Shown here one piece after another: positions 1-64,000 of a stretch of 64,000 nucleotides of DNA. Both the position numbers and the translations under genes were made by a program. The notes under the pieces are model-generated. The model was given only the letters and a program-made list of their open reading frames with translations, was not told where the DNA came from and searched no databases. Source of the stretch: Corynebacterium nuruki S6-4 (GTDB lineage: Bacteria; Actinomycetota; Actinomycetes; Mycobacteriales; Mycobacteriaceae); the NCBI RefSeq assembly GCF_007970465.1, contig NZ_CP042429.1, forward strand, positions 310,001-374,000, in the 5' to 3' direction. Position 1 is the stretch's first letter. Each line of letters starts with the position of its first letter.

Positions 1-137
1 CGGCCGGCACCCTGCTCGAGGTGGCCGTGGACGGGCGCACCGTCCTCATCCCGTTCCGCCACGCGATCGTGCCGATCGTGGACCTGGACAACGGGGCACT
101 CGTCATCACCCCACCGGAGGGGTTGCTCGAGCTGTGA
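1..137 (+). CDS. rimM: RimM ribosome maturation factor, C-terminal fragment
   Basis: Only the last 44 codons are inside the window; the frame begins before base 1 and stops at TGA 135-137. The peptide contains [20 protein letters not shown] and ends in TPPEGLLEL, which matches the PRC-barrel end of RimM, the 30S maturation factor that binds S19. It lies 13-19 bases before trmD, the usual rimM-trmD order in actinobacteria and many other bacteria, and is probably co-transcribed with it. The identification rests on this short tail plus synteny. Confidence 0.85.
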
Positions 138-156
138 CCGGGTAACATCCGTGCCC

Positions 157-1014
157 ATGCGTCTGGATGTCGTCACCATCTTCCCCGAGTACCTCGACCC
201 GCTGCGGCACGCCCTGCTGGGGCGCGCCATCGAACGCGGCATCCTCGAGGTCGGGGTGCACAATCTGCGGGACTGGGCCCACGACGTGCACAAGTCCGTC
301 GACGACACCCCCTTCGGCGGTGGCCCCGGCATGGTCATGAAACCGGAGGTGTGGGGCCCCGCCCTCGACGACGTCGTCGCGCTCACCGGGCCGGCCGCCG
401 CCGACGGTGTACTGGATTCCGCGCTGCCGCACGTCCCCGCGAATGTTCCGGAACAGGTGGCCGCGCAGGAGCGGGGAGAGGACGCCGCCACGGCGTCCGA
501 CGGTGACCGGCGTCCGGTCCTCGTCGTCCCGACCCCGGGCGGGGCACCGTTCACCCAGGACACCGCACAGCGCTGGTCCTGCGAGGACCGGCTGGTCTTC
601 GCCTGCGGCAGGTACGAGGGCATCGACCAGCGGGTCTTCGACGACGCGGCACAGCGGTACCGCGTCGAGGAGGTCTCGCTCGGCGACTACGTCCTCATCG
701 GCGGGGAGGTCGCGGTTCTCGTCATGGCGGAGGCCGTCGTGCGGCTGATCCCCGGGGTGCTCGGCAACCGGCGCAGTCACGAGGAGGACTCCTTCCAGGA
801 CGGTCTGCTGGAAGGCCCGGCGTACACGAAACCGCGGGTATGGCGCGACCTCGAGGTCCCCGGGGTCCTCACCTCCGGGGACCACGGGAAGGTGGACCGG
901 TGGCGGCGGGACCAGGCGTTGCTGCGGACCGCGCGGCAGCGTCCGGACCTCATCGAGGCGGCACGGGCCCGCGGGGACCTGGACCGGCAGGATCTCGGGG
1001 TGCTGGGGGAGTAG
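157..1014 (+). CDS. trmD: tRNA (guanine37-N1)-methyltransferase
   Basis: TrmD methylates G37 of tRNAs reading CNN codons with S-adenosylmethionine and so prevents +1 frameshifting. The 285-residue protein shows the SPOUT/TrmD hallmarks: GGGPGMVMKP (about 54-63), GRYEGID (about 151-157), the trefoil-knot segment SLGDYVLIGGE (about 174-184) and DSFQDGLLEGPAYT (about 211-224), with the catalytic Asp in the last. Between about residues 78 and 118 there is an extra acidic, Ala-rich loop absent from the roughly 250-residue enzymes, so the protein is longer than usual. ATG 157 gives the typical MRLDVVTIFPEY start; an in-frame GTG at 151 is the alternative. Confidence 0.95.
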   Translation: MRLDVVTIFPEYLDPLRHALLGRAIERGILEVGVHNLRDWAHDVHKSVDDTPFGGGPGMVMKPEVWGPALDDVVALTGPAAADGVLDSALPHVPANVPEQVAAQERGEDAATASDGDRRPVLVVPTPGGAPFTQDTAQRWSCEDRLVFACGRYEGIDQRVFDDAAQRYRVEEVSLGDYVLIGGEVAVLVMAEAVVRLIPGVLGNRRSHEEDSFQDGLLEGPAYTKPRVWRDLEVPGVLTSGDHGKVDRWRRDQALLRTARQRPDLIEAARARGDLDRQDLGVLGE

Positions 1015-1024
1015 CCGGGCAATG

Positions 1025-1051
1025 TTGTCCACAGGGGTCCGGTTGTCCACA
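1025..1051 (+). promoter_or_regulatory. Direct pair of DnaA-box-like sites
   Basis: Two exact copies of TTGTCCACA, the high-GC form of the DnaA box, lie in the same orientation at 1025-1033 and 1043-1051, 18 bp start to start. They are about 120 bp before the next gene. The same paired arrangement with nearly the same flanks recurs at 8355-8381. Binding by DnaA is inferred from the motif only. Confidence 0.55.
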
Positions 1052-1170
1052 GGCTCCTGGGCTTTCGCCGTCGGGACATCCGGTGCCGGGGCGGGGGCCA
1101 CGTAGTCTCCGGCAGGGAAGGCCACCGGAACCCCGGGGGCCGGGGACACACATCCTGGAGGGGACCCACC

Positions 1171-2175
1171 ATGCTGTACACCGAACCCGTCGGACATCCG
1201 GCGATCGAGGAACTGACCGTCTACCCGCTCAACCGGGCGGAACTCCGGCTGGCGGACGCCTTCGCCGGCGGGCGGTCGGCGGTGGAACGGACCGCCGTGG
1301 AGAACGCCACCCGCGGCCGCGGTGCCGCCTATGTCGCCCGTGTCCGGCACACCACGGAGATGTCGTGGCGGATGCCGGTCCTGTTCTCTGCCGCGCTGGA
1401 CGACGGCCGGATGACCGTCGACCACTTCGATGCCCTGTGGCGGCGGATGGACCGCCACCCTTGTGTGCGCGCCGAGGTCGATAGTCAGATCATCGCCCGC
1501 GAGAACCGGGCGGCGGAGCGGGCACGCCGCGAGGAGCTGCGGGAACAGGCGCGGGAGGCGGGGGAGCCGGAGCCGACGTGGGACGACGAGGGCTACCACG
1601 ACGATGCGTGGGACGGGTACTCCGCCGATCCGGTCCGCCGTGACCCATTCAGCGGGAGCATGGTCTACCGGCTGCCGGATCCGGAGAACGGCCGCAGCAG
1701 CTTCCTCGACGAGCATGTCGAGCGGGTGCTGCTCGACTGGTTGCGGGACATCCCGCACCGGCTGAGCAGTCCGGGTGGGGAACAGACCACGGTGCCCCGC
1801 CCGACGGTGACCATCCACCGGCTGCGTGAGGCCGTCGACCGGGCGCTCGATGACGCGGCCGAGGATCTGGAGCGTTACCGCGAGCAGGGGCAGGAGATGG
1901 CAGAGCAGGCCGAGCAGGCCGACCGGGACCGGCTGGAGGCGGCGGCTCGCGCGAAGAAGGCGGCGGATACCCGGGCGAGGAAACGGGCGGAGCGGGCGGC
2001 GCGCAGGAAGGCGGAGAAGGTGAGGGACGCAGAGCAGGCAGCGAAGGCAACGAAGGCAACGAAAGCGGCGAAGGCGGGGACAGCGGCGAAGGCGGGGGAC
2101 ACCGGGAAAGCCGGGATCCCAGTGGAGGATGCCGCCGCGGTCGTTCCGGACGACGGGGATGCCCGGCCCTTCTAG
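1171..2175 (+). CDS. Uncharacterised protein with Lys/Ala-rich tail, possibly DUF222-related
   Basis: A 334-residue protein with no catalytic motif I can name. The first 110 residues (LTVYPLNRAELRLADAF ... VRHTTEMSWRMPVLF) are weakly reminiscent of the helical N-terminus of actinobacterial DUF222/HNH proteins, but no HNH motif is present. The middle is acidic. From about residue 225 the chain is a charged helix, very likely a coiled coil, ending in a low-complexity run of Ala-Lys-Thr units (2041-2110). A good Shine-Dalgarno, GGAGGGG, precedes ATG 1171. A DnaA-box pair lies upstream and an interspersed repeat starts 17 bp after its stop. Function unknown. Confidence 0.7.
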   Translation: MLYTEPVGHPAIEELTVYPLNRAELRLADAFAGGRSAVERTAVENATRGRGAAYVARVRHTTEMSWRMPVLFSAALDDGRMTVDHFDALWRRMDRHPCVRAEVDSQIIARENRAAERARREELREQAREAGEPEPTWDDEGYHDDAWDGYSADPVRRDPFSGSMVYRLPDPENGRSSFLDEHVERVLLDWLRDIPHRLSSPGGEQTTVPRPTVTIHRLREAVDRALDDAAEDLERYREQGQEMAEQAEQADRDRLEAAARAKKAADTRARKRAERAARRKAEKVRDAEQAAKATKATKAAKAGTAAKAGDTGKAGIPVEDAAAVVPDDGDARPF

Positions 2176-2192
2176 GTGTAGTTCCCGTCCTG

Positions 2193-2390
2193 GTGTACGT
2201 CCCGGGGAGGTTGTGAACGTCGCCGTCGGTGTCAGGATTGCGAATCGAGGGGTCGGCCGGCTGCTGCGGATGTCGGTTTTACGAACCCAGGGGTCGGTCC
2301 GCTCTTCCGGATGCTGGGTTCACGAACCCAGGTGCTGCATTCAGACGGGAAAATAGACCTGTCGGTTCGTTCCGCGGGCATCGGCCCAGT
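2193..2390 (+). repeat. Interspersed intergenic repeat, copy 1
   Basis: First of three related copies (others at 6105 and 50398). Shared landmarks in order are a GTGTAC-TCCCGG start, GTCGGTTTTACGAACCC, GGTCGGT..GCTC, a GGGTTCACGAACCC palindrome (here 2316-2329), GGAAAAT.GACCTG and GGTTCGTTCCGCG. This copy is longer because the segment from about 2229 to 2290 is partly duplicated. It lies immediately downstream of a gene and upstream of a 12-bp tandem repeat. No protein is supported here; the region 2176-2607 has no other gene. Confidence 0.75.
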
Positions 2391-2405
2391 GGCAGGCGCA
2401 GTATC

Positions 2406-2453
2406 GGCCCAGCGTCGGGCCCAGCGTCGGGCCCAGCGTCGCGTTCAGTGTCG
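2406..2453. repeat. 12-bp tandem repeat, four units
   Basis: Three exact head-to-tail units of GGCCCAGCGTCG (2406-2441) and a fourth degenerate unit (2442-2453). It abuts the 3' edge of interspersed repeat copy 1; copies 2 and 3 are also followed by short GTCAGTGTCGG-like runs. Confidence 0.8.
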
Positions 2454-3007
2454 GATCCACGGGCGCGTCACGGGTGGGGTACCGGGGCCCGCCGGTTCCC
2501 CGTTGCCGGTGGCGGTTGCCCTGCCACGGTCACCGGTGGTCTTCTTCGGTGTTCTCCCGGTGGTCGTGTCCACAGCCTCTCCGGGAACTACATCTAGGCT
2601 GGGGCCTATGACACCGGACCGCCACACCTTCACTGACCTCAACGCCCTGTTCCGTGGTTCGGACAAGGCAGCGACCGTCACCCGGATCACCGACGGGGTC
2701 ACCGCCCTCGGCTGCACCGGTGTGCAGGTCCGTGCCCGGGTGATCACCCTGGCCTGCGAACCCGACAACATGCTCGTCGCCGCCTACCAGCAGGTGCACG
2801 ACGCACCACCGGTGACCGAGGACCTGCACCGCATCACCGTCTCCGCGACGGTACCGGCCGCGGTCACTGCCGCAGCCACTGCCACAGCCGCCGACACAAC
2901 CGCCGGAGCTGCCGACATCACGGACCGGGTCACCCGGGCCGTGGTCGCGGCCCTGCCGACCGGGCCGGACGGGACGGCCACCGTCTGGTTCGGCTCCACC
3001 CGCTACG

Positions 3008-5425
<2,418 letters not shown>

Positions 5426-5436
5426 CACCGTCGGAT

Positions 5437-5466
5437 TTGTCCGTCGGCCAGCGCCGCTGGCATACT
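5437..5466 (+). promoter_or_regulatory. Probable sigma-A promoter of rplS
   Basis: TTGTCC (5437-5442), an 18-bp spacer and CATACT (5461-5466) lie just after the tex stop and about 115 bp before the rplS start. Spacing and position fit a housekeeping promoter giving rplS its own transcript and an approximately 110-nt leader. Confidence 0.5.
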
Positions 5467-5582
5467 TTGAGGGTTGCGTGTCTGCGGTGAACCGCCGTCG
5501 GTCACGACACAACTGAATGGTGTGGGCACGAACGCGGCTGCCGCGGTCCTCTGTCCGATCGAGCTACAGCAAGGATTCTTCC

Positions 5583-5927
5583 ATGAACAACATCCTCGAC
5601 AAGGTTGATGCAGCCCAGCTGCGGACCGACATCCCGGACTTCCGCCCCGGCGACACCCTCGACGTGCACGTCAAGGTCATCGAGGGCTCGAAGAGCCGTA
5701 TCCAGGTGTTCCGTGGCGTCGTCATCCGTCGCCAGAACTCCGGCATCCGCGAGACCTTCACCGTCCGTAAGGTCTCCTTCGGCTGCGGTGTGGAGCGTAC
5801 CTTCCCGGTCCACTCCCCGAACATCGACCACATCGACGTCCTGACCCGCGGTAAGGTCCGGCGCGCCAAGCTGTACTACCTCCGTGACCTGCGCGGCAAG
5901 AAGGCGAAGATCAAGGAGAAGCGCTAA
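5583..5927 (+). CDS. rplS: 50S ribosomal protein L19
   Basis: L19 sits at the 30S-50S interface. The 114-residue product has the full family signature: [54 protein letters not shown] and [23 protein letters not shown] 5583 is chosen because [14 protein letters not shown] is the normal corynebacterial N-terminus and AGCAAGGA lies just upstream; an in-frame start at 5517 would add 22 unconserved residues. A strong hairpin terminator follows. Confidence 0.98.
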
Positions 5928-5954
5928 AGTCAGCTGCCTGACCAGCGCGAAACA

Positions 5955-6006
5955 GGCCCCGGCCTGCGTGATGTCCCGAGCGGACACCATGCGGGACGGG
6001 GCTTTT
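5955..6006 (+). terminator. Intrinsic terminator of rplS
   Basis: Outer arms GCCCCG (5956-5961) and CGGGGC (5997-6002) enclose an inner hairpin GCGTGATGTCC / GGACACCATGC around CGAGC. TTTT follows at 6003-6006. Confidence 0.8.
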
Positions 6007-6104
6007 CCCATGTCTGCCCCGTGTCCGTCCCGTGTCTGGCTATTGCCTGGCCCGTGTCCTCCCCGTGCCTGCCCATGTCCTCCACGTGCCTGCTAGTGCC
6101 CAGC

Positions 6105-6262
6105 TGTATTTCCCGGGAAGGTCGTGGACACCGCCGTCGGTGTCGGTTTTACGAACCCGGGGGTCGGTCGGCTCCTGCGGATGTGGGGTTCACGAACCGA
6201 GGTGCGGTCTCAGGACCGGAAAATCGACCTGCCGGTTCGTTCCGCGGACACCGGGGTCAGTG
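6105..6262 (+). repeat. Interspersed intergenic repeat, copy 2
   Basis: The cleanest copy. A core of 116 bp (6138-6253) is bounded by CGGTGTCGGTTTTACGAACC and an imperfect inverted counterpart at 6234-6253, which looks like terminal inverted repeats. GGGTTCACGAACCG, a near-palindrome, is at 6186-6199. The rest of the 463-bp gap between rplS and lepB holds the rplS terminator, a degenerate run of CCCGTGTCC-like units (6010-6100), and GTCAGTGCCGGGG units after the repeat. I see no gene in it. Confidence 0.75.
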
Positions 6263-6389
6263 CCGGGGTCAGAGTCGGGACCTGTGTCAGTGCCGGGGTC
6301 GCTGTCGGACCCGGCGACGGTACGGGGGTGGGCTGCCGACTCCCGGTGCACCGCGGTCTCCGGGACGGCCGATGGTAACGTGACCAGGC

Positions 6390-7262
6390 GTGACCCACGC
6401 CAGCTCCCCGACCCCAGAATCCGCCGGACGCCCCTACGGGCGCCACGCGTCACCGGGGGAGGGCCACGGGCAGGACGCCCCGGCACCGCGGCGTCCGACC
6501 AGTGAACGCGAGAAGGTCGCCGCCCGGCGCCGTGCCGAAGAAGAGAAGCGCCGCGGGCGCAAAACCTACCCCTGGTGGGTCGAGTTCCCCATCATCCTCG
6601 TCGCCGCCCTGGTGCTGCTCGCGCTGATCAACTCCTTCGTCGGGCGGCTGTACCAGATCCCCTCGGAGTCCATGGAACCCACACTGCACGGCTGTGAGGG
6701 CTGCACGGGTGACCGGATCTTCGTCAACAAGATCTCCTACGATTTCGGACGCCACCCCGAACCCGGGGACGTGGTCGTGTTCGTCGGCCCGGACTCGTGG
6801 AACGACAGGTACGTCTCGCAGCGCTCCGACAACGGGGTGAAGCGTGGCGTGCAGAACGGGCTGTCCTATATCGGCATCGTCGCCCCTGACGAGAACACCC
6901 TGGTCAAGCGGGTCATCGCCACCGGTGGGCAGACGGTGAGCTGCCAGGCGGGCGATCCCGGGATCATGGTCGACGGCAAGGAAGTCGACAGTTCCTACAT
7001 CCAGGATCCGGCGACGTACCCGGTCGACGCCGCGACCGGCTCGGACGCCTGCGGCGGGGCCTATTTCGGCCCGGTGACCGTCCCCGACGGCAACCTGTGG
7101 ATGATGGGCGACAACCGGACGAACTCCGGGGACTCGCGCTACCACCTCGGCGATGAACTGCAGGGCACCGTCCCGGAATCCAACGTCGTCGGCAAGGTCG
7201 AGGCCAAGGTCTGGCCGCTGGGCAGGATCGGGGGCGTCGGTGCCCCCGACATCCAGAAGTGA
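6390..7262 (+). CDS. lepB: Type I signal peptidase
   Basis: Signal peptidase I removes signal peptides from secreted preproteins on the outer face of the membrane. The 290-residue protein has a charged, Arg/Glu-rich cytoplasmic N-terminus (1-60), one membrane helix (about 63-84), the nucleophile Ser94 in PSESMEPTL, the general base Lys173 in [10 protein letters not shown], and box [15 protein letters not shown] near 236. The start is GTG 6390. The N-terminal extension is longer than in E. coli but normal for actinobacteria. It is directly followed by rnhB. Confidence 0.95.
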
Positions 7263-7272
7263 CGTGCCCGGC

Positions 7273-7947
7273 ATGACCGCCACGGTACGCACCATGCCCG
7301 ACGGCAGGACGCTGGAGTGGGCGGTGCACAAGGCAGGGCTGGGTCCGGTCGCCGGAGTCGACGAGGCGGGCCGGGGCGCCTGCTGCGGCCCGGTGACCGT
7401 GGCCGCCTGCATCCTGCCGCCCGGCCCGCTGCCGGAACTCGACGGTCTCACGGACTCGAAGAAGCTCACCGCGCGCCGACGGGAGAAGTACTTCGACCTC
7501 ATCACCGCGGCGGCGGTGGACTATGCGGTGGTGAACGTGCCGGCGTCCTACGTCGACCGGTGGGGGATCCAGCACGCCAACCTCGGCGGTATGCGCCGGG
7601 CGGTGGCCCGGCTCGGGGTACGCCCCGGCTATGTGCTCACCGACGCGATGAAGGTCAACGGCTTGACCCGGCCGCATCTTCCCGTGGTCAAGGGCGATCT
7701 GATCTGCCGGTGCATCTCGGCGGCGAGCGTGCTGGCCAAGGTGACCCGGGACCGGTTGATGGTGGAACTGGACGCCGTGTACCCGGGCTACGGTCTGGCA
7801 TCGCACAAGGGGTACGGCACCTCCTCCCACATGGACTCGGTGAGTCTGCTCGGCGGTACTCCGGAGCACCGCTACACTTACTCCAACGTGGCCGCCGCAC
7901 ACGCGCGGTGGCTCCAGGCAGCACAGCAGGCACAGCAGAAGGGGTGA
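7273..7947 (+). CDS. rnhB: Ribonuclease HII
   Basis: RNase HII nicks RNA in RNA-DNA hybrids, including single ribonucleotides in DNA. The catalytic carboxylates are visible as Asp30-Glu31 in GVDEAGRG and Asp124 in [10 protein letters not shown], along with the conserved [20 protein letters not shown] and SHKGYG blocks. The product is 224 residues from ATG 7273; GTG 7264, two bases after the lepB stop, is an alternative. The gene is coupled to lepB and followed after 9 bp by the DUF2469 gene, the standard actinobacterial order. Confidence 0.95.
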
Positions 7948-7956
7948 TCCGTAACC

Positions 7957-8262
7957 GTGAGCGCGGAGGATCTTGAGGACTACGAGTCCAATGTCGAGCT
8001 GTCGATGTACCGCGAGTACCGCGATGTCGTCAGCCAGTTCAGCTATGTCGTGGAGACCGAGCGCAGGTTCTATCTCGCCAACGCCGTCGAGCTGATCCCG
8101 CGCAACTCCGGGGGCGAGGTCTACTACGAGGTCCGGATGTCGGACGCCTGGGTGTGGGACATGTACCGTCCCGCCCGCTTCGTCCGCTACGTGCGGGTGA
8201 TCACCTACAAGGACGTCAACATCGAGGAGCTCGACAAGCCCGACATCCGGGTCCCCGAGTGA
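7957..8262 (+). CDS. DUF2469 family protein
   Basis: A 101-residue acidic protein (SAEDLEDYESNVELSMYREY ... ERRFYLANAVELIPR ... VRVITYKDVNIEELD). It matches the DUF2469 family, which is found almost only in actinobacteria and always next to rnhB. Its function is unknown. It starts with GTG 7957 and is part of the lepB-rnhB operon. The following gap carries short GAGGCCGTTC repeats and a DnaA-box pair. Confidence 0.9.
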   Translation: MSAEDLEDYESNVELSMYREYRDVVSQFSYVVETERRFYLANAVELIPRNSGGEVYYEVRMSDAWVWDMYRPARFVRYVRVITYKDVNIEELDKPDIRVPE

Positions 8263-8354
8263 AGTCCGTGGCCTGACCGGGCTGGTCGAGGCCGTTCGAG
8301 GCCGTTCGAGGCGGTCGGTGCTGGTCAGGGCCGGTCGTGCCGGCCGGAAAAATA

Positions 8355-8381
8355 TTGTCCACAGGGGCCGGGTTGTCCACA
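8355..8381 (+). promoter_or_regulatory. Direct pair of DnaA-box-like sites
   Basis: TTGTCCACA occurs exactly at 8355-8363 and 8373-8381, again 18 bp apart in direct orientation. The 45 bp around them (through GGCTCCTGGGCTTT) closely match the pair at 1025, so the whole block is a repeat. It lies 65 bp before yraN. Confidence 0.55.
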
Positions 8382-8445
8382 GGCTCCTGGGCTTTCCCCG
8401 CCGGGGCGACGGGGCGGGTCCACCGGATCTGCCAGGGTCGGGGGC

Positions 8446-8838
8446 ATGGACACCACAGACCACACCCGGAATCTCCGTCAGGTCGGTGCGGCGGGGGAGG
8501 ACACGGCCGCCGGCTACCTGACGGACCGTGGCTACACCCTGCTCGACCGCAACTTCTTCACCCGCCGCGGCGAGATCGACATCGTCGCCCGTCCACCGGG
8601 CGACCCCGCCGATCCCACGGTCGGCGACGAGATCGTCTTCGTCGAGGTCAAATGGCGCACCGGCGGACGCTACGGCACCGGGGCGGAGGCGGTCACCGCG
8701 GCGAAACTCGCCGCCATGCGGTACGCCTCCCGGGAATGGTTGCGCCGCCACCCCGACCACCGGGCGGAATTCATCCGCTTCGACGTGCTCGACATCACCG
8801 CCGGCGAGATCACCCACTATGAGGGGATCGGATCATGA
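8446..8838 (+). CDS. YraN/UPF0102 nuclease-fold protein
   Basis: A 130-residue member of UPF0102, a PD-(D/E)XK-like fold. The motif is visible as GAAGEDTAAGYL, RRGEIDIVA and IVFVEVKWRTG (the D..EVK core). The family is near-universal beside comM/dprA but its role is unproven; Holliday-junction or DNA-processing activity has been proposed. Its stop overlaps the comM start by 4 bases (ATGA), so translation is coupled. Confidence 0.9.
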   Translation: MDTTDHTRNLRQVGAAGEDTAAGYLTDRGYTLLDRNFFTRRGEIDIVARPPGDPADPTVGDEIVFVEVKWRTGGRYGTGAEAVTAAKLAAMRYASREWLRRHPDHRAEFIRFDVLDITAGEITHYEGIGS

Positions 8839-10460
8839 CGGGGACAGCCGAGGCAGCAGGGGTAGCAGGAAAGTCAGGGGCGACCGGTGCCGTCACCGTC
8901 AGTGACCGGTCCCCGGTCCGCGTCGGCCAGGCCAGGGGCATGTGCCTGGTCGGGGTCGACGGTGTGCCGGTCACCGTGGAATGCGACATCAGCCGTGGTC
9001 TGCCCGGGATGAGCATCGGCGGACTCGGCGACACGGCCGTCAACCAGGCCCGCGACCGGGTCCGGTCCGCGATGATCAACAGTGGTCTGGCCTGGCCGAA
9101 GAGCCGCGTGGTGATGAGCCTGTCCCCGGCGGCCCTGCCGAAGTCCGGGTCAGGATTCGACCTGCCGATGGTGCTCGCCGTCCTCAGCGCGCAGGGCATG
9201 GTGGCCGACGGTGCCCCCGGAGCCGACCCGACGGCCACCGTCGTCATCGGCGAACTGGGACTGACCGGGGAGGTCCGGCCGGTCCCCGGCGTGCTGCCGA
9301 TGCTGCTCGCCGCCCGCGGCGCCGGTGCTGTGCGGGCCGCCGTCCCGGCGGGGAACGCTGCCGAGGCGGCCCGGGTCGACGGCATGGACATCACCGGGCT
9401 CGACCACCTCGACCAGCTGCTGCCCTGGGTCCACGAGGAACTCGATGCACCGGTGGCGGACCTCGTCGGAGCGGAGGGAGACCAGGTCGCGGCCACCCCG
9501 TCGCGGGTTCCCGATCTCAGTGAGGTCTCCGGGCAGTCCGCGGCACGCCGGGCCCTCGAAGTCGCCGCCGCCGGCGGCCACCACCTGTGGCTCACCGGCC
9601 CACCCGGCTCCGGCAAATCGATGCTCGCCGAACGGCTGCCCGGCATTCTGCCGCCGCTGACGGACACCGAGCGGACCGAGACCGCGGCCGTGCACTCTGT
9701 CGCCGCGGAGCAGGGCAATCTGCCGGCGGTGTGGAGCGGTCGGCGACCTTTCGTCGCCCCCCATCCCTCACTGACCCTGCCCGCCCTCACCGGCGGGGGT
9801 GCCGGCCGGGTCCGGCCGGGGGCGGCGAGCCTGGCACACCACGGGGTGCTGTTCCTCGATGAGGCCCCCGAAATCCGTCGGGAGGTTCTCGAGGGGCTGC
9901 GCACCCCGATGGAGAACGGCCGTATCGCCCTGTCCCGGGCCCGCGGCACGGTGGTGCTGCCCGCCCGGTTCCAGCTGGTGCTGGCGTCCAACCCGTGCCC
10001 GTGCGGGGCGCCGGAACCCGCCGACTGCCGGTGCCGGGGCGGGGTCCGGGACCGCTACCTGCAGCGGATCTCCGGCCCGGTGCGTGACCGCCTCGATCTC
10101 ACCGCCCGCACCACCACGGACCGCTCGGCGGTGCTGGACACCGGCGGTGGCGTCGAGGACTCGGCGACGGTGCGCGACCGGGTCCTCTCCGCCAGAGACC
10201 GTGGCCGGCACCGGTGGCAGGCGGTCAACGCCCTCGTCGACGGTCCGGCACTGCGGCGGGACCATCCCGCGCAGGACGCCGCCATGCTGCTGCTCCAGGA
10301 GCACCTGCGCGCCGGCGGCCTGACGCACCGGGGCGTGGACCGGTCCCTGCGGGTGGCCTGGACCCTCGCCGACCTCGCCGGGGTGGGGCAGCCGGGGATC
10401 GGTGAGGTGATGGATGCGGTGGAACTGTTCACCGCCGAGATCGACGGCGGACGGTCATGA
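8835..10460 (+). CDS. comM: ComM/YifB family Mg-chelatase-like AAA+ ATPase
   Basis: ComM is a hexameric helicase that helps branch migration during natural transformation. The 541-residue protein has an N-terminal Lon-substrate-like domain (GMSIGGLGDTAVNQARDRVR), Walker A GPPGSGKSML near 256, Walker B VLFLDEAPE near 337, a Cys cluster (NPCPCGAPEPADCRCRGG, about 385-402) and the C-terminal Mg-chelatase lid. It overlaps both yraN and dprA by 4 bases, forming a tight operon. Confidence 0.95.
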   Translation: MTGTAEAAGVAGKSGATGAVTVSDRSPVRVGQARGMCLVGVDGVPVTVECDISRGLPGMSIGGLGDTAVNQARDRVRSAMINSGLAWPKSRVVMSLSPAALPKSGSGFDLPMVLAVLSAQGMVADGAPGADPTATVVIGELGLTGEVRPVPGVLPMLLAARGAGAVRAAVPAGNAAEAARVDGMDITGLDHLDQLLPWVHEELDAPVADLVGAEGDQVAATPSRVPDLSEVSGQSAARRALEVAAAGGHHLWLTGPPGSGKSMLAERLPGILPPLTDTERTETAAVHSVAAEQGNLPAVWSGRRPFVAPHPSLTLPALTGGGAGRVRPGAASLAHHGVLFLDEAPEIRREVLEGLRTPMENGRIALSRARGTVVLPARFQLVLASNPCPCGAPEPADCRCRGGVRDRYLQRISGPVRDRLDLTARTTTDRSAVLDTGGGVEDSATVRDRVLSARDRGRHRWQAVNALVDGPALRRDHPAQDAAMLLLQEHLRAGGLTHRGVDRSLRVAWTLADLAGVGQPGIGEVMDAVELFTAEIDGGRS

Positions 10461-11725
10461 CCGGGACAGGCCGGGGCGTCGGGGGCACCGGGCGCGATGA
10501 CGGACAGCAGACGGCGTGGGACACCCGCCGCACCGCCTGGGCCTACCTGCGCCGGGTGGTGGAGGCCTCCCGCGGCGACGTCGTCCGGCTGCTGTGGCCC
10601 GACGGCGATGTGACGGCACCGGCCGATGTCGAGCGGGTCGCCGGCATGATCCGGGCCGCCGATCCGACACTGCCGGCCCGCCTGGCCGCGGCGACCGGGC
10701 CACGCACCGGGGCGGACCCGGCGACCGACCGGGAATGGGCGGAGCGGCACGGTTGGCGGCTGATCACCCCCGACGACCCGGAGTGGCCCACCACCCGGCT
10801 GGCGGAGGCCTTCCGGGACTTCCCGGACCTCGCCGGCGGCGGCGATGTCGCCGACGACGGGGTGCGGGGCCGGGCCGCACGACCCTTCGCCCTGTGGGCC
10901 ACCGGACCCGCCGACCTCGGTCGGGCGGTCGAGCGCAGTGTCGCGATGGTCGGCACCCGCTCGGCGACCTCCTACGGCACCCGGATCACCCGCACCATGG
11001 CCGGTGACCTCGCCGCAGCCGGGCACACCGTCGTCTCCGGCGGGGCGGTGGGCATCGACACCGCCGCACACCGCGGGGCGCTCGCCGTGCAGGGCACCAC
11101 GGTCGCGGTGGCGGCGAGCGGACCGGGGGAGATCTACCCGCGGGCGAACGCCGACCTGTTCGGCAGGATCGCCGGGTCCGGGCTGGTGGTCACCGAGTAC
11201 CCGCCCCTGCTGCGTCCGGCACGGCACCGCTTCCTCACCCGCAACCGACTCGTCGCCGCCCTCACCCGCGGCACCGTCCTGCTCGCCGCCGGCTACCGGT
11301 CCGGGGCCGTCAACACCGCCAACTGGGCGGACGCGATGCTGCGGCCCGTCATGGTGCTGCCCGGGCCCGTCGACTCGCCGGACTACGTCGGCTGCCACAA
11401 ACGGCTGCGCGACCAGGCCGGGATCCTCGTCACCCGCGCCGACGACGTCCGGGAGATCCTCGACCCCGTCGGAGCGGTCGACACCGACGGTCAGCTGCGC
11501 ATGGAGTTCGCCGCCACCCCGGTCCAACAGCTCACCCAGGACCAGCTGGCGGTCTTCGACGCGTGCGCGCTCGCCGGCCGGCGCGCCGACGGCACCGGCA
11601 CACCCGACCGCATCGTCGCGGAGACCGGACTGGCACTGCGCGCTGTGGTCCGCATCATCGCCGAGCTGGAGAAGGCGGGTCTGGCGCGCCGGGAGGGGAG
11701 CCGCTGGATCAAGACCGACCGGTGA
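10457..11725 (+). CDS. dprA: DNA-processing protein DprA
   Basis: DprA loads RecA on incoming single-stranded DNA. The 422-residue protein shows the Rossmann-like DprA core: MVGTRSATSYGTRITR near 163-178, VVSGGAVGIDTAAHRGAL near 191-208, the conserved segment HRFLTRNRLVAALTRGTVLL near 256, and MVLPGPVDSP. The last 60 residues form a winged-helix (ALRAVVRIIAELEKAGLARR). The N-terminal 100 residues are variable. Translation is coupled to comM. Confidence 0.95.
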   Translation: MTGTGRGVGGTGRDDGQQTAWDTRRTAWAYLRRVVEASRGDVVRLLWPDGDVTAPADVERVAGMIRAADPTLPARLAAATGPRTGADPATDREWAERHGWRLITPDDPEWPTTRLAEAFRDFPDLAGGGDVADDGVRGRAARPFALWATGPADLGRAVERSVAMVGTRSATSYGTRITRTMAGDLAAAGHTVVSGGAVGIDTAAHRGALAVQGTTVAVAASGPGEIYPRANADLFGRIAGSGLVVTEYPPLLRPARHRFLTRNRLVAALTRGTVLLAAGYRSGAVNTANWADAMLRPVMVLPGPVDSPDYVGCHKRLRDQAGILVTRADDVREILDPVGAVDTDGQLRMEFAATPVQQLTQDQLAVFDACALAGRRADGTGTPDRIVAETGLALRAVVRIIAELEKAGLARREGSRWIKTDR

Positions 11726-11732
11726 CCGACGG

Positions 11733-11780
11733 CTGAGTCACTGAGCCGCTGAGCCGCTGAGCCGCTGAGTCACCGGGTCA
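11733..11780. repeat. 8-bp tandem repeat between dprA and xerC
   Basis: Six consecutive 8-bp units: CTGAGTCA, three times CTGAGCCG, CTGAGTCA and CCGGGTCA. It starts 8 bp after the dprA stop and ends 38 bp before xerC. It is a possible length-variable locus. Confidence 0.75.
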
Positions 11781-11818
11781 CCGGGGCGCCGCCGGTCCGC
11801 GGACTAGGATGGGCTGCC

Positions 11819-12766
11819 ATGAGCACCGGATCAGTCACCGAGGTGGCGCAGGCCGTCGACGGGTACCTCGAGTACCTGGAGCTGGTGAAGGGCCGGTCGA
11901 CGAACACGGTGAAGGCCTACGGCGCCGACCTGCGCACCGCGTTCGAGGATGTGCCCACCCTCGACCGGTTCACCCTCGACCACTGCCGTGACGTGCTCGA
12001 CTGGGCACTGCAGGCCGGCGAGTCCCGGGCCTCGGTCGCCCGGATGGTCTCCAGCCTCCGGGGTTTCGGGTCCTGGCTGAGCCACACCGGTGCCCTGCCG
12101 GCCAATCCGGCCGCCGGACTGCAGGCACCGCGTACCCACCGCCCGTTGCCGCGGGTGCTCGACAACGATGAGGCGGCCTCGGTCCTGGAGACGGCACGCA
12201 CACTCGCCGGGGTTCCCGACGACACCGGACGCCCCGATCCGGTCGCGGTCCGCGACTGGGCCATGCTGGAGCTGCTGTACGCCAGCGGGATCCGGGTCTC
12301 CGAACTCACCGGCGCCGATGTCGGGGATCTCGGTGACCACCAGCTGCGGGTGCACGGCAAGGGCGGCAAGACCCGGGTCGTGCCGTTCGGGCACCGGGCC
12401 GATGAGGCTCTCGGTGCCTGGTGCGGGGAGCGCCCCCGCCTGCTGCCCGACCGGTCCGGGGCCGAGGCGGCGCAGTCCGCCCTCTTCCTCGGTACCCGGG
12501 GCGGCCGGATCGATCCGCGGCAGGTCCGGCGCGTGGTGCACCGGGCGACCGGTGGTGAGGACGGGGAAGCGGCCGGTATCGCCCCGCACGGGCTGCGGCA
12601 TTCGGCGGCGACCGCGGTTCTGGAGGGCGGGGCGGACCTGCGGGTGGTCCAGGAGCTGTTGGGTCACTCGTCGATGGCGACGACGCAGATCTACACCCAT
12701 GTCGGCACCGAGCGGCTGCGAGCGGCCTACCGGCAGGCCCATCCCCGGTCAGGGTCCCAGGACTGA
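11819..12766 (+). CDS. xerC: Tyrosine recombinase XerC
   Basis: XerC with XerD resolves chromosome dimers at dif. The N-terminal SAM-like DNA-binding domain (residues 1-100) and the catalytic domain are complete. The catalytic residues are Arg in [11 protein letters not shown], Lys in VHGKGGKTR, His/Arg in HGLRHSAAT, His in [10 protein letters not shown] and the nucleophile Tyr in IYTHV. The length of 315 residues is normal. Position after dprA and before rpsB marks it as the chromosomal XerC and not a phage integrase. Confidence 0.93.
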
Positions 12767-12784
12767 CGGCGCCGTGCCGGTCGT

Positions 12785-13351
12785 TCAGGCCCAGAGCCGG
12801 ACCTGCACCGGGCCGAGCAGCGTCATCGGGTCGATGTAGTGCCCGTCGGCGTCCTCACCGATGACCGCACCCCAGGACAGTCCCGGGGTGCGCCGGGCGG
12901 TCTCCGGCAGGGTGGCGGCGTCCGCCAGATGACCGATGACCTGGCCACGGCTGACGTGGTCGCCGCGGTGGACCGTGGTGAGGACCGGTTCGTAGGTGGT
13001 GCGCAGTCCGGTGCCGTGGTCGATGGAGACCACCGGTGTCCCGGCGACGGTGCCGGCGAACCGGACGGTGCCCGCGGCACTGGCGTGCACCGCGGCGCCG
13101 GGGGCGGCGGTGAGGTCGACTCCGCGGTGGCCGGGCAGCCAGTTCTTCTCCGGAATATCGGCGGGGACCAGGACGCTGCCGGGGACGGGGCGGCGGTGCG
13201 TCGCCGTGACACCCGGCGGAGCGTCGGCGGGTGCGGCGTCCGGTGGGGGAAGGGTGACGACCAGGGCGGCGGCGAGCAGACCGGCGGTCAGGCGGGGGCG
13301 GCGGCGGAACCGGCAGGGACGGCAGGGCCGGCGGAGCAGAGTGGTGGTCAT
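12785..13351 (-). CDS. M23-type (LytM-fold) secreted protein, probably inactive
   Basis: A 188-residue exported protein. An Arg-rich start and hydrophobic stretch LTAGLLAAALVVTLP (about 22-36) form a signal peptide. The LytM fold is recognised by HRGVDLTAAPGAAVHASAAG and SIDHGTGLRTTYEPVL. His and Asp of the first zinc motif are present, but the usual H-x-H is replaced by G-L-S in PGLSWGAVIG, so two metal/catalytic histidines are missing. It may therefore bind peptidoglycan or activate another hydrolase instead of cutting. It is convergent with xerC and divergent from rpsB. Confidence 0.85.
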   Translation of the reverse strand: MTTTLLRRPCRPCRFRRRPRLTAGLLAAALVVTLPPPDAAPADAPPGVTATHRRPVPGSVLVPADIPEKNWLPGHRGVDLTAAPGAAVHASAAGTVRFAGTVAGTPVVSIDHGTGLRTTYEPVLTTVHRGDHVSRGQVIGHLADAATLPETARRTPGLSWGAVIGEDADGHYIDPMTLLGPVQVRLWA

Positions 13352-13401
13352 GGCACCGATCGTCGCCGGTCACCGGGCCACGCACCAGGGCCGGAAAATC
13401 C

Positions 13402-13430
13402 TGTGGACAACGCCGGTGGAGTTGTCCACA
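13402..13430. promoter_or_regulatory. Inverted pair of DnaA-box-like sites
   Basis: TGTGGACAA (13402-13410) and TTGTCCACA (13422-13430) are exact inverted copies. They lie between the M23 gene and the rpsB promoter, 17 bp before its -35. Confidence 0.5.
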
Positions 13431-13446
13431 GGCGGCACGGGGAAAG

Positions 13447-13475
13447 TTGTGTGTCAGACCAGCGCACGGTATTAT
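13447..13475 (+). promoter_or_regulatory. Sigma-A promoter of rpsB-tsf
   Basis: TTGTGT (13447-13452), an exact 17-bp spacer and TATTAT (13470-13475) are the best housekeeping promoter in the gap. Start of transcription near 13482 would give a leader of about 360 nt before rpsB. Confidence 0.65.
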
Positions 13476-13481
13476 TTCGCG

Positions 13482-13845
13482 TGCAGTATGCCCGGCCCGG
13501 CGCCGGTGGCGACCGCAGCGATCGGATGGCACACGCTTCCACCCCTGACCTGCACGACAGTTGCCACGGTCACGGTCCGCCCGGTTCGGACGCACTGACA
13601 TCGCGTAGGTACTGCGTGATCCGATATGTGGCCCGTCCGTCAACGGTTCCCCGGAGCTTTTCCGGGGTCTATCTGGGCGGGGACGACCCCGGATGCCTGC
13701 CAGGACGACCGGTGAGCCCGACCGATGAGGGACGGTGAGCCGGCGTGAGGAAAACCGTCAACCCTTCACTTTCGAAAGCGAGGAAGGGGAGTGGAAGGCC
13801 GCACCTGCTTCAAGGGCGGCACGCAACAACTCCCCTGAACACACC
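13482..13845 (+). promoter_or_regulatory. Long structured rpsB leader
   Basis: About 360 nt between the inferred start of transcription and ATG 13846 hold no convincing gene. A strong hairpin CCCCGGA / TCCGGGG with loop GCTTT (13649-13667) and a second potential stem around CTTTCGAAAG near 13776 are visible. Long leaders allow S2 autoregulation in other bacteria; that role here is inferred. Confidence 0.45.
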
Positions 13846-14712
<867 letters not shown>

Positions 14713-14754
14713 GACCTCTATCCACTCCCATCACATAAAGGAGGATCGCCACAC

Positions 14755-15570
14755 ATGGCGAACTACACCGCCGCCGACGTGAAGAAGCTGCGTGAGACCA
14801 CCGGCTCCGGCATGATGGCCTGCAAGAAGGCTCTGGACGAGGCCGAGGGCGATTTCGAGAAGGCCGTCGAGATCCTGCGCATCAAGGGTGCCAAGGACGT
14901 GGGCAAGCGCGCTGAGCGCACCGCGGCCGAGGGCCTGATCGCTGTCTCCGGCGCCACCATGATCGAGGTCAACTCCGAGACCGACTTCGTCGCGAAGAAC
15001 GAGGAGTTCATCGACTTCGCGAACAAGGTTGCCGAGGCCGCTGCCGCCGTCAAGGCGAACAGCGCCGAGGAGCTCGCGGCCGTCGACGTCGACGGCAAGA
15101 CCGCCCAGGAGGCGCTCGACGAGCTCTCCGCCAAGATCGGTGAGAAGCTGCAGCTGCGCCGCGCCGTCACCCTCGAGGGTGACAACGTCGCCGTGTACCT
15201 GCACCACCGCTCCGCCGACCTCCCGCCGGCCGTCGGCGTGCTCGTCGCCTACACCGGTGACGACGCCGAGGCCGCCAAGGGCGCCGCCATGCAGGTCGCC
15301 GCTCTGAAGGCCCAGTTCCTCAACGAGGACGAGGTCCCCGAGGAGACCAAGGACAAGGAGCGGGAGATCGCCGCCGCCACCGCCCGCGAAGAGGGCAAGC
15401 CGGAGAAGATCATCCCGAACATCGTCGAGGGTCGTCTCAAGGGCTACTTCAAGGACGCCTGCCTGCTCGACCAGCCGTCCGTCACGGACAACAAGAAGTC
15501 CGTCAAGCAGGTCATGGACGCCGCCGGCGTCACCCTGACCGGCTTCGTCCGCTTCGAGGTCGGTCAGTAG
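14755..15570 (+). CDS. tsf: Elongation factor Ts
   Basis: EF-Ts is the guanine-nucleotide exchange factor of EF-Tu. The 271-residue protein carries [20 protein letters not shown] (family signature 1) and [15 protein letters not shown] (signature 2, TDFV motif contacting EF-Tu). A strong AAGGAGG site precedes ATG 14755. It belongs to the rpsB-tsf operon. Confidence 0.98.
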
Positions 15571-15761
15571 ACCGTCCCCGTCCGGCACGGACCGCACACC
15601 GGCCCGCCGCATCCTGACCCCGCACCGCGGGGGGAGGGGCGGCGGGTCTGTCGCATGTGGGGGAGGGGCCGCACGGTAGGATGACTGCCGGAGCCGTGGC
15701 CCGGGGGACACCGGGCCGCACGCCACCGATCACGACGCTCACGGATGCAAGGAGACCCCCA

Positions 15762-16511
15762 GTGACTGACAGCGAGAACGCCCCGGAACGGACCGGCTAC
15801 AAGCGGGTGATGCTCAAGCTCGGCGGTGAGATGTTCGGTGGCGGCAAGGTCGGTATCGACCCCGACGTCGTCGAGAACGTCGCCCGCCAGATCGCGGAGG
15901 TCGCCAAGTCCGGGGTGGAGATCGCCGTCGTCATCGGGGGCGGGAACTTCTTCCGCGGCGCCGAGCTGCAGCAGCGGGGCCTGGACCGGTCGCGTTCGGA
16001 CTACATGGGCATGCTCGGCACCGTGATGAACTGCCTGGCACTGCAGGACTTCCTGGAGAAGCAGGGGGTCGACACGCGCGTCCAGACCGCCATCAACATG
16101 GCCCAGGTCGCCGAGCCCTACCTGCCGCTGCGTGCGGTCCGCCACCTGGAGAAGGGCCGCGTCGTCATCTTCGGCGCCGGCATGGGCATGCCCTACTTCT
16201 CGACGGACACGACCGCCGCGCAACGCGCCCTGGAGATCGGCTGCGAGGTGCTGCTGATGGCCAAGGCCGTCGACGGGGTGTACGACGACGACCCGCGCAC
16301 CAACCCGTCGGCCGAACTGTTCACGCAGATCACCCACGCCGAGGTCATCGAACGCGGCCTGAAGGTCGCGGACGCCACCTCGTTCAGCCTGTGCATGGAC
16401 AACAGCATGCCGATGCTCGTGTTCAACCTGCTGACCGAGGGCAACATCGCGCGCGCCGTCTCCGGCGAGCCGATCGGCACGCTGGTCGCCAGCGGCGGCG
16501 ACGCGGCCTGA
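15762..16511 (+). CDS. pyrH: UMP kinase
   Basis: PyrH phosphorylates UMP to UDP with ATP. The 249-residue protein has the amino-acid-kinase fold signatures: [43 protein letters not shown], and [15 protein letters not shown] 15762 with AAGGAGA upstream gives the best start; an in-frame start at 15657 would add 35 unconserved residues. It lies between tsf and frr as in most bacteria. Confidence 0.96.
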
Positions 16512-16574
16512 CCTGGTAGATTCACCTACCGAATCCACTTTCCCTACCCACATTCTTTTCACGAGGACGCACCG

Positions 16575-17132
16575 ATGATTGACGACACACTGCTCGAGGC
16601 AGAAGACCACATGAGCCGCTCCGTGGAGCATGTCCGCGAGGACCTGACCACGATCCGCACCGGGCGGGCCAACCCGGCGATGTTCAACGGTGTGTTCGCC
16701 GAGTACTACGGCGTCCGGACGCCCATCACCCAGATGGCCACCATCAGCGTCCCCGAGCCGCGGATGCTCATCATCCGCCCCTACGAGATGTCCGTGCTCG
16801 GCGAGATCGAGAACGCGATCCGCAACTCCGATCTCGGCCTGAACCCCACCGATGACGGTCAGGTCCTGCGTGTCACCGTGCCGCAGCTGACCGAGGAGCG
16901 CCGTAAGGAGATGGTGAAGGTCGCCAAGTCCAAGGGGGAGGACGCGAAGATCGCGATCCGCAACATCCGCCGCAAGGGCATGGACGCGCTGCAGAAGATC
17001 CAGAAGGACGGCGACGCCGGCGAGGACGAGGTCAAGGCCGCCGAAAAGGAGCTCGACAAGGTCACCCAGACCTACGTGGGGCAGGTCGACGACGTCGTCG
17101 GCGCCAAGGAGAAGGAGCTGATGGAGGTCTAG
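16575..17132 (+). CDS. frr: Ribosome recycling factor
   Basis: RRF with EF-G splits post-termination ribosomes. It is complete at 185 residues: [50 protein letters not shown] and the C-terminal [28 protein letters not shown] region. cdsA starts 4 bp after the stop, so the two are co-translated. Confidence 0.98.
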
Positions 17133-17136
17133 CACC

Positions 17137-18042
17137 ATGGCAGATTCCTCCACCGCGTCGTCGGACAAGGACGACAGACTCCACCTCCCGCACCCGAAGA
17201 ACTCCGCGGGACGCAACCTCCCGGTCGCGATCACCACCGGTGTACTCCTCGGCATCCTGGTGATCGTCTGCCTCATCGTGCCCTACGCGTGGTACCCGAT
17301 GATCGCGGTCGTCATGGGGCTGGCGACCTACGAGGTGTGGCGGCGGCTCACCGAGCACGGCTACGACCTCAACCTGCCGGTCCTCCTCGTCGGCGGCCAG
17401 GCGATGATCTGGTTGTCCTGGCCGTTCGGGGCGACCGGACTGCTCTCCGCGTTCGCGGTCACCGCACTGGTCACGGTGATTGTCCGGCTGTTCCATTCCG
17501 GACGCACCGAACCGCCGCGGAACTGGCTGCGGGATTCCGGGGTCTCCCTGTTCGTCATGTTCTGGATCCCGCTGTGCGGCGGTTTCGCCGCCATGCTCTC
17601 GGAGATGGAGCACGACGGTGTCCGCGGCTGGGCGTTCATCGTCACCCTGATGCTGTGCGTCATCGCCTCCGACGTCGGCGGATTCGCCGCCGGCGTGTTC
17701 TTCGGCAGTCACCCGATGGTCCCCGCCATCAGCCCGAAGAAGTCGTGGGAGGGGTTCTGCGGCTCCCTCGTCGTCGCCGCCCTGGTGGGGATGGCCGGGG
17801 TGGTCATCCTGCTGAAGATCCACGGTGTGGGCGGATACCTGCTGGGTCTGGGCCTCGGGCTCGGCCTGGCACTGTGCGCCACCCTCGGTGACCTCGTGGA
17901 ATCCCAGTTCAAGCGGGATCTCGGCATCAAGGACATGTCGACGATGCTGCCCGGCCACGGCGGTCTCATGGACCGCCTCGACGGGATGCTGCCCGCGGCG
18001 CTGCTGACCTGGGTCGTGCTCAACGCCGTGTCGGCGGCCTAG
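17137..18042 (+). CDS. cdsA: Phosphatidate cytidylyltransferase
   Basis: CdsA makes CDP-diacylglycerol from phosphatidic acid and CTP at the membrane, feeding synthesis of phosphatidylinositol and cardiolipin. The 301-residue protein has multiple hydrophobic helices (first at about 28-50) and the family signature near the C-terminus: [18 protein letters not shown] followed by [14 protein letters not shown]. The charged 25-residue N-terminus is cytosolic. Confidence 0.95.
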
Positions 18043-18046
18043 CGGC

Positions 18047-18463
18047 TCACTTCGCCACCTGCCGGCGCAGCTGCACGATCCGCACCACCCCGACGCTGGC
18101 CATCACCAGGGCACCACCGACGGCGGCGATGAGCATGCCGACGCCGATAGGGAAGTTCCACTGCCACGCGAACATGTGGAGGGTGACCGTGTCCATGTTC
18201 TGCAGGATGAACACCAGCAGCAGGACGAGAATCAGCGCGCCGATGATGAGCGCCACCCAGGTCGATCCGGCGAGGCTGCTGCGGACCTTGCGGCGTCCGG
18301 CTGTGTCTCCGCCGGCGCCTGTGGTGGCGGCGGAATCCTTCTCCGGGACAGCGCCGGACGCCGCCTCCGGGGCGGGGGCGGTAGTCGATGCGCCCCGGTC
18401 AGTCGTGGTGGTCGGGGTGGGTGTGTCGGCCGTCGTCGGCTCCTTCTTTGCCATGGTGGCCAT
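18047..18463 (-). CDS. LapA-domain (DUF1049) membrane protein
   Basis: A small two-helix membrane protein of 138 residues (ATG 18463; ATG 18454 also possible). A low-complexity Thr/Ala/Pro N-terminal half is followed by helix 1 ([20 protein letters not shown]), the LapA signature [17 protein letters not shown], and helix 2 ([17 protein letters not shown]), ending in a basic [11 protein letters not shown]. It is convergent with cdsA, 4 bp apart, and divergent from rlmN. LapA proteins influence envelope assembly in other bacteria; here the role is unknown. Confidence 0.85.
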
Positions 18464-18520
18464 TCTAGGTCGTCCCACGATGTGCCTGCAGCGGTGCTGA
18501 AGTGCAATAATGACCACACC

Positions 18521-19633
18521 ATGGCTACACCCGTACAACTGCAGTTCCGTGCCCCGACCCGCGGCATGCCCCCGACCCACCTGGCCGACCTCACCGACGA
18601 CGAGGTCAAGGCCGCGCTGAAGGAGGCCGGGCTCCCCGGTTTCCGTGCCAACCAGATCGCCCGTCAGTACTACGGCCGCCTCGAAGGCGACCCGTCGGCG
18701 ATGACCGACCTGCCGGAGAAGCTCCGCGACACGGTCAAGGACGCCCTGTTCCCGACCCTCATGGACCCGGTCCGGCACATCGCGTGCGATGACGGCCAGA
18801 CCCGCAAGACCCTGTGGCGGCTGCACGACGCGACCCTGCTGGAGAGCGTGCTCATGCGGTACCCGGACCGGGCCACCCTGTGCATCTCCTCCCAGGCCGG
18901 CTGCGGTATGGCCTGCCCGTTCTGCGCCACCGGCCAGGGCGGGCTGGACCGCAACCTGTCCACCGGCGAGATCGTCGAACAGGTCCGCGCCGCGGCCCGG
19001 GCCATGCGCGACGGCGATGTCGAGGGTGGCGAAGGCCGGCTGTCCAACATCGTCTTCATGGGGATGGGGGAGCCGCTCGCCAACTACAAGCGCGTGGTCG
19101 CCGCGATCAAGCGGATCACCTCGCCGGCGCCGGAGGGCTTCGGCATCTCCCAGCGCAACATCACCGTCTCCACGGTGGGTCTGGCACCGGCGATCCGGCG
19201 CCTCGCCGACGAGGGGATGCACATGCGTCTCGCGGTGAGCCTGCACTGCCCGGACGACGAGCTGCGCGACACGCTCGTCCCGGTCAACAACCGCTGGTCC
19301 ATCGACGAGGTGCTGGACGCCGCTGCCTACTACGCCGAGAAGTCCGGACGCCGCGTGTCGATCGAGTACGCGCTGATCAAGGAAGTCAACGACCAGCCGT
19401 GGCGGGCCGACATGCTGGGCAAGCGGCTGAAGCGCAAGCTCGGCAACCAGGTGCACGTCAACCTCATCCCGCTGAACCCGACGCCGGGTTCGGAGTGGGA
19501 CGCCTCACCGAAGCCGGTGCAGGACGAGTTCGTCCGGCGTGTCAACGAGCAGGGCGTGGCCTGCACGGTGCGCGACACCCGCGGCCAGGAGATCGCCGCG
19601 GCCTGCGGCCAGCTGGCCGCCGAGGAGCGGTAG
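18521..19633 (+). CDS. rlmN: Dual 23S rRNA A2503 / tRNA A37 C2-methyltransferase
   Basis: RlmN is a radical-SAM methyltransferase. The 370-residue protein has the cluster motif CGMACPFC (about residues 127-134), followed by [29 protein letters not shown], and the C-terminal catalytic Cys in [19 protein letters not shown] near 347. ATG 18521 is chosen because upstream codons in the same frame run through the divergent lapA-like gene. Confidence 0.96.
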
Positions 19634-19688
19634 TACCGGCCGACGGCGCCGCAGTAGCACCGTGGTGTCATGGTGCAGTGGCGCGAGC

Positions 19689-19838
19689 TGACCCGATTCT
19701 GCTGTTTTCCGGGGACTGAATCGTCTGAATCGGGTCAACTGGGGAGACTCCCTCCGGCCCCTCGCCGGACGCAGTCTCCGGGTGTCCGTCGGCAGGGTGG
19801 ATTTTCCCCGCCCGGCCACCCTGTCGACGCACACCCGG
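19689..19838. repeat. Three strong inverted repeats between convergent genes
   Basis: The 306-bp gap between rlmN and the DUF2631 gene holds three stems. The first has perfect 11-bp arms TGACCCGATTC / GAATCGGGTCA at 19689-19699 and 19727-19737. The second is nested, GGAGACT...AGTCTCC, with an inner TCCGG/CCGGA (19743-19779). The third has 23-bp arms with two mismatches at 19778-19800 and 19816-19838 around an AT-containing loop. No convincing protein is encoded. Confidence 0.7.
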
Positions 19839-19879
19839 AGCTGCCGGGTCGGCCGGTGTCACGCTGTAAGTAGCACATA

Positions 19880-19916
19880 CGGAAAACCCCGCCGACTGCA
19901 GCTGCAGTGGGCGGGG
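19880..19916 (-). terminator. Intrinsic terminator of the DUF2631 gene
   Basis: On the minus strand, a GC stem of 7 bp plus ACTGCAG/CTGCAGT (19887-19916) is followed by GTTTTCCG. It lies 24 bp past the stop of the minus-strand gene. Confidence 0.8.
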
Positions 19917-19939
19917 TGGTGCTCCGTCGGGCGGGGCGA

Positions 19940-20398
19940 CTACTTGTGGGCCAGGCCGTAGGACGGGGTCGGGACATCCTCGACACCGTCGACGCCGACA
20001 CCGGGGAGGTTCCAGGCGCGCAGCTCGGCGGTGGTGAGGTCCGCGTAGCGGCCGGTGAGGTTCGCCTGGTCCTCGGTCCAGAGCGGCTCGACGTGGCCGA
20101 CCGGCTGGTTGTGGGAGGTCAGCGTCTTCCGCGAAGCGTGCGGCTGCCAGTTCGGCGAGGACTTCCGGGCGTAGATCGTGACGCCGACGGCGACGAACAC
20201 CGCGAGGACCACCAGGTAGATGTCCTCGATCTTGCCGCGGTGGTTGCCGAAGAGCATGCCCAGCAGGCACAGCGCACCGAGGTAGCCGATGGCGATGGTG
20301 GTCTTACGCGGGAACTGGTGCCAGCCCCACGCTGCGGAGGGCTCGTCCTCCGTGGACACTCCGTTGAACACTTCCACTGTCGTACCGTGGTCAGCCAC
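19940..20398 (-). CDS. DUF2631 membrane protein
   Basis: A 152-residue protein with two membrane helices ([18 protein letters not shown], about 34-51, and [19 protein letters not shown], about 60-78) and a soluble C-terminus ([20 protein letters not shown]). It matches DUF2631, an actinobacterial family of unknown role usually found beside dxr. The start is GTG 20398, divergent from dxr. Confidence 0.85.
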
Positions 20399-20548
20399 GT
20401 CGCGATCCTCCTGAAGTCGGCGGCAGGTGTCACCTGCCCGGTTTATCTGCCGTCCATTCTTGCATACCGGCCGGACAATGCGAACACCAGCGCCCTGTCG
20501 GGGCCCTCCACCGCCCCCGGATGTGTCGACCCGCCGTTCCGTGGAACA

Positions 20549-21733
20549 ATGGGGCGGGTGAAGACGCGCGTTGTGGTGCTCGGCAGCACCGGATCCATCG
20601 GTACCCAGGCCCTCGAGATCGTCGCGGAGAATCCCGACCTCTTCGAGCTGGTCGGCATCTCCGCCCACGGCTCCAAGCCCGATGTCCTGCTCGACCAGGT
20701 CCACCGGTTCGGACTGTCCCCGTCGTGCGTCGCCGTCGCCAGTGACCGGACCGCCGATCTCATCGACCGCGAGATCGACGGGCACGTCATCCGTGGCGCC
20801 CATTCCTCCCGGGAGCTCGCGGAGCGGGTCGAGGCGGACGTCGTGCTCAACGCCCTCGTCGGTTCCCTCGGTCTCGACGCGACCCTGGCCACCCTCGAAG
20901 GTGGCGCGCGGCTGGCGCTCGCGAACAAGGAGTCGCTGGTGGCCGGCGGTGACCTCGTGCTGGACGCCGCCGATGAGGGTCAGCTGATCCCGGTGGACTC
21001 GGAGCACTCGGCGATCCTGCAGTGCCTGCGCGCCGGAGTGCACGATGAGGTGGCCTCGCTCGTGCTCACGGCGTCCGGCGGTCCGTTCCGCGGCTGGACC
21101 CGCGAGCAGCTGGAGCCGGTCACGCCGCTGCAGGCCGCCGAGCACCCGACCTGGTCGATGGGGCAGATGAACACGCTGAACTCCTCGACGATGGTGAACA
21201 AGGGTCTCGAGGTCATCGAGGCGTCGCTGCTGTTCGACACGCCCGCCGACCGGATCGAGGTGACGGTCCACCCCGAGTCGGTCGTCCACTCGATGGTGAC
21301 GTTCACCGACGGTGCGACGATCGCCCAGGCGTCCCCACCGTCGATGCGGCTGCCGATCAGTCTCGCGCTGGGCTGGCCGCACCGCATCGCCGGCGCCCAC
21401 ACCCCGCTCGATTTCGCCGGGGCGACCGGCCCGACGTCGTGGACGTTCGAGCCGCTGGACGACGAGGTCTTCCCCGCCGTGACACTCGCCCGGCAGGCCG
21501 TCACCGCCGGCGGCCGGATGCCGGCGGTGTACAACGCCGCGAACGAGGAGGCCGCCGTCGAGTTCCTCGCCGGGACCCTGTCCTTCCCGCGGATCGTGGA
21601 CACCATCGCCGCGGTCCTCGACGACTGCTCCGAATTCGACACGGCGCCGCGTGACCTCGACGACGTCCTCGAGGCCGAACGTGCGGCCCGTGCCGCCGCC
21701 CACGAAAGGATGAGTGCGTGGCTTACGCGGTAG
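20549..21733 (+). CDS. dxr: 1-deoxy-D-xylulose 5-phosphate reductoisomerase
   Basis: Dxr makes methylerythritol 4-phosphate, the committed step of the MEP isoprenoid pathway, with NADPH. The 394-residue protein has the NADPH loop [13 protein letters not shown] (residues 10-22), [10 protein letters not shown], the metal-binding [38 protein letters not shown] and [13 protein letters not shown] 20549 or GTG 20558 may start it. It overlaps the next gene by 16 bases. ispG, another step of the same pathway, follows two genes on. Confidence 0.96.
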
Positions 21734-22989
21734 GCGTCATCCTCTTCGCGGCCGGCATCTGCCTGTCGATCGCCCTGCACGAGGCGGGCCACATGGCCGC
21801 CGCCAAGTCCTTCGGGATGCGGGTGCGCCGCTACTTCATCGGCTTCGGCCCCACCATCTGGTCGACGAAGAAAGGGCACACCGAGTACGGCCTGAAGGCC
21901 GTGCCCGCCGGCGGGTTCTGCGACATCGCGGGCATGACCGCCCTCGACGACTACACCGAGGACGAGAAACCGTACCTCATGGTCGACCGTCCGGCCTGGC
22001 AACGCCTGGTGGTGATGCTCGCCGGCATCATCGTCAACATCGTGCTCGGCATCGCCATCATCTTCGGGGTCGCGGTGGCGCACGGACTGCCGAACACCGC
22101 GATCAGCACCCTCTCCGACGTCCCTGCGGTGGTGGGGAAGACGTTGTGCACCCCGGCCACCGCCGCGGACGCCAGCGCCAATGACGGGGAGGGGGAGTGC
22201 ACCGGCGCCGGGCCGGCGGCCGATTCCGGGCTGCGCGAGGGAGACCGGATCACCGCGGTCGACGGCTCCGCCACCGACACCTTCGGTGACCTGCAGGAGA
22301 AACTGGACGCCGTCGGCTCGGCCGCCGCGGCGTCCGGCACCGTCACCGGCTCCCGCACCACCGTGCCCGCCACCGTCGAGCGCGACGGCGCCGATCGTGG
22401 GATCGACCTGCAGGTCGAGGTCGTGGAGCGGGAGAAGACCGACGGGTCGACGACACAGACCGGCGCGGTCGGCATGCAGGTCCGCATCCCCGGCTCCGGG
22501 GAACTGACCAACCACTACAATCCGGTCACCGCAGTCGGCGGCACCGCGGACTACTCCTGGTACGTGGTCCGGGGGACGGCGAAGGCACTGGTGGACCTGC
22601 CGTCGCGGTACTGGCCGGTCGTCGAATCCATCTTCGGCGGCGAACGGTCGATGGACAGCCCGGTCAGTGTGGTCGGCGCCTCGCGGGCCGGCGGTGAACT
22701 GGTCAAGCACGACCAGTGGGTGCAGTTCGCCCTGCTGCTGGCGAACCTGAACTTCTTCCTCGCCGCGTTCAACCTCGTGCCGCTGCCGCCGATGGACGGC
22801 GGCCACGGCGCGGTGATCGTCTGGGAGAAGATCCGCGACTGGTTCCGGAAGCGCCGCGGCCTGGCCCCCGGTGGTCCGGCGGACTACACGAAGCTGCTGC
22901 CGGTGACCTATGTCGTCGCCGCGATCCTGCTGGTCTTCGGGGCGACGGTCATCATCGCCGACGTGGTGAACCCGGTCCGGCTGTTCTGA
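21718..22989 (+). CDS. rip1: Site-2 intramembrane zinc metalloprotease (Rip1/RseP family)
   Basis: This is an S2P-type protease that cleaves anti-sigma factors within the membrane. The 423-residue chain has the zinc motif HEAGH at residues 21-25 in the first helix, a PDZ-like domain in the middle (about 160-230, with [14 protein letters not shown]), and the second active-site motif [12 protein letters not shown] near 350-361, followed by C-terminal helices. It starts with GTG 21718 inside the end of dxr, so translation is coupled. The dxr-rip1-ispG order matches mycobacteria. Confidence 0.93.
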
Positions 22990-23096
22990 GCGGCCGGTCC
23001 GGGCGCGGGTACGATGCGGGGTGACGACCACGACGACAGTCTCCAGACCCTGGAGAAGACCCTGAAACAGACCCTGAAAAGAGGACCCGTTCACCC

Positions 23097-24260
23097 ATGA
23101 CCGGTATCTCACTCGGCATGCCCGACGGACCGCTGCCCACCCTCGCACCGCGTCGAAAGACCCGCCAGCTCATGGTCGGCGATGTGGGCGTGGGCAGCGA
23201 CTATCCGGTGTCCGTCCAGTCGATGACGACGACGAAGACGCACGACATCAACGCCACCCTCCAGCAGATCGCCCAGCTCACCGCCGCCGGCTGCGACATC
23301 ATCCGCGTCGCCTGCCCGAAGACGGTGGACGCCGAGGCCCTGCCGGTCATCGCGGCGAAGTCCCCGATCCCCGTCATCGCCGACATCCACTTCCAGCCCA
23401 GGTACATCTTCGCCGCCATCGACGCCGGCTGTGCCGCGGTGCGCGTGAACCCCGGCAACATCAGGGAGTTCGACGGCCGGGTCAAGGAGGTCGCCAAGGC
23501 CGCCGGGGACGCGGGCGTCCCGATCCGCATCGGCATCAACGCCGGCTCCCTGGACCGGCGGATCATGGAGAAGTACGGGAAAGCCACCCCGGAAGCCCTC
23601 GTGGAATCCGCGGTCATGGAGGCCGCCCTGTTCGAGGAGCACGGCTTCGGCGACATCGCCATCTCCGTCAAACACAACGACCCGGTGGTGATGGTGGCGG
23701 CCTACCGGCAGCTCGCCGCGCAGACCGACTATCCGCTGCACCTGGGTGTGACCGAGGCCGGCCCCGCCTTCCAGGGCACCGTCAAGTCCGCCGTGGCCTT
23801 CGGTGCCCTGCTGGCCGAGGGGATCGGGGACACGATCCGGACCTCGCTGTCGGCGGACCCGGTGGAGGAGATCAAGGTCGGCGACCAGATCCTCCAGTCG
23901 CTGAACCTGCGGCCCCGCACCCTCGAGATCGTCTCCTGCCCGTCCTGCGGCCGCGCCCAGGTCGACGTCTACACCCTCGCCGAGCGGGTCTCCGCCGGGC
24001 TGGAGGGACTGGAGGTCCCGCTGCGGGTCGCGGTGATGGGCTGCGTGGTCAACGGGCCGGGCGAGGCCCGCGACGCCGACCTGGGGGTCGCCTCCGGCAA
24101 CGGCAAGGGGCAGATCTTCGTCAAGGGTGAGGTCATCCGGACCGTTCCCGAGGACCAGATCGTCGAGACCCTCATCGAGGAGGCCATGCACATGGCCGAC
24201 GGGATGACCGACGACCCGGCAGGTGTCGCTGGCGCGCCTCAGGTGACCGTCACCCGCTAG
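23097..24260 (+). CDS. ispG: 4-hydroxy-3-methylbut-2-enyl diphosphate synthase
   Basis: IspG (GcpE) reductively opens MEcPP to HMBPP, the seventh step of the MEP pathway. The 387-residue protein has a TIM-barrel N-terminus ([41 protein letters not shown]) and the [4Fe-4S] cysteines in [11 protein letters not shown] (near 280) and [11 protein letters not shown] (near 314). The 107-bp gap from rip1 contains repeated GACCCTGA units. Confidence 0.97.
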
Positions 24261-24276
24261 TTGCTACGGTGCTGAC

Positions 24277-26142
24277 ATGCACCCCAGTTTCCGCCGCCCC
24301 GCCACCACCGTCGCGGCTGCACTCCTCACCGTCGGAGTCACGGCGGCAGGCCTGACCGCATGCACCCCGCGGCCGGATTCCGCGGACGATGTCGTCGGGG
24401 ACTTCCTCGCCGCCCTCGCCGACCGGGACGCCGGCGCGGCCGCCGGAGACACCGACGACGCGCAGACCGCACAGGACGCCATCGCCGCCAGCTGGGACGG
24501 ACTGCAGGCCGAGGGGCTGACCACCGACGTGCACTCGGTGACCACCGACGGGGACGTGGCACAGGCCTCCTACGCCCTGAACTGGGACCTGCCCGGCGAC
24601 CGGGACCTGAGTTACGACTCGACCCTCACCGCCACCAAGTCCGGCGACGACTGGTCGGTGCGCTGGACCCCCTCGGTCCTGCATCCGGACCTCGGGGCGG
24701 ACCAGCACCTGGAGCTGCGCAAGGTCGCCGCACAGACCGCCGACGTCGTCGGCTCCGACGGATCGGTCCTGCTCACCCCGGGCACCCGGTGGCGTGTACT
24801 CGTCGACACGGACAAGGTCAAGGACCTGTCCGGAACCATGAACCACCTGGCCGGTGTTCTCGCCGGGGCACACAACCAGGATGAGGCGGTGCCCACCATC
24901 GACGCCGCCGAGGAGACGACGGAGGCGCGGCAGGCCGGCGGCACCTACTCGGTCACGCTGCTTCCCTCACCGCAGGGGACGAAGATCCGGGACCAGCTCG
25001 CCGGGGTCGACGGGCTGACCTTCAACGAGGAACCGACGATGGTGCGCCCGGACCCCGGCTTCGCCCCCGACCTCATGTCGCGGGTCAACGCGCTCGTCGG
25101 TCCGGACCTCGCCGGCGAGGACGGCTGGGAGGTCGTCGGCGCGAACCGGGACGGCAATGTCGTCACGACGATGGAGAAGACCGCCCCGAAACCGTCGCCG
25201 GCGGTGAAGGTCAGCCTGTCGAAGCAGGTGCAGGCCGCCGCGCAGAAGGCGGTCGACACCCGGCAGGACGCACAGACGATGATGGTCGTGATGAAGCCCT
25301 CCACCGGGGAGCTACTCGCCGTCGCCCAGACCCCCGAGGCTGACAAAGCCGGTGACCTCGCACTGTCCGGCCAGTTCCCGCCCGGGTCGACGTTCAAGAT
25401 GATCACCGCCTCGGCCGGGCTGTCCGGGAAGACGGGACAGGACCTCACCCCGGACACCACGGTGCCCTGCCCGGCGACGATGAACATCGGCGGGCGTGTG
25501 GTCACCAACTACAACTCCTTCGACCTGGGCAACACGAGTCTGCGCCACGCCTTCGCCGAATCCTGCAACACCACCTTCGCCGACCTGTCGACCCAGTTGC
25601 AGCCCGGCGAGTTGAAGGGGCAGGCCGAACAGATGGGCCTGGGCCGCAACTACGACATCCCCGGGCTCACCACCGTCACCGGTGACGTGCCGCAGGGCGA
25701 CGTGATGCTCGACCGGACGGAGTCCGGCTACGGGCAGGGCCTCGACCTCGCCAGCCCGTTCGGCATGGCGCTCGTCGCCGCGACCGCGGCCAACGGCCGG
25801 ACGCCGGTCCCCACCCTCGTGGAGACGGAGAAGGGTGCCACCACCGACGACGGGAAGAAGGCCGAGCCCGGGGCCCCGCTGGACCCGCACGTCCTCGACG
25901 GCCTGCGTGACATGATGCGGGCGGTGGTGACCAGCGGCTCCGGGTCGGCGATCTCCGGCGCCGGCGAGGTCTACGCCAAGACCGGTGAGGCCGAGTACAA
26001 CGGCGGGTCCCACGCCTGGTTCGCCGGATACCGCGGTGACCTCGCCTTCGCCACCCTCATCGTCGGCGGTGGCGGGTCGGAGCACTCGGTGGCGGTCACC
26101 CAGCAGTTCTTCAGGGAACTGGACGCCCCGGCGCCGCAGTAG
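24277..26142 (+). CDS. Penicillin-binding lipoprotein (class B-like transpeptidase)
   Basis: This is a peptidoglycan cross-linking enzyme, or a PBP-type enzyme, anchored outside the membrane. The 621-residue protein begins with a signal peptide and lipobox GLTAC (Cys29), followed by an NTF2-like MecA-type domain (about 35-150), a dimerisation domain and the transpeptidase. All three active-site motifs are present: STFKM (Ser about 371), SCN (about 428) and KTG (about 567). It lies between ispG and map as in mycobacteria (Rv2864c position). Confidence 0.92.
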   Translation: MHPSFRRPATTVAAALLTVGVTAAGLTACTPRPDSADDVVGDFLAALADRDAGAAAGDTDDAQTAQDAIAASWDGLQAEGLTTDVHSVTTDGDVAQASYALNWDLPGDRDLSYDSTLTATKSGDDWSVRWTPSVLHPDLGADQHLELRKVAAQTADVVGSDGSVLLTPGTRWRVLVDTDKVKDLSGTMNHLAGVLAGAHNQDEAVPTIDAAEETTEARQAGGTYSVTLLPSPQGTKIRDQLAGVDGLTFNEEPTMVRPDPGFAPDLMSRVNALVGPDLAGEDGWEVVGANRDGNVVTTMEKTAPKPSPAVKVSLSKQVQAAAQKAVDTRQDAQTMMVVMKPSTGELLAVAQTPEADKAGDLALSGQFPPGSTFKMITASAGLSGKTGQDLTPDTTVPCPATMNIGGRVVTNYNSFDLGNTSLRHAFAESCNTTFADLSTQLQPGELKGQAEQMGLGRNYDIPGLTTVTGDVPQGDVMLDRTESGYGQGLDLASPFGMALVAATAANGRTPVPTLVETEKGATTDDGKKAEPGAPLDPHVLDGLRDMMRAVVTSGSGSAISGAGEVYAKTGEAEYNGGSHAWFAGYRGDLAFATLIVGGGGSEHSVAVTQQFFRELDAPAPQ

Positions 26143-26214
26143 CGTCCGATCGGCGGCAGCGTCCCGCCGCAGCCGTGGGCGGCAGGGACCGGCCACGGAG
26201 TACGCTGGAGGTCC

Positions 26215-27108
26215 ATGAGTACCAGCAACAGAGCACCGCAGGTCCCCGGTAAGCAGAGCCCGATCCGGACCGTCCCGAAGAACATCGCCCGCCCCGAGTA
26301 CGCCTGGAAGGACTCGGTCCGGGAGAACATCGGCGAGCCGTGGGTGCAGACCCCCGAGGTGGTCGAGGCGATGCGGGAATCCTCGAAGATCGCCGCGGAC
26401 GCCCTGTCGGCCGCCGGTGCGGCCGTCGCCCCCGGTGTGACCACCGACGAGCTCGACCGGATCGCCCACGAGTACATGTGCGACCACGGCGCCTACCCCT
26501 CCACCCTGGGGTACCGGCACTTCCCGAAGTCGGTGTGCACCAGCCTCAACGAGATCGTCTGTCACGGCATCCCGGATTCGACGGTGCTGCAGGACGGCGA
26601 CATCGTCAACATCGACATCACCGCCTACAAGAACGGCGTGCACGGGGACACCTCCGCGATGTTCATCGCCGGCGAGCCCACCGAGGAGCACCAGCAGCTC
26701 GTCGACCGGACCTACGAGGCGATGTGGCGCGGCATCAGGGCCGTGAAGCCGGGCCGTGAGGTCAACGTCATCGGCCGGGTCATCGGTGCCTACGCCAAGC
26801 GCTTCGGCTACAACGTGGTCAAGGACTTCACCGGCCACGGTGTGGGTCCGACGTTCCACAACGGGCTGATCGTCGTCCACCACGACGAGCCGGCGTACGA
26901 CACGATCCTGGAGCCGGGGATGACGCTGACCATCGAGCCGATGTTCAACCTCGGGTCGCTGGACTACACGATCTGGGACGACGACTGGACGGTGCAGAAC
27001 ACCGACCACAAGTGGACCGCCCAGTGGGAGCACACCATGGTCGTCACCGACGACGGGGTCGAGGTGCTCACGCTGCGCGAGGGCGAGGTCGACCGCACGA
27101 AGAAGTAG
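26215..27108 (+). CDS. map: Methionine aminopeptidase, type Ic
   Basis: MetAP removes initiator methionine. The 297-residue enzyme has the N-terminal actinobacterial extension ([21 protein letters not shown], Pro-rich) that places it in class Ic. The five metal ligands are visible: two Asp in [20 protein letters not shown], His in GHGVGPTFH, Glu in TIEPMFN and Glu in WEHTMVV. ATG 26215 has GGAGGTCC upstream. Confidence 0.96.
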
Positions 27109-27304
27109 GGGGAGGGGCTCGCCGGGCGGCCGACCGGGGCGGCCGACCGGTCCGACCGGGGCGGGCCGCGGCCAGGTTTTTCACACCTGCGCCGCATCCC
27201 ACGATGAGAGACATGCAGGTCAGGGGGTTGCGGTGAGCGGTGGTCCGCGACCCGGGGTGTGAAAAACCGTGGGGAGCGGCGCCGGGGAGGTAGCGTCGGG
27301 GAGT

Positions 27305-27889
27305 ATGAGTGCAGGACAACAGCCATCCCTCCGCCCCGGTGAGAGACGCCCGGGACTGCGCCAACTCGGTCCCGTGAACTATGCCGTCGAGCGGATCGGC
27401 GCCCGGGTCAGGGGGACCAGGACACTCGGCGTGTTCGCCACCGTCGGCCGGGCGAAGACCCTGTTCAAGGGCTGGCTGGCGTACTCGGGGACGATGATGC
27501 CGTTCGGGGACCTGTCCCGGAAGGAGACCGAGCTGGTTATCCTGCGCGTCGCGGCGCTGAAAGGGGGCGACGGCGGCGCGTACGAGGCCGACCACCACCG
27601 CGCACTCGGCCGGAAGGCGGGGCTCATCGACGGGGACTTCGCGGCGGTGGCCCGGGTCGACGAGGGCCTGGAACCGGGGACCCACGGTTTCCGGGACCGG
27701 ACCGGGGCGATGATCGACGTCACCGACGAGATCGTGCGGTTCGGGGAGGTCTCGGACGCCGCGTGGGAGCGGCTGGCCGCCTATCTCGACGACCGGGAGT
27801 GTGTGGCACTTGTGATGCTGGTGACGCACTACGCCGGACTGGCGACCGCGCTGTCGGTACTGCACACCCCACGCGACGAGAAGCGCTGA
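27305..27889 (+). CDS. AhpD/carboxymuconolactone decarboxylase-like protein
   Basis: A 194-residue all-helical protein. The CMD core is seen in LSRKETELVILRVAALKGGD, YEADHHRALGRKAGL and RECVALVMLVTHYAGLATAL. The C-x-x-C redox pair of AhpD is absent, replaced by a Glu/His-rich segment (YEADHH), so peroxidase activity is unlikely; related proteins bind small carboxylic substrates. ATG 27305 is preferred. It is convergent with the symporter gene. Confidence 0.75.
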   Translation: MSAGQQPSLRPGERRPGLRQLGPVNYAVERIGARVRGTRTLGVFATVGRAKTLFKGWLAYSGTMMPFGDLSRKETELVILRVAALKGGDGGAYEADHHRALGRKAGLIDGDFAAVARVDEGLEPGTHGFRDRTGAMIDVTDEIVRFGEVSDAAWERLAAYLDDRECVALVMLVTHYAGLATALSVLHTPRDEKR

Positions 27890-27929
27890 CGCCCGTCGAC
27901 GACCAGGGTGGGGGACGCCATCCGGATCG

Positions 27930-29405
27930 TCACCGGAGCACCCGGGCATCGGCGGCGCTCGTCATCGTCCACGGGGACTTCTGGTCGACCAGGAACTTCT
28001 CCACGTCCTTCGCAATGGCCCGCAGTTCGGGGTCGAATTTCAGGTACGCCTTCGTCTCCCGTGCGATCAGGCCGGAGAGGATCAGGAGGCCCACCAGGTT
28101 CGGCAGTGCCATCAGTCCGTTGGCCAGGTCGGAGAACGTCCAGGCGACGTCGAGCTCCATCGTCGCGCCGATGACGACCACACAGGTGAAGATCGCGCGG
28201 TACGGGACGGTCGCCCAGGATCCGAAGATGCGCTGCGCGTTGCGTTCCCCGTAGTAGGACCAGCCGAGCAGGGTCGAGAACGCGAAGAAGACGATGGAGA
28301 TCGTGACGATGTTGCCTCCCCAGTCGCCCGGCAGAGCCTCGGAGAAGGCGTCCGAGGTCATGGTGCCGGCGCGGTCCTCGCCCTGGTCCCACACCCCGGA
28401 GCAGACGACAACCAGTCCGGTGAAGGTGACGACGATGATCGTGTCGATGAAGGTCTGCGTCATGGAGACCAGGCCCTGCCGGACCGGGTGGGTGGTCTTC
28501 GCGGCGGCGGCTGCGACGGCGGCCGAGCCCATCCCGGACTCGTTGGAGAAGATGCCGCGGGCGACACCCATCTGGACCGCGAGCATGATGCCTGAGCCGA
28601 TGAAGCCGCCGACGGCCGAGGTGCCGGTGAACGCGTCCGAGAAGATCAGGCCGAAGGCGTCGGGGATGTTCCCGGCGTTGATGCACAGCACGACGATGCC
28701 GCCGATGATGTAGATCAGGATCATCAGGGGGACGAAGGCCGAGGTGACGTTGCCGATGGCCTTGATGCCGCCGAGCAGGACGGCGCCGGTGAGGATGAAG
28801 AGGATGACGGCGGTGATCGTCGGGTCGATGTTGAAGGAGTTCTCGAGGTTCTCGGAGACGGCATTCGCCTGGGTCATGTTGCCGATACCGAAGGAGGCGA
28901 TGACCGCGGCGATGGCGAAGAACCAGGCGAGGAACTTCCCGAGGCCGCCCGGGATGCCGCGCTCGAGGTAGCGCTGCGGCCCGCCGGACATGTTGCCTCT
29001 GGCGTCCTTGACGCGGAAGCGGACACCGAGGAACGCCTCCGAGTACTTGGACGCCATCCCCACCAGGCCGGTGACCCACATCCAGAACAGGGCCCCGGGG
29101 CCACCGACGGAAATGGCGGTGGCGACACCGACGATGTTGCCCACTCCGACTGTCGCGGCCAGCGCCGTGGTGAGTGCCTGGTACTGCGAGATGTCGCCCT
29201 CGCCGCCGTCGTCGCTGCGGTCCATGAGGCCGAGCCGCAGGGCGGGCACGAGCTTGCGGAACTGGATGCCCCGTAGCCGGAACGTCAGTACGAGACCGGT
29301 GATGAGGAGCAGGGGGATCAGCAGCCAGGGGCCCCACACGAAGTCCCGGACTGATCCGAGCCAGTCATTGAGGTGGTCGGTGAACGACGTTGCATTCTCT
29401 TCCAT
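27930..29405 (-). CDS. Sodium:alanine/glycine symporter (AGCS family)
   Basis: A 491-residue transporter with about eleven membrane helices. The AGCS hallmarks are GDISQYQALTTALAATVGVG, NIVGVATAISVGGPGALFWM, SNESGMGSAA and STLLGWSYYGERN. The ATG at 29405 gives MEENATSFTDHLNDWLGS, a typical start. It imports small neutral amino acids with Na+. It stands alone, and its 3' end faces the CMD-like gene 40 bp away. Confidence 0.95.
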   Translation of the reverse strand: MEENATSFTDHLNDWLGSVRDFVWGPWLLIPLLLITGLVLTFRLRGIQFRKLVPALRLGLMDRSDDGGEGDISQYQALTTALAATVGVGNIVGVATAISVGGPGALFWMWVTGLVGMASKYSEAFLGVRFRVKDARGNMSGGPQRYLERGIPGGLGKFLAWFFAIAAVIASFGIGNMTQANAVSENLENSFNIDPTITAVILFILTGAVLLGGIKAIGNVTSAFVPLMILIYIIGGIVVLCINAGNIPDAFGLIFSDAFTGTSAVGGFIGSGIMLAVQMGVARGIFSNESGMGSAAVAAAAAKTTHPVRQGLVSMTQTFIDTIIVVTFTGLVVVCSGVWDQGEDRAGTMTSDAFSEALPGDWGGNIVTISIVFFAFSTLLGWSYYGERNAQRIFGSWATVPYRAIFTCVVVIGATMELDVAWTFSDLANGLMALPNLVGLLILSGLIARETKAYLKFDPELRAIAKDVEKFLVDQKSPWTMTSAADARVLR

Positions 29406-29637
29406 GTCGTGAAGGTATCCGACCGAGGAGGAGCCCGGCGGGTCGAACGTGTAAAAACTGCGGGAATCCTCTGTGTGGCTGGTTGTCCAGCCACTGTCCG
29501 CCGGCGGCGGGGGTGACCCGGGGGTAGTTTTGGGCAGTAAGTAGATCCGCGGAGGTAACGCACGAGGTTTCGACGGGGATACCATGACTGGGACGGAGCA
29601 CGAGGCACCGTCACAGAAACCTGAAAGGTCCACCGAC

Positions 29638-29736
29638 ATGATCGCGAGCATCGCCGAGTTCTTCCAGAGCATCGTCTCCCTTGTGGGCGACGGCATCATC
29701 GGGCTGTCCCACGCCATCGCCGGACTGCTGAAGTAG
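29638..29736 (+). CDS. Small amphipathic peptide 1, PorA/PorH-like
   Basis: A 32-residue peptide beginning MIASIAEFFQSIVSL and ending HAIAGLLK, with no signal peptide or Cys and with acidic residues among a strong hydrophobic face. GAAAGG lies 8-13 bp before ATG 29638. An in-frame ATG at 29584 would give a 50-residue form but has a poor ribosome site. Size, charge and helical pattern resemble corynebacterial cell-wall channel peptides PorA/PorH; phenol-soluble-modulin-like or bacteriocin-like activity is the alternative. It is paired with the next peptide. Confidence 0.55.
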   Translation: MIASIAEFFQSIVSLVGDGIIGLSHAIAGLLK

Positions 29737-29827
29737 CTGACGCAGCTGACGTAGCAGTGCCCCGCGGGAACCTCTCACGATCCACGACCTGCTCTCCGCC
29801 TCATCCTTCAACATCAAGGAGTTTCTC

Positions 29828-29929
29828 ATGATCGGTGCAATCTCTGACTTCCTCGGCCTCCTCGTCCAGGTTCTCGACCTCGGTGTCCAGCTGATCGTCG
29901 GCGGCCTCGTCGACCTCATCAACGGCTAG
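29828..29929 (+). CDS. Small amphipathic peptide 2, PorA/PorH-like
   Basis: A 33-residue acidic peptide starting MIGAISDFLGLLVQVLDL and ending GLVDLING, with Asp at 7, 17 and 29 and no basic residue. An excellent AAGGAG (29816-29821) lies 6 bp before ATG 29828. Its pattern mirrors peptide 1 (MI-xx-I-x-(D/E)-F), suggesting tandem duplication and joint function, as with the PorA-PorH pair that forms one channel. A terminator follows. Confidence 0.6.
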   Translation: MIGAISDFLGLLVQVLDLGVQLIVGGLVDLING

Positions 29930-29966
29930 GACAGCAGCCGGGACCCCGGTCTGGGTCCGACCTGCC

Positions 29967-30011
29967 GGCCCCCGCCCGCTCCGGTCACTGTCACCGGAGG
30001 CGGCGGGGGCC
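29967..30011 (+). terminator. Hairpin after the small-peptide pair
   Basis: GGCCCCCGCC...CTCCGGT and ACCGGAG...GGCGGGGGCC form a long GC-rich stem with a short loop around CACTGTC. There is no long T run, so it may act with Rho or as a bidirectional barrier toward the convergent esterase gene. Confidence 0.6.
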
Positions 30012-30054
30012 GTCGCTGTGCCGGTGCGCGTCCGTGCGCGACCGGGCCGGGGCG

Positions 30055-31077
30055 TCACATTCCGGACGGCATGTCGAGAGTCCGGGTGATGAACGCGGTG
30101 GTCAGCCCGAGGACCTGCTCGCCGGTGGGGACCTTCCCCGCGGCATTGACCAGCCCGTGGGCGTGGTGCGGCAGATAGTGCAGTTCCACCGCGGTGCCGC
30201 ACCGGGTGAGGGCGGCCGCGTAGTCCACCGCCTCAGTACCCAGCGGATCCAGTCCCAGCGCGAGGACGAACGCCGGCGGCTGTGCCACGGCCGTCCCCGC
30301 CTCCTCCTGCCCACGCAGCCACGCCAGCGGGGAGGCCCGCGGATCATCGGCGTCCGACGGATCGGCGGGACGGGAGAACAGCCGGTCGGCGAACCAGCGG
30401 ACCGATGCCGCCGTCAGCTGGAATCCGGCGGTGACTCGCTGGTAGGCCTCGGTCTCGTGGGCGAGATCCACCGAGGGGTACAGCAGCACCTGGGCCACGA
30501 CCGTCGTGCCCGCCACCTGCGCCGCGGGAACCGAGGCGAGCCCGGCGGCGATGCCACCGCCGGCACTGTCGCCGGAGACCACGACCCGGTCCGGATCCCA
30601 GTGGCGGTCGGACGCCGCATCCCGGACCCAGGCCAGTGCGTCGGCACAGTCGGTGTAGGGCACCGGGAACGGGTGCTCCGGGGCGAGCCGGTAGTTCACC
30701 GACACGACCGGCAGTCCGGTGCCGGAGCACAGCCGTCGGGCGACGGAATCGTGGGTGTCGACCGAGCCGATGACCCAGCCGCCGCCGTGGGCGTAGAGGA
30801 TGACGGGGGAGGGGCCGGTACTGCCGCTGCTGTTGCCGCCGCGGGGGTCGTAGACCCGGACACTGAAGTCGCCGAGGTCGACATCCTCCACCGCGGCGAT
30901 GTCGTCGGGCGGCAGCGCACCGGCCGCCGACAGCTCCGCGGAGGAGACCCGCAGGGCCTCGACGGACGCGGCGTCCTCGTAGGAGGCCTCGCCGGCCTCG
31001 CGGAAGGCGCGCACCGACGGGCGCTGGTCCGTGGCGACCTCCTCGAGGGGGATACGGTCGGGGTTGCGGTCAGCCAT
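30055..31077 (-). CDS. HSL-family alpha/beta hydrolase (esterase/lipase)
   Basis: A 340-residue cytosolic carboxylesterase of the hormone-sensitive-lipase family (family IV). The oxyanion motif HGGGW and the nucleophile elbow GDSAGGG are present, as are the catalytic Asp in LALGLDPLG and the His in HHAHGLV. No signal peptide is present. It starts 3 bp after the stop of the dehydrogenase gene on the same strand, so the pair forms an operon, possibly for degradation of an ester-linked hydroxy acid. Confidence 0.9.
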   Translation of the reverse strand: MADRNPDRIPLEEVATDQRPSVRAFREAGEASYEDAASVEALRVSSAELSAAGALPPDDIAAVEDVDLGDFSVRVYDPRGGNSSGSTGPSPVILYAHGGGWVIGSVDTHDSVARRLCSGTGLPVVSVNYRLAPEHPFPVPYTDCADALAWVRDAASDRHWDPDRVVVSGDSAGGGIAAGLASVPAAQVAGTTVVAQVLLYPSVDLAHETEAYQRVTAGFQLTAASVRWFADRLFSRPADPSDADDPRASPLAWLRGQEEAGTAVAQPPAFVLALGLDPLGTEAVDYAAALTRCGTAVELHYLPHHAHGLVNAAGKVPTGEQVLGLTTAFITRTLDMPSGM

Positions 31078-31080
31078 GGT

Positions 31081-32007
31081 CTACGCCTCCCTGTCCTCCG
31101 CGCCCTTCGCGCCCTGCACGTCCAGTACCCCACGCTGGATCCGGTCGCGTTCCACGGCGATCTCCGGCCGGGGCGGCTGCCCGTAGGCCTGCTCCACCTG
31201 CTCGAAGACCGGCTCCATCCCCGCGGTGCTCATGTCCGGGGTCGCCGGCGGGATCGAGGCGAAGCTCGGGCCGATGTGTTCCATGAAGCCGCGGAGTCCG
31301 CCCTCACCGCCGCCGAGGTGCATCCCCTCCAGCGGTCCGACGGCCGCCCAGCGCAGGCCGAGGGAGTTCTTCACCGCGTCGTCGAGATCGGCGGCGTCCA
31401 CGATGCCTTCCTCGACGAGGTAGACCGCTTCGCGCAGCACCGCGTTCTGCAGCCGGTTGCCGACGAAGCCCGCGGACTCCCTGTGCAGCCGGACCGGGTG
31501 CCGGTCCAGTGCACGGTAGAAGTTCAGGGACCGCTCCACCGTCTCCCCGCTGGTGCGGGGGCCGGGGACGACCTCCACCAGCGGCATGAGGTGCGGTGGG
31601 TTGAAGGGGTGGCCGACGATGATCCGGGCCGCGGTGGTGTCGTCGAGGTGTTCGCCGATGATACCGGCGGTGATCGCCGAGGAGGAGGTGGCCAGGACCG
31701 CGTGATCGGGGGCGGCCGCGGCGATCTCGGCGAACAACTGCTGCTTGACGTCCGGACGTTCCGGGCCGTTCTCCTGGACGTGGTCGGCTCCGGTGACGGC
31801 GTCCGAGACGGAGGTGGCGACGAGGATGCGGTCCTCGTCGACCCCCGCGGCGGTCCGCACCGCGGCGGCGACGTCGGCGAGGTCGGGTCGGGGATCGGAG
31901 AGCCGGACAGTGAGTCCGCGGGAGGCGAACAGCCGTGCCCACGACTGTCCGATGGTGCCCGCGCCGATGACGGCGACGGTGCCGGAGAGTGAGTTAGTTT
32001 CGGTCAT
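31081..32007 (-). CDS. 3-hydroxyacyl-CoA / carnitine dehydrogenase-like NAD enzyme
   Basis: A 308-residue NAD-dependent dehydrogenase of the 3-hydroxyacyl-CoA dehydrogenase superfamily. The Rossmann loop is VAVIGAGTIGQSWARLFASR (residues 10-29), followed by ATSSSAITA and the catalytic-domain signature VGHPFNPPHLMPLVEVVPG, then GFVGNRLQNAVLREAVYLVE. The stand-alone form resembles L-carnitine dehydrogenase and lambda-crystallin/L-gulonate dehydrogenase more than the fatty-acid enzyme. The substrate cannot be fixed from sequence. Confidence 0.85.
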   Translation of the reverse strand: MTETNSLSGTVAVIGAGTIGQSWARLFASRGLTVRLSDPRPDLADVAAAVRTAAGVDEDRILVATSVSDAVTGADHVQENGPERPDVKQQLFAEIAAAAPDHAVLATSSSAITAGIIGEHLDDTTAARIIVGHPFNPPHLMPLVEVVPGPRTSGETVERSLNFYRALDRHPVRLHRESAGFVGNRLQNAVLREAVYLVEEGIVDAADLDDAVKNSLGLRWAAVGPLEGMHLGGGEGGLRGFMEHIGPSFASIPPATPDMSTAGMEPVFEQVEQAYGQPPRPEIAVERDRIQRGVLDVQGAKGAEDREA

Positions 32008-32114
32008 GATCCCACCGTAACCCCGTGCCCGCCCCCGGTGGGCCGGTCCGGCTATCCTGGGCCGCAGGAACGGACCCGGTGACAGTCACCGGGAGACAGT
32101 ACGGAAAGGGCCTC

Positions 32115-32894
32115 ATGAGCAGCGACAGGACCGATGTCTGGGATGCCGTCGGCTGGGACCGGCCGACGGTCCTCGGACCGGACAACACCCTGCGCGCCGT
32201 GGACCATCTGGTGACCTATTTCGCCGACCGTGCCGGCCACACCGGCCCGCGGTACACCGGGGCCCTGTTCACCGAGATCGGTGGCGGCGGCGACCGGCCG
32301 GCCGTGGCCACCGCCGTCACCGCCGAGGACATCGTCGCCGTCTCCACCCTGTCGCGGGAGATCCCGGCCGAGCACGCTCTCCAGCTCATGGGCCTGGTCA
32401 GTACCCCGGAGGGGGAGGCGCAGACCGCGCTGTGGCGGGGGTCCCGGGAGGTTCCGGGGATCCGCGACGTCCCGGTGGACGCCACGGAGATCTCCCGGCT
32501 GCTCGCCGAGCTGCCCGTCGACGTCGATCTGGTGGACGCCACCGACGGGGATCTCGAGGTCGCCGGCCGACTGTGGTGGGAGGTCCGCCGCCGTGGCCTG
32601 GGACAGAGCCGGGTGAGCGCACTGCTGGCGCGCAAACGCCCCCGCCTGCTGCCCGTCATCGACCGGGACGTGCGCCGTCAGCTCGGGCACGGCAGGAACC
32701 GGACCGACGTCCTGGTGTCGCTGCGGACGGTCCTGCAGGACGCCACTGCCGGTCTGCCCGGTCAGCTGGCCGACATCCGGCAGCTCGCGGTCGCCGAGAG
32801 TGGTGGGGACGCCCGCATCGGCCGTCTCAGTGACCTGCGTGTGTTCGATATCGTGCTGCGGATGGCGGAGCGGCGGTCGCGCCGGGGGTCATGA
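32115..32894 (+). CDS. DUF6308-like protein, copy 1
   Basis: A 259-residue soluble protein of unknown function. Conserved blocks shared with the second copy at 59164 include AVDHLVTYFADRAGHTGPR, DVDLVDATD, RKRPRLLPVIDRDVR and RIGRLSDLRVFDIV. I believe the family is DUF6308, common in actinobacteria; the name is from memory and was not checked. The Lys/Arg-rich middle followed by VIDRDVR suggests nucleic-acid or nucleotide contact, but there is no proven motif. ATG 32115 is chosen by the shared N-terminus (W-(D/E)-(A/T)-VGW.RPTVL). Confidence 0.7.
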   Translation: MSSDRTDVWDAVGWDRPTVLGPDNTLRAVDHLVTYFADRAGHTGPRYTGALFTEIGGGGDRPAVATAVTAEDIVAVSTLSREIPAEHALQLMGLVSTPEGEAQTALWRGSREVPGIRDVPVDATEISRLLAELPVDVDLVDATDGDLEVAGRLWWEVRRRGLGQSRVSALLARKRPRLLPVIDRDVRRQLGHGRNRTDVLVSLRTVLQDATAGLPGQLADIRQLAVAESGGDARIGRLSDLRVFDIVLRMAERRSRRGS

Positions 32895-32900
32895 CCGGCA

Positions 32901-33863
32901 TCATGACCGGCGCAGCCCGGTCCAGCGGGTGTACTCCGGCAGGCGCAGTCCATCGTCGGCCGGGTCGCCCAGCAGCGTGAGGAATTCGGTCACGGCCGGC
33001 GAGGGGGTGCGTCCGGTGTCCTGCAGGACGCCGATGTGGCGGGTGGTGTCCCCGGCAGGCAGGGGCCGGGTCACCACACCGGCGATGCGAGTCATGGGGA
33101 CGACGAACCCGGGCACCGCCGAGACCCCGAGTCCGGCGGCGCACAGGCCGGCCACCGCGGAGATCGTGCCGGCGGAGACAGTGCGGGCGGCGGCGAGTCC
33201 GGCGGCGGCGAAGGCCCGGTCGGTGATCCGGCGGACGGAGCTGGCCCGGGTGAAGGAGATGAACGGCTGGTCGGCCAGATCGGCCCAGTCAACCGAGTCC
33301 CGGGCGGTGAGGGGGTGGTCCTCGGGGAGGATGCAGGCGAAGTCCTCCTCGGCGACGGCATCGAAGCGGAAGCCCGGCGGGAGGTCGACGGCCAGGTCGG
33401 CGTCCTGCGCGGTGATGGCGAGGTCGACCTCGCCGCGGCGGCACAGGTCGATGATGTCGGCGGCCTTGAGGTCGAGCAGGTCGACGGTGACGCGGGGGAA
33501 CCGCTGGTGGAAGCGGTGGATGAAGGCGGGCAGCAGGGTGGCGGCCAGGGAGGGCAGGGTGGCGATGCGTAGGGCGCCGGACGGGCCGTCGAGGAAAGCG
33601 CGGAAGTTGTTGACGGCCCGGTCGTAGTGTCCGACGACCGAGCGGGCGGTGCGCAGGAATTCCTCGCCGGTGGCGGTGGTGGCGAAACTGCGGGTGGTGC
33701 GGTCGAACAGGCGGGTGCCGACGGCTTTCTCGACGAGGGCGACAGTGCGGCTCAGTGAGGACTGGGACTGGCCGAGACGGTCGGCGGCGGGGGTGAAGCC
33801 GCCCTCGTCGGCGATGCAGACGACCGTCCGCATCTGGTCCACCGTGATCTGATCTATGCGCAT
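32901..33863 (-). CDS. LysR-type transcriptional regulator
   Basis: A 320-residue regulator with an N-terminal winged helix-turn-helix (residues 1-60; FTPAADRLGQSQSSLSRTVALVEKAVGTRLFDRT) and a periplasmic-binding-protein-like effector domain. It is divergent from the CitMHS-AtuA operon and probably controls it in response to the transported acid. The gap contains repeats around ATGCGCAT and TCTATGCC (33850-33882) that could be its operator, overlapping its own start codon. Confidence 0.9.
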   Translation of the reverse strand: MRIDQITVDQMRTVVCIADEGGFTPAADRLGQSQSSLSRTVALVEKAVGTRLFDRTTRSFATTATGEEFLRTARSVVGHYDRAVNNFRAFLDGPSGALRIATLPSLAATLLPAFIHRFHQRFPRVTVDLLDLKAADIIDLCRRGEVDLAITAQDADLAVDLPPGFRFDAVAEEDFACILPEDHPLTARDSVDWADLADQPFISFTRASSVRRITDRAFAAAGLAAARTVSAGTISAVAGLCAAGLGVSAVPGFVVPMTRIAGVVTRPLPAGDTTRHIGVLQDTGRTPSPAVTEFLTLLGDPADDGLRLPEYTRWTGLRRS

Positions 33864-33891
33864 AGCGCAAAAATCTATGCCATATTGTTGT

Positions 33892-33920
33892 TTGACGCAA
33901 CTAAGTGAGGCGGATCATAC
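33892..33920 (+). promoter_or_regulatory. Promoter of the CitMHS-AtuA operon
   Basis: TTGACG (33892-33897), an exact 17-bp spacer and TCATAC (33915-33920) lie in the divergent gap next to ATGCGCAT/CTATGCC repeats, the expected place for LysR control. Confidence 0.6.
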
Positions 33921-33985
33921 TCAGGAGGTCCATGCGGGGCCGGCACAAGCCGACCCGCACCACCTACCGACAGAAGGGGGAACCC

Positions 33986-35371
33986 GTGCTCGCACTGTGG
34001 GGATTCCTCACCGTGGGCGTCTTCCTGGCCCTCACCCTGTTCACGAGGACCTCCGTCCTCGTCGGACTGGTCCTCGTGCCCATCGTGTTCGCGGTCATCG
34101 CGGGGAAGGCCGGCGACCTCGGCGACAACATCGGCGACGGCCTGCTGCAGGTCGCCCCGGTCGCGGTCATGATGACCTTCGCGGTCCTGTACTTCAGCCT
34201 GATGATGGAATCGGGCCTGTTCGACCCGCTGATCCGCAAGATCGTCGCCTGGGCCAAGGGCGACCCCGTCAAGATCGCGGTCGGCACCGCCGTCGTCACG
34301 ATGTGCGTCCACCTCGACGGCGACGGTGCCGCGACGTTCCTCATCACCCTCTCGGCGTTCCTGCCGATCTACCGGCGGATCGGCATGCGGCCGATCACCC
34401 TGACCGCCATCGTCGCCCTCGGCGCCGGCCTGATGAACATGCTGCCCTGGGGTGGACCCACGTTGCGCGCCATGGCGGCCCTGGACCTGCCGTCCTCCGA
34501 GGTCTTCTTCCCGATGATCGTGCCGATGATCGCCGGCGGCATCTGGGTGCTCTTCGCCGCCTGGATCCTCGGCCGGCGGGAACGCCGACGGCTCGGCACC
34601 ATCAGCGTCGGCGGTTCCGGACAGGACGCCACGGCCGGTGCGGCCGACGACGACGGCATCTCTGACGGCGCTGAGATCGCCGAGAACGTTGAGAGTGCTG
34701 ACGGCGGTGCGGTCGACGACACCAGCCACGCGTCCCGCGACAAGGACGTCCCGCGCTGGCGGATGATCACCAACCTGCTGCTCACCGTCGCGCTCATCGT
34801 CGTCCTGCTCACCCACAGCCTGCCGATGGAAGTCTGCTTCATCGTCGCCTTCACCATCGCCGCGGTGGTGAACATCCCGAAGTGGGCCGACCAGCAGAAG
34901 CTGTTCAAGGACCACGGCGCCAACGTCGTGCTCGTCACCTCGATGGTCTTCGCCGCCGGCGTGTTCACCGGCATCCTCGGCAACACCGGCATGATCCAGG
35001 AGATGGCGAAGACCCTCGCCGACCTCATCCCCGACGGTGTCGGCGGTGCCCTGCCCGCCATCGTCGGCGTGGTCGCCATGCCGCTCAGCCTGGTGTTCAC
35101 CCCGGACGCCTTCTACTTCGGCGTCCTCCCGGTCTTCGCCGAGACCGCCTCGGCGATGGGCGTCGACCCCGCGATGGTCGCCCGCGGCGCGATCGCCGGC
35201 CAGATGACCACCGGCTTCCCGCTGAGCCCGCTCACCGCCTCCACCTTCATCCTCATCGGCATGGCGAAGGTCGAACTGGGCAAGCACCAGCGCTTCACGT
35301 TCCTGTGGGCCTGGGGCACCACGATCGTCATGCTCGTCGTCGCGCTCATCACCGGCGCGCTCACTCTCTGA
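33986..35371 (+). CDS. CitMHS-family carboxylate transporter
   Basis: A 461-residue membrane protein of the CitM/CitH family (metal-citrate or related carboxylate uptake with H+). The family blocks are HLDGDGAATFLITLSAFLPI, NMLPWGGPTLRAMAAL and the C-terminal PLSPLTASTFILIGMAKVEL, with about eleven helices and a cytosolic acidic loop near 205-250. GTG 33986 with AGAAGGGGG before it gives the natural hydrophobic start; an in-frame start at 33905 adds a basic stretch that would be unusual. Confidence 0.88.
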   Translation: MLALWGFLTVGVFLALTLFTRTSVLVGLVLVPIVFAVIAGKAGDLGDNIGDGLLQVAPVAVMMTFAVLYFSLMMESGLFDPLIRKIVAWAKGDPVKIAVGTAVVTMCVHLDGDGAATFLITLSAFLPIYRRIGMRPITLTAIVALGAGLMNMLPWGGPTLRAMAALDLPSSEVFFPMIVPMIAGGIWVLFAAWILGRRERRRLGTISVGGSGQDATAGAADDDGISDGAEIAENVESADGGAVDDTSHASRDKDVPRWRMITNLLLTVALIVVLLTHSLPMEVCFIVAFTIAAVVNIPKWADQQKLFKDHGANVVLVTSMVFAAGVFTGILGNTGMIQEMAKTLADLIPDGVGGALPAIVGVVAMPLSLVFTPDAFYFGVLPVFAETASAMGVDPAMVARGAIAGQMTTGFPLSPLTASTFILIGMAKVELGKHQRFTFLWAWGTTIVMLVVALITGALTL

Positions 35372-35414
35372 CCCCCTCCCTGATCCACTCTCTGACCTCT
35401 GCAAAGGAGCATCC

Positions 35415-36821
35415 ATGTCCACCATCAGAATCGGCTCGGGCGCCGGCTTCGCCGGTGACCGCCTCGACCCGGCGGTGAAACTCGCCAAGGACGGGAACCT
35501 CGACTACCTCGTCTTCGAGTGCCTCGGCGAGCGCACCGTCGCCGCCGGCCAGCTGCGCCGTCTCACCGACCCCTCGACCGGCTACGACCCGCTGCTCGAG
35601 ACCCGGATGCGGGCAGTCCTGCCGTACACCGTCGCCCGGGGCACGACCGTGGTCACCAACTCCGGTGCCGCGAACCCGGAGGCCGCCGGCCGGCTCATCG
35701 CCCGGATCGCCGCCGAGGTCGTCCCGGACCGCACGGTCACCGTCGCCGTGCTGACCGGCGACGGCGTCCTGTCCCAGGTGCGCAGCGCCGACCCGCAGGT
35801 GTGGGAGACCGGGGCACCGCTGTCCGCGGAGACCGACGAACTCGTCTCCGCCCACGCCTACCTGGGGGTCGAGCAGGTACTGCCCGCCTTCGGCCTCGGC
35901 GCCGACGTCATCGTCACCGGCCGACTGGCGGACCCCTCCCTGTTCCTCGCCCCGATGGTCCACGAATTCGGCTGGTCGCTGGCGGACTGGCCCCGGCTCG
36001 GCGCCGGGACCCTGGTCGGCCACCTGCTGGAATGCGCCGGCCAGGTCACCGGCGGCTACTTCGCCGACCCGGTCACCAAACCGGTGCCCGGCATGGCCGA
36101 CCTCGGCTTCCCGTTCGCCGACATCTCCGACGACGGCACTGCGGTGCTCGGCAAACTCGCCGACACCGGCGGCATGCTCACCCGCGCGACCGTCCGCGAG
36201 CAGATGCTCTACGAGGTCGCCGACCCGGGCGCCTACCTCACCCCCGACGTCGTCGCCGACTTCACCGGCGTGACCGTCGACCAGGTCGGGCCGGACGCCG
36301 TCCGGGTCTCCGGCGGGACCGGCCGACCGCGCACCGGCACCCTCAAGGTGACCCTCGGCTACCGCGGCGGCTGGCTGGGGGAGGGACAGATCAGCTACGC
36401 CGGGCCGCGCGCCCGGGAACGCGCCGAACTGGCCTGGCAGATCGTCTCCGAACGGCTCGTCACCGTCCACGGCCTCGACCCGGAGGCGGCCAGCGTGGAG
36501 TTCATCGGCACCGGCGCCGCCTTCCGCGGCCTGGCCCCGATGCCCGCCGACCCGCCGGAGGTGCGGATGCGTGTCGCCGGCCGGGTGGAGACCGCCGCCC
36601 AGGCCCACGCCATCGGCTGGGAGGTCGAGGCCCTCTACTGCGCCGGCCCGGCCGCCGGCGGCGGAGCCCGCAAGGGGCTCAGCGAGGTGCTGGCGATCCG
36701 CTCGGCCCTGCTACCCCGCGAGGCCGTCGAGGCGCAGGTCACGATGTACAGCTCCGACAATGCCGCCGACGGCGCCGTCGCTGCTACCTCTACCGATACC
36801 GACAAGGAAGGGGCACTGTGA
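35415..36821 (+). CDS. AtuA-family (DUF1446) acyclic-terpene-utilisation-like protein
   Basis: A 468-residue member of the AtuA/DUF1446 family, named from the Pseudomonas citronellol/geranyl cluster but of unproven chemistry. Typical blocks are RIGSGAGFAGDRLDPAVKLA, YLVFECLGERT, TNSGAANPEAA, ADVIVTGRLADPSLFLAP, GHLLECAGQVTGGYFAD and MLTRATVREQMLYEV. It is preceded by AAAGGAG and shares one base (TGATG) with the next gene. Grouping with a CitMHS transporter points to catabolism of a branched hydroxy-carboxylate. Confidence 0.85.
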   Translation: MSTIRIGSGAGFAGDRLDPAVKLAKDGNLDYLVFECLGERTVAAGQLRRLTDPSTGYDPLLETRMRAVLPYTVARGTTVVTNSGAANPEAAGRLIARIAAEVVPDRTVTVAVLTGDGVLSQVRSADPQVWETGAPLSAETDELVSAHAYLGVEQVLPAFGLGADVIVTGRLADPSLFLAPMVHEFGWSLADWPRLGAGTLVGHLLECAGQVTGGYFADPVTKPVPGMADLGFPFADISDDGTAVLGKLADTGGMLTRATVREQMLYEVADPGAYLTPDVVADFTGVTVDQVGPDAVRVSGGTGRPRTGTLKVTLGYRGGWLGEGQISYAGPRARERAELAWQIVSERLVTVHGLDPEAASVEFIGTGAAFRGLAPMPADPPEVRMRVAGRVETAAQAHAIGWEVEALYCAGPAAGGGARKGLSEVLAIRSALLPREAVEAQVTMYSSDNAADGAVAATSTDTDKEGAL

Positions 36822-37129
36822 TGCCGATCCTCGACGACTACGCGGACACCCGCACCGGCGACAAGGGGGACACCCTCATCGTCGCCGTCCTGCCGCGCAC
36901 CCACGACCACTACGAACACCTGGCCACCGCCCTGGAACCCGCCGGCATCGCCACACACTTCGGCTGCGCGCTCACCGACGTGACCGTGCGCCGGGTGCCG
37001 AACGTCGGCGCCTTCGTCGTCGAACTGCGCGGCATGCTCGGCGGCGGGGTCACCGGCTCGCCGGTCCTCGACGGGCACGGCAAGACCCTCAGCTACCACA
37101 TGCTCACCCTGCCGGTGCCGGGGGAGTAA
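36821..37129 (+). CDS. AtuA-like ferredoxin-fold small partner
   Basis: A 102-residue protein (DDYADTRTGDKGDTLIVAVL ... RRVPNVGAFVVELRGMLGGG) matching the small domain that is fused to, or encoded just after, AtuA/DUF1446 proteins. RTGDKGD is its most conserved element. It starts at ATG 36821 inside the AtuA stop codon (GTG 36818 is also in frame) and is thus strictly coupled. Together the two form one split enzyme or complex of unknown substrate. Confidence 0.8.
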   Translation: MPILDDYADTRTGDKGDTLIVAVLPRTHDHYEHLATALEPAGIATHFGCALTDVTVRRVPNVGAFVVELRGMLGGGVTGSPVLDGHGKTLSYHMLTLPVPGE

Positions 37130-37854
37130 CCGGCGCGACTCAGCTCCGAAAGAATCCGGTGGCGCAGAGCACGTCCACGGCCTCGGACAGCAGGATCCGC
37201 TCCTGTTCGATCCGCAGGTTCCCCAGGGATGCCAGAAGATCCAGCGCCGCATCCTCCGCGGTGGTGAGATACGGCAGGATCTTCCGGTCGGGATGGGTGT
37301 CCGTCGTCGCGAGAGGACGCCATCGCCGTACCGCCGCCTCATCCATGAGAACTGACTGGACCTGCGGCAGGTGGGAACGGACCGCCGAGAGAATTGCGAA
37401 GCCGTCCGTGTCCAGATCGCCCCAGTACCAGGTGGGCAGATTGACCAGCCACGGCAGTTGCGCCCATTTCCGGGCACGGTAGCCGGCACCCCAGATCAGC
37501 ATCCGTCCCGGGCAGACCGGTAGCGCCAGAAAGGTCTCGAGGTTCTCCACGATGAGCACTCCGGTTACCGGGACCGTCGTTTCCGCCCACAGCATGGCCG
37601 CCCCGGTCCATGTCAGTGTCATGTCTTCCGGAAACACGTCACGTCCCGGGACATCCGACGGAAGCCGCATCCTGATCTGGGGCTCCCGCTCGACCAGTCC
37701 AAGATCGGACAGTGACCGGACCAGGCTACCGTCCGGTGCACCGCGATGGGCGGACACCAGACGGGTGACGAGGGTGAGATGATGGGGCCTGACCCCCGTG
37801 TGGTGGACACCCTGACCCCGGCGATGCGCCGGGAAAGAAAGGTAGTGTTCCACC

Positions 37855-38157
37855 ATGCCCCTGAAGACCTACTCGGAGCAGTTCAAACGTGACGCCGTCG
37901 CCCTCTACGAGTCCACCGAAGGCGCGTCACTGAAATCCGTGGCCGCCGAACTCGGGATCAACCGCAACACCCTCAAAGCCTGGGTCGCCCGCTTCTCCGC
38001 CAACCCGCGGGCCGGCAGCACCGACGATTCCCCGGCAGCCGTGATCACCGATGCTGAACGGATCCGACAGCTCGAACGCGACAACGCCAGACTCCGGGAG
38101 GAACGCGACATCCTGCGGCGGGCCGCGAAGTATTTCGCGGAAGAGACGAACTGGTGA
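37855..38157 (+). CDS. IS3-family transposase OrfA
   Basis: A 100-residue helix-turn-helix protein (YSEQFKRDAVALYEST, SLKSVAAELGINRNTLKAWV) with a leucine-zipper-like C-terminus (IRQLERDNARLREERDILRR) for multimerisation. This is the DNA-binding half of the IS3 transposase. Its TGA overlaps the GTG of orfB by 4 bases. Confidence 0.93.
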   Translation: MPLKTYSEQFKRDAVALYESTEGASLKSVAAELGINRNTLKAWVARFSANPRAGSTDDSPAAVITDAERIRQLERDNARLREERDILRRAAKYFAEETNW

Positions 38158-39104
38158 GCCGCTTCAAGTTCGTTGACGACACCCGCACCGACTACCCGGT
38201 CAAGCGGCTCTGCGAGGTCCTGAACCTCAACAGGTCCTCCTACTACAAGTGGAAAGCCTCAACCCCCGCACGCAACCAACGCACCTGTGACGATGCGCTG
38301 CTGGCAGCCAGGATCACCGTCATCTTCAACGATCACGACGGGTGCTACGGAGCCAAGCGCATCGCCGCTGAACTCAACGATGTCGCCGACCCCGGTGACC
38401 TTGGGGACCTCGGTGACCTCGGCGATGACGTACCCGTCGACGCACAACAGCCGGTGAACCATAAGCGTGTCGCCCGGCTGATGAAGACCAACGGCCTGGC
38501 CGGGTACGTCCGGCGCCGACGGGTGACCACCACCGTCGCCGATACGTCCCGACGGGTCTTCGCCGACCTCGTCAACCGCAGGTTCACCGCCGAGGACCCC
38601 AACAAGGTCTACGTGGGTGACATTACCTACCTGCCGATATCCGACGGGTCGAACATGTACCTGGCCACGGTCATCGACTGCTTCTCCCGCCGGCTGGTCG
38701 GCTTCGCGATCGCCGACCACATGCGCACCAGTCTGGTCGTCGATGCACTGAACTCGGCGGCCGGTCAACGCGGGAGTCTCGCCGGGGCGATCTTCCACTC
38801 CGACCACGGCAGCGTGTACACCTCCGGGACGTTCCAGAAAGCCTGCCGGGAGCTCGGAGTCCGGCAGTCGATGGGGGCGGTCGGTACGAGCGCGGACAAT
38901 GCTCTGGCGGAGTCGTTCAACGCCGCACTGAAACGTGAGGTCCTCAAAGACGACAGGACCTTCGCCAACCAGTTGGTGTGCCGTCGGGACGTGTTCCGGT
39001 GGTGCGTGCGTTACAACACAACTCGTCGGCATTCCTGGTGCAGGTACCTCTCGCCACAGGTCTACGAGGCCCGGAGTTCGGGTAGACTCCGACTCGTATC
39101 CTGA
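38154..39104 (+). CDS. IS3-family transposase OrfB (DDE integrase)
   Basis: A 316-residue catalytic half with HTH_21 (YGAKRIAAEL) and an rve-type DDE core: Asp in VYVGDITYLPI, Asp in FHSDHGSVYTS and Glu in NALAESFNAALK. Between YGAKRIAAELNDV and VNHKRVARLMK it carries about 20 extra residues with a short GDLGDLGDLGD repeat (38395-38450) not usual in this family. GTG 38154 overlaps orfA, so it is made by reinitiation or as an OrfAB fusion by frameshifting. Confidence 0.92.
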   Translation: MSRFKFVDDTRTDYPVKRLCEVLNLNRSSYYKWKASTPARNQRTCDDALLAARITVIFNDHDGCYGAKRIAAELNDVADPGDLGDLGDLGDDVPVDAQQPVNHKRVARLMKTNGLAGYVRRRRVTTTVADTSRRVFADLVNRRFTAEDPNKVYVGDITYLPISDGSNMYLATVIDCFSRRLVGFAIADHMRTSLVVDALNSAAGQRGSLAGAIFHSDHGSVYTSGTFQKACRELGVRQSMGAVGTSADNALAESFNAALKREVLKDDRTFANQLVCRRDVFRWCVRYNTTRRHSWCRYLSPQVYEARSSGRLRLVS

Positions 39105-39709
39105 ATCACATCCCCGTGTCCACCATCCGGGGTTCGGGCCCATGCTCCAGCCACTTGCCGTGTACCCCCTCAACCGGCACCGCCCGGGGAGTGAGTCCGG
39201 AATCCGGGTACGCCAGCAGCCAGTCGACGACGGCATGCAGCCGGACCAGGTCTTCGTCGGTCAGGTCACTCCACCGTGTCATGACCGCGGCCGCCGCAGT
39301 GCGCACCCCGGGGGCCGGACGTTCGCCGAGCAGCCGTGACATCCGGTGGATCAGTCCGCGCCATCGGCTCTTCTGTCCGGTGAGAGTCACCAGTGCCTCC
39401 ACTCCGGTGACCTGCAGCCGGTCCGGTACGCGTTGACGGCCCAGTCCGGCGGCCGACCAGGACTTCTCCACCCAGACCACCGTCACAGTCGAATCTGCAC
39501 CTGTATGCCCGCGCTCCCACCGTTGCCAGGACCGTATCCAGTCAGCGGCCGAGGCGGGGTCGGCGCCGGCCTTTTTCCCCGTCGGCGGATGCAACGGCAG
39601 ATCGGCAGTGGCAGTGTCCGCAAGCTGCGGATCAGCCAGCCAGTCCTTCCACTGACGCTCCACCCACGCGGTGAGTGAGGTGACGGCATCGGTCGGGGTG
39701 AGGGGGCCG

Positions 39710-42700
39710 CTACTCTTCACCATCGTGATCCCTGCTCCGTCGCAGTGCCTCTTCGAAGCTGACTGGTGCCAGGGTCGTGGCTGCACGAATCACACCTGAG
39801 GGGTCCGGACGCTCGGTATAGGCGACGACGGCCACCCCGCCGACATAGTCATCCAGGGTCTGGATCAGCTTCAGCGGGGTGGCGAGCACCATGTGGAACC
39901 CGAAGCTGGTGAACACGTCCATGGCGGTGCGGGTGAACTCCGGGTCTGCCCGGTCGAAAGCTTCGTCGAGGATGACCGTGGCATACCGGGGGAACTCCTC
40001 GTCCACATCGGCGAGCTGGAACCGCAGCGCCGCAGCGAGACAGAAGAACACCAGCTTCTGAGCCTGCCCACCGGACAGGGAGGCGGAATCCACATAGGCG
40101 TTCACTGCTGTGCCATGTTCATCGACCTCCACCCCGATGAACCGGACATGCCGACGGGTGTCCAGCACAGTGCGACGCCAGCGACGGTCCGCCGTCTCCT
40201 CGGATGCCAGCCGGTCGAGCAGCTCCGACATCCGCCGGTAACGGGACTCAGCCTCTTCCGGACTGTCCGCGGTACCCAGCCGGTTCTCCACCGCGGCCTG
40301 CAGATCCCGCTGGAAATCGGTGACTTCGCTGCCGCGGTTGTCGCGGACGTCGATGCGCAGCCAACGTCCCGGCGCGAACCGGGAACGAGACAGTGACTCG
40401 TTGACACTGCTGATCCGTTCCTCGATGAGGTCCTTCGCCCGCCGCAGTGACCGGGACAGTTGGGTGAGGTTCGTGACCGAGGTGCCGTTCATCAGGGTCA
40501 GGAACCGGTCGGTGAACTCGGCGAGCCGGTTGCCGCGTAGCGCGGTGAGCCGGGCAACCGCTTCGCCGGCGAACTCAGGGTCGGCGGTAAGGTCGGACTT
40601 CTCCTCCGGCCACCGCTCCAGATAGGTCGCCAGGACCGACTGGATGCGCTGGTCGGCGCGGTGGATACTGTCCCGGGCGTCCGTCTCGGCGCGGTGCAGG
40701 TTCTCACTGACCAGAGTGGTCAGCTCCTGGACATTATCCACTGTTACCCGACGGGTGTGGCGGGCATATTCGGCTTCGACAGCGGCGACGGTGGCAGCCG
40801 CATCGGTCGTCTCCGGGCGGTCAATGGCACTGCTCATTTTCTCGAGTCCGGCAAGCTCGGCGACGGCACGGTCGCGTCGGTCCGTGATCACCCCGACCTT
40901 CTGGTCCGCCGCGCTACGGACCTTCACTGCGTCATGCACTCTGACGGTCGCGGCATCACGGGATTCCGTGAGCGTGGTGCGCTCCGGAGATCCTGACCAG
41001 GCGGTCACAGCTGCGGTCGCCTCGGCAAGCTGCCTTCCGGCACGGGAGGTGTCGACATCCAGCCAGGTGGTGGCGCGGATACGGGACGCCGCGGCTTTCG
41101 ACGCTTCGAGCGAGGCCAGCGCGACTTCACCGTCGCGCCGTTGCCGGTCGGCAGCTTCGACCTGCCCGGCGACAGTTGTCTTCCGTCGCGACAGGAGTTC
41201 CTGTTTGTCATGGTTGGTGGAGCCCAGTGTCCAGTGGCTCCGGTCATCGATACGGTGGCGGTCGTCTTTTTCGAAGCGGACTGATCCATCGGACTCCCGC
41301 CGACCGTGGACCAGACCACTGCGGGTCACTCCGCGGTCAGTGCCGAGTGTGGCGAAGTCCGCCGGAGACTCCACACACCGGTATTCGTACCGGGTACGCA
41401 GTTGAGCCAGTACCCAGTTGTGGAAAGGGCCGTCGACGATCTTCAACTTCAGGCTGAGAGCATCTGTGGTGCCTGCCCGTTGCGGTACCCGCACCTGATC
41501 GGGGATGGAACGGTACACCAGGCGCACTCCGGTGTGATGGTCGTTGATGTACGCGGAAACCTGACCGATCACCGACTCGGGGACGAGCAGGGTGGTGGCG
41601 AAACCGCCGAGCAGCCGTTGTGCGACCGGCTCCCATTCCCGGTGGTCGTCGACGACGTCGATGAGTTCCCCGGCAAAGGGCAGTTCGCGGGGGCGCAGTC
41701 CCAGTTCACGGCACAGTTCCTCTCGGACGATGATGTGACGGTGCCCGATGTTCGAGGTCCTCTTTGCGAGGCTCGTCAGTTCCTCATTGATCTCACGGAG
41801 TTCTGTCCGTGCCTTACCGTGGCGGCGGATGGCGTCATTACGGGCGCTCTCATGGCGCTCCCGCTCCGTCGTATATGTCTCGAGGACATTGAGCGCCTGC
41901 CCGGTGAGTACCGTGAACTCCTCGTCGCTGGTCGGCGCGGCGCCGCCCAACGTAGTGACGGCATCGGCCAGGGTCTCCGCCTTCTCCCGGACGCGGTCGA
42001 GCGCACTGCGTGCCAGTTCGACATCCTTCTCCAGAACGCGCAGTTGGTCGCCGCCGGCTCCTGCGAGGGCAGTTTCGATATTCTGCAGGTCGTCGATCGC
42101 ACGGCGTTCATCCTGCAGCGCCCGGGCAAGCACATCATTGGCCGAGACCAGTGTCGTCTCCTGTTCACGGATGAGGTCGGTGAGTGATTCGCGGCGCAAC
42201 CGGTCGCGGACCTGCGGCAGGACCGACAGCATGGACGTTGCTCGAGTGGCCTCGAGCGTTGCCGCATCACGGGTGGAGACCAGTTCCGGCAGAGGAGACA
42301 GCACGTCGATGCGGGACTTGACGTCCTGCACCCGCTCGTAGGCGGTCCGTAGTTCGGTGAACTGGTTCACGGCGTCCGCTGCCAGAGTGAACGTCTCCGG
42401 TTCCACGAGCATGTAGTCGCGGAAAAGCTGGTCGAGATTGTCGAGCTGCTTCGCCGACTGGGTACGGTGCAGCAGCAGGAGCGCTTCCGGGGAAGTGATG
42501 CCCAACTTCGGGCGGAACCGGTCAGCGAATATCCGGTGTGTCTGGGTGAACTGGGCGGGTGAGGGCCAGTGCGCCTTGATCCGGCGGACATTGATACCGG
42601 TGCTCATCATCGGGTGCAGGGTGCTCGGATCAAGATCCAGGGGCTCGTGATGCACCCCGTAGAGCTTCGAGACCGCGGTCTGTGAGGTATCCCCGGCGCG

Positions 42701-43096
42701 CAGGTAGTAGAACGCGGTGAGAGTGACGACCTCGGTGCCGGAGGTGTAGGTCAGCGCGACGGCGGACCACGTCGCGCCGGGACGCAGGTAGGTCGACGTC
42801 ATATCGCCGGTCGCGGCGTCCTCTCTGCTGCGCCACGCGCCGCGGATGTAGGACACAAGGGTGCGGCCGGTGGAACGGCGGGTGCCACCGGACTGGCCGG
42901 CTGCGTTGAAGTGCAACTTCTCCGGCGGCATGAGAACTGCCGCCACTGCGTCGATGATCGTCGACTTGCCGGAACCGGACGCGCCGGTGACGAGGAAACC
43001 TTCGCGGGGAACGTCGACGTCGAGGTAACCGTCGACGGTGCCCCAGTTGATCAGCTGGATGCGGGAGAGCCGGAACTGCCCGGGGTGGATGGTCAT
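39710..43096 (-). CDS. jetC: Wadjet SMC-like ATPase JetC
   Basis: JetC is the SMC-type motor that extrudes DNA loops in the Wadjet (MksB-like) complex. The 1128-residue chain has Walker A TGASGSGKSTII (residues 37-48), long coiled coils, a hinge near 479-530 (ELIDVVDDHREWEPVAQRLL), a second coil, the ABC signature LSGGQAQKL near 1005 and Walker B TVILDEAFDRADPEF near 1040. It overlaps jetB by 4 bases and jetD by 14. The frame is intact. Confidence 0.95.
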   Translation of the reverse strand: MTIHPGQFRLSRIQLINWGTVDGYLDVDVPREGFLVTGASGSGKSTIIDAVAAVLMPPEKLHFNAAGQSGGTRRSTGRTLVSYIRGAWRSREDAATGDMTSTYLRPGATWSAVALTYTSGTEVVTLTAFYYLRAGDTSQTAVSKLYGVHHEPLDLDPSTLHPMMSTGINVRRIKAHWPSPAQFTQTHRIFADRFRPKLGITSPEALLLLHRTQSAKQLDNLDQLFRDYMLVEPETFTLAADAVNQFTELRTAYERVQDVKSRIDVLSPLPELVSTRDAATLEATRATSMLSVLPQVRDRLRRESLTDLIREQETTLVSANDVLARALQDERRAIDDLQNIETALAGAGGDQLRVLEKDVELARSALDRVREKAETLADAVTTLGGAAPTSDEEFTVLTGQALNVLETYTTERERHESARNDAIRRHGKARTELREINEELTSLAKRTSNIGHRHIIVREELCRELGLRPRELPFAGELIDVVDDHREWEPVAQRLLGGFATTLLVPESVIGQVSAYINDHHTGVRLVYRSIPDQVRVPQRAGTTDALSLKLKIVDGPFHNWVLAQLRTRYEYRCVESPADFATLGTDRGVTRSGLVHGRRESDGSVRFEKDDRHRIDDRSHWTLGSTNHDKQELLSRRKTTVAGQVEAADRQRRDGEVALASLEASKAAASRIRATTWLDVDTSRAGRQLAEATAAVTAWSGSPERTTLTESRDAATVRVHDAVKVRSAADQKVGVITDRRDRAVAELAGLEKMSSAIDRPETTDAAATVAAVEAEYARHTRRVTVDNVQELTTLVSENLHRAETDARDSIHRADQRIQSVLATYLERWPEEKSDLTADPEFAGEAVARLTALRGNRLAEFTDRFLTLMNGTSVTNLTQLSRSLRRAKDLIEERISSVNESLSRSRFAPGRWLRIDVRDNRGSEVTDFQRDLQAAVENRLGTADSPEEAESRYRRMSELLDRLASEETADRRWRRTVLDTRRHVRFIGVEVDEHGTAVNAYVDSASLSGGQAQKLVFFCLAAALRFQLADVDEEFPRYATVILDEAFDRADPEFTRTAMDVFTSFGFHMVLATPLKLIQTLDDYVGGVAVVAYTERPDPSGVIRAATTLAPVSFEEALRRSRDHDGEE

Positions 43097-43746
43097 TGTG
43101 CTTCTCCTGCTTCTTCTGTGTCTTCCTCTCCGCCAGTTTCAGCGAACCGTCGGTATTCAGCGGTGACCGCAGAGACGGTCTGTGGGTCGAAGATGTGCTT
43201 GAGTGCAGGGGAGATCTCGTAACGGCCGTCGGTCTCCGTGGTGCTCAGCAGATTGAACTTGTTGTTGAGACGGGTCATGGAGGCATCGAAACGTCGGCGG
43301 AATGCTGCTTCATCCGTATCAGTCACACTGCGGTAGACGAGTATCTCGGCGAACAGGTCGTCCGCGTCGACGATCACCCGTTCACCGGGCAGGGCATGCG
43401 CTATCCGGGAACGCAGGTGCAGGAGGATAAGTGTGTCCACGTGGGTCAGCGGTTCGGTGCGCAGGACCTGCGGAATGTCGAGTTCCTCTGGAGCTTCTAT
43501 ACCGGGGCGCACCATCCGCGTGAAGGCGATCCCCGCGTTCTCGTCGAGGACCAGGTCGAGAAAGACCTCTGCCAACCGGGCCCGGAGTGCGGACTCGTCG
43601 GAGAGCACTGCGGCCCAGATCGCAGAATGTTTTGTCGCAGTGATCAGCGGTCCTTTAAGTAACTGAACCAGGGCGCGTCGGGATCTCAGTGACAGCGATC
43701 CGGTGTCGCCGGGCCACAGAGCGTCGGGGGTGTCAGGAGTGGTCAT
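43093..43746 (-). CDS. jetB: Wadjet subunit JetB (DUF4194, KITE-like)
   Basis: A 217-residue DUF4194 protein, the MksE/KITE-type subunit that binds the JetA kleisin. The family pattern includes RRALVQLLKGPLITATKHSA, VDTLILLHLRSRIAHALPGE, VYRSVTDTDEAAFRRRFDAS and LNNKFNLLSTTETDGRYEI, a tandem winged-helix fold. Its start overlaps the jetA stop by one base (TGATG) and its end overlaps jetC by 4. These overlaps imply stoichiometric, coupled synthesis. Confidence 0.92.
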   Translation of the reverse strand: MTTPDTPDALWPGDTGSLSLRSRRALVQLLKGPLITATKHSAIWAAVLSDESALRARLAEVFLDLVLDENAGIAFTRMVRPGIEAPEELDIPQVLRTEPLTHVDTLILLHLRSRIAHALPGERVIVDADDLFAEILVYRSVTDTDEAAFRRRFDASMTRLNNKFNLLSTTETDGRYEISPALKHIFDPQTVSAVTAEYRRFAETGGEEDTEEAGEAQ

Positions 43747-45257
43747 CAGCCTTCCTCGGTGGTGACAGGTGTCTCGGTGATCTCTGGTGTCTCAGGCGCG
43801 GCGAATATCCAGCGGGGGATGGTGGCGCGTCGCGGATTTCCACGCTCATCGTCCCAGGTGACCTGCTCGGTCCCCTCACCGGCCGTACCATGGCGGATCG
43901 CGAGATGCAGTAGGCCCACGACCGAGGCGAGACCCTGGGATGCAGGATGACGGTGCAACACCGTGGCGACCGTGGCTGTTGAAGAGTCGCCGAGCACGTC
44001 GCGGATGTCCGCCTCGAGTTCCGTCAGGTCGATTTCACTGGATCTGACGGCAGCGAGCAGCGCGTCCGCATCGACGGTGGGCGTTGCCACGGGCGTCGGT
44101 GCGTTCTGTACCGTCTCATCTCCCGGATTCCGGAGTCTCAGGGCGCTTACCGAGGTAATCGGCATGCCGATACGGACCAGGGGAGTCTGCATACGCTGGT
44201 AGGCGCGGACGTCCACACCGTCGCCGGACACGGCTTCGGCGGCGGCGGTGCGTGCCTCGTGCAGCAGCTCCACCATTCTCCGGTCCTCCGCGAACTCCTC
44301 GGAGGTGACGTAGTTGCGCAGGGATCTGGCCAGGCTGGTCATCGTACGGTTCACGTGTGCGCCGGCGTCCTCCATGGACCGGAACAGGTGGCGTAGCCGG
44401 GTTCGGGTTGCAGTCGGTAGTTCTTTTGCCTGTGGCCGGCTGAGTATGTCGGCTATCCATCGGTCGATCCAGGCTGACCGCTCCTGGTCGAGCAGGACCG
44501 AGTAGAAACCGTTGAAGCTGCGTCCGGCTTCGGATTCGCCGATGAGGTCCACTCCGTCGAAGATTTCGTCGAGGACGTCTCCGCGCGACCCCTCCGGATC
44601 GAGCAATTGACGGCGCAGTGACCGGTTGAGATCTTCCAGATCCCGGGAGACCCGGGAGAAGTCAGCTGGAACCGCGGACGCCTGATCGAGGATGTCGGTG
44701 ACCCGTTCAACCACCTCGGCACTGCCCAGAACCTCGTAGTCGCCGTGTTCCACCCGCTCGATCTGCCGGTCGATTCCGTCGCGTTGGGCCTGGAGAGAGG
44801 CCACGCGGGAGCGGGTGTCCGGGTCGACGTCACGGGCGAGGGTGCGCAACGATTCGGTGAGGGATTCCACCCGGGTCGCGGTCACCACGGAGCGCGGTTC
44901 CTCCCAGCGGCTGACCGTGTCGAGCACGGAGAGCGTCTCTTCTGTGGGTTCGAGCATCTCTCCGGTTGCGGCCGTGCCGGGGTGCCGGATAAGCCACCCG
45001 GCCTTGACCCAGTCGGTGCAGTACTGCTGGGCAGATCGGGAGAGTGGAAACTGGTCGGGATAGCGGCCTGTAAGAAGGCGCAGATCGGCGCCGAGCAGTT
45101 CGTACAGTTCGGCGGCGGGTCGTTGCCGGGTGCCCTGCGGGAAATATTCGTGGACCATCGCCAGAACAACCGGTGCGAGCGGGCTTCGGAGCAGCGACAT
45201 CGCAGGGGAGGACCGTTGCAGGCGGGAAATCGACAGCGCCCGGGCTTCGATGCTCAT
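43746..45257 (-). CDS. jetA: Wadjet kleisin-like subunit JetA (DUF3375)
   Basis: A 503-residue DUF3375 protein, the MksF/kleisin-like subunit linking JetB and JetC. Family blocks include SPLAPVVLAMVHEYF near the start, a long helical middle (VASLQAQRDGIDRQIERVEHGDYEVL), NRTMTSLARSLRNYVTSEEF and PRWIFAAPE at the end. ATG 45257 (MSIEARALSISRLQRS) is preferred over ATG 45266; the frame further upstream crosses the divergent promoter region. It is the first gene of jetABCD. Confidence 0.92.
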   Translation of the reverse strand: MSIEARALSISRLQRSSPAMSLLRSPLAPVVLAMVHEYFPQGTRQRPAAELYELLGADLRLLTGRYPDQFPLSRSAQQYCTDWVKAGWLIRHPGTAATGEMLEPTEETLSVLDTVSRWEEPRSVVTATRVESLTESLRTLARDVDPDTRSRVASLQAQRDGIDRQIERVEHGDYEVLGSAEVVERVTDILDQASAVPADFSRVSRDLEDLNRSLRRQLLDPEGSRGDVLDEIFDGVDLIGESEAGRSFNGFYSVLLDQERSAWIDRWIADILSRPQAKELPTATRTRLRHLFRSMEDAGAHVNRTMTSLARSLRNYVTSEEFAEDRRMVELLHEARTAAAEAVSGDGVDVRAYQRMQTPLVRIGMPITSVSALRLRNPGDETVQNAPTPVATPTVDADALLAAVRSSEIDLTELEADIRDVLGDSSTATVATVLHRHPASQGLASVVGLLHLAIRHGTAGEGTEQVTWDDERGNPRRATIPRWIFAAPETPEITETPVTTEEG

Positions 45258-45362
45258 GTGCGTCATTGTCGCATGTGAGGGGCTCCAGGGGTGAGGTGGA
45301 TGTGGACCGGGTGTGCCCGGATCGGCCATGCCAGGCACCATCGGCTGATACTGTCCCGTTCT

Positions 45363-45941
45363 ATGGGGAAACAAGATGCTGTCGGGGTGTGGACATCGGA
45401 ACGGGAACCGCGGCTGGCGCGACTCGGTGAATCCATCGGGGGCGGAGACGGTATGGATGGTGCCGAGCTCGGTCTGCTGTTCACTGCTCTCGCCTCAGAG
45501 TTCCAGGGATTCAGCCGCGATCTGCACGACGAGACTGCCACGGAGATCATGGATCTGATGACGGGACTACCGCTGGTGTTGAGGAGTATCGCCCCGATGA
45601 CAGCGGTGCAACGCCGTGCATTGAACCGGGGGAGTGCCACGACGAGGACCGTCGGCGAAGACTTCAAGCTGATGGGGGTGTCAGTATGGCGGCTGGTCCA
45701 GCGGGCGGAACGCGAGAGGTATCCACTGTGGCGGCGCGCGCTGGATGATGTCCACCGCATCCGGAATGCGTCGGTACATGCCAACCGGAGTTCACTGGCC
45801 AGCCTGATCGAGGAAGGACTGGTGACCTGGGCGAGATGGCAGGCGGCGAAAACGATGATCGGGGAACTGGTCCTTGGTATGGACGGTGCCGTCACGGCAT
45901 ACTTGAGGTCCGTGGCCATGGCTGAGTACTCGGGAGGGTGA
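45363..45941 (+). CDS. Probable HEPN-domain protein beside Wadjet
   Basis: A 192-residue all-helical protein. The core RIRNASVH at residues 132-139 gives R134-N135-x3-H139, the exact R-N-x-x-x-H signature of HEPN ribonucleases, preceded by a long helix (AELGLLFTALASEFQGFSRD) as in HEPN folds. HEPN proteins act as RNA-cleaving toxins in toxin-antitoxin and abortive-infection systems. The gene is divergent from jetA, 105 bp apart, and its stop touches the start of a small partner gene. ATG 45363 follows a GATACT -10-like box closely, so the mRNA may have almost no leader. The HEPN assignment is by motif only. Confidence 0.55.
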   Translation: MGKQDAVGVWTSEREPRLARLGESIGGGDGMDGAELGLLFTALASEFQGFSRDLHDETATEIMDLMTGLPLVLRSIAPMTAVQRRALNRGSATTRTVGEDFKLMGVSVWRLVQRAERERYPLWRRALDDVHRIRNASVHANRSSLASLIEEGLVTWARWQAAKTMIGELVLGMDGAVTAYLRSVAMAEYSGG

Positions 45942-46232
45942 GTGGAAATGGCAGACAGTGTGACAGTGACCGACCCCCGTTTCGGCGATCGTGTCCGCGT
46001 GCAGTTCGGGCCGGCCGTCTACCCGGGTATCGTCCGTGGTTTTGTCCGGGACAGGATCAAGGTCCAGATTCTCTGGGGCGATGAAGACGACTTCAATGAC
46101 GATGTCGACCACATCTGCTCCTTCTACCGGCCGGAGGAACTCAGACCGGATGATCCGGATGCGCCGTCGCCGGAGGAACAGATCCTCGAGGGTTTCGACT
46201 GGGAGGCGGCGAAGCGTCGCCGTCGGGCCTGA
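45942..46232 (+). CDS. Small SH3-like protein paired with the HEPN gene
   Basis: A 96-residue acidic protein. Residues 10-50 (DPRFGDRVRVQFGPAVYPGI ... KVQILWGDED) read as a small five-stranded SH3/Tudor-like barrel, followed by a Pro/Asp-rich linker and a basic end (WEAAKRRRRA). The GTG start at 45942 directly follows the stop of the HEPN-like gene (ATG 45948 is also possible), with GGGAGGG as ribosome site. It is a candidate antitoxin, RNA-binding adaptor or sensor for that gene; I know no named family. Confidence 0.5.
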   Translation: MEMADSVTVTDPRFGDRVRVQFGPAVYPGIVRGFVRDRIKVQILWGDEDDFNDDVDHICSFYRPEELRPDDPDAPSPEEQILEGFDWEAAKRRRRA

Positions 46233-46275
46233 CCGATAGACTGACCGGGTCCCAGTTCCCCGACCCGGAGTTCCC

Positions 46276-46992
46276 GTGCACCGACGCCTCACCGTCCCCG
46301 CCGCCACCGCCGTACTCGCCGGCGCTGCGGCATTCCTTCTCACCGCGTGCGCCGGGGGCGCCGATGACAGTGCCGCCCCCACGTTCACACCGGCGGACAC
46401 CGTCTCTGCGGACGCCGGGACCACGGGCTCCGGCGCACCGGACCCGACCACCACAGCGGCTGCGCCGTCCGGATCCGCCCACGACACCGGGGCAGCGGCG
46501 TCCTCCCGCAGCAGCGGCCGGCACGGGTCCGGTTCCGACCGCCCGGCGTCGCTCACCGATGCCGGCTGGGCGGGGACGTCCACGAAATGCCGGCACGGTG
46601 ACCCGTGGGTCTACGCGGCCCAGGGTGAGCCGGGGCAGGTCGTCATCTGTGTCTCCGATGACTTCCTCTACGCCGTCGACACCGGTCGACCCGGCGGTTA
46701 CGACGCGGCACAGGAATTCCTGACCAGTGTCTGCCCGGTGGAGGGGAACAGTCCGGGCCGGTTCGTCTGGAACAACTCGGATGTCGGCTGGACCGAGTAC
46801 AACGGCACCTCGCACTCCGTCATGGACGTGATCGACGGCGCAGGGGAGATGGATCTGGGGGATGCCCGCAACCTCGTCCAGGATTCCTACGACGGCGCCT
46901 GGACCAACACCGCCGTGGACATCCCCGATCTCCGACGGTGCAACAGTGACCGCGACTGGTCCCGTACCGACCGGCTGCTGTCGCAGTCCTGA
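46276..46992 (+). CDS. Secreted lipoprotein of unknown function
   Basis: A 238-residue exported protein. The signal peptide has lipobox LLTAC (Cys about 25), followed by a 75-residue Ala/Thr/Ser/Gly-rich linker of extracellular type, then a compact C-terminal domain (about 95-235) containing four Cys (KCRHGD, VVICVSDD, TSVCPVEG, RRCNSD) that could form two disulfides. GTG 46276 is the start. No family recognised. It separates the HEPN pair from the helicase gene. Confidence 0.75.
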   Translation: MHRRLTVPAATAVLAGAAAFLLTACAGGADDSAAPTFTPADTVSADAGTTGSGAPDPTTTAAAPSGSAHDTGAAASSRSSGRHGSGSDRPASLTDAGWAGTSTKCRHGDPWVYAAQGEPGQVVICVSDDFLYAVDTGRPGGYDAAQEFLTSVCPVEGNSPGRFVWNNSDVGWTEYNGTSHSVMDVIDGAGEMDLGDARNLVQDSYDGAWTNTAVDIPDLRRCNSDRDWSRTDRLLSQS

Positions 46993-47047
46993 GTGCGTCC
47001 GACCGGACATCAGGTTGCTGTCCGGTGGGCATGGCACAATGCGCCGC

Positions 47048-50000
47048 ATGGCACGCCACACCGTCACCACCAGCCTTCTCGACCTCATCCGGACCACCAC
47101 CTCCGACCGGACATGCGACGAGGCACTCACCGTGTTTGACATGGGCGGGGTGGTCTCCGCGGGCTCCGAGACCATCCCCGACGGCACCGTCCACTTCTTC
47201 GACGTGCTGAGCAGCCCCGCGGCCGCCACCGCCGAGGAGGTCACCGTCGTACAGGCCCGTGGCCTGCTGCGCGCCACCGAGTGCAGTTGCCCCAGTACGG
47301 TCCCGTGTGTCCACGAGGCGGCCGCCCTGCTCGCCCTGGACGCGGCGGGTGCACTCCAGATCGGCGACGACGGGGCGGCGTCCGGAACCGTCGACACGCC
47401 CGTGGTGCCGCCGTGGCGGCAGGTCCTCGACGAGGTACTGCCGCCGGTGCAGGAGGAGGAGTCGCCGGTGGGGAAGCTCTGCCTCTTCGTCGACCGGCAG
47501 GGACTCTCGGTGCGCATCCGCCCCGGCGAGAAGGGGAGGAAGGGCGGATGGATCAAGGGGACGATGGGCTGGGACCGCGTGCCGTACGCCCGGGTCGGCC
47601 GGGAGGTCACCGCGCTGCTGGAGACGATGTACGAATTCTCCGTCCAGGGCTACGACCGGTACGGCCGCGGCTACGGCTTCGCCGGCGAATGGCTGCCGCT
47701 GGAACACCTCGACGACCCGCACCTGTGGGAGCACCTGCGGTTCCTCCGCGATGCCGGGGTGGAACTGCTCACCTGGGAAGGCCGCGTCCCGGTGGACCTG
47801 TCGGACGCCCCTGCCGCCCTGCAGGCCGGCATCACCGAGGGACCGGACGCCGCACTGCGGGTCGCCGGGGAACTCACCGTCGCCGGCGAGCCCGTCGTCG
47901 ACCGCCCCGGCACCGAGCACCTGTTCCTCGGGAACCCCGCCACCACACTGGCGGTGGTGCAGTCGGGCCCGCGGCACCAGCAGATCACCCTGCACCGCAT
48001 CACCGAACCCGTCACCCGGGACATGGCGGTGCTGGCCGACCACGTCCGGGATCTGCAGGTCACCGCGGCGGACCGCGCGGAGTTCGAGTCCGACTACCTG
48101 CCGAGGATCCGGAAACTGCTGGCCGTGACCTCCCCCGACGGCTCGTACACACCGCCGGAACCGCGCCGGGCGGTGCTCGTCATCGAGGTCTCACCCGTCC
48201 TCGACGAGGCGGAGATGCTGACGGGCGTGCGGCTCACGCAGCGCTGGGACCGCAGCGGCGGAGTGGACGACCGCGTCCATGAGGAGGCCGTGCTGCAGTC
48301 CGTCCGCGACCTGGACGGACCTCCCCTGGAACCGTCGATGTCACGGCACCAGGCGGTCCCGTTCCTCGCCGAGACCCTGCCGCGACTGCTGGAACTCGAC
48401 CATGTCCGCGTCGAGGTCACTGCCCCGATCCCGGAGTTCCGGCGCGCCGGGGAGGATCCGACGGTGACGGTACGCACCGCCGGCGACGTGGACAATGACT
48501 GGTTCGACCTGCGGGTGACCGTCAGCATCGCCGGGGAGGACGTGAATTTCGCCGACCTGTTCCGCGCGCTGACGCTGCGGGAGCCGCTGTTCATCCTGCC
48601 GTCCGGCACGTACTTTCCCCTGGACATCCCGGAGTTCGACCAGCTGCGGCGCATCATCGACGAGGCCCGCACCCTCAACGACGTCGGCCCGACCGGACTG
48701 CGCATCAGCCGCTACCAGGTCGACATGTGGGAGGAACTCGTCCGCTCCGGTCTCGTCGAAGCCCAGGACCACGCCTGGTGGCAGCGGATCCGGGACCTCG
48801 TGGCGGACGGGTCCGCCGTTGACGGTCCGGTGCGGGCGGTGCCGTCGGGACTGGCGGCGACCCTGCGCGACTACCAGGTCCGCGGGTACCGGTGGCTGGA
48901 GACGCTGCGGCGCAACAGGCTCGGCGGCATTCTCGCCGACGACATGGGTCTGGGTAAGACGCTGCAGGTCATCGCCATGATGCTTGCCGCGCACGAGGAC
49001 GCCGCAGCGCAGGGGGAGGATGGCGCGCCGGCCCGGGTCGCCCCGTTCCTCGTCGTCGCGCCGACCAGCGTGGTGGGCAACTGGGTCCGGGAGATCGAAC
49101 GGTTCGCCCCCGGGTTACGGGCCCGGGCGGTGACGGAGACCTCGAAGAAGCGCCGGTCGAGCCTGGCCGGGGCGGTCGCCGGGGCCGATGTGGTGGTCAC
49201 CAGCTACACCCTGTTCCGGCTGGACATCGAGGAGTACCACGCCCTGAACTGGTCGGCGGCGGTCTTCGACGAGGCGCAGATGATCAAGAACCACACCTCG
49301 CGGGCCTACGCCGCCGCCCGTGTGCTGGGCACCCCGGTGAAGATCGCGGTGACCGGTACCCCGCTGGAGAACAACCTGCTGGAACTGTGGGCGCTGGCCT
49401 CCCTGGTGTGCCCCGGACTGCTGGGCTCGAAGGCGCACTTCACCGAGTTCTTCCGCCATCCGGTGGAGAAACAGGGCGACACACAGCGGCTTGCCCTGCT
49501 GCAGCGTCGGCTCCGCCCCTTTCTGCTGCGCCGGACCAAGGACATGGTGGCCGCCGACCTGCCGGCGAAAACGGAGAAGGTCCTGGAACTGCAGCTGTCG
49601 CCGACGCACCGGAGGATCTACGACGTCCGGCTGCAACGCGAGCGCGCCAAGGTCCTCGGCCTGGTCCAGGACCTGGACGCCAACCGGTTCGAGGTCTTCC
49701 GCTCACTGACTCTGCTGCGCCAGCTCGCCCTGGATTCGGAACTGGCGGGGGAGGCGCCGACCCCCTCGGCGAAACTGTCGGCGCTGGCGGAACTGCTCAC
49801 CACGGTGACGCAGGAGGGGCACAAGGTCCTGGTGCTCAGCCAGTTCACCCGGTTCCTCCGCAAGGCGCGGGACGCCGCCACCGCCGCGGGGATCGACAGT
49901 CTCTACCTCGACGGGGCGACGAGGAACCGGCAGCAGGTCATCGACGCGTTCCGCGGGGAGGGGGACGGTGACGGTGCCGCTGGCAGCGGGGCGCCGGTGT

Positions 50001-50356
50001 TCTTCATCTCGCTGAAGGCCGGCGGCTTCGGACTGAACCTCACCGAGGCGGACTATGTGGTGCTGCTGGACCCGTGGTGGAACCCGGCGACCGAGGCGCA
50101 GGCGGTGGACCGGGCGCACCGGATCGGCCAGACCCGCCCGGTGGTCGTCTACCGGCTGGTCTCGGCGAACACCATCGAGTCGAAGGTGATGGCCCTCAAG
50201 GAGACGAAGGCGGCCCTGTTCGACCGGGTCCTCGACGGCGGTGGTGCGGTGGTCGACGGTGATGCGGCCGGAGGTGCCGCTGACCGGTCGGCGGTCGGCG
50301 GTGGTGACATCGGTCGGGCGCTGGACGCGGCCGACATCCGGGAGCTGCTGGCGTAG
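47048..50356 (+). CDS. SNF2-family helicase with SWIM zinc finger
   Basis: A 1102-residue DNA-dependent ATPase (HelZ/RapA-like). A SWIM finger CSCPSTVPCVH lies at about 78-88, then a bacterial SNF2 accessory region, then the two RecA-like lobes. Lobe 1 has Walker A ADDMGLGKTLQ near 630, DEAQ near 740 and TGTPLENNLLELW; lobe 2 has LSQFTRFLRKA near 930, KAGGFGLNLTEADYVVLLDP and DRAHRIGQTRPV near 1020. ATG 47048 or 47039 may start it. Actinobacterial SWIM-SNF2 proteins are usually chromosomal; proximity to Wadjet leaves a defence role open. Confidence 0.9.
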   Translation: MARHTVTTSLLDLIRTTTSDRTCDEALTVFDMGGVVSAGSETIPDGTVHFFDVLSSPAAATAEEVTVVQARGLLRATECSCPSTVPCVHEAAALLALDAAGALQIGDDGAASGTVDTPVVPPWRQVLDEVLPPVQEEESPVGKLCLFVDRQGLSVRIRPGEKGRKGGWIKGTMGWDRVPYARVGREVTALLETMYEFSVQGYDRYGRGYGFAGEWLPLEHLDDPHLWEHLRFLRDAGVELLTWEGRVPVDLSDAPAALQAGITEGPDAALRVAGELTVAGEPVVDRPGTEHLFLGNPATTLAVVQSGPRHQQITLHRITEPVTRDMAVLADHVRDLQVTAADRAEFESDYLPRIRKLLAVTSPDGSYTPPEPRRAVLVIEVSPVLDEAEMLTGVRLTQRWDRSGGVDDRVHEEAVLQSVRDLDGPPLEPSMSRHQAVPFLAETLPRLLELDHVRVEVTAPIPEFRRAGEDPTVTVRTAGDVDNDWFDLRVTVSIAGEDVNFADLFRALTLREPLFILPSGTYFPLDIPEFDQLRRIIDEARTLNDVGPTGLRISRYQVDMWEELVRSGLVEAQDHAWWQRIRDLVADGSAVDGPVRAVPSGLAATLRDYQVRGYRWLETLRRNRLGGILADDMGLGKTLQVIAMMLAAHEDAAAQGEDGAPARVAPFLVVAPTSVVGNWVREIERFAPGLRARAVTETSKKRRSSLAGAVAGADVVVTSYTLFRLDIEEYHALNWSAAVFDEAQMIKNHTSRAYAAARVLGTPVKIAVTGTPLENNLLELWALASLVCPGLLGSKAHFTEFFRHPVEKQGDTQRLALLQRRLRPFLLRRTKDMVAADLPAKTEKVLELQLSPTHRRIYDVRLQRERAKVLGLVQDLDANRFEVFRSLTLLRQLALDSELAGEAPTPSAKLSALAELLTTVTQEGHKVLVLSQFTRFLRKARDAATAAGIDSLYLDGATRNRQQVIDAFRGEGDGDGAAGSGAPVFFISLKAGGFGLNLTEADYVVLLDPWWNPATEAQAVDRAHRIGQTRPVVVYRLVSANTIESKVMALKETKAALFDRVLDGGGAVVDGDAAGGAADRSAVGGGDIGRALDAADIRELLA

Positions 50357-50397
50357 GTGGGGCCGGGGTGGGCGAGGCCGGGGTGAATGGAGCTCAG

Positions 50398-50560
50398 GTG
50401 TACCTCCCGGAGAGGGTGTGAACGTCGCTGTCGGTGTCGGTTTTCCGAACCGAGGGGGCGGTCGGCTCCTGCGGATGTCGGGTTCACGAGCCCAGGTGCG
50501 GTCTCAGGACCGAAAAATCGGCCCGTCGGTTCGTTCCGCGAGCACTGGGGTCAGTGTCGG
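50398..50560 (+). repeat. Interspersed intergenic repeat, copy 3
   Basis: Same order of landmarks as copies 1 and 2: GTGTACCTCCCGG, GTCGGTGTCGGTTTTCCGAACC, GGCTCCTGCGGATGTCGGG, near-palindrome GGGTTCACGAGCCC (50480-50493), GGTGCGGTCTCAGGACCG and GGTTCGTTCCGCG. It lies 41 bp after the helicase stop, in the same orientation relative to the upstream gene as copies 1 and 2. Confidence 0.75.
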
Positions 50561-50574
50561 ACGCAGCGTCGGTG

Positions 50575-51507
50575 TCAGGGGCGTCCGCCGTGGGGCGTGG
50601 TGACCCGGGTGAAACGGACCGTCGCCTCGGCCGCCGCGGTCCGGCTGTCCTCGTCGAAGTCCGGGGCACAGCACAGGAACAGATCCCGGCCGTCCGGGCC
50701 GCCGGGCATGCAGGCGAAGACGGGGGAGCCGGCATCGACCCGGTCGAGGATCTCCCCGCCTTCGGCGACGAGCAGGGTGGGGCCGCCCAGGGCGTCCGCC
50801 ACCCAGAGGTTGCCGTCGGCATCCAGGCCGCAGCCGTCGGGGGCGACCACTGCGGCGGCCATGGCGTCGTCCAGGGCGGAGGATGCCGCGCGCGGACCGA
50901 ACACCGCCCAGTCGCGGCGGGGGCCGAGGCTGCCGTCCGCGGCGATGTCGAAGGCGCTGACCCGGTTGGCGAAGGTCTCGTCGACCAGCAGGGTGCGACC
51001 GTCCGGGGTGATCACACTGCCGTTGGGGAAGTACAGCTCGTCGGCGACGATGCGGGCGGAACCGTCCGGCTCGACGAGGATGAGGGCGGCGGGGGCGACA
51101 TCGTCGCCGGCCATGAGGTCGAAACCGAAGTTGCCGACGTAGGCGCGGCCCTGATCGTCGACGACCATGTCGTTGAGGTGCCCGGTCGCGAGGCTGCTCA
51201 GATCGGCGTGCTCGACGACGGCGCCGTCGGCCTCGCGGCGCAGGATCTTCCGGTCCTTCATGGAGATGACCAGCAGGCGGTCATCGGGCAGCCACCCCAG
51301 GCCGGAGGGCTGGGCGGGGACGTCGAGTTCGGTGCGCAGTCCGGAACCGTCGGCGGCCATGGACAGGACGCGGCGGCTGTAGAAGTCGACGAAGAACCAG
51401 CGGTCGCCGTGCCAGCGCGGGCACTCGGTGAAGTGGAGGTTGGTGAGGACGGTGCGGATCTCGTGGGTGGTGGAGGACGCGGAGGTGCCGGGTGTGGTTT
51501 CAGTCAT
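50575..51507 (-). CDS. SMP-30/gluconolactonase-like beta-propeller hydrolase
   Basis: A 310-residue six-bladed beta-propeller of the SMP-30/regucalcin/gluconolactonase family. The metal ligands are placed as Glu in TECPRWHGD, Asn in GHLNDMVVDDQG and Asp in APDGCGLDADGNLWVAD; FPNGSVITPDG is also typical. The enzymes hydrolyse sugar lactones and other esters with Ca2+. No signal peptide. The minus-strand gene ends beside repeat copy 3; ATG 51507 is the start. Confidence 0.9.
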   Translation of the reverse strand: MTETTPGTSASSTTHEIRTVLTNLHFTECPRWHGDRWFFVDFYSRRVLSMAADGSGLRTELDVPAQPSGLGWLPDDRLLVISMKDRKILRREADGAVVEHADLSSLATGHLNDMVVDDQGRAYVGNFGFDLMAGDDVAPAALILVEPDGSARIVADELYFPNGSVITPDGRTLLVDETFANRVSAFDIAADGSLGPRRDWAVFGPRAASSALDDAMAAAVVAPDGCGLDADGNLWVADALGGPTLLVAEGGEILDRVDAGSPVFACMPGGPDGRDLFLCCAPDFDEDSRTAAAEATVRFTRVTTPHGGRP

Positions 51508-51632
51508 GAAACGGAGGCTAGCAGGGGGCGGTGGGGTGACGCTCGCGACTGTAGTATCAGTAGGGAAATGGCACAGGGGGCGGGGTTGTTCCGGCTTTCC
51601 TTGTGGGGCGGACAAAGGGGACGTTGTGAAGC

Positions 51633-51650
51633 GTAATACGAACGTAGTAC
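51633..51650. promoter_or_regulatory. Inverted repeat before the toxin-antitoxin pair
   Basis: GTAATAC-GAAC-GTAGTAC is a 7+4+7 repeat with one mismatch, 9 bp before the GTG of the toxin gene. TAATAC could also be its -10 box. Toxin-antitoxin operons are usually repressed from such sites by the antitoxin; that is inferred here. Confidence 0.45.
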
Positions 51651-51659
51651 GGTGAAATC

Positions 51660-51938
51660 GTGGCTGACTGGACATACCGGGCCAGCTACATCGCCAAGCA
51701 CGGCACGACTGTGGCGCAGGTGGAAGAGGCACTGTCAGATGACGAACGGCTGGTTCTCGAGCCGGATCCTGCGAGTAGAAGCGGCGTCAGCGTTCGTACG
51801 ATCGGATTTTCCGCTTCTGCGGCCGCGGTGTTGACGGTCATTACGGTCCTTGACGGCGACAGGACCTACGGCGTCAACTGCTGGCCGTCTAACTCGACCG
51901 ACCAGGCGAAATACCGAAACAGACAGGAGGAGTTATGA
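51660..51938 (+). CDS. BrnT-like toxin
   Basis: A 92-residue protein resembling BrnT/RelE-fold toxins: KHGTTVAQVEEALSDDE matches the helix KHGVSFEEA..VF, followed by a strand pair RTIGFSASAAAVLTVITV and the C-terminal YGVNCWPSNSTDQAKYRNR (in BrnT, ARPA..RER..Y). BrnT-type toxins are ribonucleases that stop translation. The order toxin then antitoxin, overlapping by 4 bases (ATGA), is as in brnTA. GTG 51660 is the start. Confidence 0.65.
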   Translation: MADWTYRASYIAKHGTTVAQVEEALSDDERLVLEPDPASRSGVSVRTIGFSASAAAVLTVITVLDGDRTYGVNCWPSNSTDQAKYRNRQEEL

Positions 51939-52249
51939 CCATCCCCGACAAGTTGCGCCGGGCGATCGAGGAGACGGCCGATGTCGAAAAGGGGGCGACT
52001 GTCCGGCAGGACACGTCGGTGAGCAGGCCGGGGAAGTCACGGAACCATACCTTGCAGATCCGGCTCTCCGACGCCGAATACCAGCAGCTCGTGACGGTGG
52101 CAGGGGATGAGCCGGCATCCGCTTTCGCCCGGTCAGTGCTGATGCAGTGCATCGCCGACGGCTCCACCGAGTCCCTCCGACTGGTGGGGGCATTGCGTGA
52201 CGCGCTGGAATCGACCGGTTACGAACTGACCCGTCGCGGGGTGGCCTGA
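51935..52249 (+). CDS. Ribbon-helix-helix antitoxin partner
   Basis: A 104-residue protein with a disordered N-terminus and a probable ribbon-helix-helix (NHTLQIRLSDAEYQQLVTVA ... PASAFARSVLMQCI, residues about 37-72), the fold of BrnA-like antitoxins that bind the operator and neutralise the toxin. The start overlaps the toxin stop. The following 230 bp to the transporter gene contain no gene I can support. Confidence 0.6.
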   Translation: MTIPDKLRRAIEETADVEKGATVRQDTSVSRPGKSRNHTLQIRLSDAEYQQLVTVAGDEPASAFARSVLMQCIADGSTESLRLVGALRDALESTGYELTRRGVA

Positions 52250-52479
52250 TCCGGCGTCCGTGCGCGCGACACCCGCGGAATCCGACACGGAAAGCGACCC
52301 CGGACGGGGCTTCACATATGTAAAAACTCGCCGCACCCACTACTTTCGTAACGCTCACAACTGTTGCTCTCAGTTTCCTGGCACAGTGGTGACCCATCGG
52401 CACCGCCGGACAACCACCGGGTACACCACTGACGAAAGGGAACCGCCATGCCTGACCGACGACCCGAGGTGGTCAGCAC

Positions 52480-53964
52480 ATGACCGGCGTCATCGCACTG
52501 GCACTGATCGGGGCAATGTGCAGCATCGGCGTCCTGCTGCGCCGCTGGGTGCCGCTGTTCCGCAACTACCTGGTCCCGGCGACCGTCATCGCCGGCGTCC
52601 TCGGCGTGGTCGTCATGAACGCCGGCCTGGGGAAGGCCTTCGACGGGGTGGACGCCACACTGTTCGGCAACATCACCACCGAACTGTTCACCCTGACCTT
52701 CATCTCGATCGGCCTGACCGCCGCACCGAAGACCGCCGACGGCGACGGGGAGGGACCGCAGGCCCGCGGCTGGCGGCGGCTCGTCCCGCAGTCCCCGCTG
52801 GTGCGCGGCGCCTGGATCATGGGCCTGACCTGGGTGGTCCTGTTCGCCGTGCAGGATTTCGTCGGCGTGGGCATCGTGGGATCCCTCGGCAGCGCCTTCG
52901 ACATGCCGCCCGAGTACGGCCTCATGGCCGCCTTCTCCTTCGCCCAGGGACCGGGCCAGGCCGCCACCTTCGGCTCGATCTTCGTCGACCAGGGTTGGGA
53001 CGAGGCCGTCAGCGTGGGCCTGACGTTCTCCACCCTCGGCTTCCTCGCCGCCTTCTTCGTCGGCGTGCCACTGGCCAAGCGCGGCATCGCCCGCGGCCTG
53101 ACGAGCCAGAACGTGGAGATCAACGAGACCACCAAGCGCGGCCTCTACAGCCGCGAGGAGCAGCGCGAGTCCATGGGCCGGGTGACGACCTTCTCCGGGA
53201 GCATCGAGTCCCTCGGCCTGGCCATGTCCGTGGTCGGGGTCTGCTACCTCGGGGCGATGGGGATCGCCCGGCTGTTCGCCCTCATCCCCGGCTTCATCGG
53301 CACGACGATGAGCGGGATGATGTTCATGAACGGCCTGTTCGCCGCCTACATCATCCGCTGGATCCTGGGCCGGTTCGGCGCCGACCACGTCATCAACGCC
53401 GATGTGCAGCGCAAGATCACCGGCCTGTTCAGTGACTTCACGGTCGTCGCCGCGTTCATGGCGGTGGAGCTCGCCGTGGTGATGGACTGGATCGTCCCGA
53501 TCCTCGTCGTCACCGTCGCCGTCACCGTGGTCACCCTGCTGATCACCGTGTTCCTCGGCCAGCACTACGGCAGCGACCACGATTTCGAGCGCACCCTCGG
53601 GCTGTACGGCACCGGTACCGGCACCACCCCGACCGGGCTGGCCCTGGTGCGCATCGTCGACCCGAAACTGCGGACGCCGACCGCGGCGGAGATGGGCCTG
53701 ATGAACCTGCCGGAGCAGCTCTACCTGCCGGTCGTGGTCATCGTCTCGGCCGTCTTCGCCGGCGACCTGTCGATGACCGTCGGCCTGATCCTCACCGCGG
53801 TCTGTCTGGTGGTCTACCTCGGGCTCACCCTGTGGGCGGGGGACTTCAGCAGGGCGTCCTACCGGCTCACCGGCACGCCGCGGCGTGGGGCACAGCGGCA
53901 GGACGCCGCCCCGACCGCGCTGGAGGGCGAACTGGTCATGGACACCCGGACGGGGAGGCAGTGA
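52480..53964 (+). CDS. GltS-like sodium/carboxylate symporter
   Basis: A 494-residue membrane protein of the glutamate:Na+ symporter (ESS) superfamily with about ten to twelve helices. The reentrant-loop region reads PPEYGLMAAFSFAQGPGQAA where GltS has GFSGGHGTAA, so substrate choice may differ. The second half has MSGMMFMNGLFAAYIIRW and FTVVAAFMAVEL. The stop is one base before the amidohydrolase ATG. Together with a PII protein it may import an amide or amino acid hydrolysed by the next enzyme. Confidence 0.8.
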   Translation: MTGVIALALIGAMCSIGVLLRRWVPLFRNYLVPATVIAGVLGVVVMNAGLGKAFDGVDATLFGNITTELFTLTFISIGLTAAPKTADGDGEGPQARGWRRLVPQSPLVRGAWIMGLTWVVLFAVQDFVGVGIVGSLGSAFDMPPEYGLMAAFSFAQGPGQAATFGSIFVDQGWDEAVSVGLTFSTLGFLAAFFVGVPLAKRGIARGLTSQNVEINETTKRGLYSREEQRESMGRVTTFSGSIESLGLAMSVVGVCYLGAMGIARLFALIPGFIGTTMSGMMFMNGLFAAYIIRWILGRFGADHVINADVQRKITGLFSDFTVVAAFMAVELAVVMDWIVPILVVTVAVTVVTLLITVFLGQHYGSDHDFERTLGLYGTGTGTTPTGLALVRIVDPKLRTPTAAEMGLMNLPEQLYLPVVVIVSAVFAGDLSMTVGLILTAVCLVVYLGLTLWAGDFSRASYRLTGTPRRGAQRQDAAPTALEGELVMDTRTGRQ

Positions 53965-53965
53965 G

Positions 53966-55678
53966 ATGACGACGATCTACCATTCGGGAACGGTCATCAC
54001 GATGGACGGCGGACCCGACGACGGTCCGGACGCACCGGAGTGCGTGGTCACCGACGGCGCCCGCATCGTCTACGTCGGCGGGCACGCGCGGGCGCGGGAA
54101 CTCTACGGCGCCGGATGCGTAGAGGTCGACCTGCAGGGACGCGTCCTCATGCCGGCGTTCATCGACGCCCACGGCCACTTCATGAACTTCGGCATGGCCG
54201 CCCGCCAGGTGGACCTGCGGGCGTGCGGGAGCGTCGACGAGATCGTGGCCGCCCTCGCCGCCGCGCTCGCGGCCCGGCCGGCGGGGGACGCCGCACCGGT
54301 GGTCGGGGTGGGCTACGACCACAACAACCTGCCCGGCTACCGGCACCCGACCCGCCACGATCTGGACCGGGTCAGTACCGGTGTGCCGGTCGTCGCCGTG
54401 CACCGCTCCTCCCACATGGGCGTGGTGAATTCGGCGGCGCTGGCGCACGTGGGGATCACCGCGGCGACCCCGGACCCGGTCGGCGGCCGGTTCGGGCGGG
54501 AGGCCGACGGGGTGACCCCCGACGGCTACGTCGAGGAGATCTCGGCGCTGATGATCGTCGCCGAGGGCCTCGCCGACGGGGCCCGGCCGTCGCTGCTGAT
54601 GCCGGGGGCGCGCACAGACCCGCGCGACGCGATCCGCACCGCCCAGGACGGGTACCTCGCCCGCGGCATCACGACGGTGCAGGAGGGGGCGGCCGCCCCG
54701 GAGGAGGTGGACGCCCTCATCGCCGCCGGCGGTGACGGTGACCTGGTGGTCGATGTGGTGGCGTACCCGATCGTCACCGCCGGTGGCCTCGATGTGCTGG
54801 ACGCGCACCCGGAACGGGTCGGCGCCTACGAGGGGCATGTGCGGCTCGGCGGCTGCAAGATGATCCTCGACGGGTCGCCGCAGGCCCGCTCGGCGTGGCT
54901 GTCGCAGCCCTATGAGGTGGAGGGTGCTGGGGCAGAGGGTGCTGTGGTGGCCGGTGACGTGGGCGCCCACGATGACGGCCCCGGGCAGTGCTGCTGCGGC
55001 TACCCGTCCCTGCCGGACGACCAGGTCGAGGATTACATCGCCCGGGCGGTCGACAGCGGCTACCAGGTGCTCGCACACTGCAACGGGGACGCCGCCTCCG
55101 AACAGTTCCTCACCGCTTACGCCGCCGTGTCCGCCGACCGGCCGGAAGCGGCGGCGCTGCGTCCGGTGATGATCCACGCCCAGACGGTGCGCGACGACCA
55201 GCTCGACCGGATGCCCGCCCTCGGCATGGTCGCCTCGTTCTTCGTCGGCCACGTCTGGTTCTGGGGCGACACACACCTGCGAAACCTCGGGGACGACCGC
55301 GGCCGGCGGATCTCGCCGGTCCGCTCCGCGCTCGACCGGGGTGTGCCCGTCACCCTGCACCAGGACGCCCCGGTCACCGACCCGGACATGCCCGTCTCGC
55401 TGGCCGCGGCGACGACCCGACGGAGTTGCCGGGGGACCGTCGTCGGCCCCGAGCAGGCCGTCAGCCGCTATGAGGCGCTGCGGGCCGTCACCGCCGGCAG
55501 TGCCTACAAGTACGGCGAGGAGACCGACAAGGGCCGGATCCGGACCGGCCTGCGCGCCGACCTCATCGTCGTCGACCGTAACCCACTGACCTGTGCCGAT
55601 GACGACCTGCAGGGGCTGACCGTCCTGCGCACGGTCAAGGACGGCACCACCGTATTCACCCGACAGGAGCAACCGTGA
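53966..55678 (+). CDS. YtcJ-like metal-dependent amidohydrolase
   Basis: A 570-residue amidohydrolase-3 family enzyme. Metal motif DAHGHFMNFG lies near residue 60, later DGSPQARSAWL, LAHCNGDAASEQFL (His of the barrel), IHAQTVRDDQLDRM and LHQDAPVTDPDMP (catalytic Asp). Hydrolysis of an amide or exocyclic amine releasing ammonia is typical. Coupled to GltS-like and PII genes (1-bp gap and 4-base overlap). A short extra segment rich in Gly/Ala/Val (about residues 318-335, followed by CCCGYP) is unusual. Confidence 0.85.
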   Translation: MTTIYHSGTVITMDGGPDDGPDAPECVVTDGARIVYVGGHARARELYGAGCVEVDLQGRVLMPAFIDAHGHFMNFGMAARQVDLRACGSVDEIVAALAAALAARPAGDAAPVVGVGYDHNNLPGYRHPTRHDLDRVSTGVPVVAVHRSSHMGVVNSAALAHVGITAATPDPVGGRFGREADGVTPDGYVEEISALMIVAEGLADGARPSLLMPGARTDPRDAIRTAQDGYLARGITTVQEGAAAPEEVDALIAAGGDGDLVVDVVAYPIVTAGGLDVLDAHPERVGAYEGHVRLGGCKMILDGSPQARSAWLSQPYEVEGAGAEGAVVAGDVGAHDDGPGQCCCGYPSLPDDQVEDYIARAVDSGYQVLAHCNGDAASEQFLTAYAAVSADRPEAAALRPVMIHAQTVRDDQLDRMPALGMVASFFVGHVWFWGDTHLRNLGDDRGRRISPVRSALDRGVPVTLHQDAPVTDPDMPVSLAAATTRRSCRGTVVGPEQAVSRYEALRAVTAGSAYKYGEETDKGRIRTGLRADLIVVDRNPLTCADDDLQGLTVLRTVKDGTTVFTRQEQP

Positions 55679-55998
55679 AACTCATCGAAGCGATCATCAG
55701 ACCCGAGAAGCTCACCGACGTCCAGCAGGCGCTGGGCGAGGCCGGCTTCAGCGGCATGACCCACTGGAGCGTGTCCGGGCGCGGAAAACAGCAGGGGATC
55801 AAGGTGGGGGAGGCCACCTACTCCGAACTGCCGAAGGCCATGGTCCATGTCGTCGTCGCCGACGGGGACAAGGACGAGGCGATCAACATCATCATCGACC
55901 ACGCCGCCACCGGGGAGGCCGGCAACCCCGGTGACGGGCGGATCTTCGTGGTGGATGTGGCGGAGAGCTACACGATCTCGAGTCAGAGTAAGGACTGA
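55675..55998 (+). CDS. Atypical PII signal-transduction protein
   Basis: A 107-residue PII-fold protein. It has the N-terminus KLIEAIIRPEKLTDVQQALG, GMTHWSVSGRGKQQG and the B-loop ATGEAGNPGDGRIFVVDV for nucleotide binding. The T-loop between GKQQG and LPK is 10 residues, against 14 in E. coli GlnB, and the modified Tyr51 has no aligned counterpart. Translation is coupled to the amidohydrolase by a GTGA overlap, not to amtB, so it probably senses energy or metabolite state to gate the GltS-like transporter. Confidence 0.88.
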   Translation: MKLIEAIIRPEKLTDVQQALGEAGFSGMTHWSVSGRGKQQGIKVGEATYSELPKAMVHVVVADGDKDEAINIIIDHAATGEAGNPGDGRIFVVDVAESYTISSQSKD

Positions 55999-56086
55999 GA
56001 AGGTGGACTGTCTGTGACGGTGGGGGAGCAGTCACACCGGCGCGCCGGGCCGGGGCCGCAGGATGCGCGGTGTGACCACGCGTCCA

Positions 56087-57073
56087 CTACTTGTCGAACA
56101 GTGCCGAGGAGACCTGGTCGAGACCGTCAAGGATCGCGGTGCCGGAGGACACCCCGGTGATGGCGGAATCCACGTAGTAGACCCGGTCGTTCTTGACCGC
56201 CGGCACATCCTTCAGCGCAGGGTTGTCGATGAGTTCGGCGAAGGCGTCCTTGCCGGAATCGGCACTGGTCTGCACGATGATGACCTCGGGAGCCTCCTTG
56301 ACGATGACCTCGGGGTCGGCGGCGATCATGGACTGGGCGTCCAGGTGATCGACGGCGGGATCACCGCCGGCCTCGCGGATCAGGCCGGTGAGCATGAGGG
56401 TCTTCGAACCGATCATCTGCTTGTTGGCGTGGGCCCAGATCCCGATGGTGTTCGGGGCGTCCTTCCCGTCGGCGCGGGCGATGATCTTGTCGCGCTTCTC
56501 GGTGAGATCCGCGGCGAGCTCTTCTCCCTTGGCCTTCTCACCGACCAGGTCCGCGATCTCTCCGATGTGGTCGATGATCCCTTCGGAACCCGACCAGGAA
56601 TCCCCGCTGAACACGGCGACCGGGATGTCGAAACTGCGGAGCTGGTCGGCGGCGTCCTTCTCGAAATCGTGGCGGGCACTGATCATCACCAGATCAGGCT
56701 TGGACGCCATGACCTGCTCGGCATCGATGCTGGCCGACGGAGCCATCGTGGTGCCGACCTTGTCCAGCTCGGTGGCGAGGTCGCCGGTGGCGGACATCTC
56801 CGGGGCGAGTGCGACGTTGTCGCCGCCGGTCAGCGGGAGGACCAGGGAGGCGAGGTCGCTGGAGAGTACGGCGATGTGCTCCGGCTTGGCGGTGAGTTTG
56901 ACCTCCTCGTCACCGACGGTGACGCTGCGCGGGTAGGACGCCTCGGATGCGGTCGTGGATCCCGGGGCGGACCCGGAGGCGTCGTCCGAGCTGCAGGCGG
57001 TGAGGGTGAGGCCGGTGCCCAGCAGCAGGGTGGTGGCAGCGATGCCGAAGCGGCGGGTGAGCGTGACGGTCAC
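56087..57073 (-). CDS. Iron-siderophore ABC transporter binding lipoprotein
   Basis: A 328-residue substrate-binding lipoprotein of the FepB/FecB class. Signal peptide with lipobox LTLTAC (Cys about 27), Ser/Ala-rich linker, and two lobes joined by a long helix (PEHIAVLSSDLASLVLPLTG ... ASKPDLVMISARHDFEKDAA). It is last in a three-gene operon, its ATG overlapping the ATPase stop by 4 bases. Regulation by iron via the box at 59051 is inferred. Confidence 0.92.
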   Translation of the reverse strand: MTVTLTRRFGIAATTLLLGTGLTLTACSSDDASGSAPGSTTASEASYPRSVTVGDEEVKLTAKPEHIAVLSSDLASLVLPLTGGDNVALAPEMSATGDLATELDKVGTTMAPSASIDAEQVMASKPDLVMISARHDFEKDAADQLRSFDIPVAVFSGDSWSGSEGIIDHIGEIADLVGEKAKGEELAADLTEKRDKIIARADGKDAPNTIGIWAHANKQMIGSKTLMLTGLIREAGGDPAVDHLDAQSMIAADPEVIVKEAPEVIIVQTSADSGKDAFAELIDNPALKDVPAVKNDRVYYVDSAITGVSSGTAILDGLDQVSSALFDK

Positions 57074-57915
57074 GGGTGTTCTCCTTGTTGGGTTTCTTGA
57101 AAGTCAGGTTGGTGCGCGCCGGCACCGGGATGGTCCGGCAGTGGCACAACGGTCAGCCGGCGCGGACGCCCCGGGGAACCGGAGTGCTCCACCCCGACCG
57201 GGATGTCGTAGACCTCACTGAGCAGATCCTCGGTGAGGACCTCGTCGGTGGTGCCTTCGGCGTGGACACGGCCCTGGTGGAGCAGGACGGCCCGGTCACA
57301 CCAGCGTCCGACGTCGTTGAGGTCGTGCAGGACGACCAAGACGGTCGCCCCGGCCGCGGCCCGGTCACGCAGCAGCTGGTAGACGGCCACCTGGTGCTGC
57401 AGGTCGAGAGCACTGGTTGGCTCGTCGAGCAGCAGCACCGGGGTGGACTGTGCGAAGGCGCGGGCCAGGTGCACCAGCTGGCGCTGGCCGCCCGAGAGCT
57501 GGTCGACCGGATGGTCGGCGAAGGGGCGGACGCCGGTGATGTCGAGGGTTTCCTCGATGATCCGCCGGTCCTCCGGGGTCTCCCGGGTGAAGCGGCCGCG
57601 GTGCGGGTGGCGCCCCATGGTGATGACCTCGCGGGCCGGGAAGCTGATGGACAGCGTGGTGGTCTGCGGGACCATTGCCATGCACCGGGCGCGCTCGTCG
57701 ATGCGTTGGGAGAGCAGGTCGGAGCCGTCGAGGTCGACGCGTCCGGTGGACTCGAGGAGCCCGGCGACCGCGCCCAGGAGGGTGGATTTACCGGTGCCGT
57801 TCGGGCCGATGAGGGCGGTGACCTGACCGGGTGGGACGGTGAAGTCGACGTCGTGGACGACCTCGTGGTGGTCGTAGGAGACGGAGAGTCCGCTGACGGT
57901 GAGCCGGCCGGTCAT
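57070..57915 (-). CDS. Iron-siderophore ABC transporter ATPase
   Basis: A 281-residue FepC-like ATPase. Walker A is LIGPNGTGKSTLLGAV (about 37-52), Q-loop MVPQTT, signature QLSGGQRQLVHLARAF, Walker B VLLLDEPTSALD and switch His in VVLHDLND. The C-terminal 30 residues extend beyond the usual end (SPGRPRRLTVVPLPDHPG). It overlaps the permease gene by 4 bases. Confidence 0.95.
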   Translation of the reverse strand: MTGRLTVSGLSVSYDHHEVVHDVDFTVPPGQVTALIGPNGTGKSTLLGAVAGLLESTGRVDLDGSDLLSQRIDERARCMAMVPQTTTLSISFPAREVITMGRHPHRGRFTRETPEDRRIIEETLDITGVRPFADHPVDQLSGGQRQLVHLARAFAQSTPVLLLDEPTSALDLQHQVAVYQLLRDRAAAGATVLVVLHDLNDVGRWCDRAVLLHQGRVHAEGTTDEVLTEDLLSEVYDIPVGVEHSGSPGRPRRLTVVPLPDHPGAGAHQPDFQETQQGEHP

Positions 57916-58985
57916 ACGCCCAGCCCCTTGTGCCGGCGGGCGCGGGTGGTCAGCAGCAGCCAGAGGAAGATCGGCGAGCCGAGGAAGGCGATGACGGTGC
58001 CGGTCTGCAGGACGACGGGGGAGAAGAGCATCCGGGCGATGATGTCGGAGACGATGACGAAGGTGGCGCCGAGGACCGCGGCGACGGGCAGCAGACGGCG
58101 GTGGTCGGGGCCGAGGAGGATGCGGACGAAGTGGGGGACGATCAGGCCGATGAAGGAGATCGCACCACTGACGGCGACGGCGCTGGCGGTGATCCAGGCG
58201 GCCAGGGCGAGCAGCTTCATCCGGAGCTTCCTGACGTCTACGCCGGACGACTGGGCGGTTTCGGAGCCGAGGAGGAGGACGTTGAGGTCGCGGGCGAGCA
58301 GCCAGGACAGTCCGATACCGCCGAGGATCGGGACGGTGGCGATCGTCACGTGGTTCCAGGTGCGGGCGACGAGGTCGCCGTTCATCCAGAACTGGACGCT
58401 GCGCAGGTCGGAATCGTCCGGGGCGTTGGCGATGACGGCGGAGATGATCGCACCGAGGAAGGCGGTGATCGCCATGCCGACCAGCACGAGGGTGGCAGGG
58501 TCCGCGCCGCGGCCGCCGAGGGCTTTCGAGTTCGCGATGAGGTAGATCAGCAGGACGGTGGCCAGGGCGCCGAGGAAGGCACCGGCGGGCAGGGTCCAGC
58601 GGCCGAGGAAGTTCACTCCGGTGACGATGACGAGGACGGCGGCGACGGCGGCACCGGAGGAGACGCCGATGATGCCGGGGTCGGCCAGCGGGTTGAGGAA
58701 GACGGTCTGCATCAGGGCGCCGGCGGTGGCGAGTCCGGCGCCGACCAGCCCGGCGATGATGATGCGGGGCAGGCGGATCTCACGGACGATGTCGGAGCCG
58801 GCGATCTCGGTGAGGGGGATGGTCACCGGGCCGATGGAGACGGCGGCGAGGAAGGCGATGACCAGCAGACACGGGGCGAGGATGAGGATGACCGGGACGG
58901 TCTTGCGCGGGGCTGTGCCGGGAGCGATGTCGGGGGGCTGACCCGGGGAGTTTCCCGGGTCTCTGCCGGTTTCCTGCACTGCCAC
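57912..58985 (-). CDS. Iron-siderophore ABC transporter permease (FecCD family)
   Basis: A 357-residue permease with about ten helices. Typical FecCD blocks are IRLPRIIIAGLVGAGLATAG, FLNPLADPGIIGVSSGAAVA and ISFIGLIVPHFVRILLGPDH. GTG 58985 is the start. It is the first gene of the operon, with its promoter and DtxR-like box 58-85 bp upstream. One permease gene implies a homodimer. Confidence 0.95.
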   Translation of the reverse strand: MAVQETGRDPGNSPGQPPDIAPGTAPRKTVPVILILAPCLLVIAFLAAVSIGPVTIPLTEIAGSDIVREIRLPRIIIAGLVGAGLATAGALMQTVFLNPLADPGIIGVSSGAAVAAVLVIVTGVNFLGRWTLPAGAFLGALATVLLIYLIANSKALGGRGADPATLVLVGMAITAFLGAIISAVIANAPDDSDLRSVQFWMNGDLVARTWNHVTIATVPILGGIGLSWLLARDLNVLLLGSETAQSSGVDVRKLRMKLLALAAWITASAVAVSGAISFIGLIVPHFVRILLGPDHRRLLPVAAVLGATFVIVSDIIARMLFSPVVLQTGTVIAFLGSPIFLWLLLTTRARRHKGLGV

Positions 58986-59042
58986 GACCTGGATCCGCCA
59001 CCTTGTTCTCTTGAGTACCGTTCTTATGACGCTCGTAGTAAC

Positions 59043-59070
59043 AATATAGGGAAGGTTGCGCTAACCTCAA
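59043..59070 (-). promoter_or_regulatory. DtxR-box-overlapped promoter of the siderophore operon
   Basis: On the minus strand TTGAGG (59070-59065), a 16-bp spacer and TATATT (59048-59043) form a promoter. GAAGGTTGCGCTAACCTCA (plus, 59051-59069) matches the 19-bp DtxR/IdeR consensus TTAGGTTAGGCTAACCTAA at 14 positions and covers the spacer, so Fe-DtxR would block polymerase. Confidence 0.75.
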
Positions 59071-59163
59071 GTCAGGCTGGAGTATGTATCCGAGGCCAGA
59101 GTGGGCCGACGCTATAGAGTTCCGGGGAGCAGGCGGCCCTCCGCAGCCGGTAGCCTGGCCGAC

Positions 59164-60096
59164 ATGGACAATTCCGTGTGGGAGACTGTCGGATGGACCC
59201 GGCCGACAGTCCTCGACGAGCATCGGGCACTCGTCGCAGTCGACCACCTTGTCACCTACTTCGCCGACCGCGCCGGGCACACCGGACCCCGGTTCACCGG
59301 TTCCCTGTTCACCGAACTTGGCGGAGGAGGGGACCGGCCGGAGACCGCCCACTCCTTCACTGCCGAAGACCTTGTCGCGATCTCGACGCTGTCGGTGGAC
59401 ATCGCCGCCGAGCACGCCCTGCAGCTGCTCGGTGTGGTGGGGATCCCCGAGGGGGAGGCCGCCACCGCGATCTCCCGCGGTTCGACGGGTGTGCGCTCGT
59501 CCCGGGACGTGCCGATCGACCCGGTCGAGGTCTCCCGGCTGCTCGCCCAGCTGCCGACGGACGTCGACCTGGTGGACGCCACCGACGAGGACCTGGCGAC
59601 AGCCGACCGGCTGTGGCGGGAGATCCGGCGCAAGGGACTGGGCCCGACGAGGGTGAGCAAACTGATGGCTCGGAAACGTCCGCGGCTGTGCCCGGTGATC
59701 GACCGGGACGTGCGCAACCACCTGGGCCACGGGAAGAACCGGACCGACTTCTTCGCCAGCCTGCGCACCGTACTACGCGACGGGGACGCCGGACTTCCGG
59801 CCCAGCTGCACAAGATCCGTCAGCTGGCCGTGGCGGAGAGCTGGCGGGCGACCTGGCCGGTGCAGACTCCGGTCGGTGACGGGCTCGTCGCTAACCCGGC
59901 GGCCCCGGAAAGGATCGGTCGGCTCAGTGACCTGCGCGTGTTCGATATCGTGGTGTGGATGGCGGAACAGGAGGAGCGGCGGGACCGCTCAGGTGGTGGG
60001 GCTTTTCTTCTTCCCGAACCTAGCGCCGCCGAGAGAGTTCAACCTCATTTCGACGTTGTTGAGTCCGATGACCGCAGTCGTGAGGGAGGACGGTGA
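59164..60096 (+). CDS. DUF6308-like protein, copy 2
   Basis: A 310-residue paralogue of the protein at 32115, sharing VGW.RPTVL, AVDHLVTYFADRAGHTGPR, RKRPRLCPVIDRDVR, the R-x-L-G-H-G-(K/R)-NRTD segment and RIGRLSDLRVFDIV. Copy 1 ends just after RMAERRSRRG; this copy continues for about 35 unconserved residues that run antisense into the 3' end of the GHKL gene (59989-60096), so the gene's original stop may have been lost. An insert (TWPVQTPVGDGLVANPAAP) precedes the final block. Function unknown. Confidence 0.7.
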   Translation: MDNSVWETVGWTRPTVLDEHRALVAVDHLVTYFADRAGHTGPRFTGSLFTELGGGGDRPETAHSFTAEDLVAISTLSVDIAAEHALQLLGVVGIPEGEAATAISRGSTGVRSSRDVPIDPVEVSRLLAQLPTDVDLVDATDEDLATADRLWREIRRKGLGPTRVSKLMARKRPRLCPVIDRDVRNHLGHGKNRTDFFASLRTVLRDGDAGLPAQLHKIRQLAVAESWRATWPVQTPVGDGLVANPAAPERIGRLSDLRVFDIVVWMAEQEERRDRSGGGAFLLPEPSAAERVQPHFDVVESDDRSREGGR

Positions 60097-60221
60097 AACC
60101 AGTTCCTCGATCTGCTGGTCGCGGATCCGGAGGGGCTCGCCGGTCTCGGTCGTGCCCACCTGAGTGTTGCGCAGCCGGTAGGCGTGCATGACCTTCGACA
60201 CCAGTTCGTCTTCGTACACTA

Positions 60222-61204
60222 GGGCGTGTCTCTTTAAATAGTGGCCGTGTCCCGCCATACTGGGCTCATGGCCGCCACCGACCGCTACCAGCAACTCACC
60301 GATGCCCAGTGGGCCCGCATCGAACCCCTCCTACCCTCCAGTGACGGCAGGAGGGGTCGCCCGTTCCGGGACTCCCGCCAGATCCTCGAAGGGGTGATCT
60401 ACCGGTACCGCACCGGGATTCCCTGGCGTGACCTGCCCGAACACTTCGGACCCTGGCAGACGGTGTGGAAACGTCACCGCCGTTACACCGTCGACGGGAC
60501 CTGGGACCGGATCCTGCAGTCACTGCTGGCCGACGCTGACGCCGCCGGCCTGATCAGCTGGATCGTCTCGGTCGACGCGACGATCAACCGTGCTCACCAG
60601 CACGCGACGAACACGACCCGCCCCGAGCAGCACACGGGGGGCCCAGTCGAATTACAGGAATCAGGCCTGTTCTGACCTTGATGAGTGCGAACCTGCAGGC
60701 CATGGGGTTGGGCGTTCGCGGGGAGGGTTGAGCACGAAGATCCATCACGCCGTCGACGGGAAGGGCCGTCCACTGTCGGTGGTGGTCACCGGAGGTCAGC
60801 GTAACGACGGCAGTATGTTGCAGGTGGTCATTGACGATATCCGGGTGCCACAGCCGGCAGGACGGTCGGGCAGGCCCCGGACCACCCCGGATGCGGTGAT
60901 GGCGGACCGGGCGTACCCGAGTCGGGCGAATCGGGAGTACCTGCGGGACCGGGGGATCGTCGCGGTGATCCCGGAGAAGGTCGACCACGTCAACGCCCGC
61001 AAACGCAAAGGATCTGCCGGCGGTCGTCCACCCAAGATGGACTGGGAGGCGTACAAGGGCCGCAATGTGGTGGAGAGGTCGTTCAACCTGCTCAAACAGT
61101 GGCGGGGACTGGCGACCCGGTACGACAAGCTGGCGGTGATCTACCGCGGGGCTGCCGTCCTGGCTGCGATCGTCGCCTGGCTCAAAGCATTAGGAGACAC
61201 GCCC
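60222..61204 (+). mobile_element. IS5-family (IS427-like) insertion sequence
   Basis: A 983-bp element with ends GGGCGTGTCTC at both termini (inverted) and a TA duplication at 60220-60221 and 61205-61206, typical of the IS427 group. It has two overlapping transposase frames on the plus strand, opposite to the interrupted gene. Clean ends and duplication suggest a recent insertion. Confidence 0.9.
60268..60675 (+). CDS. IS5-family transposase, first frame
   Basis: An N-terminal half of about 135 residues: TDAQWARIEPLLPSSDGRRG, the DUF4096-like YRTGIPWRDLPEHFGPWQTV and the first catalytic Asp in IVSVDATINRAHQH. ATG 60268 is preferred; GTG 60241 is in frame. The second frame lies at +1 relative to this one, and a GGGGGG run at 60636-60641 inside the overlap is a likely frameshift site. 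Confidence 0.88.
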   Translation: MAATDRYQQLTDAQWARIEPLLPSSDGRRGRPFRDSRQILEGVIYRYRTGIPWRDLPEHFGPWQTVWKRHRRYTVDGTWDRILQSLLADADAAGLISWIVSVDATINRAHQHATNTTRPEQHTGGPVELQESGLF

Positions 61205-61207
61205 TAG
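60590..61207 (+). CDS. IS5-family transposase, second frame
   Basis: The C-terminal half of the DDE transposase: GRSRGGLSTKIHHAVDGKGR, VMADRAYPSRANREYL (second Asp), and YKGRNVVERSFNLLKQWRGL with the catalytic Glu. It is probably expressed as a fusion with the first frame by frameshifting and not from its own start at 60590. Confidence 0.88.
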   Translation: MLTSTRRTRPAPSSTRGAQSNYRNQACSDLDECEPAGHGVGRSRGGLSTKIHHAVDGKGRPLSVVVTGGQRNDGSMLQVVIDDIRVPQPAGRSGRPRTTPDAVMADRAYPSRANREYLRDRGIVAVIPEKVDHVNARKRKGSAGGRPPKMDWEAYKGRNVVERSFNLLKQWRGLATRYDKLAVIYRGAAVLAAIVAWLKALGDTP

Positions 61208-63104
61208 GTGGATGAGGTCGATGACCTCGGACTGGGTGGCACGGGGGAACTTTTCGGTCCAGTGCCGGATCTCTTCCTGGAACACCGGGAATGCCTTGTT
61301 GAAGTGGATGGTTCCGTTGGATCCGTCCCGGATCTCCTTGGGATCGAAACGAGCGGCGTAGAGCTTCTCGTTGTCTGCGGTGAATTCGTCGTCCCACGTA
61401 ACTTCGGGGATGCCGTTGGTTGCCCGCCGGTGCCGGCCCAGTTTGCTGCCTGCAGCGTCAGCGGAGAGTCTCACCGTGGATCCGGACGCCCGACCTCCGT
61501 CCGGATGCACGCCGGTGGTGGTTTTTGGTGCCCGGGTGGTGTCCGAGTTCGTGCTGCCACCCGATGTTGCCGTCGGGTTCCCACGGTGCTTGCCGGACTT
61601 CGACTGGGTGAGGGAGGAGCCTCGCCAGCGGTTGCCGAACTGGCTCTCCAGGCGCTCCATCCTCTTCCGTCGGCTTTCCGCGTCCCCGGACGCCTCGGTC
61701 CGCTGACTGGCGATCTTGGCCTTCTCGATTGGCTCCGGGGTGTTGTCCAGGAAATAGTCCCACCATTCCTCCCAGGGCAGCGGACCACCGTCATTGGAGA
61801 TCAGCATTCCCCGGGACGCCTGGGGTGTGACTCCCCAGGACAAGGAGTTCTTGGACATGCGGGGAGGTTCGATGACGAGCCAGACCCGGTCCCGGATCTC
61901 GTCCGGGATGCCGAACTGCCGAAAATCATGAGCGGCGTTCTTGACGTCGTAGGCTTCGTTGTCGTACTTGACCACGATCGAAGGATGGACGAGCTGGTAG
62001 GAGCCCACTCCCTTCCGGTCGTCCGATTCCGCGGTCAGGTACCACTGGATCGTGGTGTCACGTGGGGCCTCCATCGTCCCGGACTGCAGGGCCTTCGTGG
62101 CGTCTCCGGTGATCCGGGACCGGATACCGGACACCCGTCGGGAATGGACGGACCGCCGGTCCTCGGTCCCGTCCGTCCGGACATGGACGATGAACCGGTC
62201 CTTGCTGTCCCGACGGTCGGTGTCCTGGGCGTCCTTCTTCGCCTCTGCGGTGGAGACAGTCAGATCGACCCCCTCAGGGAGATCCAGGAACCTGCTGTTG
62301 AGATAGCGGACGATACCGCGGCGGTCATTCCGGCACTCGTCGCGGAGATAGTCCCCGTCCACCGTGTCCGGGTGGTCCTCGCTGCCGAGGAAGAGGAAGA
62401 CCGTACCCTGCCCGGCGTCCGCGATCTCGTCCGTCTTCAGCAGGGAAGCGTCGATGTCGATCCCGGGGATGGTGATGTCCGGCCGGATGCAGTCACCGAA
62501 GCTGTCCACGAACTCGCCGTTCTCGTCGTAGAAGTCGAAGTCCTTCAGCTCCCAGTAGACGTGGTCGCCGTCCTGTCGTCGGTGGATCCAGATCATCCAT
62601 CCCTCAGGATCTTCCCTGGTCCAGGAGGCGACGATGATCCCGTAGGGGTTCCACTCGTAGCAAGACGCCTTGAAACCCTGGCCGTAGTTCTGCCCGATCC
62701 CGATCTCCCGGCCCCCGCCGCCGAACGAGGAGAGGAAATTAGGGAGTTCGTCCGCGCCCATCCCGCAGCCGTTGTCGGCGATGTAGCGGCGCAGGATGCC
62801 GTGCTTCTGGAAACCCTGCGGTTCAATCCCGAAGTTGATCCACGTCGCACCTGCCTGAACGGAGTTGACGGCGCCTTCCCGGGCCCACTGGAACTTTCCG
62901 CCGGCATGGTATGCCTCGGTGATGAGGTGGTGAACGTCGTATTCGTTGACGCCGACGCGCTTGCTCATGGTCTTCTCCGTTGCTGTCGTGTGTGTCGGGG
63001 TAGAGCATATTGGCAGCGTGGTCGGGAATTATCGTTCCTCGAACAGATATTCCTCTCGTGGGTCGACAGGATCAGTGCCTCCCCGGTCACCCCGGATCGC
63101 TGTA

Positions 63105-64000
63105 TTATGCGTCGGGCGTCGTGGTCTTGCCTGCACGGTAGGCCGCTCGGACCTGGTCAAGTGTCTGACCGGTACCCTCGACCGCCCACCAGATCCATCC
63201 GTTCTCAGACTCTGATCCGGCGGCCACCCGGGCGGCCATGGACGGGGAGGGGTACGTAGTCCCGTCCAGGGCGATGTCGCCATCAGCGGTGACTGTTGCC
63301 GTTGTACCGTGCCATCGGCTGCTCTGCCGGGCGCAGTGGAGGACGGTTCCGACGGGGAGGGCGCCGGATCTGACGAGGTCCTTCAGCGTAACTGTCGTGG
63401 AGGGAGTGGTCGGTCCGGATACATGGTCGGTGACGGTGCAGCCTTCCGGAACCGGCCAGATCGTGAGGATCTCCTCGACAAGTTCGCTGGTCCGTGCCTC
63501 GATGGTCTCCTCGTCCCACACTGGTGGTTCTAATGTGGTGGCATCCCTGGTCAGAAGGACATCATCGTGACTGATCAGGTCCGCACGCTTGGTGGTCCAG
63601 GCGCTGTTGCTGACCTTGCTGTTGAGCTTCTGGGTGAGCAGAGTCAGGTTACCGATCTGGTCGAGGACCGAATCCCGTGTGGCCTCCTGCTCCTCGGTGA
63701 GGTCTGCGGGCCAGTGCTTCCGCCACTTCTGGGGCATGAGGTGCTCCACTGTGCCCTTACCGCGGGGGATTGGTCCCATGGACAGTTGTTTACCGTCAGG
63801 GTAGCCACGCCGGTTGTCTTCGACTGCCTCAAGGACCATACGTAGTCGGTCGCGTCGGTATTTCTGGAAGGCCCGGGCGCCGACCAGGGACGCTCGGACA
63901 TCGTGGTCACTGGGCCAGTACCCGATGGTCGTGGCGTTGGCGGTGAGGAAGCGCGCAGTTTCCGAGGGGAGTGCGTCCTGCGGGGACTTGCTCAGCGTTT
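63105..64000 (-). CDS. GmrSD-like DUF262/DUF1524 protein with RAMA-like C-terminus, partial
   Basis: The gene enters from beyond base 64000 and stops at 63105 (298 codons seen). The DUF1524 HNH-like nuclease region is clear: WPSDHDVRASLVGARAFQKY, RLRMVLEAVEDNRRG, the H-x-x-P motif GTVEHLMPQKW and IGNLTLLTQKLNSKVSNSAW. After a linker, the last 85 residues (LVRSGALPVGTVLHC, YPSPSMAARVA, ENGWIWWAVEG) resemble the RAMA/DUF4357 domain of restriction systems. GmrSD-type enzymes are type IV restriction nucleases against modified phage DNA. The N-terminal DUF262 half is outside the window. 136 bp separate it from the GHKL gene downstream on the same strand. Confidence 0.82.
   Translation of the reverse strand, partial: TLSKSPQDALPSETARFLTANATTIGYWPSDHDVRASLVGARAFQKYRRDRLRMVLEAVEDNRRGYPDGKQLSMGPIPRGKGTVEHLMPQKWRKHWPADLTEEQEATRDSVLDQIGNLTLLTQKLNSKVSNSAWTTKRADLISHDDVLLTRDATTLEPPVWDEETIEARTSELVEEILTIWPVPEGCTVTDHVSGPTTPSTTVTLKDLVRSGALPVGTVLHCARQSSRWHGTTATVTADGDIALDGTTYPSPSMAARVAAGSESENGWIWWAVEGTGQTLDQVRAAYRAGKTTTPDA

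What the first reader, a model, noticed from the sequence alone, without database searches (positions are those of the whole stretch)
37140..45257. Wadjet operon with the nuclease gene jetD cleanly split by an IS3 element
jetA, jetB and jetC are intact and overlapping, but jetD carries a 1357-bp IS with an ATG duplication. Deleting the IS and one ATG restores a 407-codon frame with Toprim residues. The loop-extruding ATPase would be made without its nuclease, so the locus is off but could be restored by precise excision.
Basis: partly seen in the sequence, partly recalled or inferred. Interest (0 to 1): 0.85.

Follow-up and report, generated by a model that had tools for sequence, protein, structure and literature searches.

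The report
Plasmid-defence nuclease gene split by transposon
A Corynebacterium carries an anti-plasmid defence operon whose DNA-cutting gene has recently been broken in two by a jumping element; an almost identical unbroken copy exists in public data, and related bacteria often keep the rest of this machine without the cutter.

Summary
A type I Wadjet operon (jetA-B-C-D, minus strand) has overlapping, intact jetA, jetB and jetC. jetD is cut after codon 194 by a complete 1357-bp IS3-type element (37785-39141) flanked by an ATG duplication. A natural intact JetD of exactly 407 aa is in the protein collection and equals the window's halves at 406 of 407 positions, so the insertion is recent. No second JetD was found in this single-contig genome. 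Plasmid restriction by this operon is therefore very probably lost, as in published mksG deletions of C. glutamicum. The 'restored by precise excision' part is not supported: the IS3-family model IS911 moves by copy-out-paste-in, and nothing here shows excision.

A wider result emerged. The genome has a second JetABC locus without a nuclease gene. Of 87 Corynebacterium genomes with JetA, 16 have such a locus and no JetD domain detected anywhere. On a 39-row JetC tree JetD presence changes at least four times, while nuclease-free JetC stays under purifying selection. The window may show the first step of such a transition; ordinary decay fits equally well.

The parts
43746..45257 (-). jetA (kleisin-type subunit, DUF3375), likely start ATG at 45257
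   Evidence: PADLOC JetA1 E 9.9e-182, Pfam DUF3375 E 2e-143; start from the profile match
43093..43746 (-). jetB (MukE-like, DUF4194)
   Evidence: PADLOC JetB1 E 7.7e-82, Pfam DUF4194
39710..43096 (-). jetC (SMC-type ATPase, 1128 aa)
   Evidence: PADLOC JetC1 E 0; Walker A, signature and Walker B motifs
39142..39723 (-). jetD N piece, codons 1-194 (DUF3322)
   Evidence: Pfam DUF3322 E 1.2e-33; 193 of 194 positions equal P0001
37785..39141 (+). IS3-type insertion sequence, 1357 bp, antisense to jetD
   Evidence: second identical copy fixes the ends; inverted repeats
37855..38157 (+). IS orfA (HTH_Tnp_1)
   Evidence: Pfam E 6.6e-13
38154..39104 (+). IS orfB (rve integrase core), -1 frame relative to orfA
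   Evidence: Pfam rve E 2.1e-26; frame
37782..37784 (.). left copy of the ATG target duplication
39142..39144 (.). right copy of the ATG target duplication
37140..37781 (-). jetD C piece, codons 195-407 and stop (JetD_C, Toprim); carries E273, Y295, D316, E386, E388
   Evidence: Pfam JetD_C E 2.1e-39; 213 of 213 positions equal P0001; residues

Best explanation
This is a type I Wadjet (MksFEBG) anti-plasmid operon of a Corynebacterium whose nuclease gene jetD was recently inactivated by transposition of an IS3-type element that has one other, identical copy in the genome. JetA, JetB and JetC can still be made and should still bind and extrude DNA, but the complex has no cutter, so small circular plasmids are no longer destroyed. 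Shown: intact jetABC frames, split jetD, exact IS ends, target duplication, a natural intact allele, no other JetD found in the genome. Inferred: expression of jetABC, assembly of a nuclease-free complex, loss of plasmid restriction, and that the change is mostly one-way because the element copies itself rather than leaving.
For: Family matches and gene order; IS ends, duplications and identical second copy; natural 407-aa allele equal at 406 of 407 positions; the five residues that correspond to MksG E236, Y258, D279, E349, E351 are all in the piece cut off from the operon's start; one JetD_C hit in the genome; mksG deletion in C. glutamicum raises copy number of pBHK18 as mksB and mksF deletions do (PMC10123090, passages).
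Against: In the same paper pJC1 was not affected, so the phenotype depends on the plasmid. The C piece has an open frame of 238 aa with a start inside the IS, so a Toprim-only fragment is not excluded. No expression data. JetD_C and JetD1 models could miss a very divergent nuclease.
Confidence: 0.85

Rival explanations
1. Reversible switch: the IS leaves precisely often enough that the population alternates between Wadjet-on and Wadjet-off cells.
For: A clean 3-bp duplication and a natural uninserted allele exist. Precise excision is on record for another family, IS5 (PMC8944449, passage).
Against: IS911 of the IS3 family moves by copy-out-paste-in; the repeat is 3 bp; no excision product was seen; P0001 may simply be the ancestral allele.
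Confidence: 0.05
2. Split but working nuclease: the two pieces, or the C piece alone from its start inside the IS, give a functional or altered JetD.
For: All five residues that correspond to the MksG functional residues lie in the C piece, which has an open frame with an ATG inside the IS.
Against: The cut falls at the position of MksG residue 170, four past K166 of the N-terminal domain. The IS reads antisense to jetD, and no sigma-70-type promoter was found there (one promoter type only).
Confidence: 0.04
3. First step of a transition in which a Wadjet operon becomes a nuclease-free, MksBEF-like condensin that is kept for another task. Compatible with the best explanation rather than opposed to it.
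For: Nuclease-free JetABC loci in 16 of 87 JetA genomes without any JetD_C hit; at least four changes of JetD presence on the JetC tree; omega 0.04-0.14 in seven nuclease-free JetC pairs.
Against: The insertion is recent, so there has been no time for selection on the remaining genes to show; the genome already has a nuclease-free JetABC; decay of the whole operon is as likely.
Confidence: 0.3
4. Assembly artefact: the IS was misplaced into jetD between two identical copies.
For: Two 100% identical copies in one assembly.
Against: Each copy has its own 3-bp duplication (ATG and GGT), which a misjoin would not create, and the jetD flanks continue each other exactly as in P0001.
Confidence: 0.02

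Closest known systems
C. glutamicum MksBEFG (type I Wadjet)
   Same: Gene order F-E-B-G, same families, same functional residues in the nuclease
   Different: Here the nuclease gene is split by an IS
EptABCD of Mycobacterium smegmatis mc2-155
   Same: A natural strain-level loss of a Wadjet system; that strain takes up plasmids better (PMC10586767 and PMC10123090, passages)
   Different: There the passages name a spontaneous mutation in EptC, the MksB/JetC homologue; here the nuclease alone is hit, by an IS
MksBEF of Pseudomonas aeruginosa
   Same: JetABC-like complex without JetD; a review proposes origin by loss of JetD (PMC10586767, passage)
   Different: Established chromosome role there; no role is known here, and the loss is fresh at the window locus
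IS3 family elements (IS911 and others)
   Same: Two overlapping frames with HTH_Tnp_1 and rve domains, 3-bp duplication, terminal inverted repeats
   Different: Best full-length relative among 242 genus genomes is only 70% identical at DNA level; partial matches reach 80%

Membership tests
Wadjet type I (JetABCD) | jetA-B-C-D order in one operon | tested here: met
   overlapping frames in this order
Wadjet type I (JetABCD) | JetA, JetB, JetC of type I | tested here: met
   PADLOC JetA1, JetB1, JetC1
Wadjet type I (JetABCD) | SMC ATPase motifs in JetC | tested here: met
   Walker A, signature, Walker B strings
Wadjet type I (JetABCD) | JetD with DUF3322 and Toprim in one open frame | tested here: not met
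   domains are on two pieces split by the IS; met by the natural allele P0001
Wadjet type I (JetABCD) | restriction of small circular plasmids | not testable with these tools
   needs transformation assays
IS3 family | orfA/orfB overlapping in the -1 frame with rve core | tested here: met
IS3 family | terminal inverted repeats and short target duplication | tested here: met
   about 26 bp imperfect; ATG and GGT
IS3 family | copy-out-paste-in transposition | not testable with these tools
   taken from IS911 (passage)
MksBEF (nuclease-free) | JetABC-like genes without JetD | tested here: inconclusive
   window: both jetD pieces remain, split; second locus of the genome: no JetD detected
MksBEF (nuclease-free) | role in chromosome organisation | not testable with these tools
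   needs Hi-C or deletion

The most novel reading that the evidence does not exclude
Wadjet anti-plasmid machines repeatedly turn into nuclease-free, MksBEF-like DNA-loop motors by losing only jetD. In this one bacterial order the presence of JetD changed at least four times while JetABC stayed under purifying selection, and the window catches such a loss at its very first step, at strain level, with intact and split alleles both present in nature.
Probability: 0.3. Interest if true: 0.7.

Novelty: new member of a known kind. Interest (0 to 1): 0.42.

Why it matters
An IS inside a defence gene is ordinary in itself. What raises the case is that only the effector is hit, that a near-identical intact allele exists, and that the genus holds many intact JetABC sets without JetD. 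This makes the proposal that MksBEF condensins descend from Wadjet by loss of the nuclease (PMC10586767, passage) directly testable: natural strains with and without JetD but with nearly the same JetABC could be compared for plasmid restriction and chromosome folding.

Tried and rejected
A second jetD elsewhere was sought with Pfam JetD_C (one hit, the split gene) and PADLOC JetD1 (the two pieces plus a partial hit at E 0.013 at C1:1478208); none credible. Assembly artefact: rejected on two distinct target duplications. A replacement nuclease downstream of the nuclease-free JetABC loci was sought by listing neighbouring reading frames of 19 loci; by eye no gene is shared across all of them, though some neighbours recur within subgroups. 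A change in the JetB N-terminus (the JetD-contacting IFDR motif, PMC10586767 passage) between loci with and without JetD was looked for and was inconclusive, because I could not place the motif in these sequences. An outward promoter for the C piece: none found by a scan that covers one promoter type. Frequency of the split allele: not measurable, because P0001 stands for a 90% cluster of 19 sequences and its sources are not shown. A report of an IS in jetD: none seen in the listings (25 of 31 papers listed; 6 of 6), nor in passages of four papers of those lists; the other papers of the lists were not read for this.

Rows merged or dropped: one search prints some JetA genes in pieces (G055, G120, G129, G162 contig 11); I counted each once, which gives 96 places. 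Of these, 24 have no JetD_C in the expected place. Of the 20 genomes with only such places, four were left out of the count of 16: G048 (JetA at a contig edge), G113 (remnant), G105 (a JetD 28 kb away) and G203 (locus split over contigs). Two of the 16 genomes are under 90% complete (G189 53%, G190 88%), so absence is weaker there. The JetA tree used 55 genus rows and 5 others, the JetC tree 39 rows, so not every locus. In the JetA tree the 12-row nuclease-free clade sits on a very long branch and its deeper place is unsure. Three JetD-bearing rows of the JetC tree (L151-L153) lack my exact Walker strings; not followed up. The omega pairs share members and differ in divergence, so the comparison is rough.

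Full report
WHAT IS THERE. The window is bases 310001-374000 of a single 3,173,955-bp contig. Nearest hits for the jetD C piece are Corynebacterium (C. kalidii 74%, a Corynebacterium MAG 61%), and the genus control of the searches is the same genus. On the minus strand lie jetA (43746-45257), jetB (43093-43746), jetC (39710-43096) and jetD (from ATG 39723), all overlapping. PADLOC places JetA, JetB and JetC in type I Wadjet. JetC keeps Walker A, signature and Walker B motifs.

THE BREAK. jetD is interrupted after codon 194 by an insertion at 37785-39141, 1357 bp. Its ends are fixed by a second copy at C1:2692198-2693554, which is identical over 1357 of 1357 bases and then diverges at once. Terminal inverted repeats are imperfect, about 26 bp. 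The duplication is ATG at jetD and GGT at the other site (read from the flanks). orfA (HTH_Tnp_1) and orfB (rve) overlap in the -1 frame, which fits IS3. The element lies antisense to jetD.

THE UNINSERTED ALLELE EXISTS. Counting bases, the two pieces give 582 and 642 nt, each a multiple of three, or 407 codons plus stop. Searching with the C reading frame returned 114 proteins; the best, P0001, is 407 aa long and stands for 19 sequences on 21 contigs. It equals the N piece at 193 of 194 positions and the C piece at 213 of 213. So the predicted uninterrupted frame is real in nature, and the insertion is young. Six further relatives (P0002-P0007) read through the junction region without a break. 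The source of P0001 is not shown, so whether it is an ancestral allele or another strain's cannot be told.

WHY THE LOCUS SHOULD BE OFF. The best solved relative is C. glutamicum MksG (8b7f, E 3.3e-67). The functional residues named for MksG (E236, Y258, D279, E349, E351; PMC10123090, passages) correspond to E273, Y295, D316, E386 and E388 here, a constant offset of 37, all in the C piece (the first three checked on the alignment). The cut falls after the position of MksG residue 170, four residues past K166, which that paper places in the N-terminal domain. In C. glutamicum, mksG deletion raises the copy number of pBHK18, though not of pJC1, as mksB and mksF deletions do, and E236A or D279A drastically impair cleavage. 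No other JetD was found in the genome: JetD_C gives one hit, JetD1 gives the two pieces plus a partial hit at E 0.013.

NOT A PROVEN SWITCH. IS911 of the IS3 family moves by copy-out-paste-in (PMC8944449, passage), so transposition does not itself empty the donor site. That a 3-bp repeat gives little help for slippage is my inference. Nothing here shows excision.

HOW RARE. In 242 Corynebacterium genomes JetD_C is found in 74 and JetA in 87. Of 96 JetA places, with genes printed in pieces counted once, 72 have JetD_C downstream on the same strand. The JetA-to-JetD_C gap has a median of 4585 bp, and only the window (6103 bp) exceeds 5400. An insertion of this size inside the operon is therefore 1 of 72 by this measure. 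The IS at 100% was seen only in this genome among 242; the next full-length match is 70%, shorter partial matches reach 80%.

A SECOND LOCUS WITHOUT NUCLEASE. The genome holds another JetA at C1:1113764-1115245 with JetB and JetC beside it, all best matched by type I models and with JetC motifs intact. Downstream is a GFO/IDH/MocA oxidoreductase, and no JetD is detected in the 18-kb stretch (best E 0.35). Similar loci were fetched from other genomes. Sixteen of the 87 JetA-bearing genomes have such a locus and no JetD_C hit anywhere at E 0.001. Outside the genus I chose nine loci, which found matches in 55 of 298 genomes: seven have JetD beside JetC (L147, L148, L151-L155) and two do not (L149, L150; the L150 contig ends 3.1 kb after JetC). 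The two JetD-bearing loci L147 and L148 are among the four that are closest to the window genome's second JetC (54-56% identity). On a 39-row JetC tree the well-supported branches force at least four changes of JetD presence; on a 60-row JetA tree the nuclease-free label needs five changes, of which well-supported branches force four. Seven nuclease-free JetC pairs have omega 0.04-0.14, an eighth is saturated, and three JetD-bearing pairs have 0.17-0.24. Changes could be losses or gains; losses are the simpler reading because JetD sits in the same operon place where present (inference).

JUDGEMENT. As an IS hit in a defence gene this is a new member of a known kind. The interest lies in the setting: JetABC without JetD is common and maintained in this genus, in line with the suggestion that MksBEF arose from Wadjet by loss of JetD (PMC10586767, passage). 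Whether this allele is such a step or simple decay cannot be told from sequence.

Noticed in passing
L022 (G000 C1:1104000-1122000), JetABC at about 5501-11327 minus: A second type I JetABC locus of the same genome with no JetD detected; it belongs to a clade of nuclease-free loci in Corynebacterium.
   Followed up: yes
L023 (G000 C1:2685000-2701000), IS at 7199-8555: The second, identical IS copy lies near prophage-like genes (Mu-type portal, Clp-type protease), so a phage may have carried the element.
   Followed up: partly
L131 and L133 (G109, G189): Nuclease-free JetABC loci with a gap of about 1.65 kb and 0.67 kb between JetA and JetB.
   Followed up: no
L145-L146 (G105 C1:124300-162000): JetABC followed by AbiEi/AbiEii-like genes, with a lone JetD about 28 kb further on.
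   Followed up: partly
L121-L124, L126 (G018, G128, G220, G113, G205): JetD remnants without an intact JetA nearby: decayed Wadjet loci in five genomes.
   Followed up: partly
window 63105-63839 minus: Frame with GmrSD C-terminal and RAMA domains, likely part of another restriction system.
   Followed up: no
window 60241-61207 plus: IS4/5-type transposase frames (DUF4096 at 60241-60675).
   Followed up: no
window 46862-50356 plus: Large SNF2-type helicase beside the operon; PADLOC's best model is DpdE, which may only reflect the shared helicase fold.
   Followed up: no
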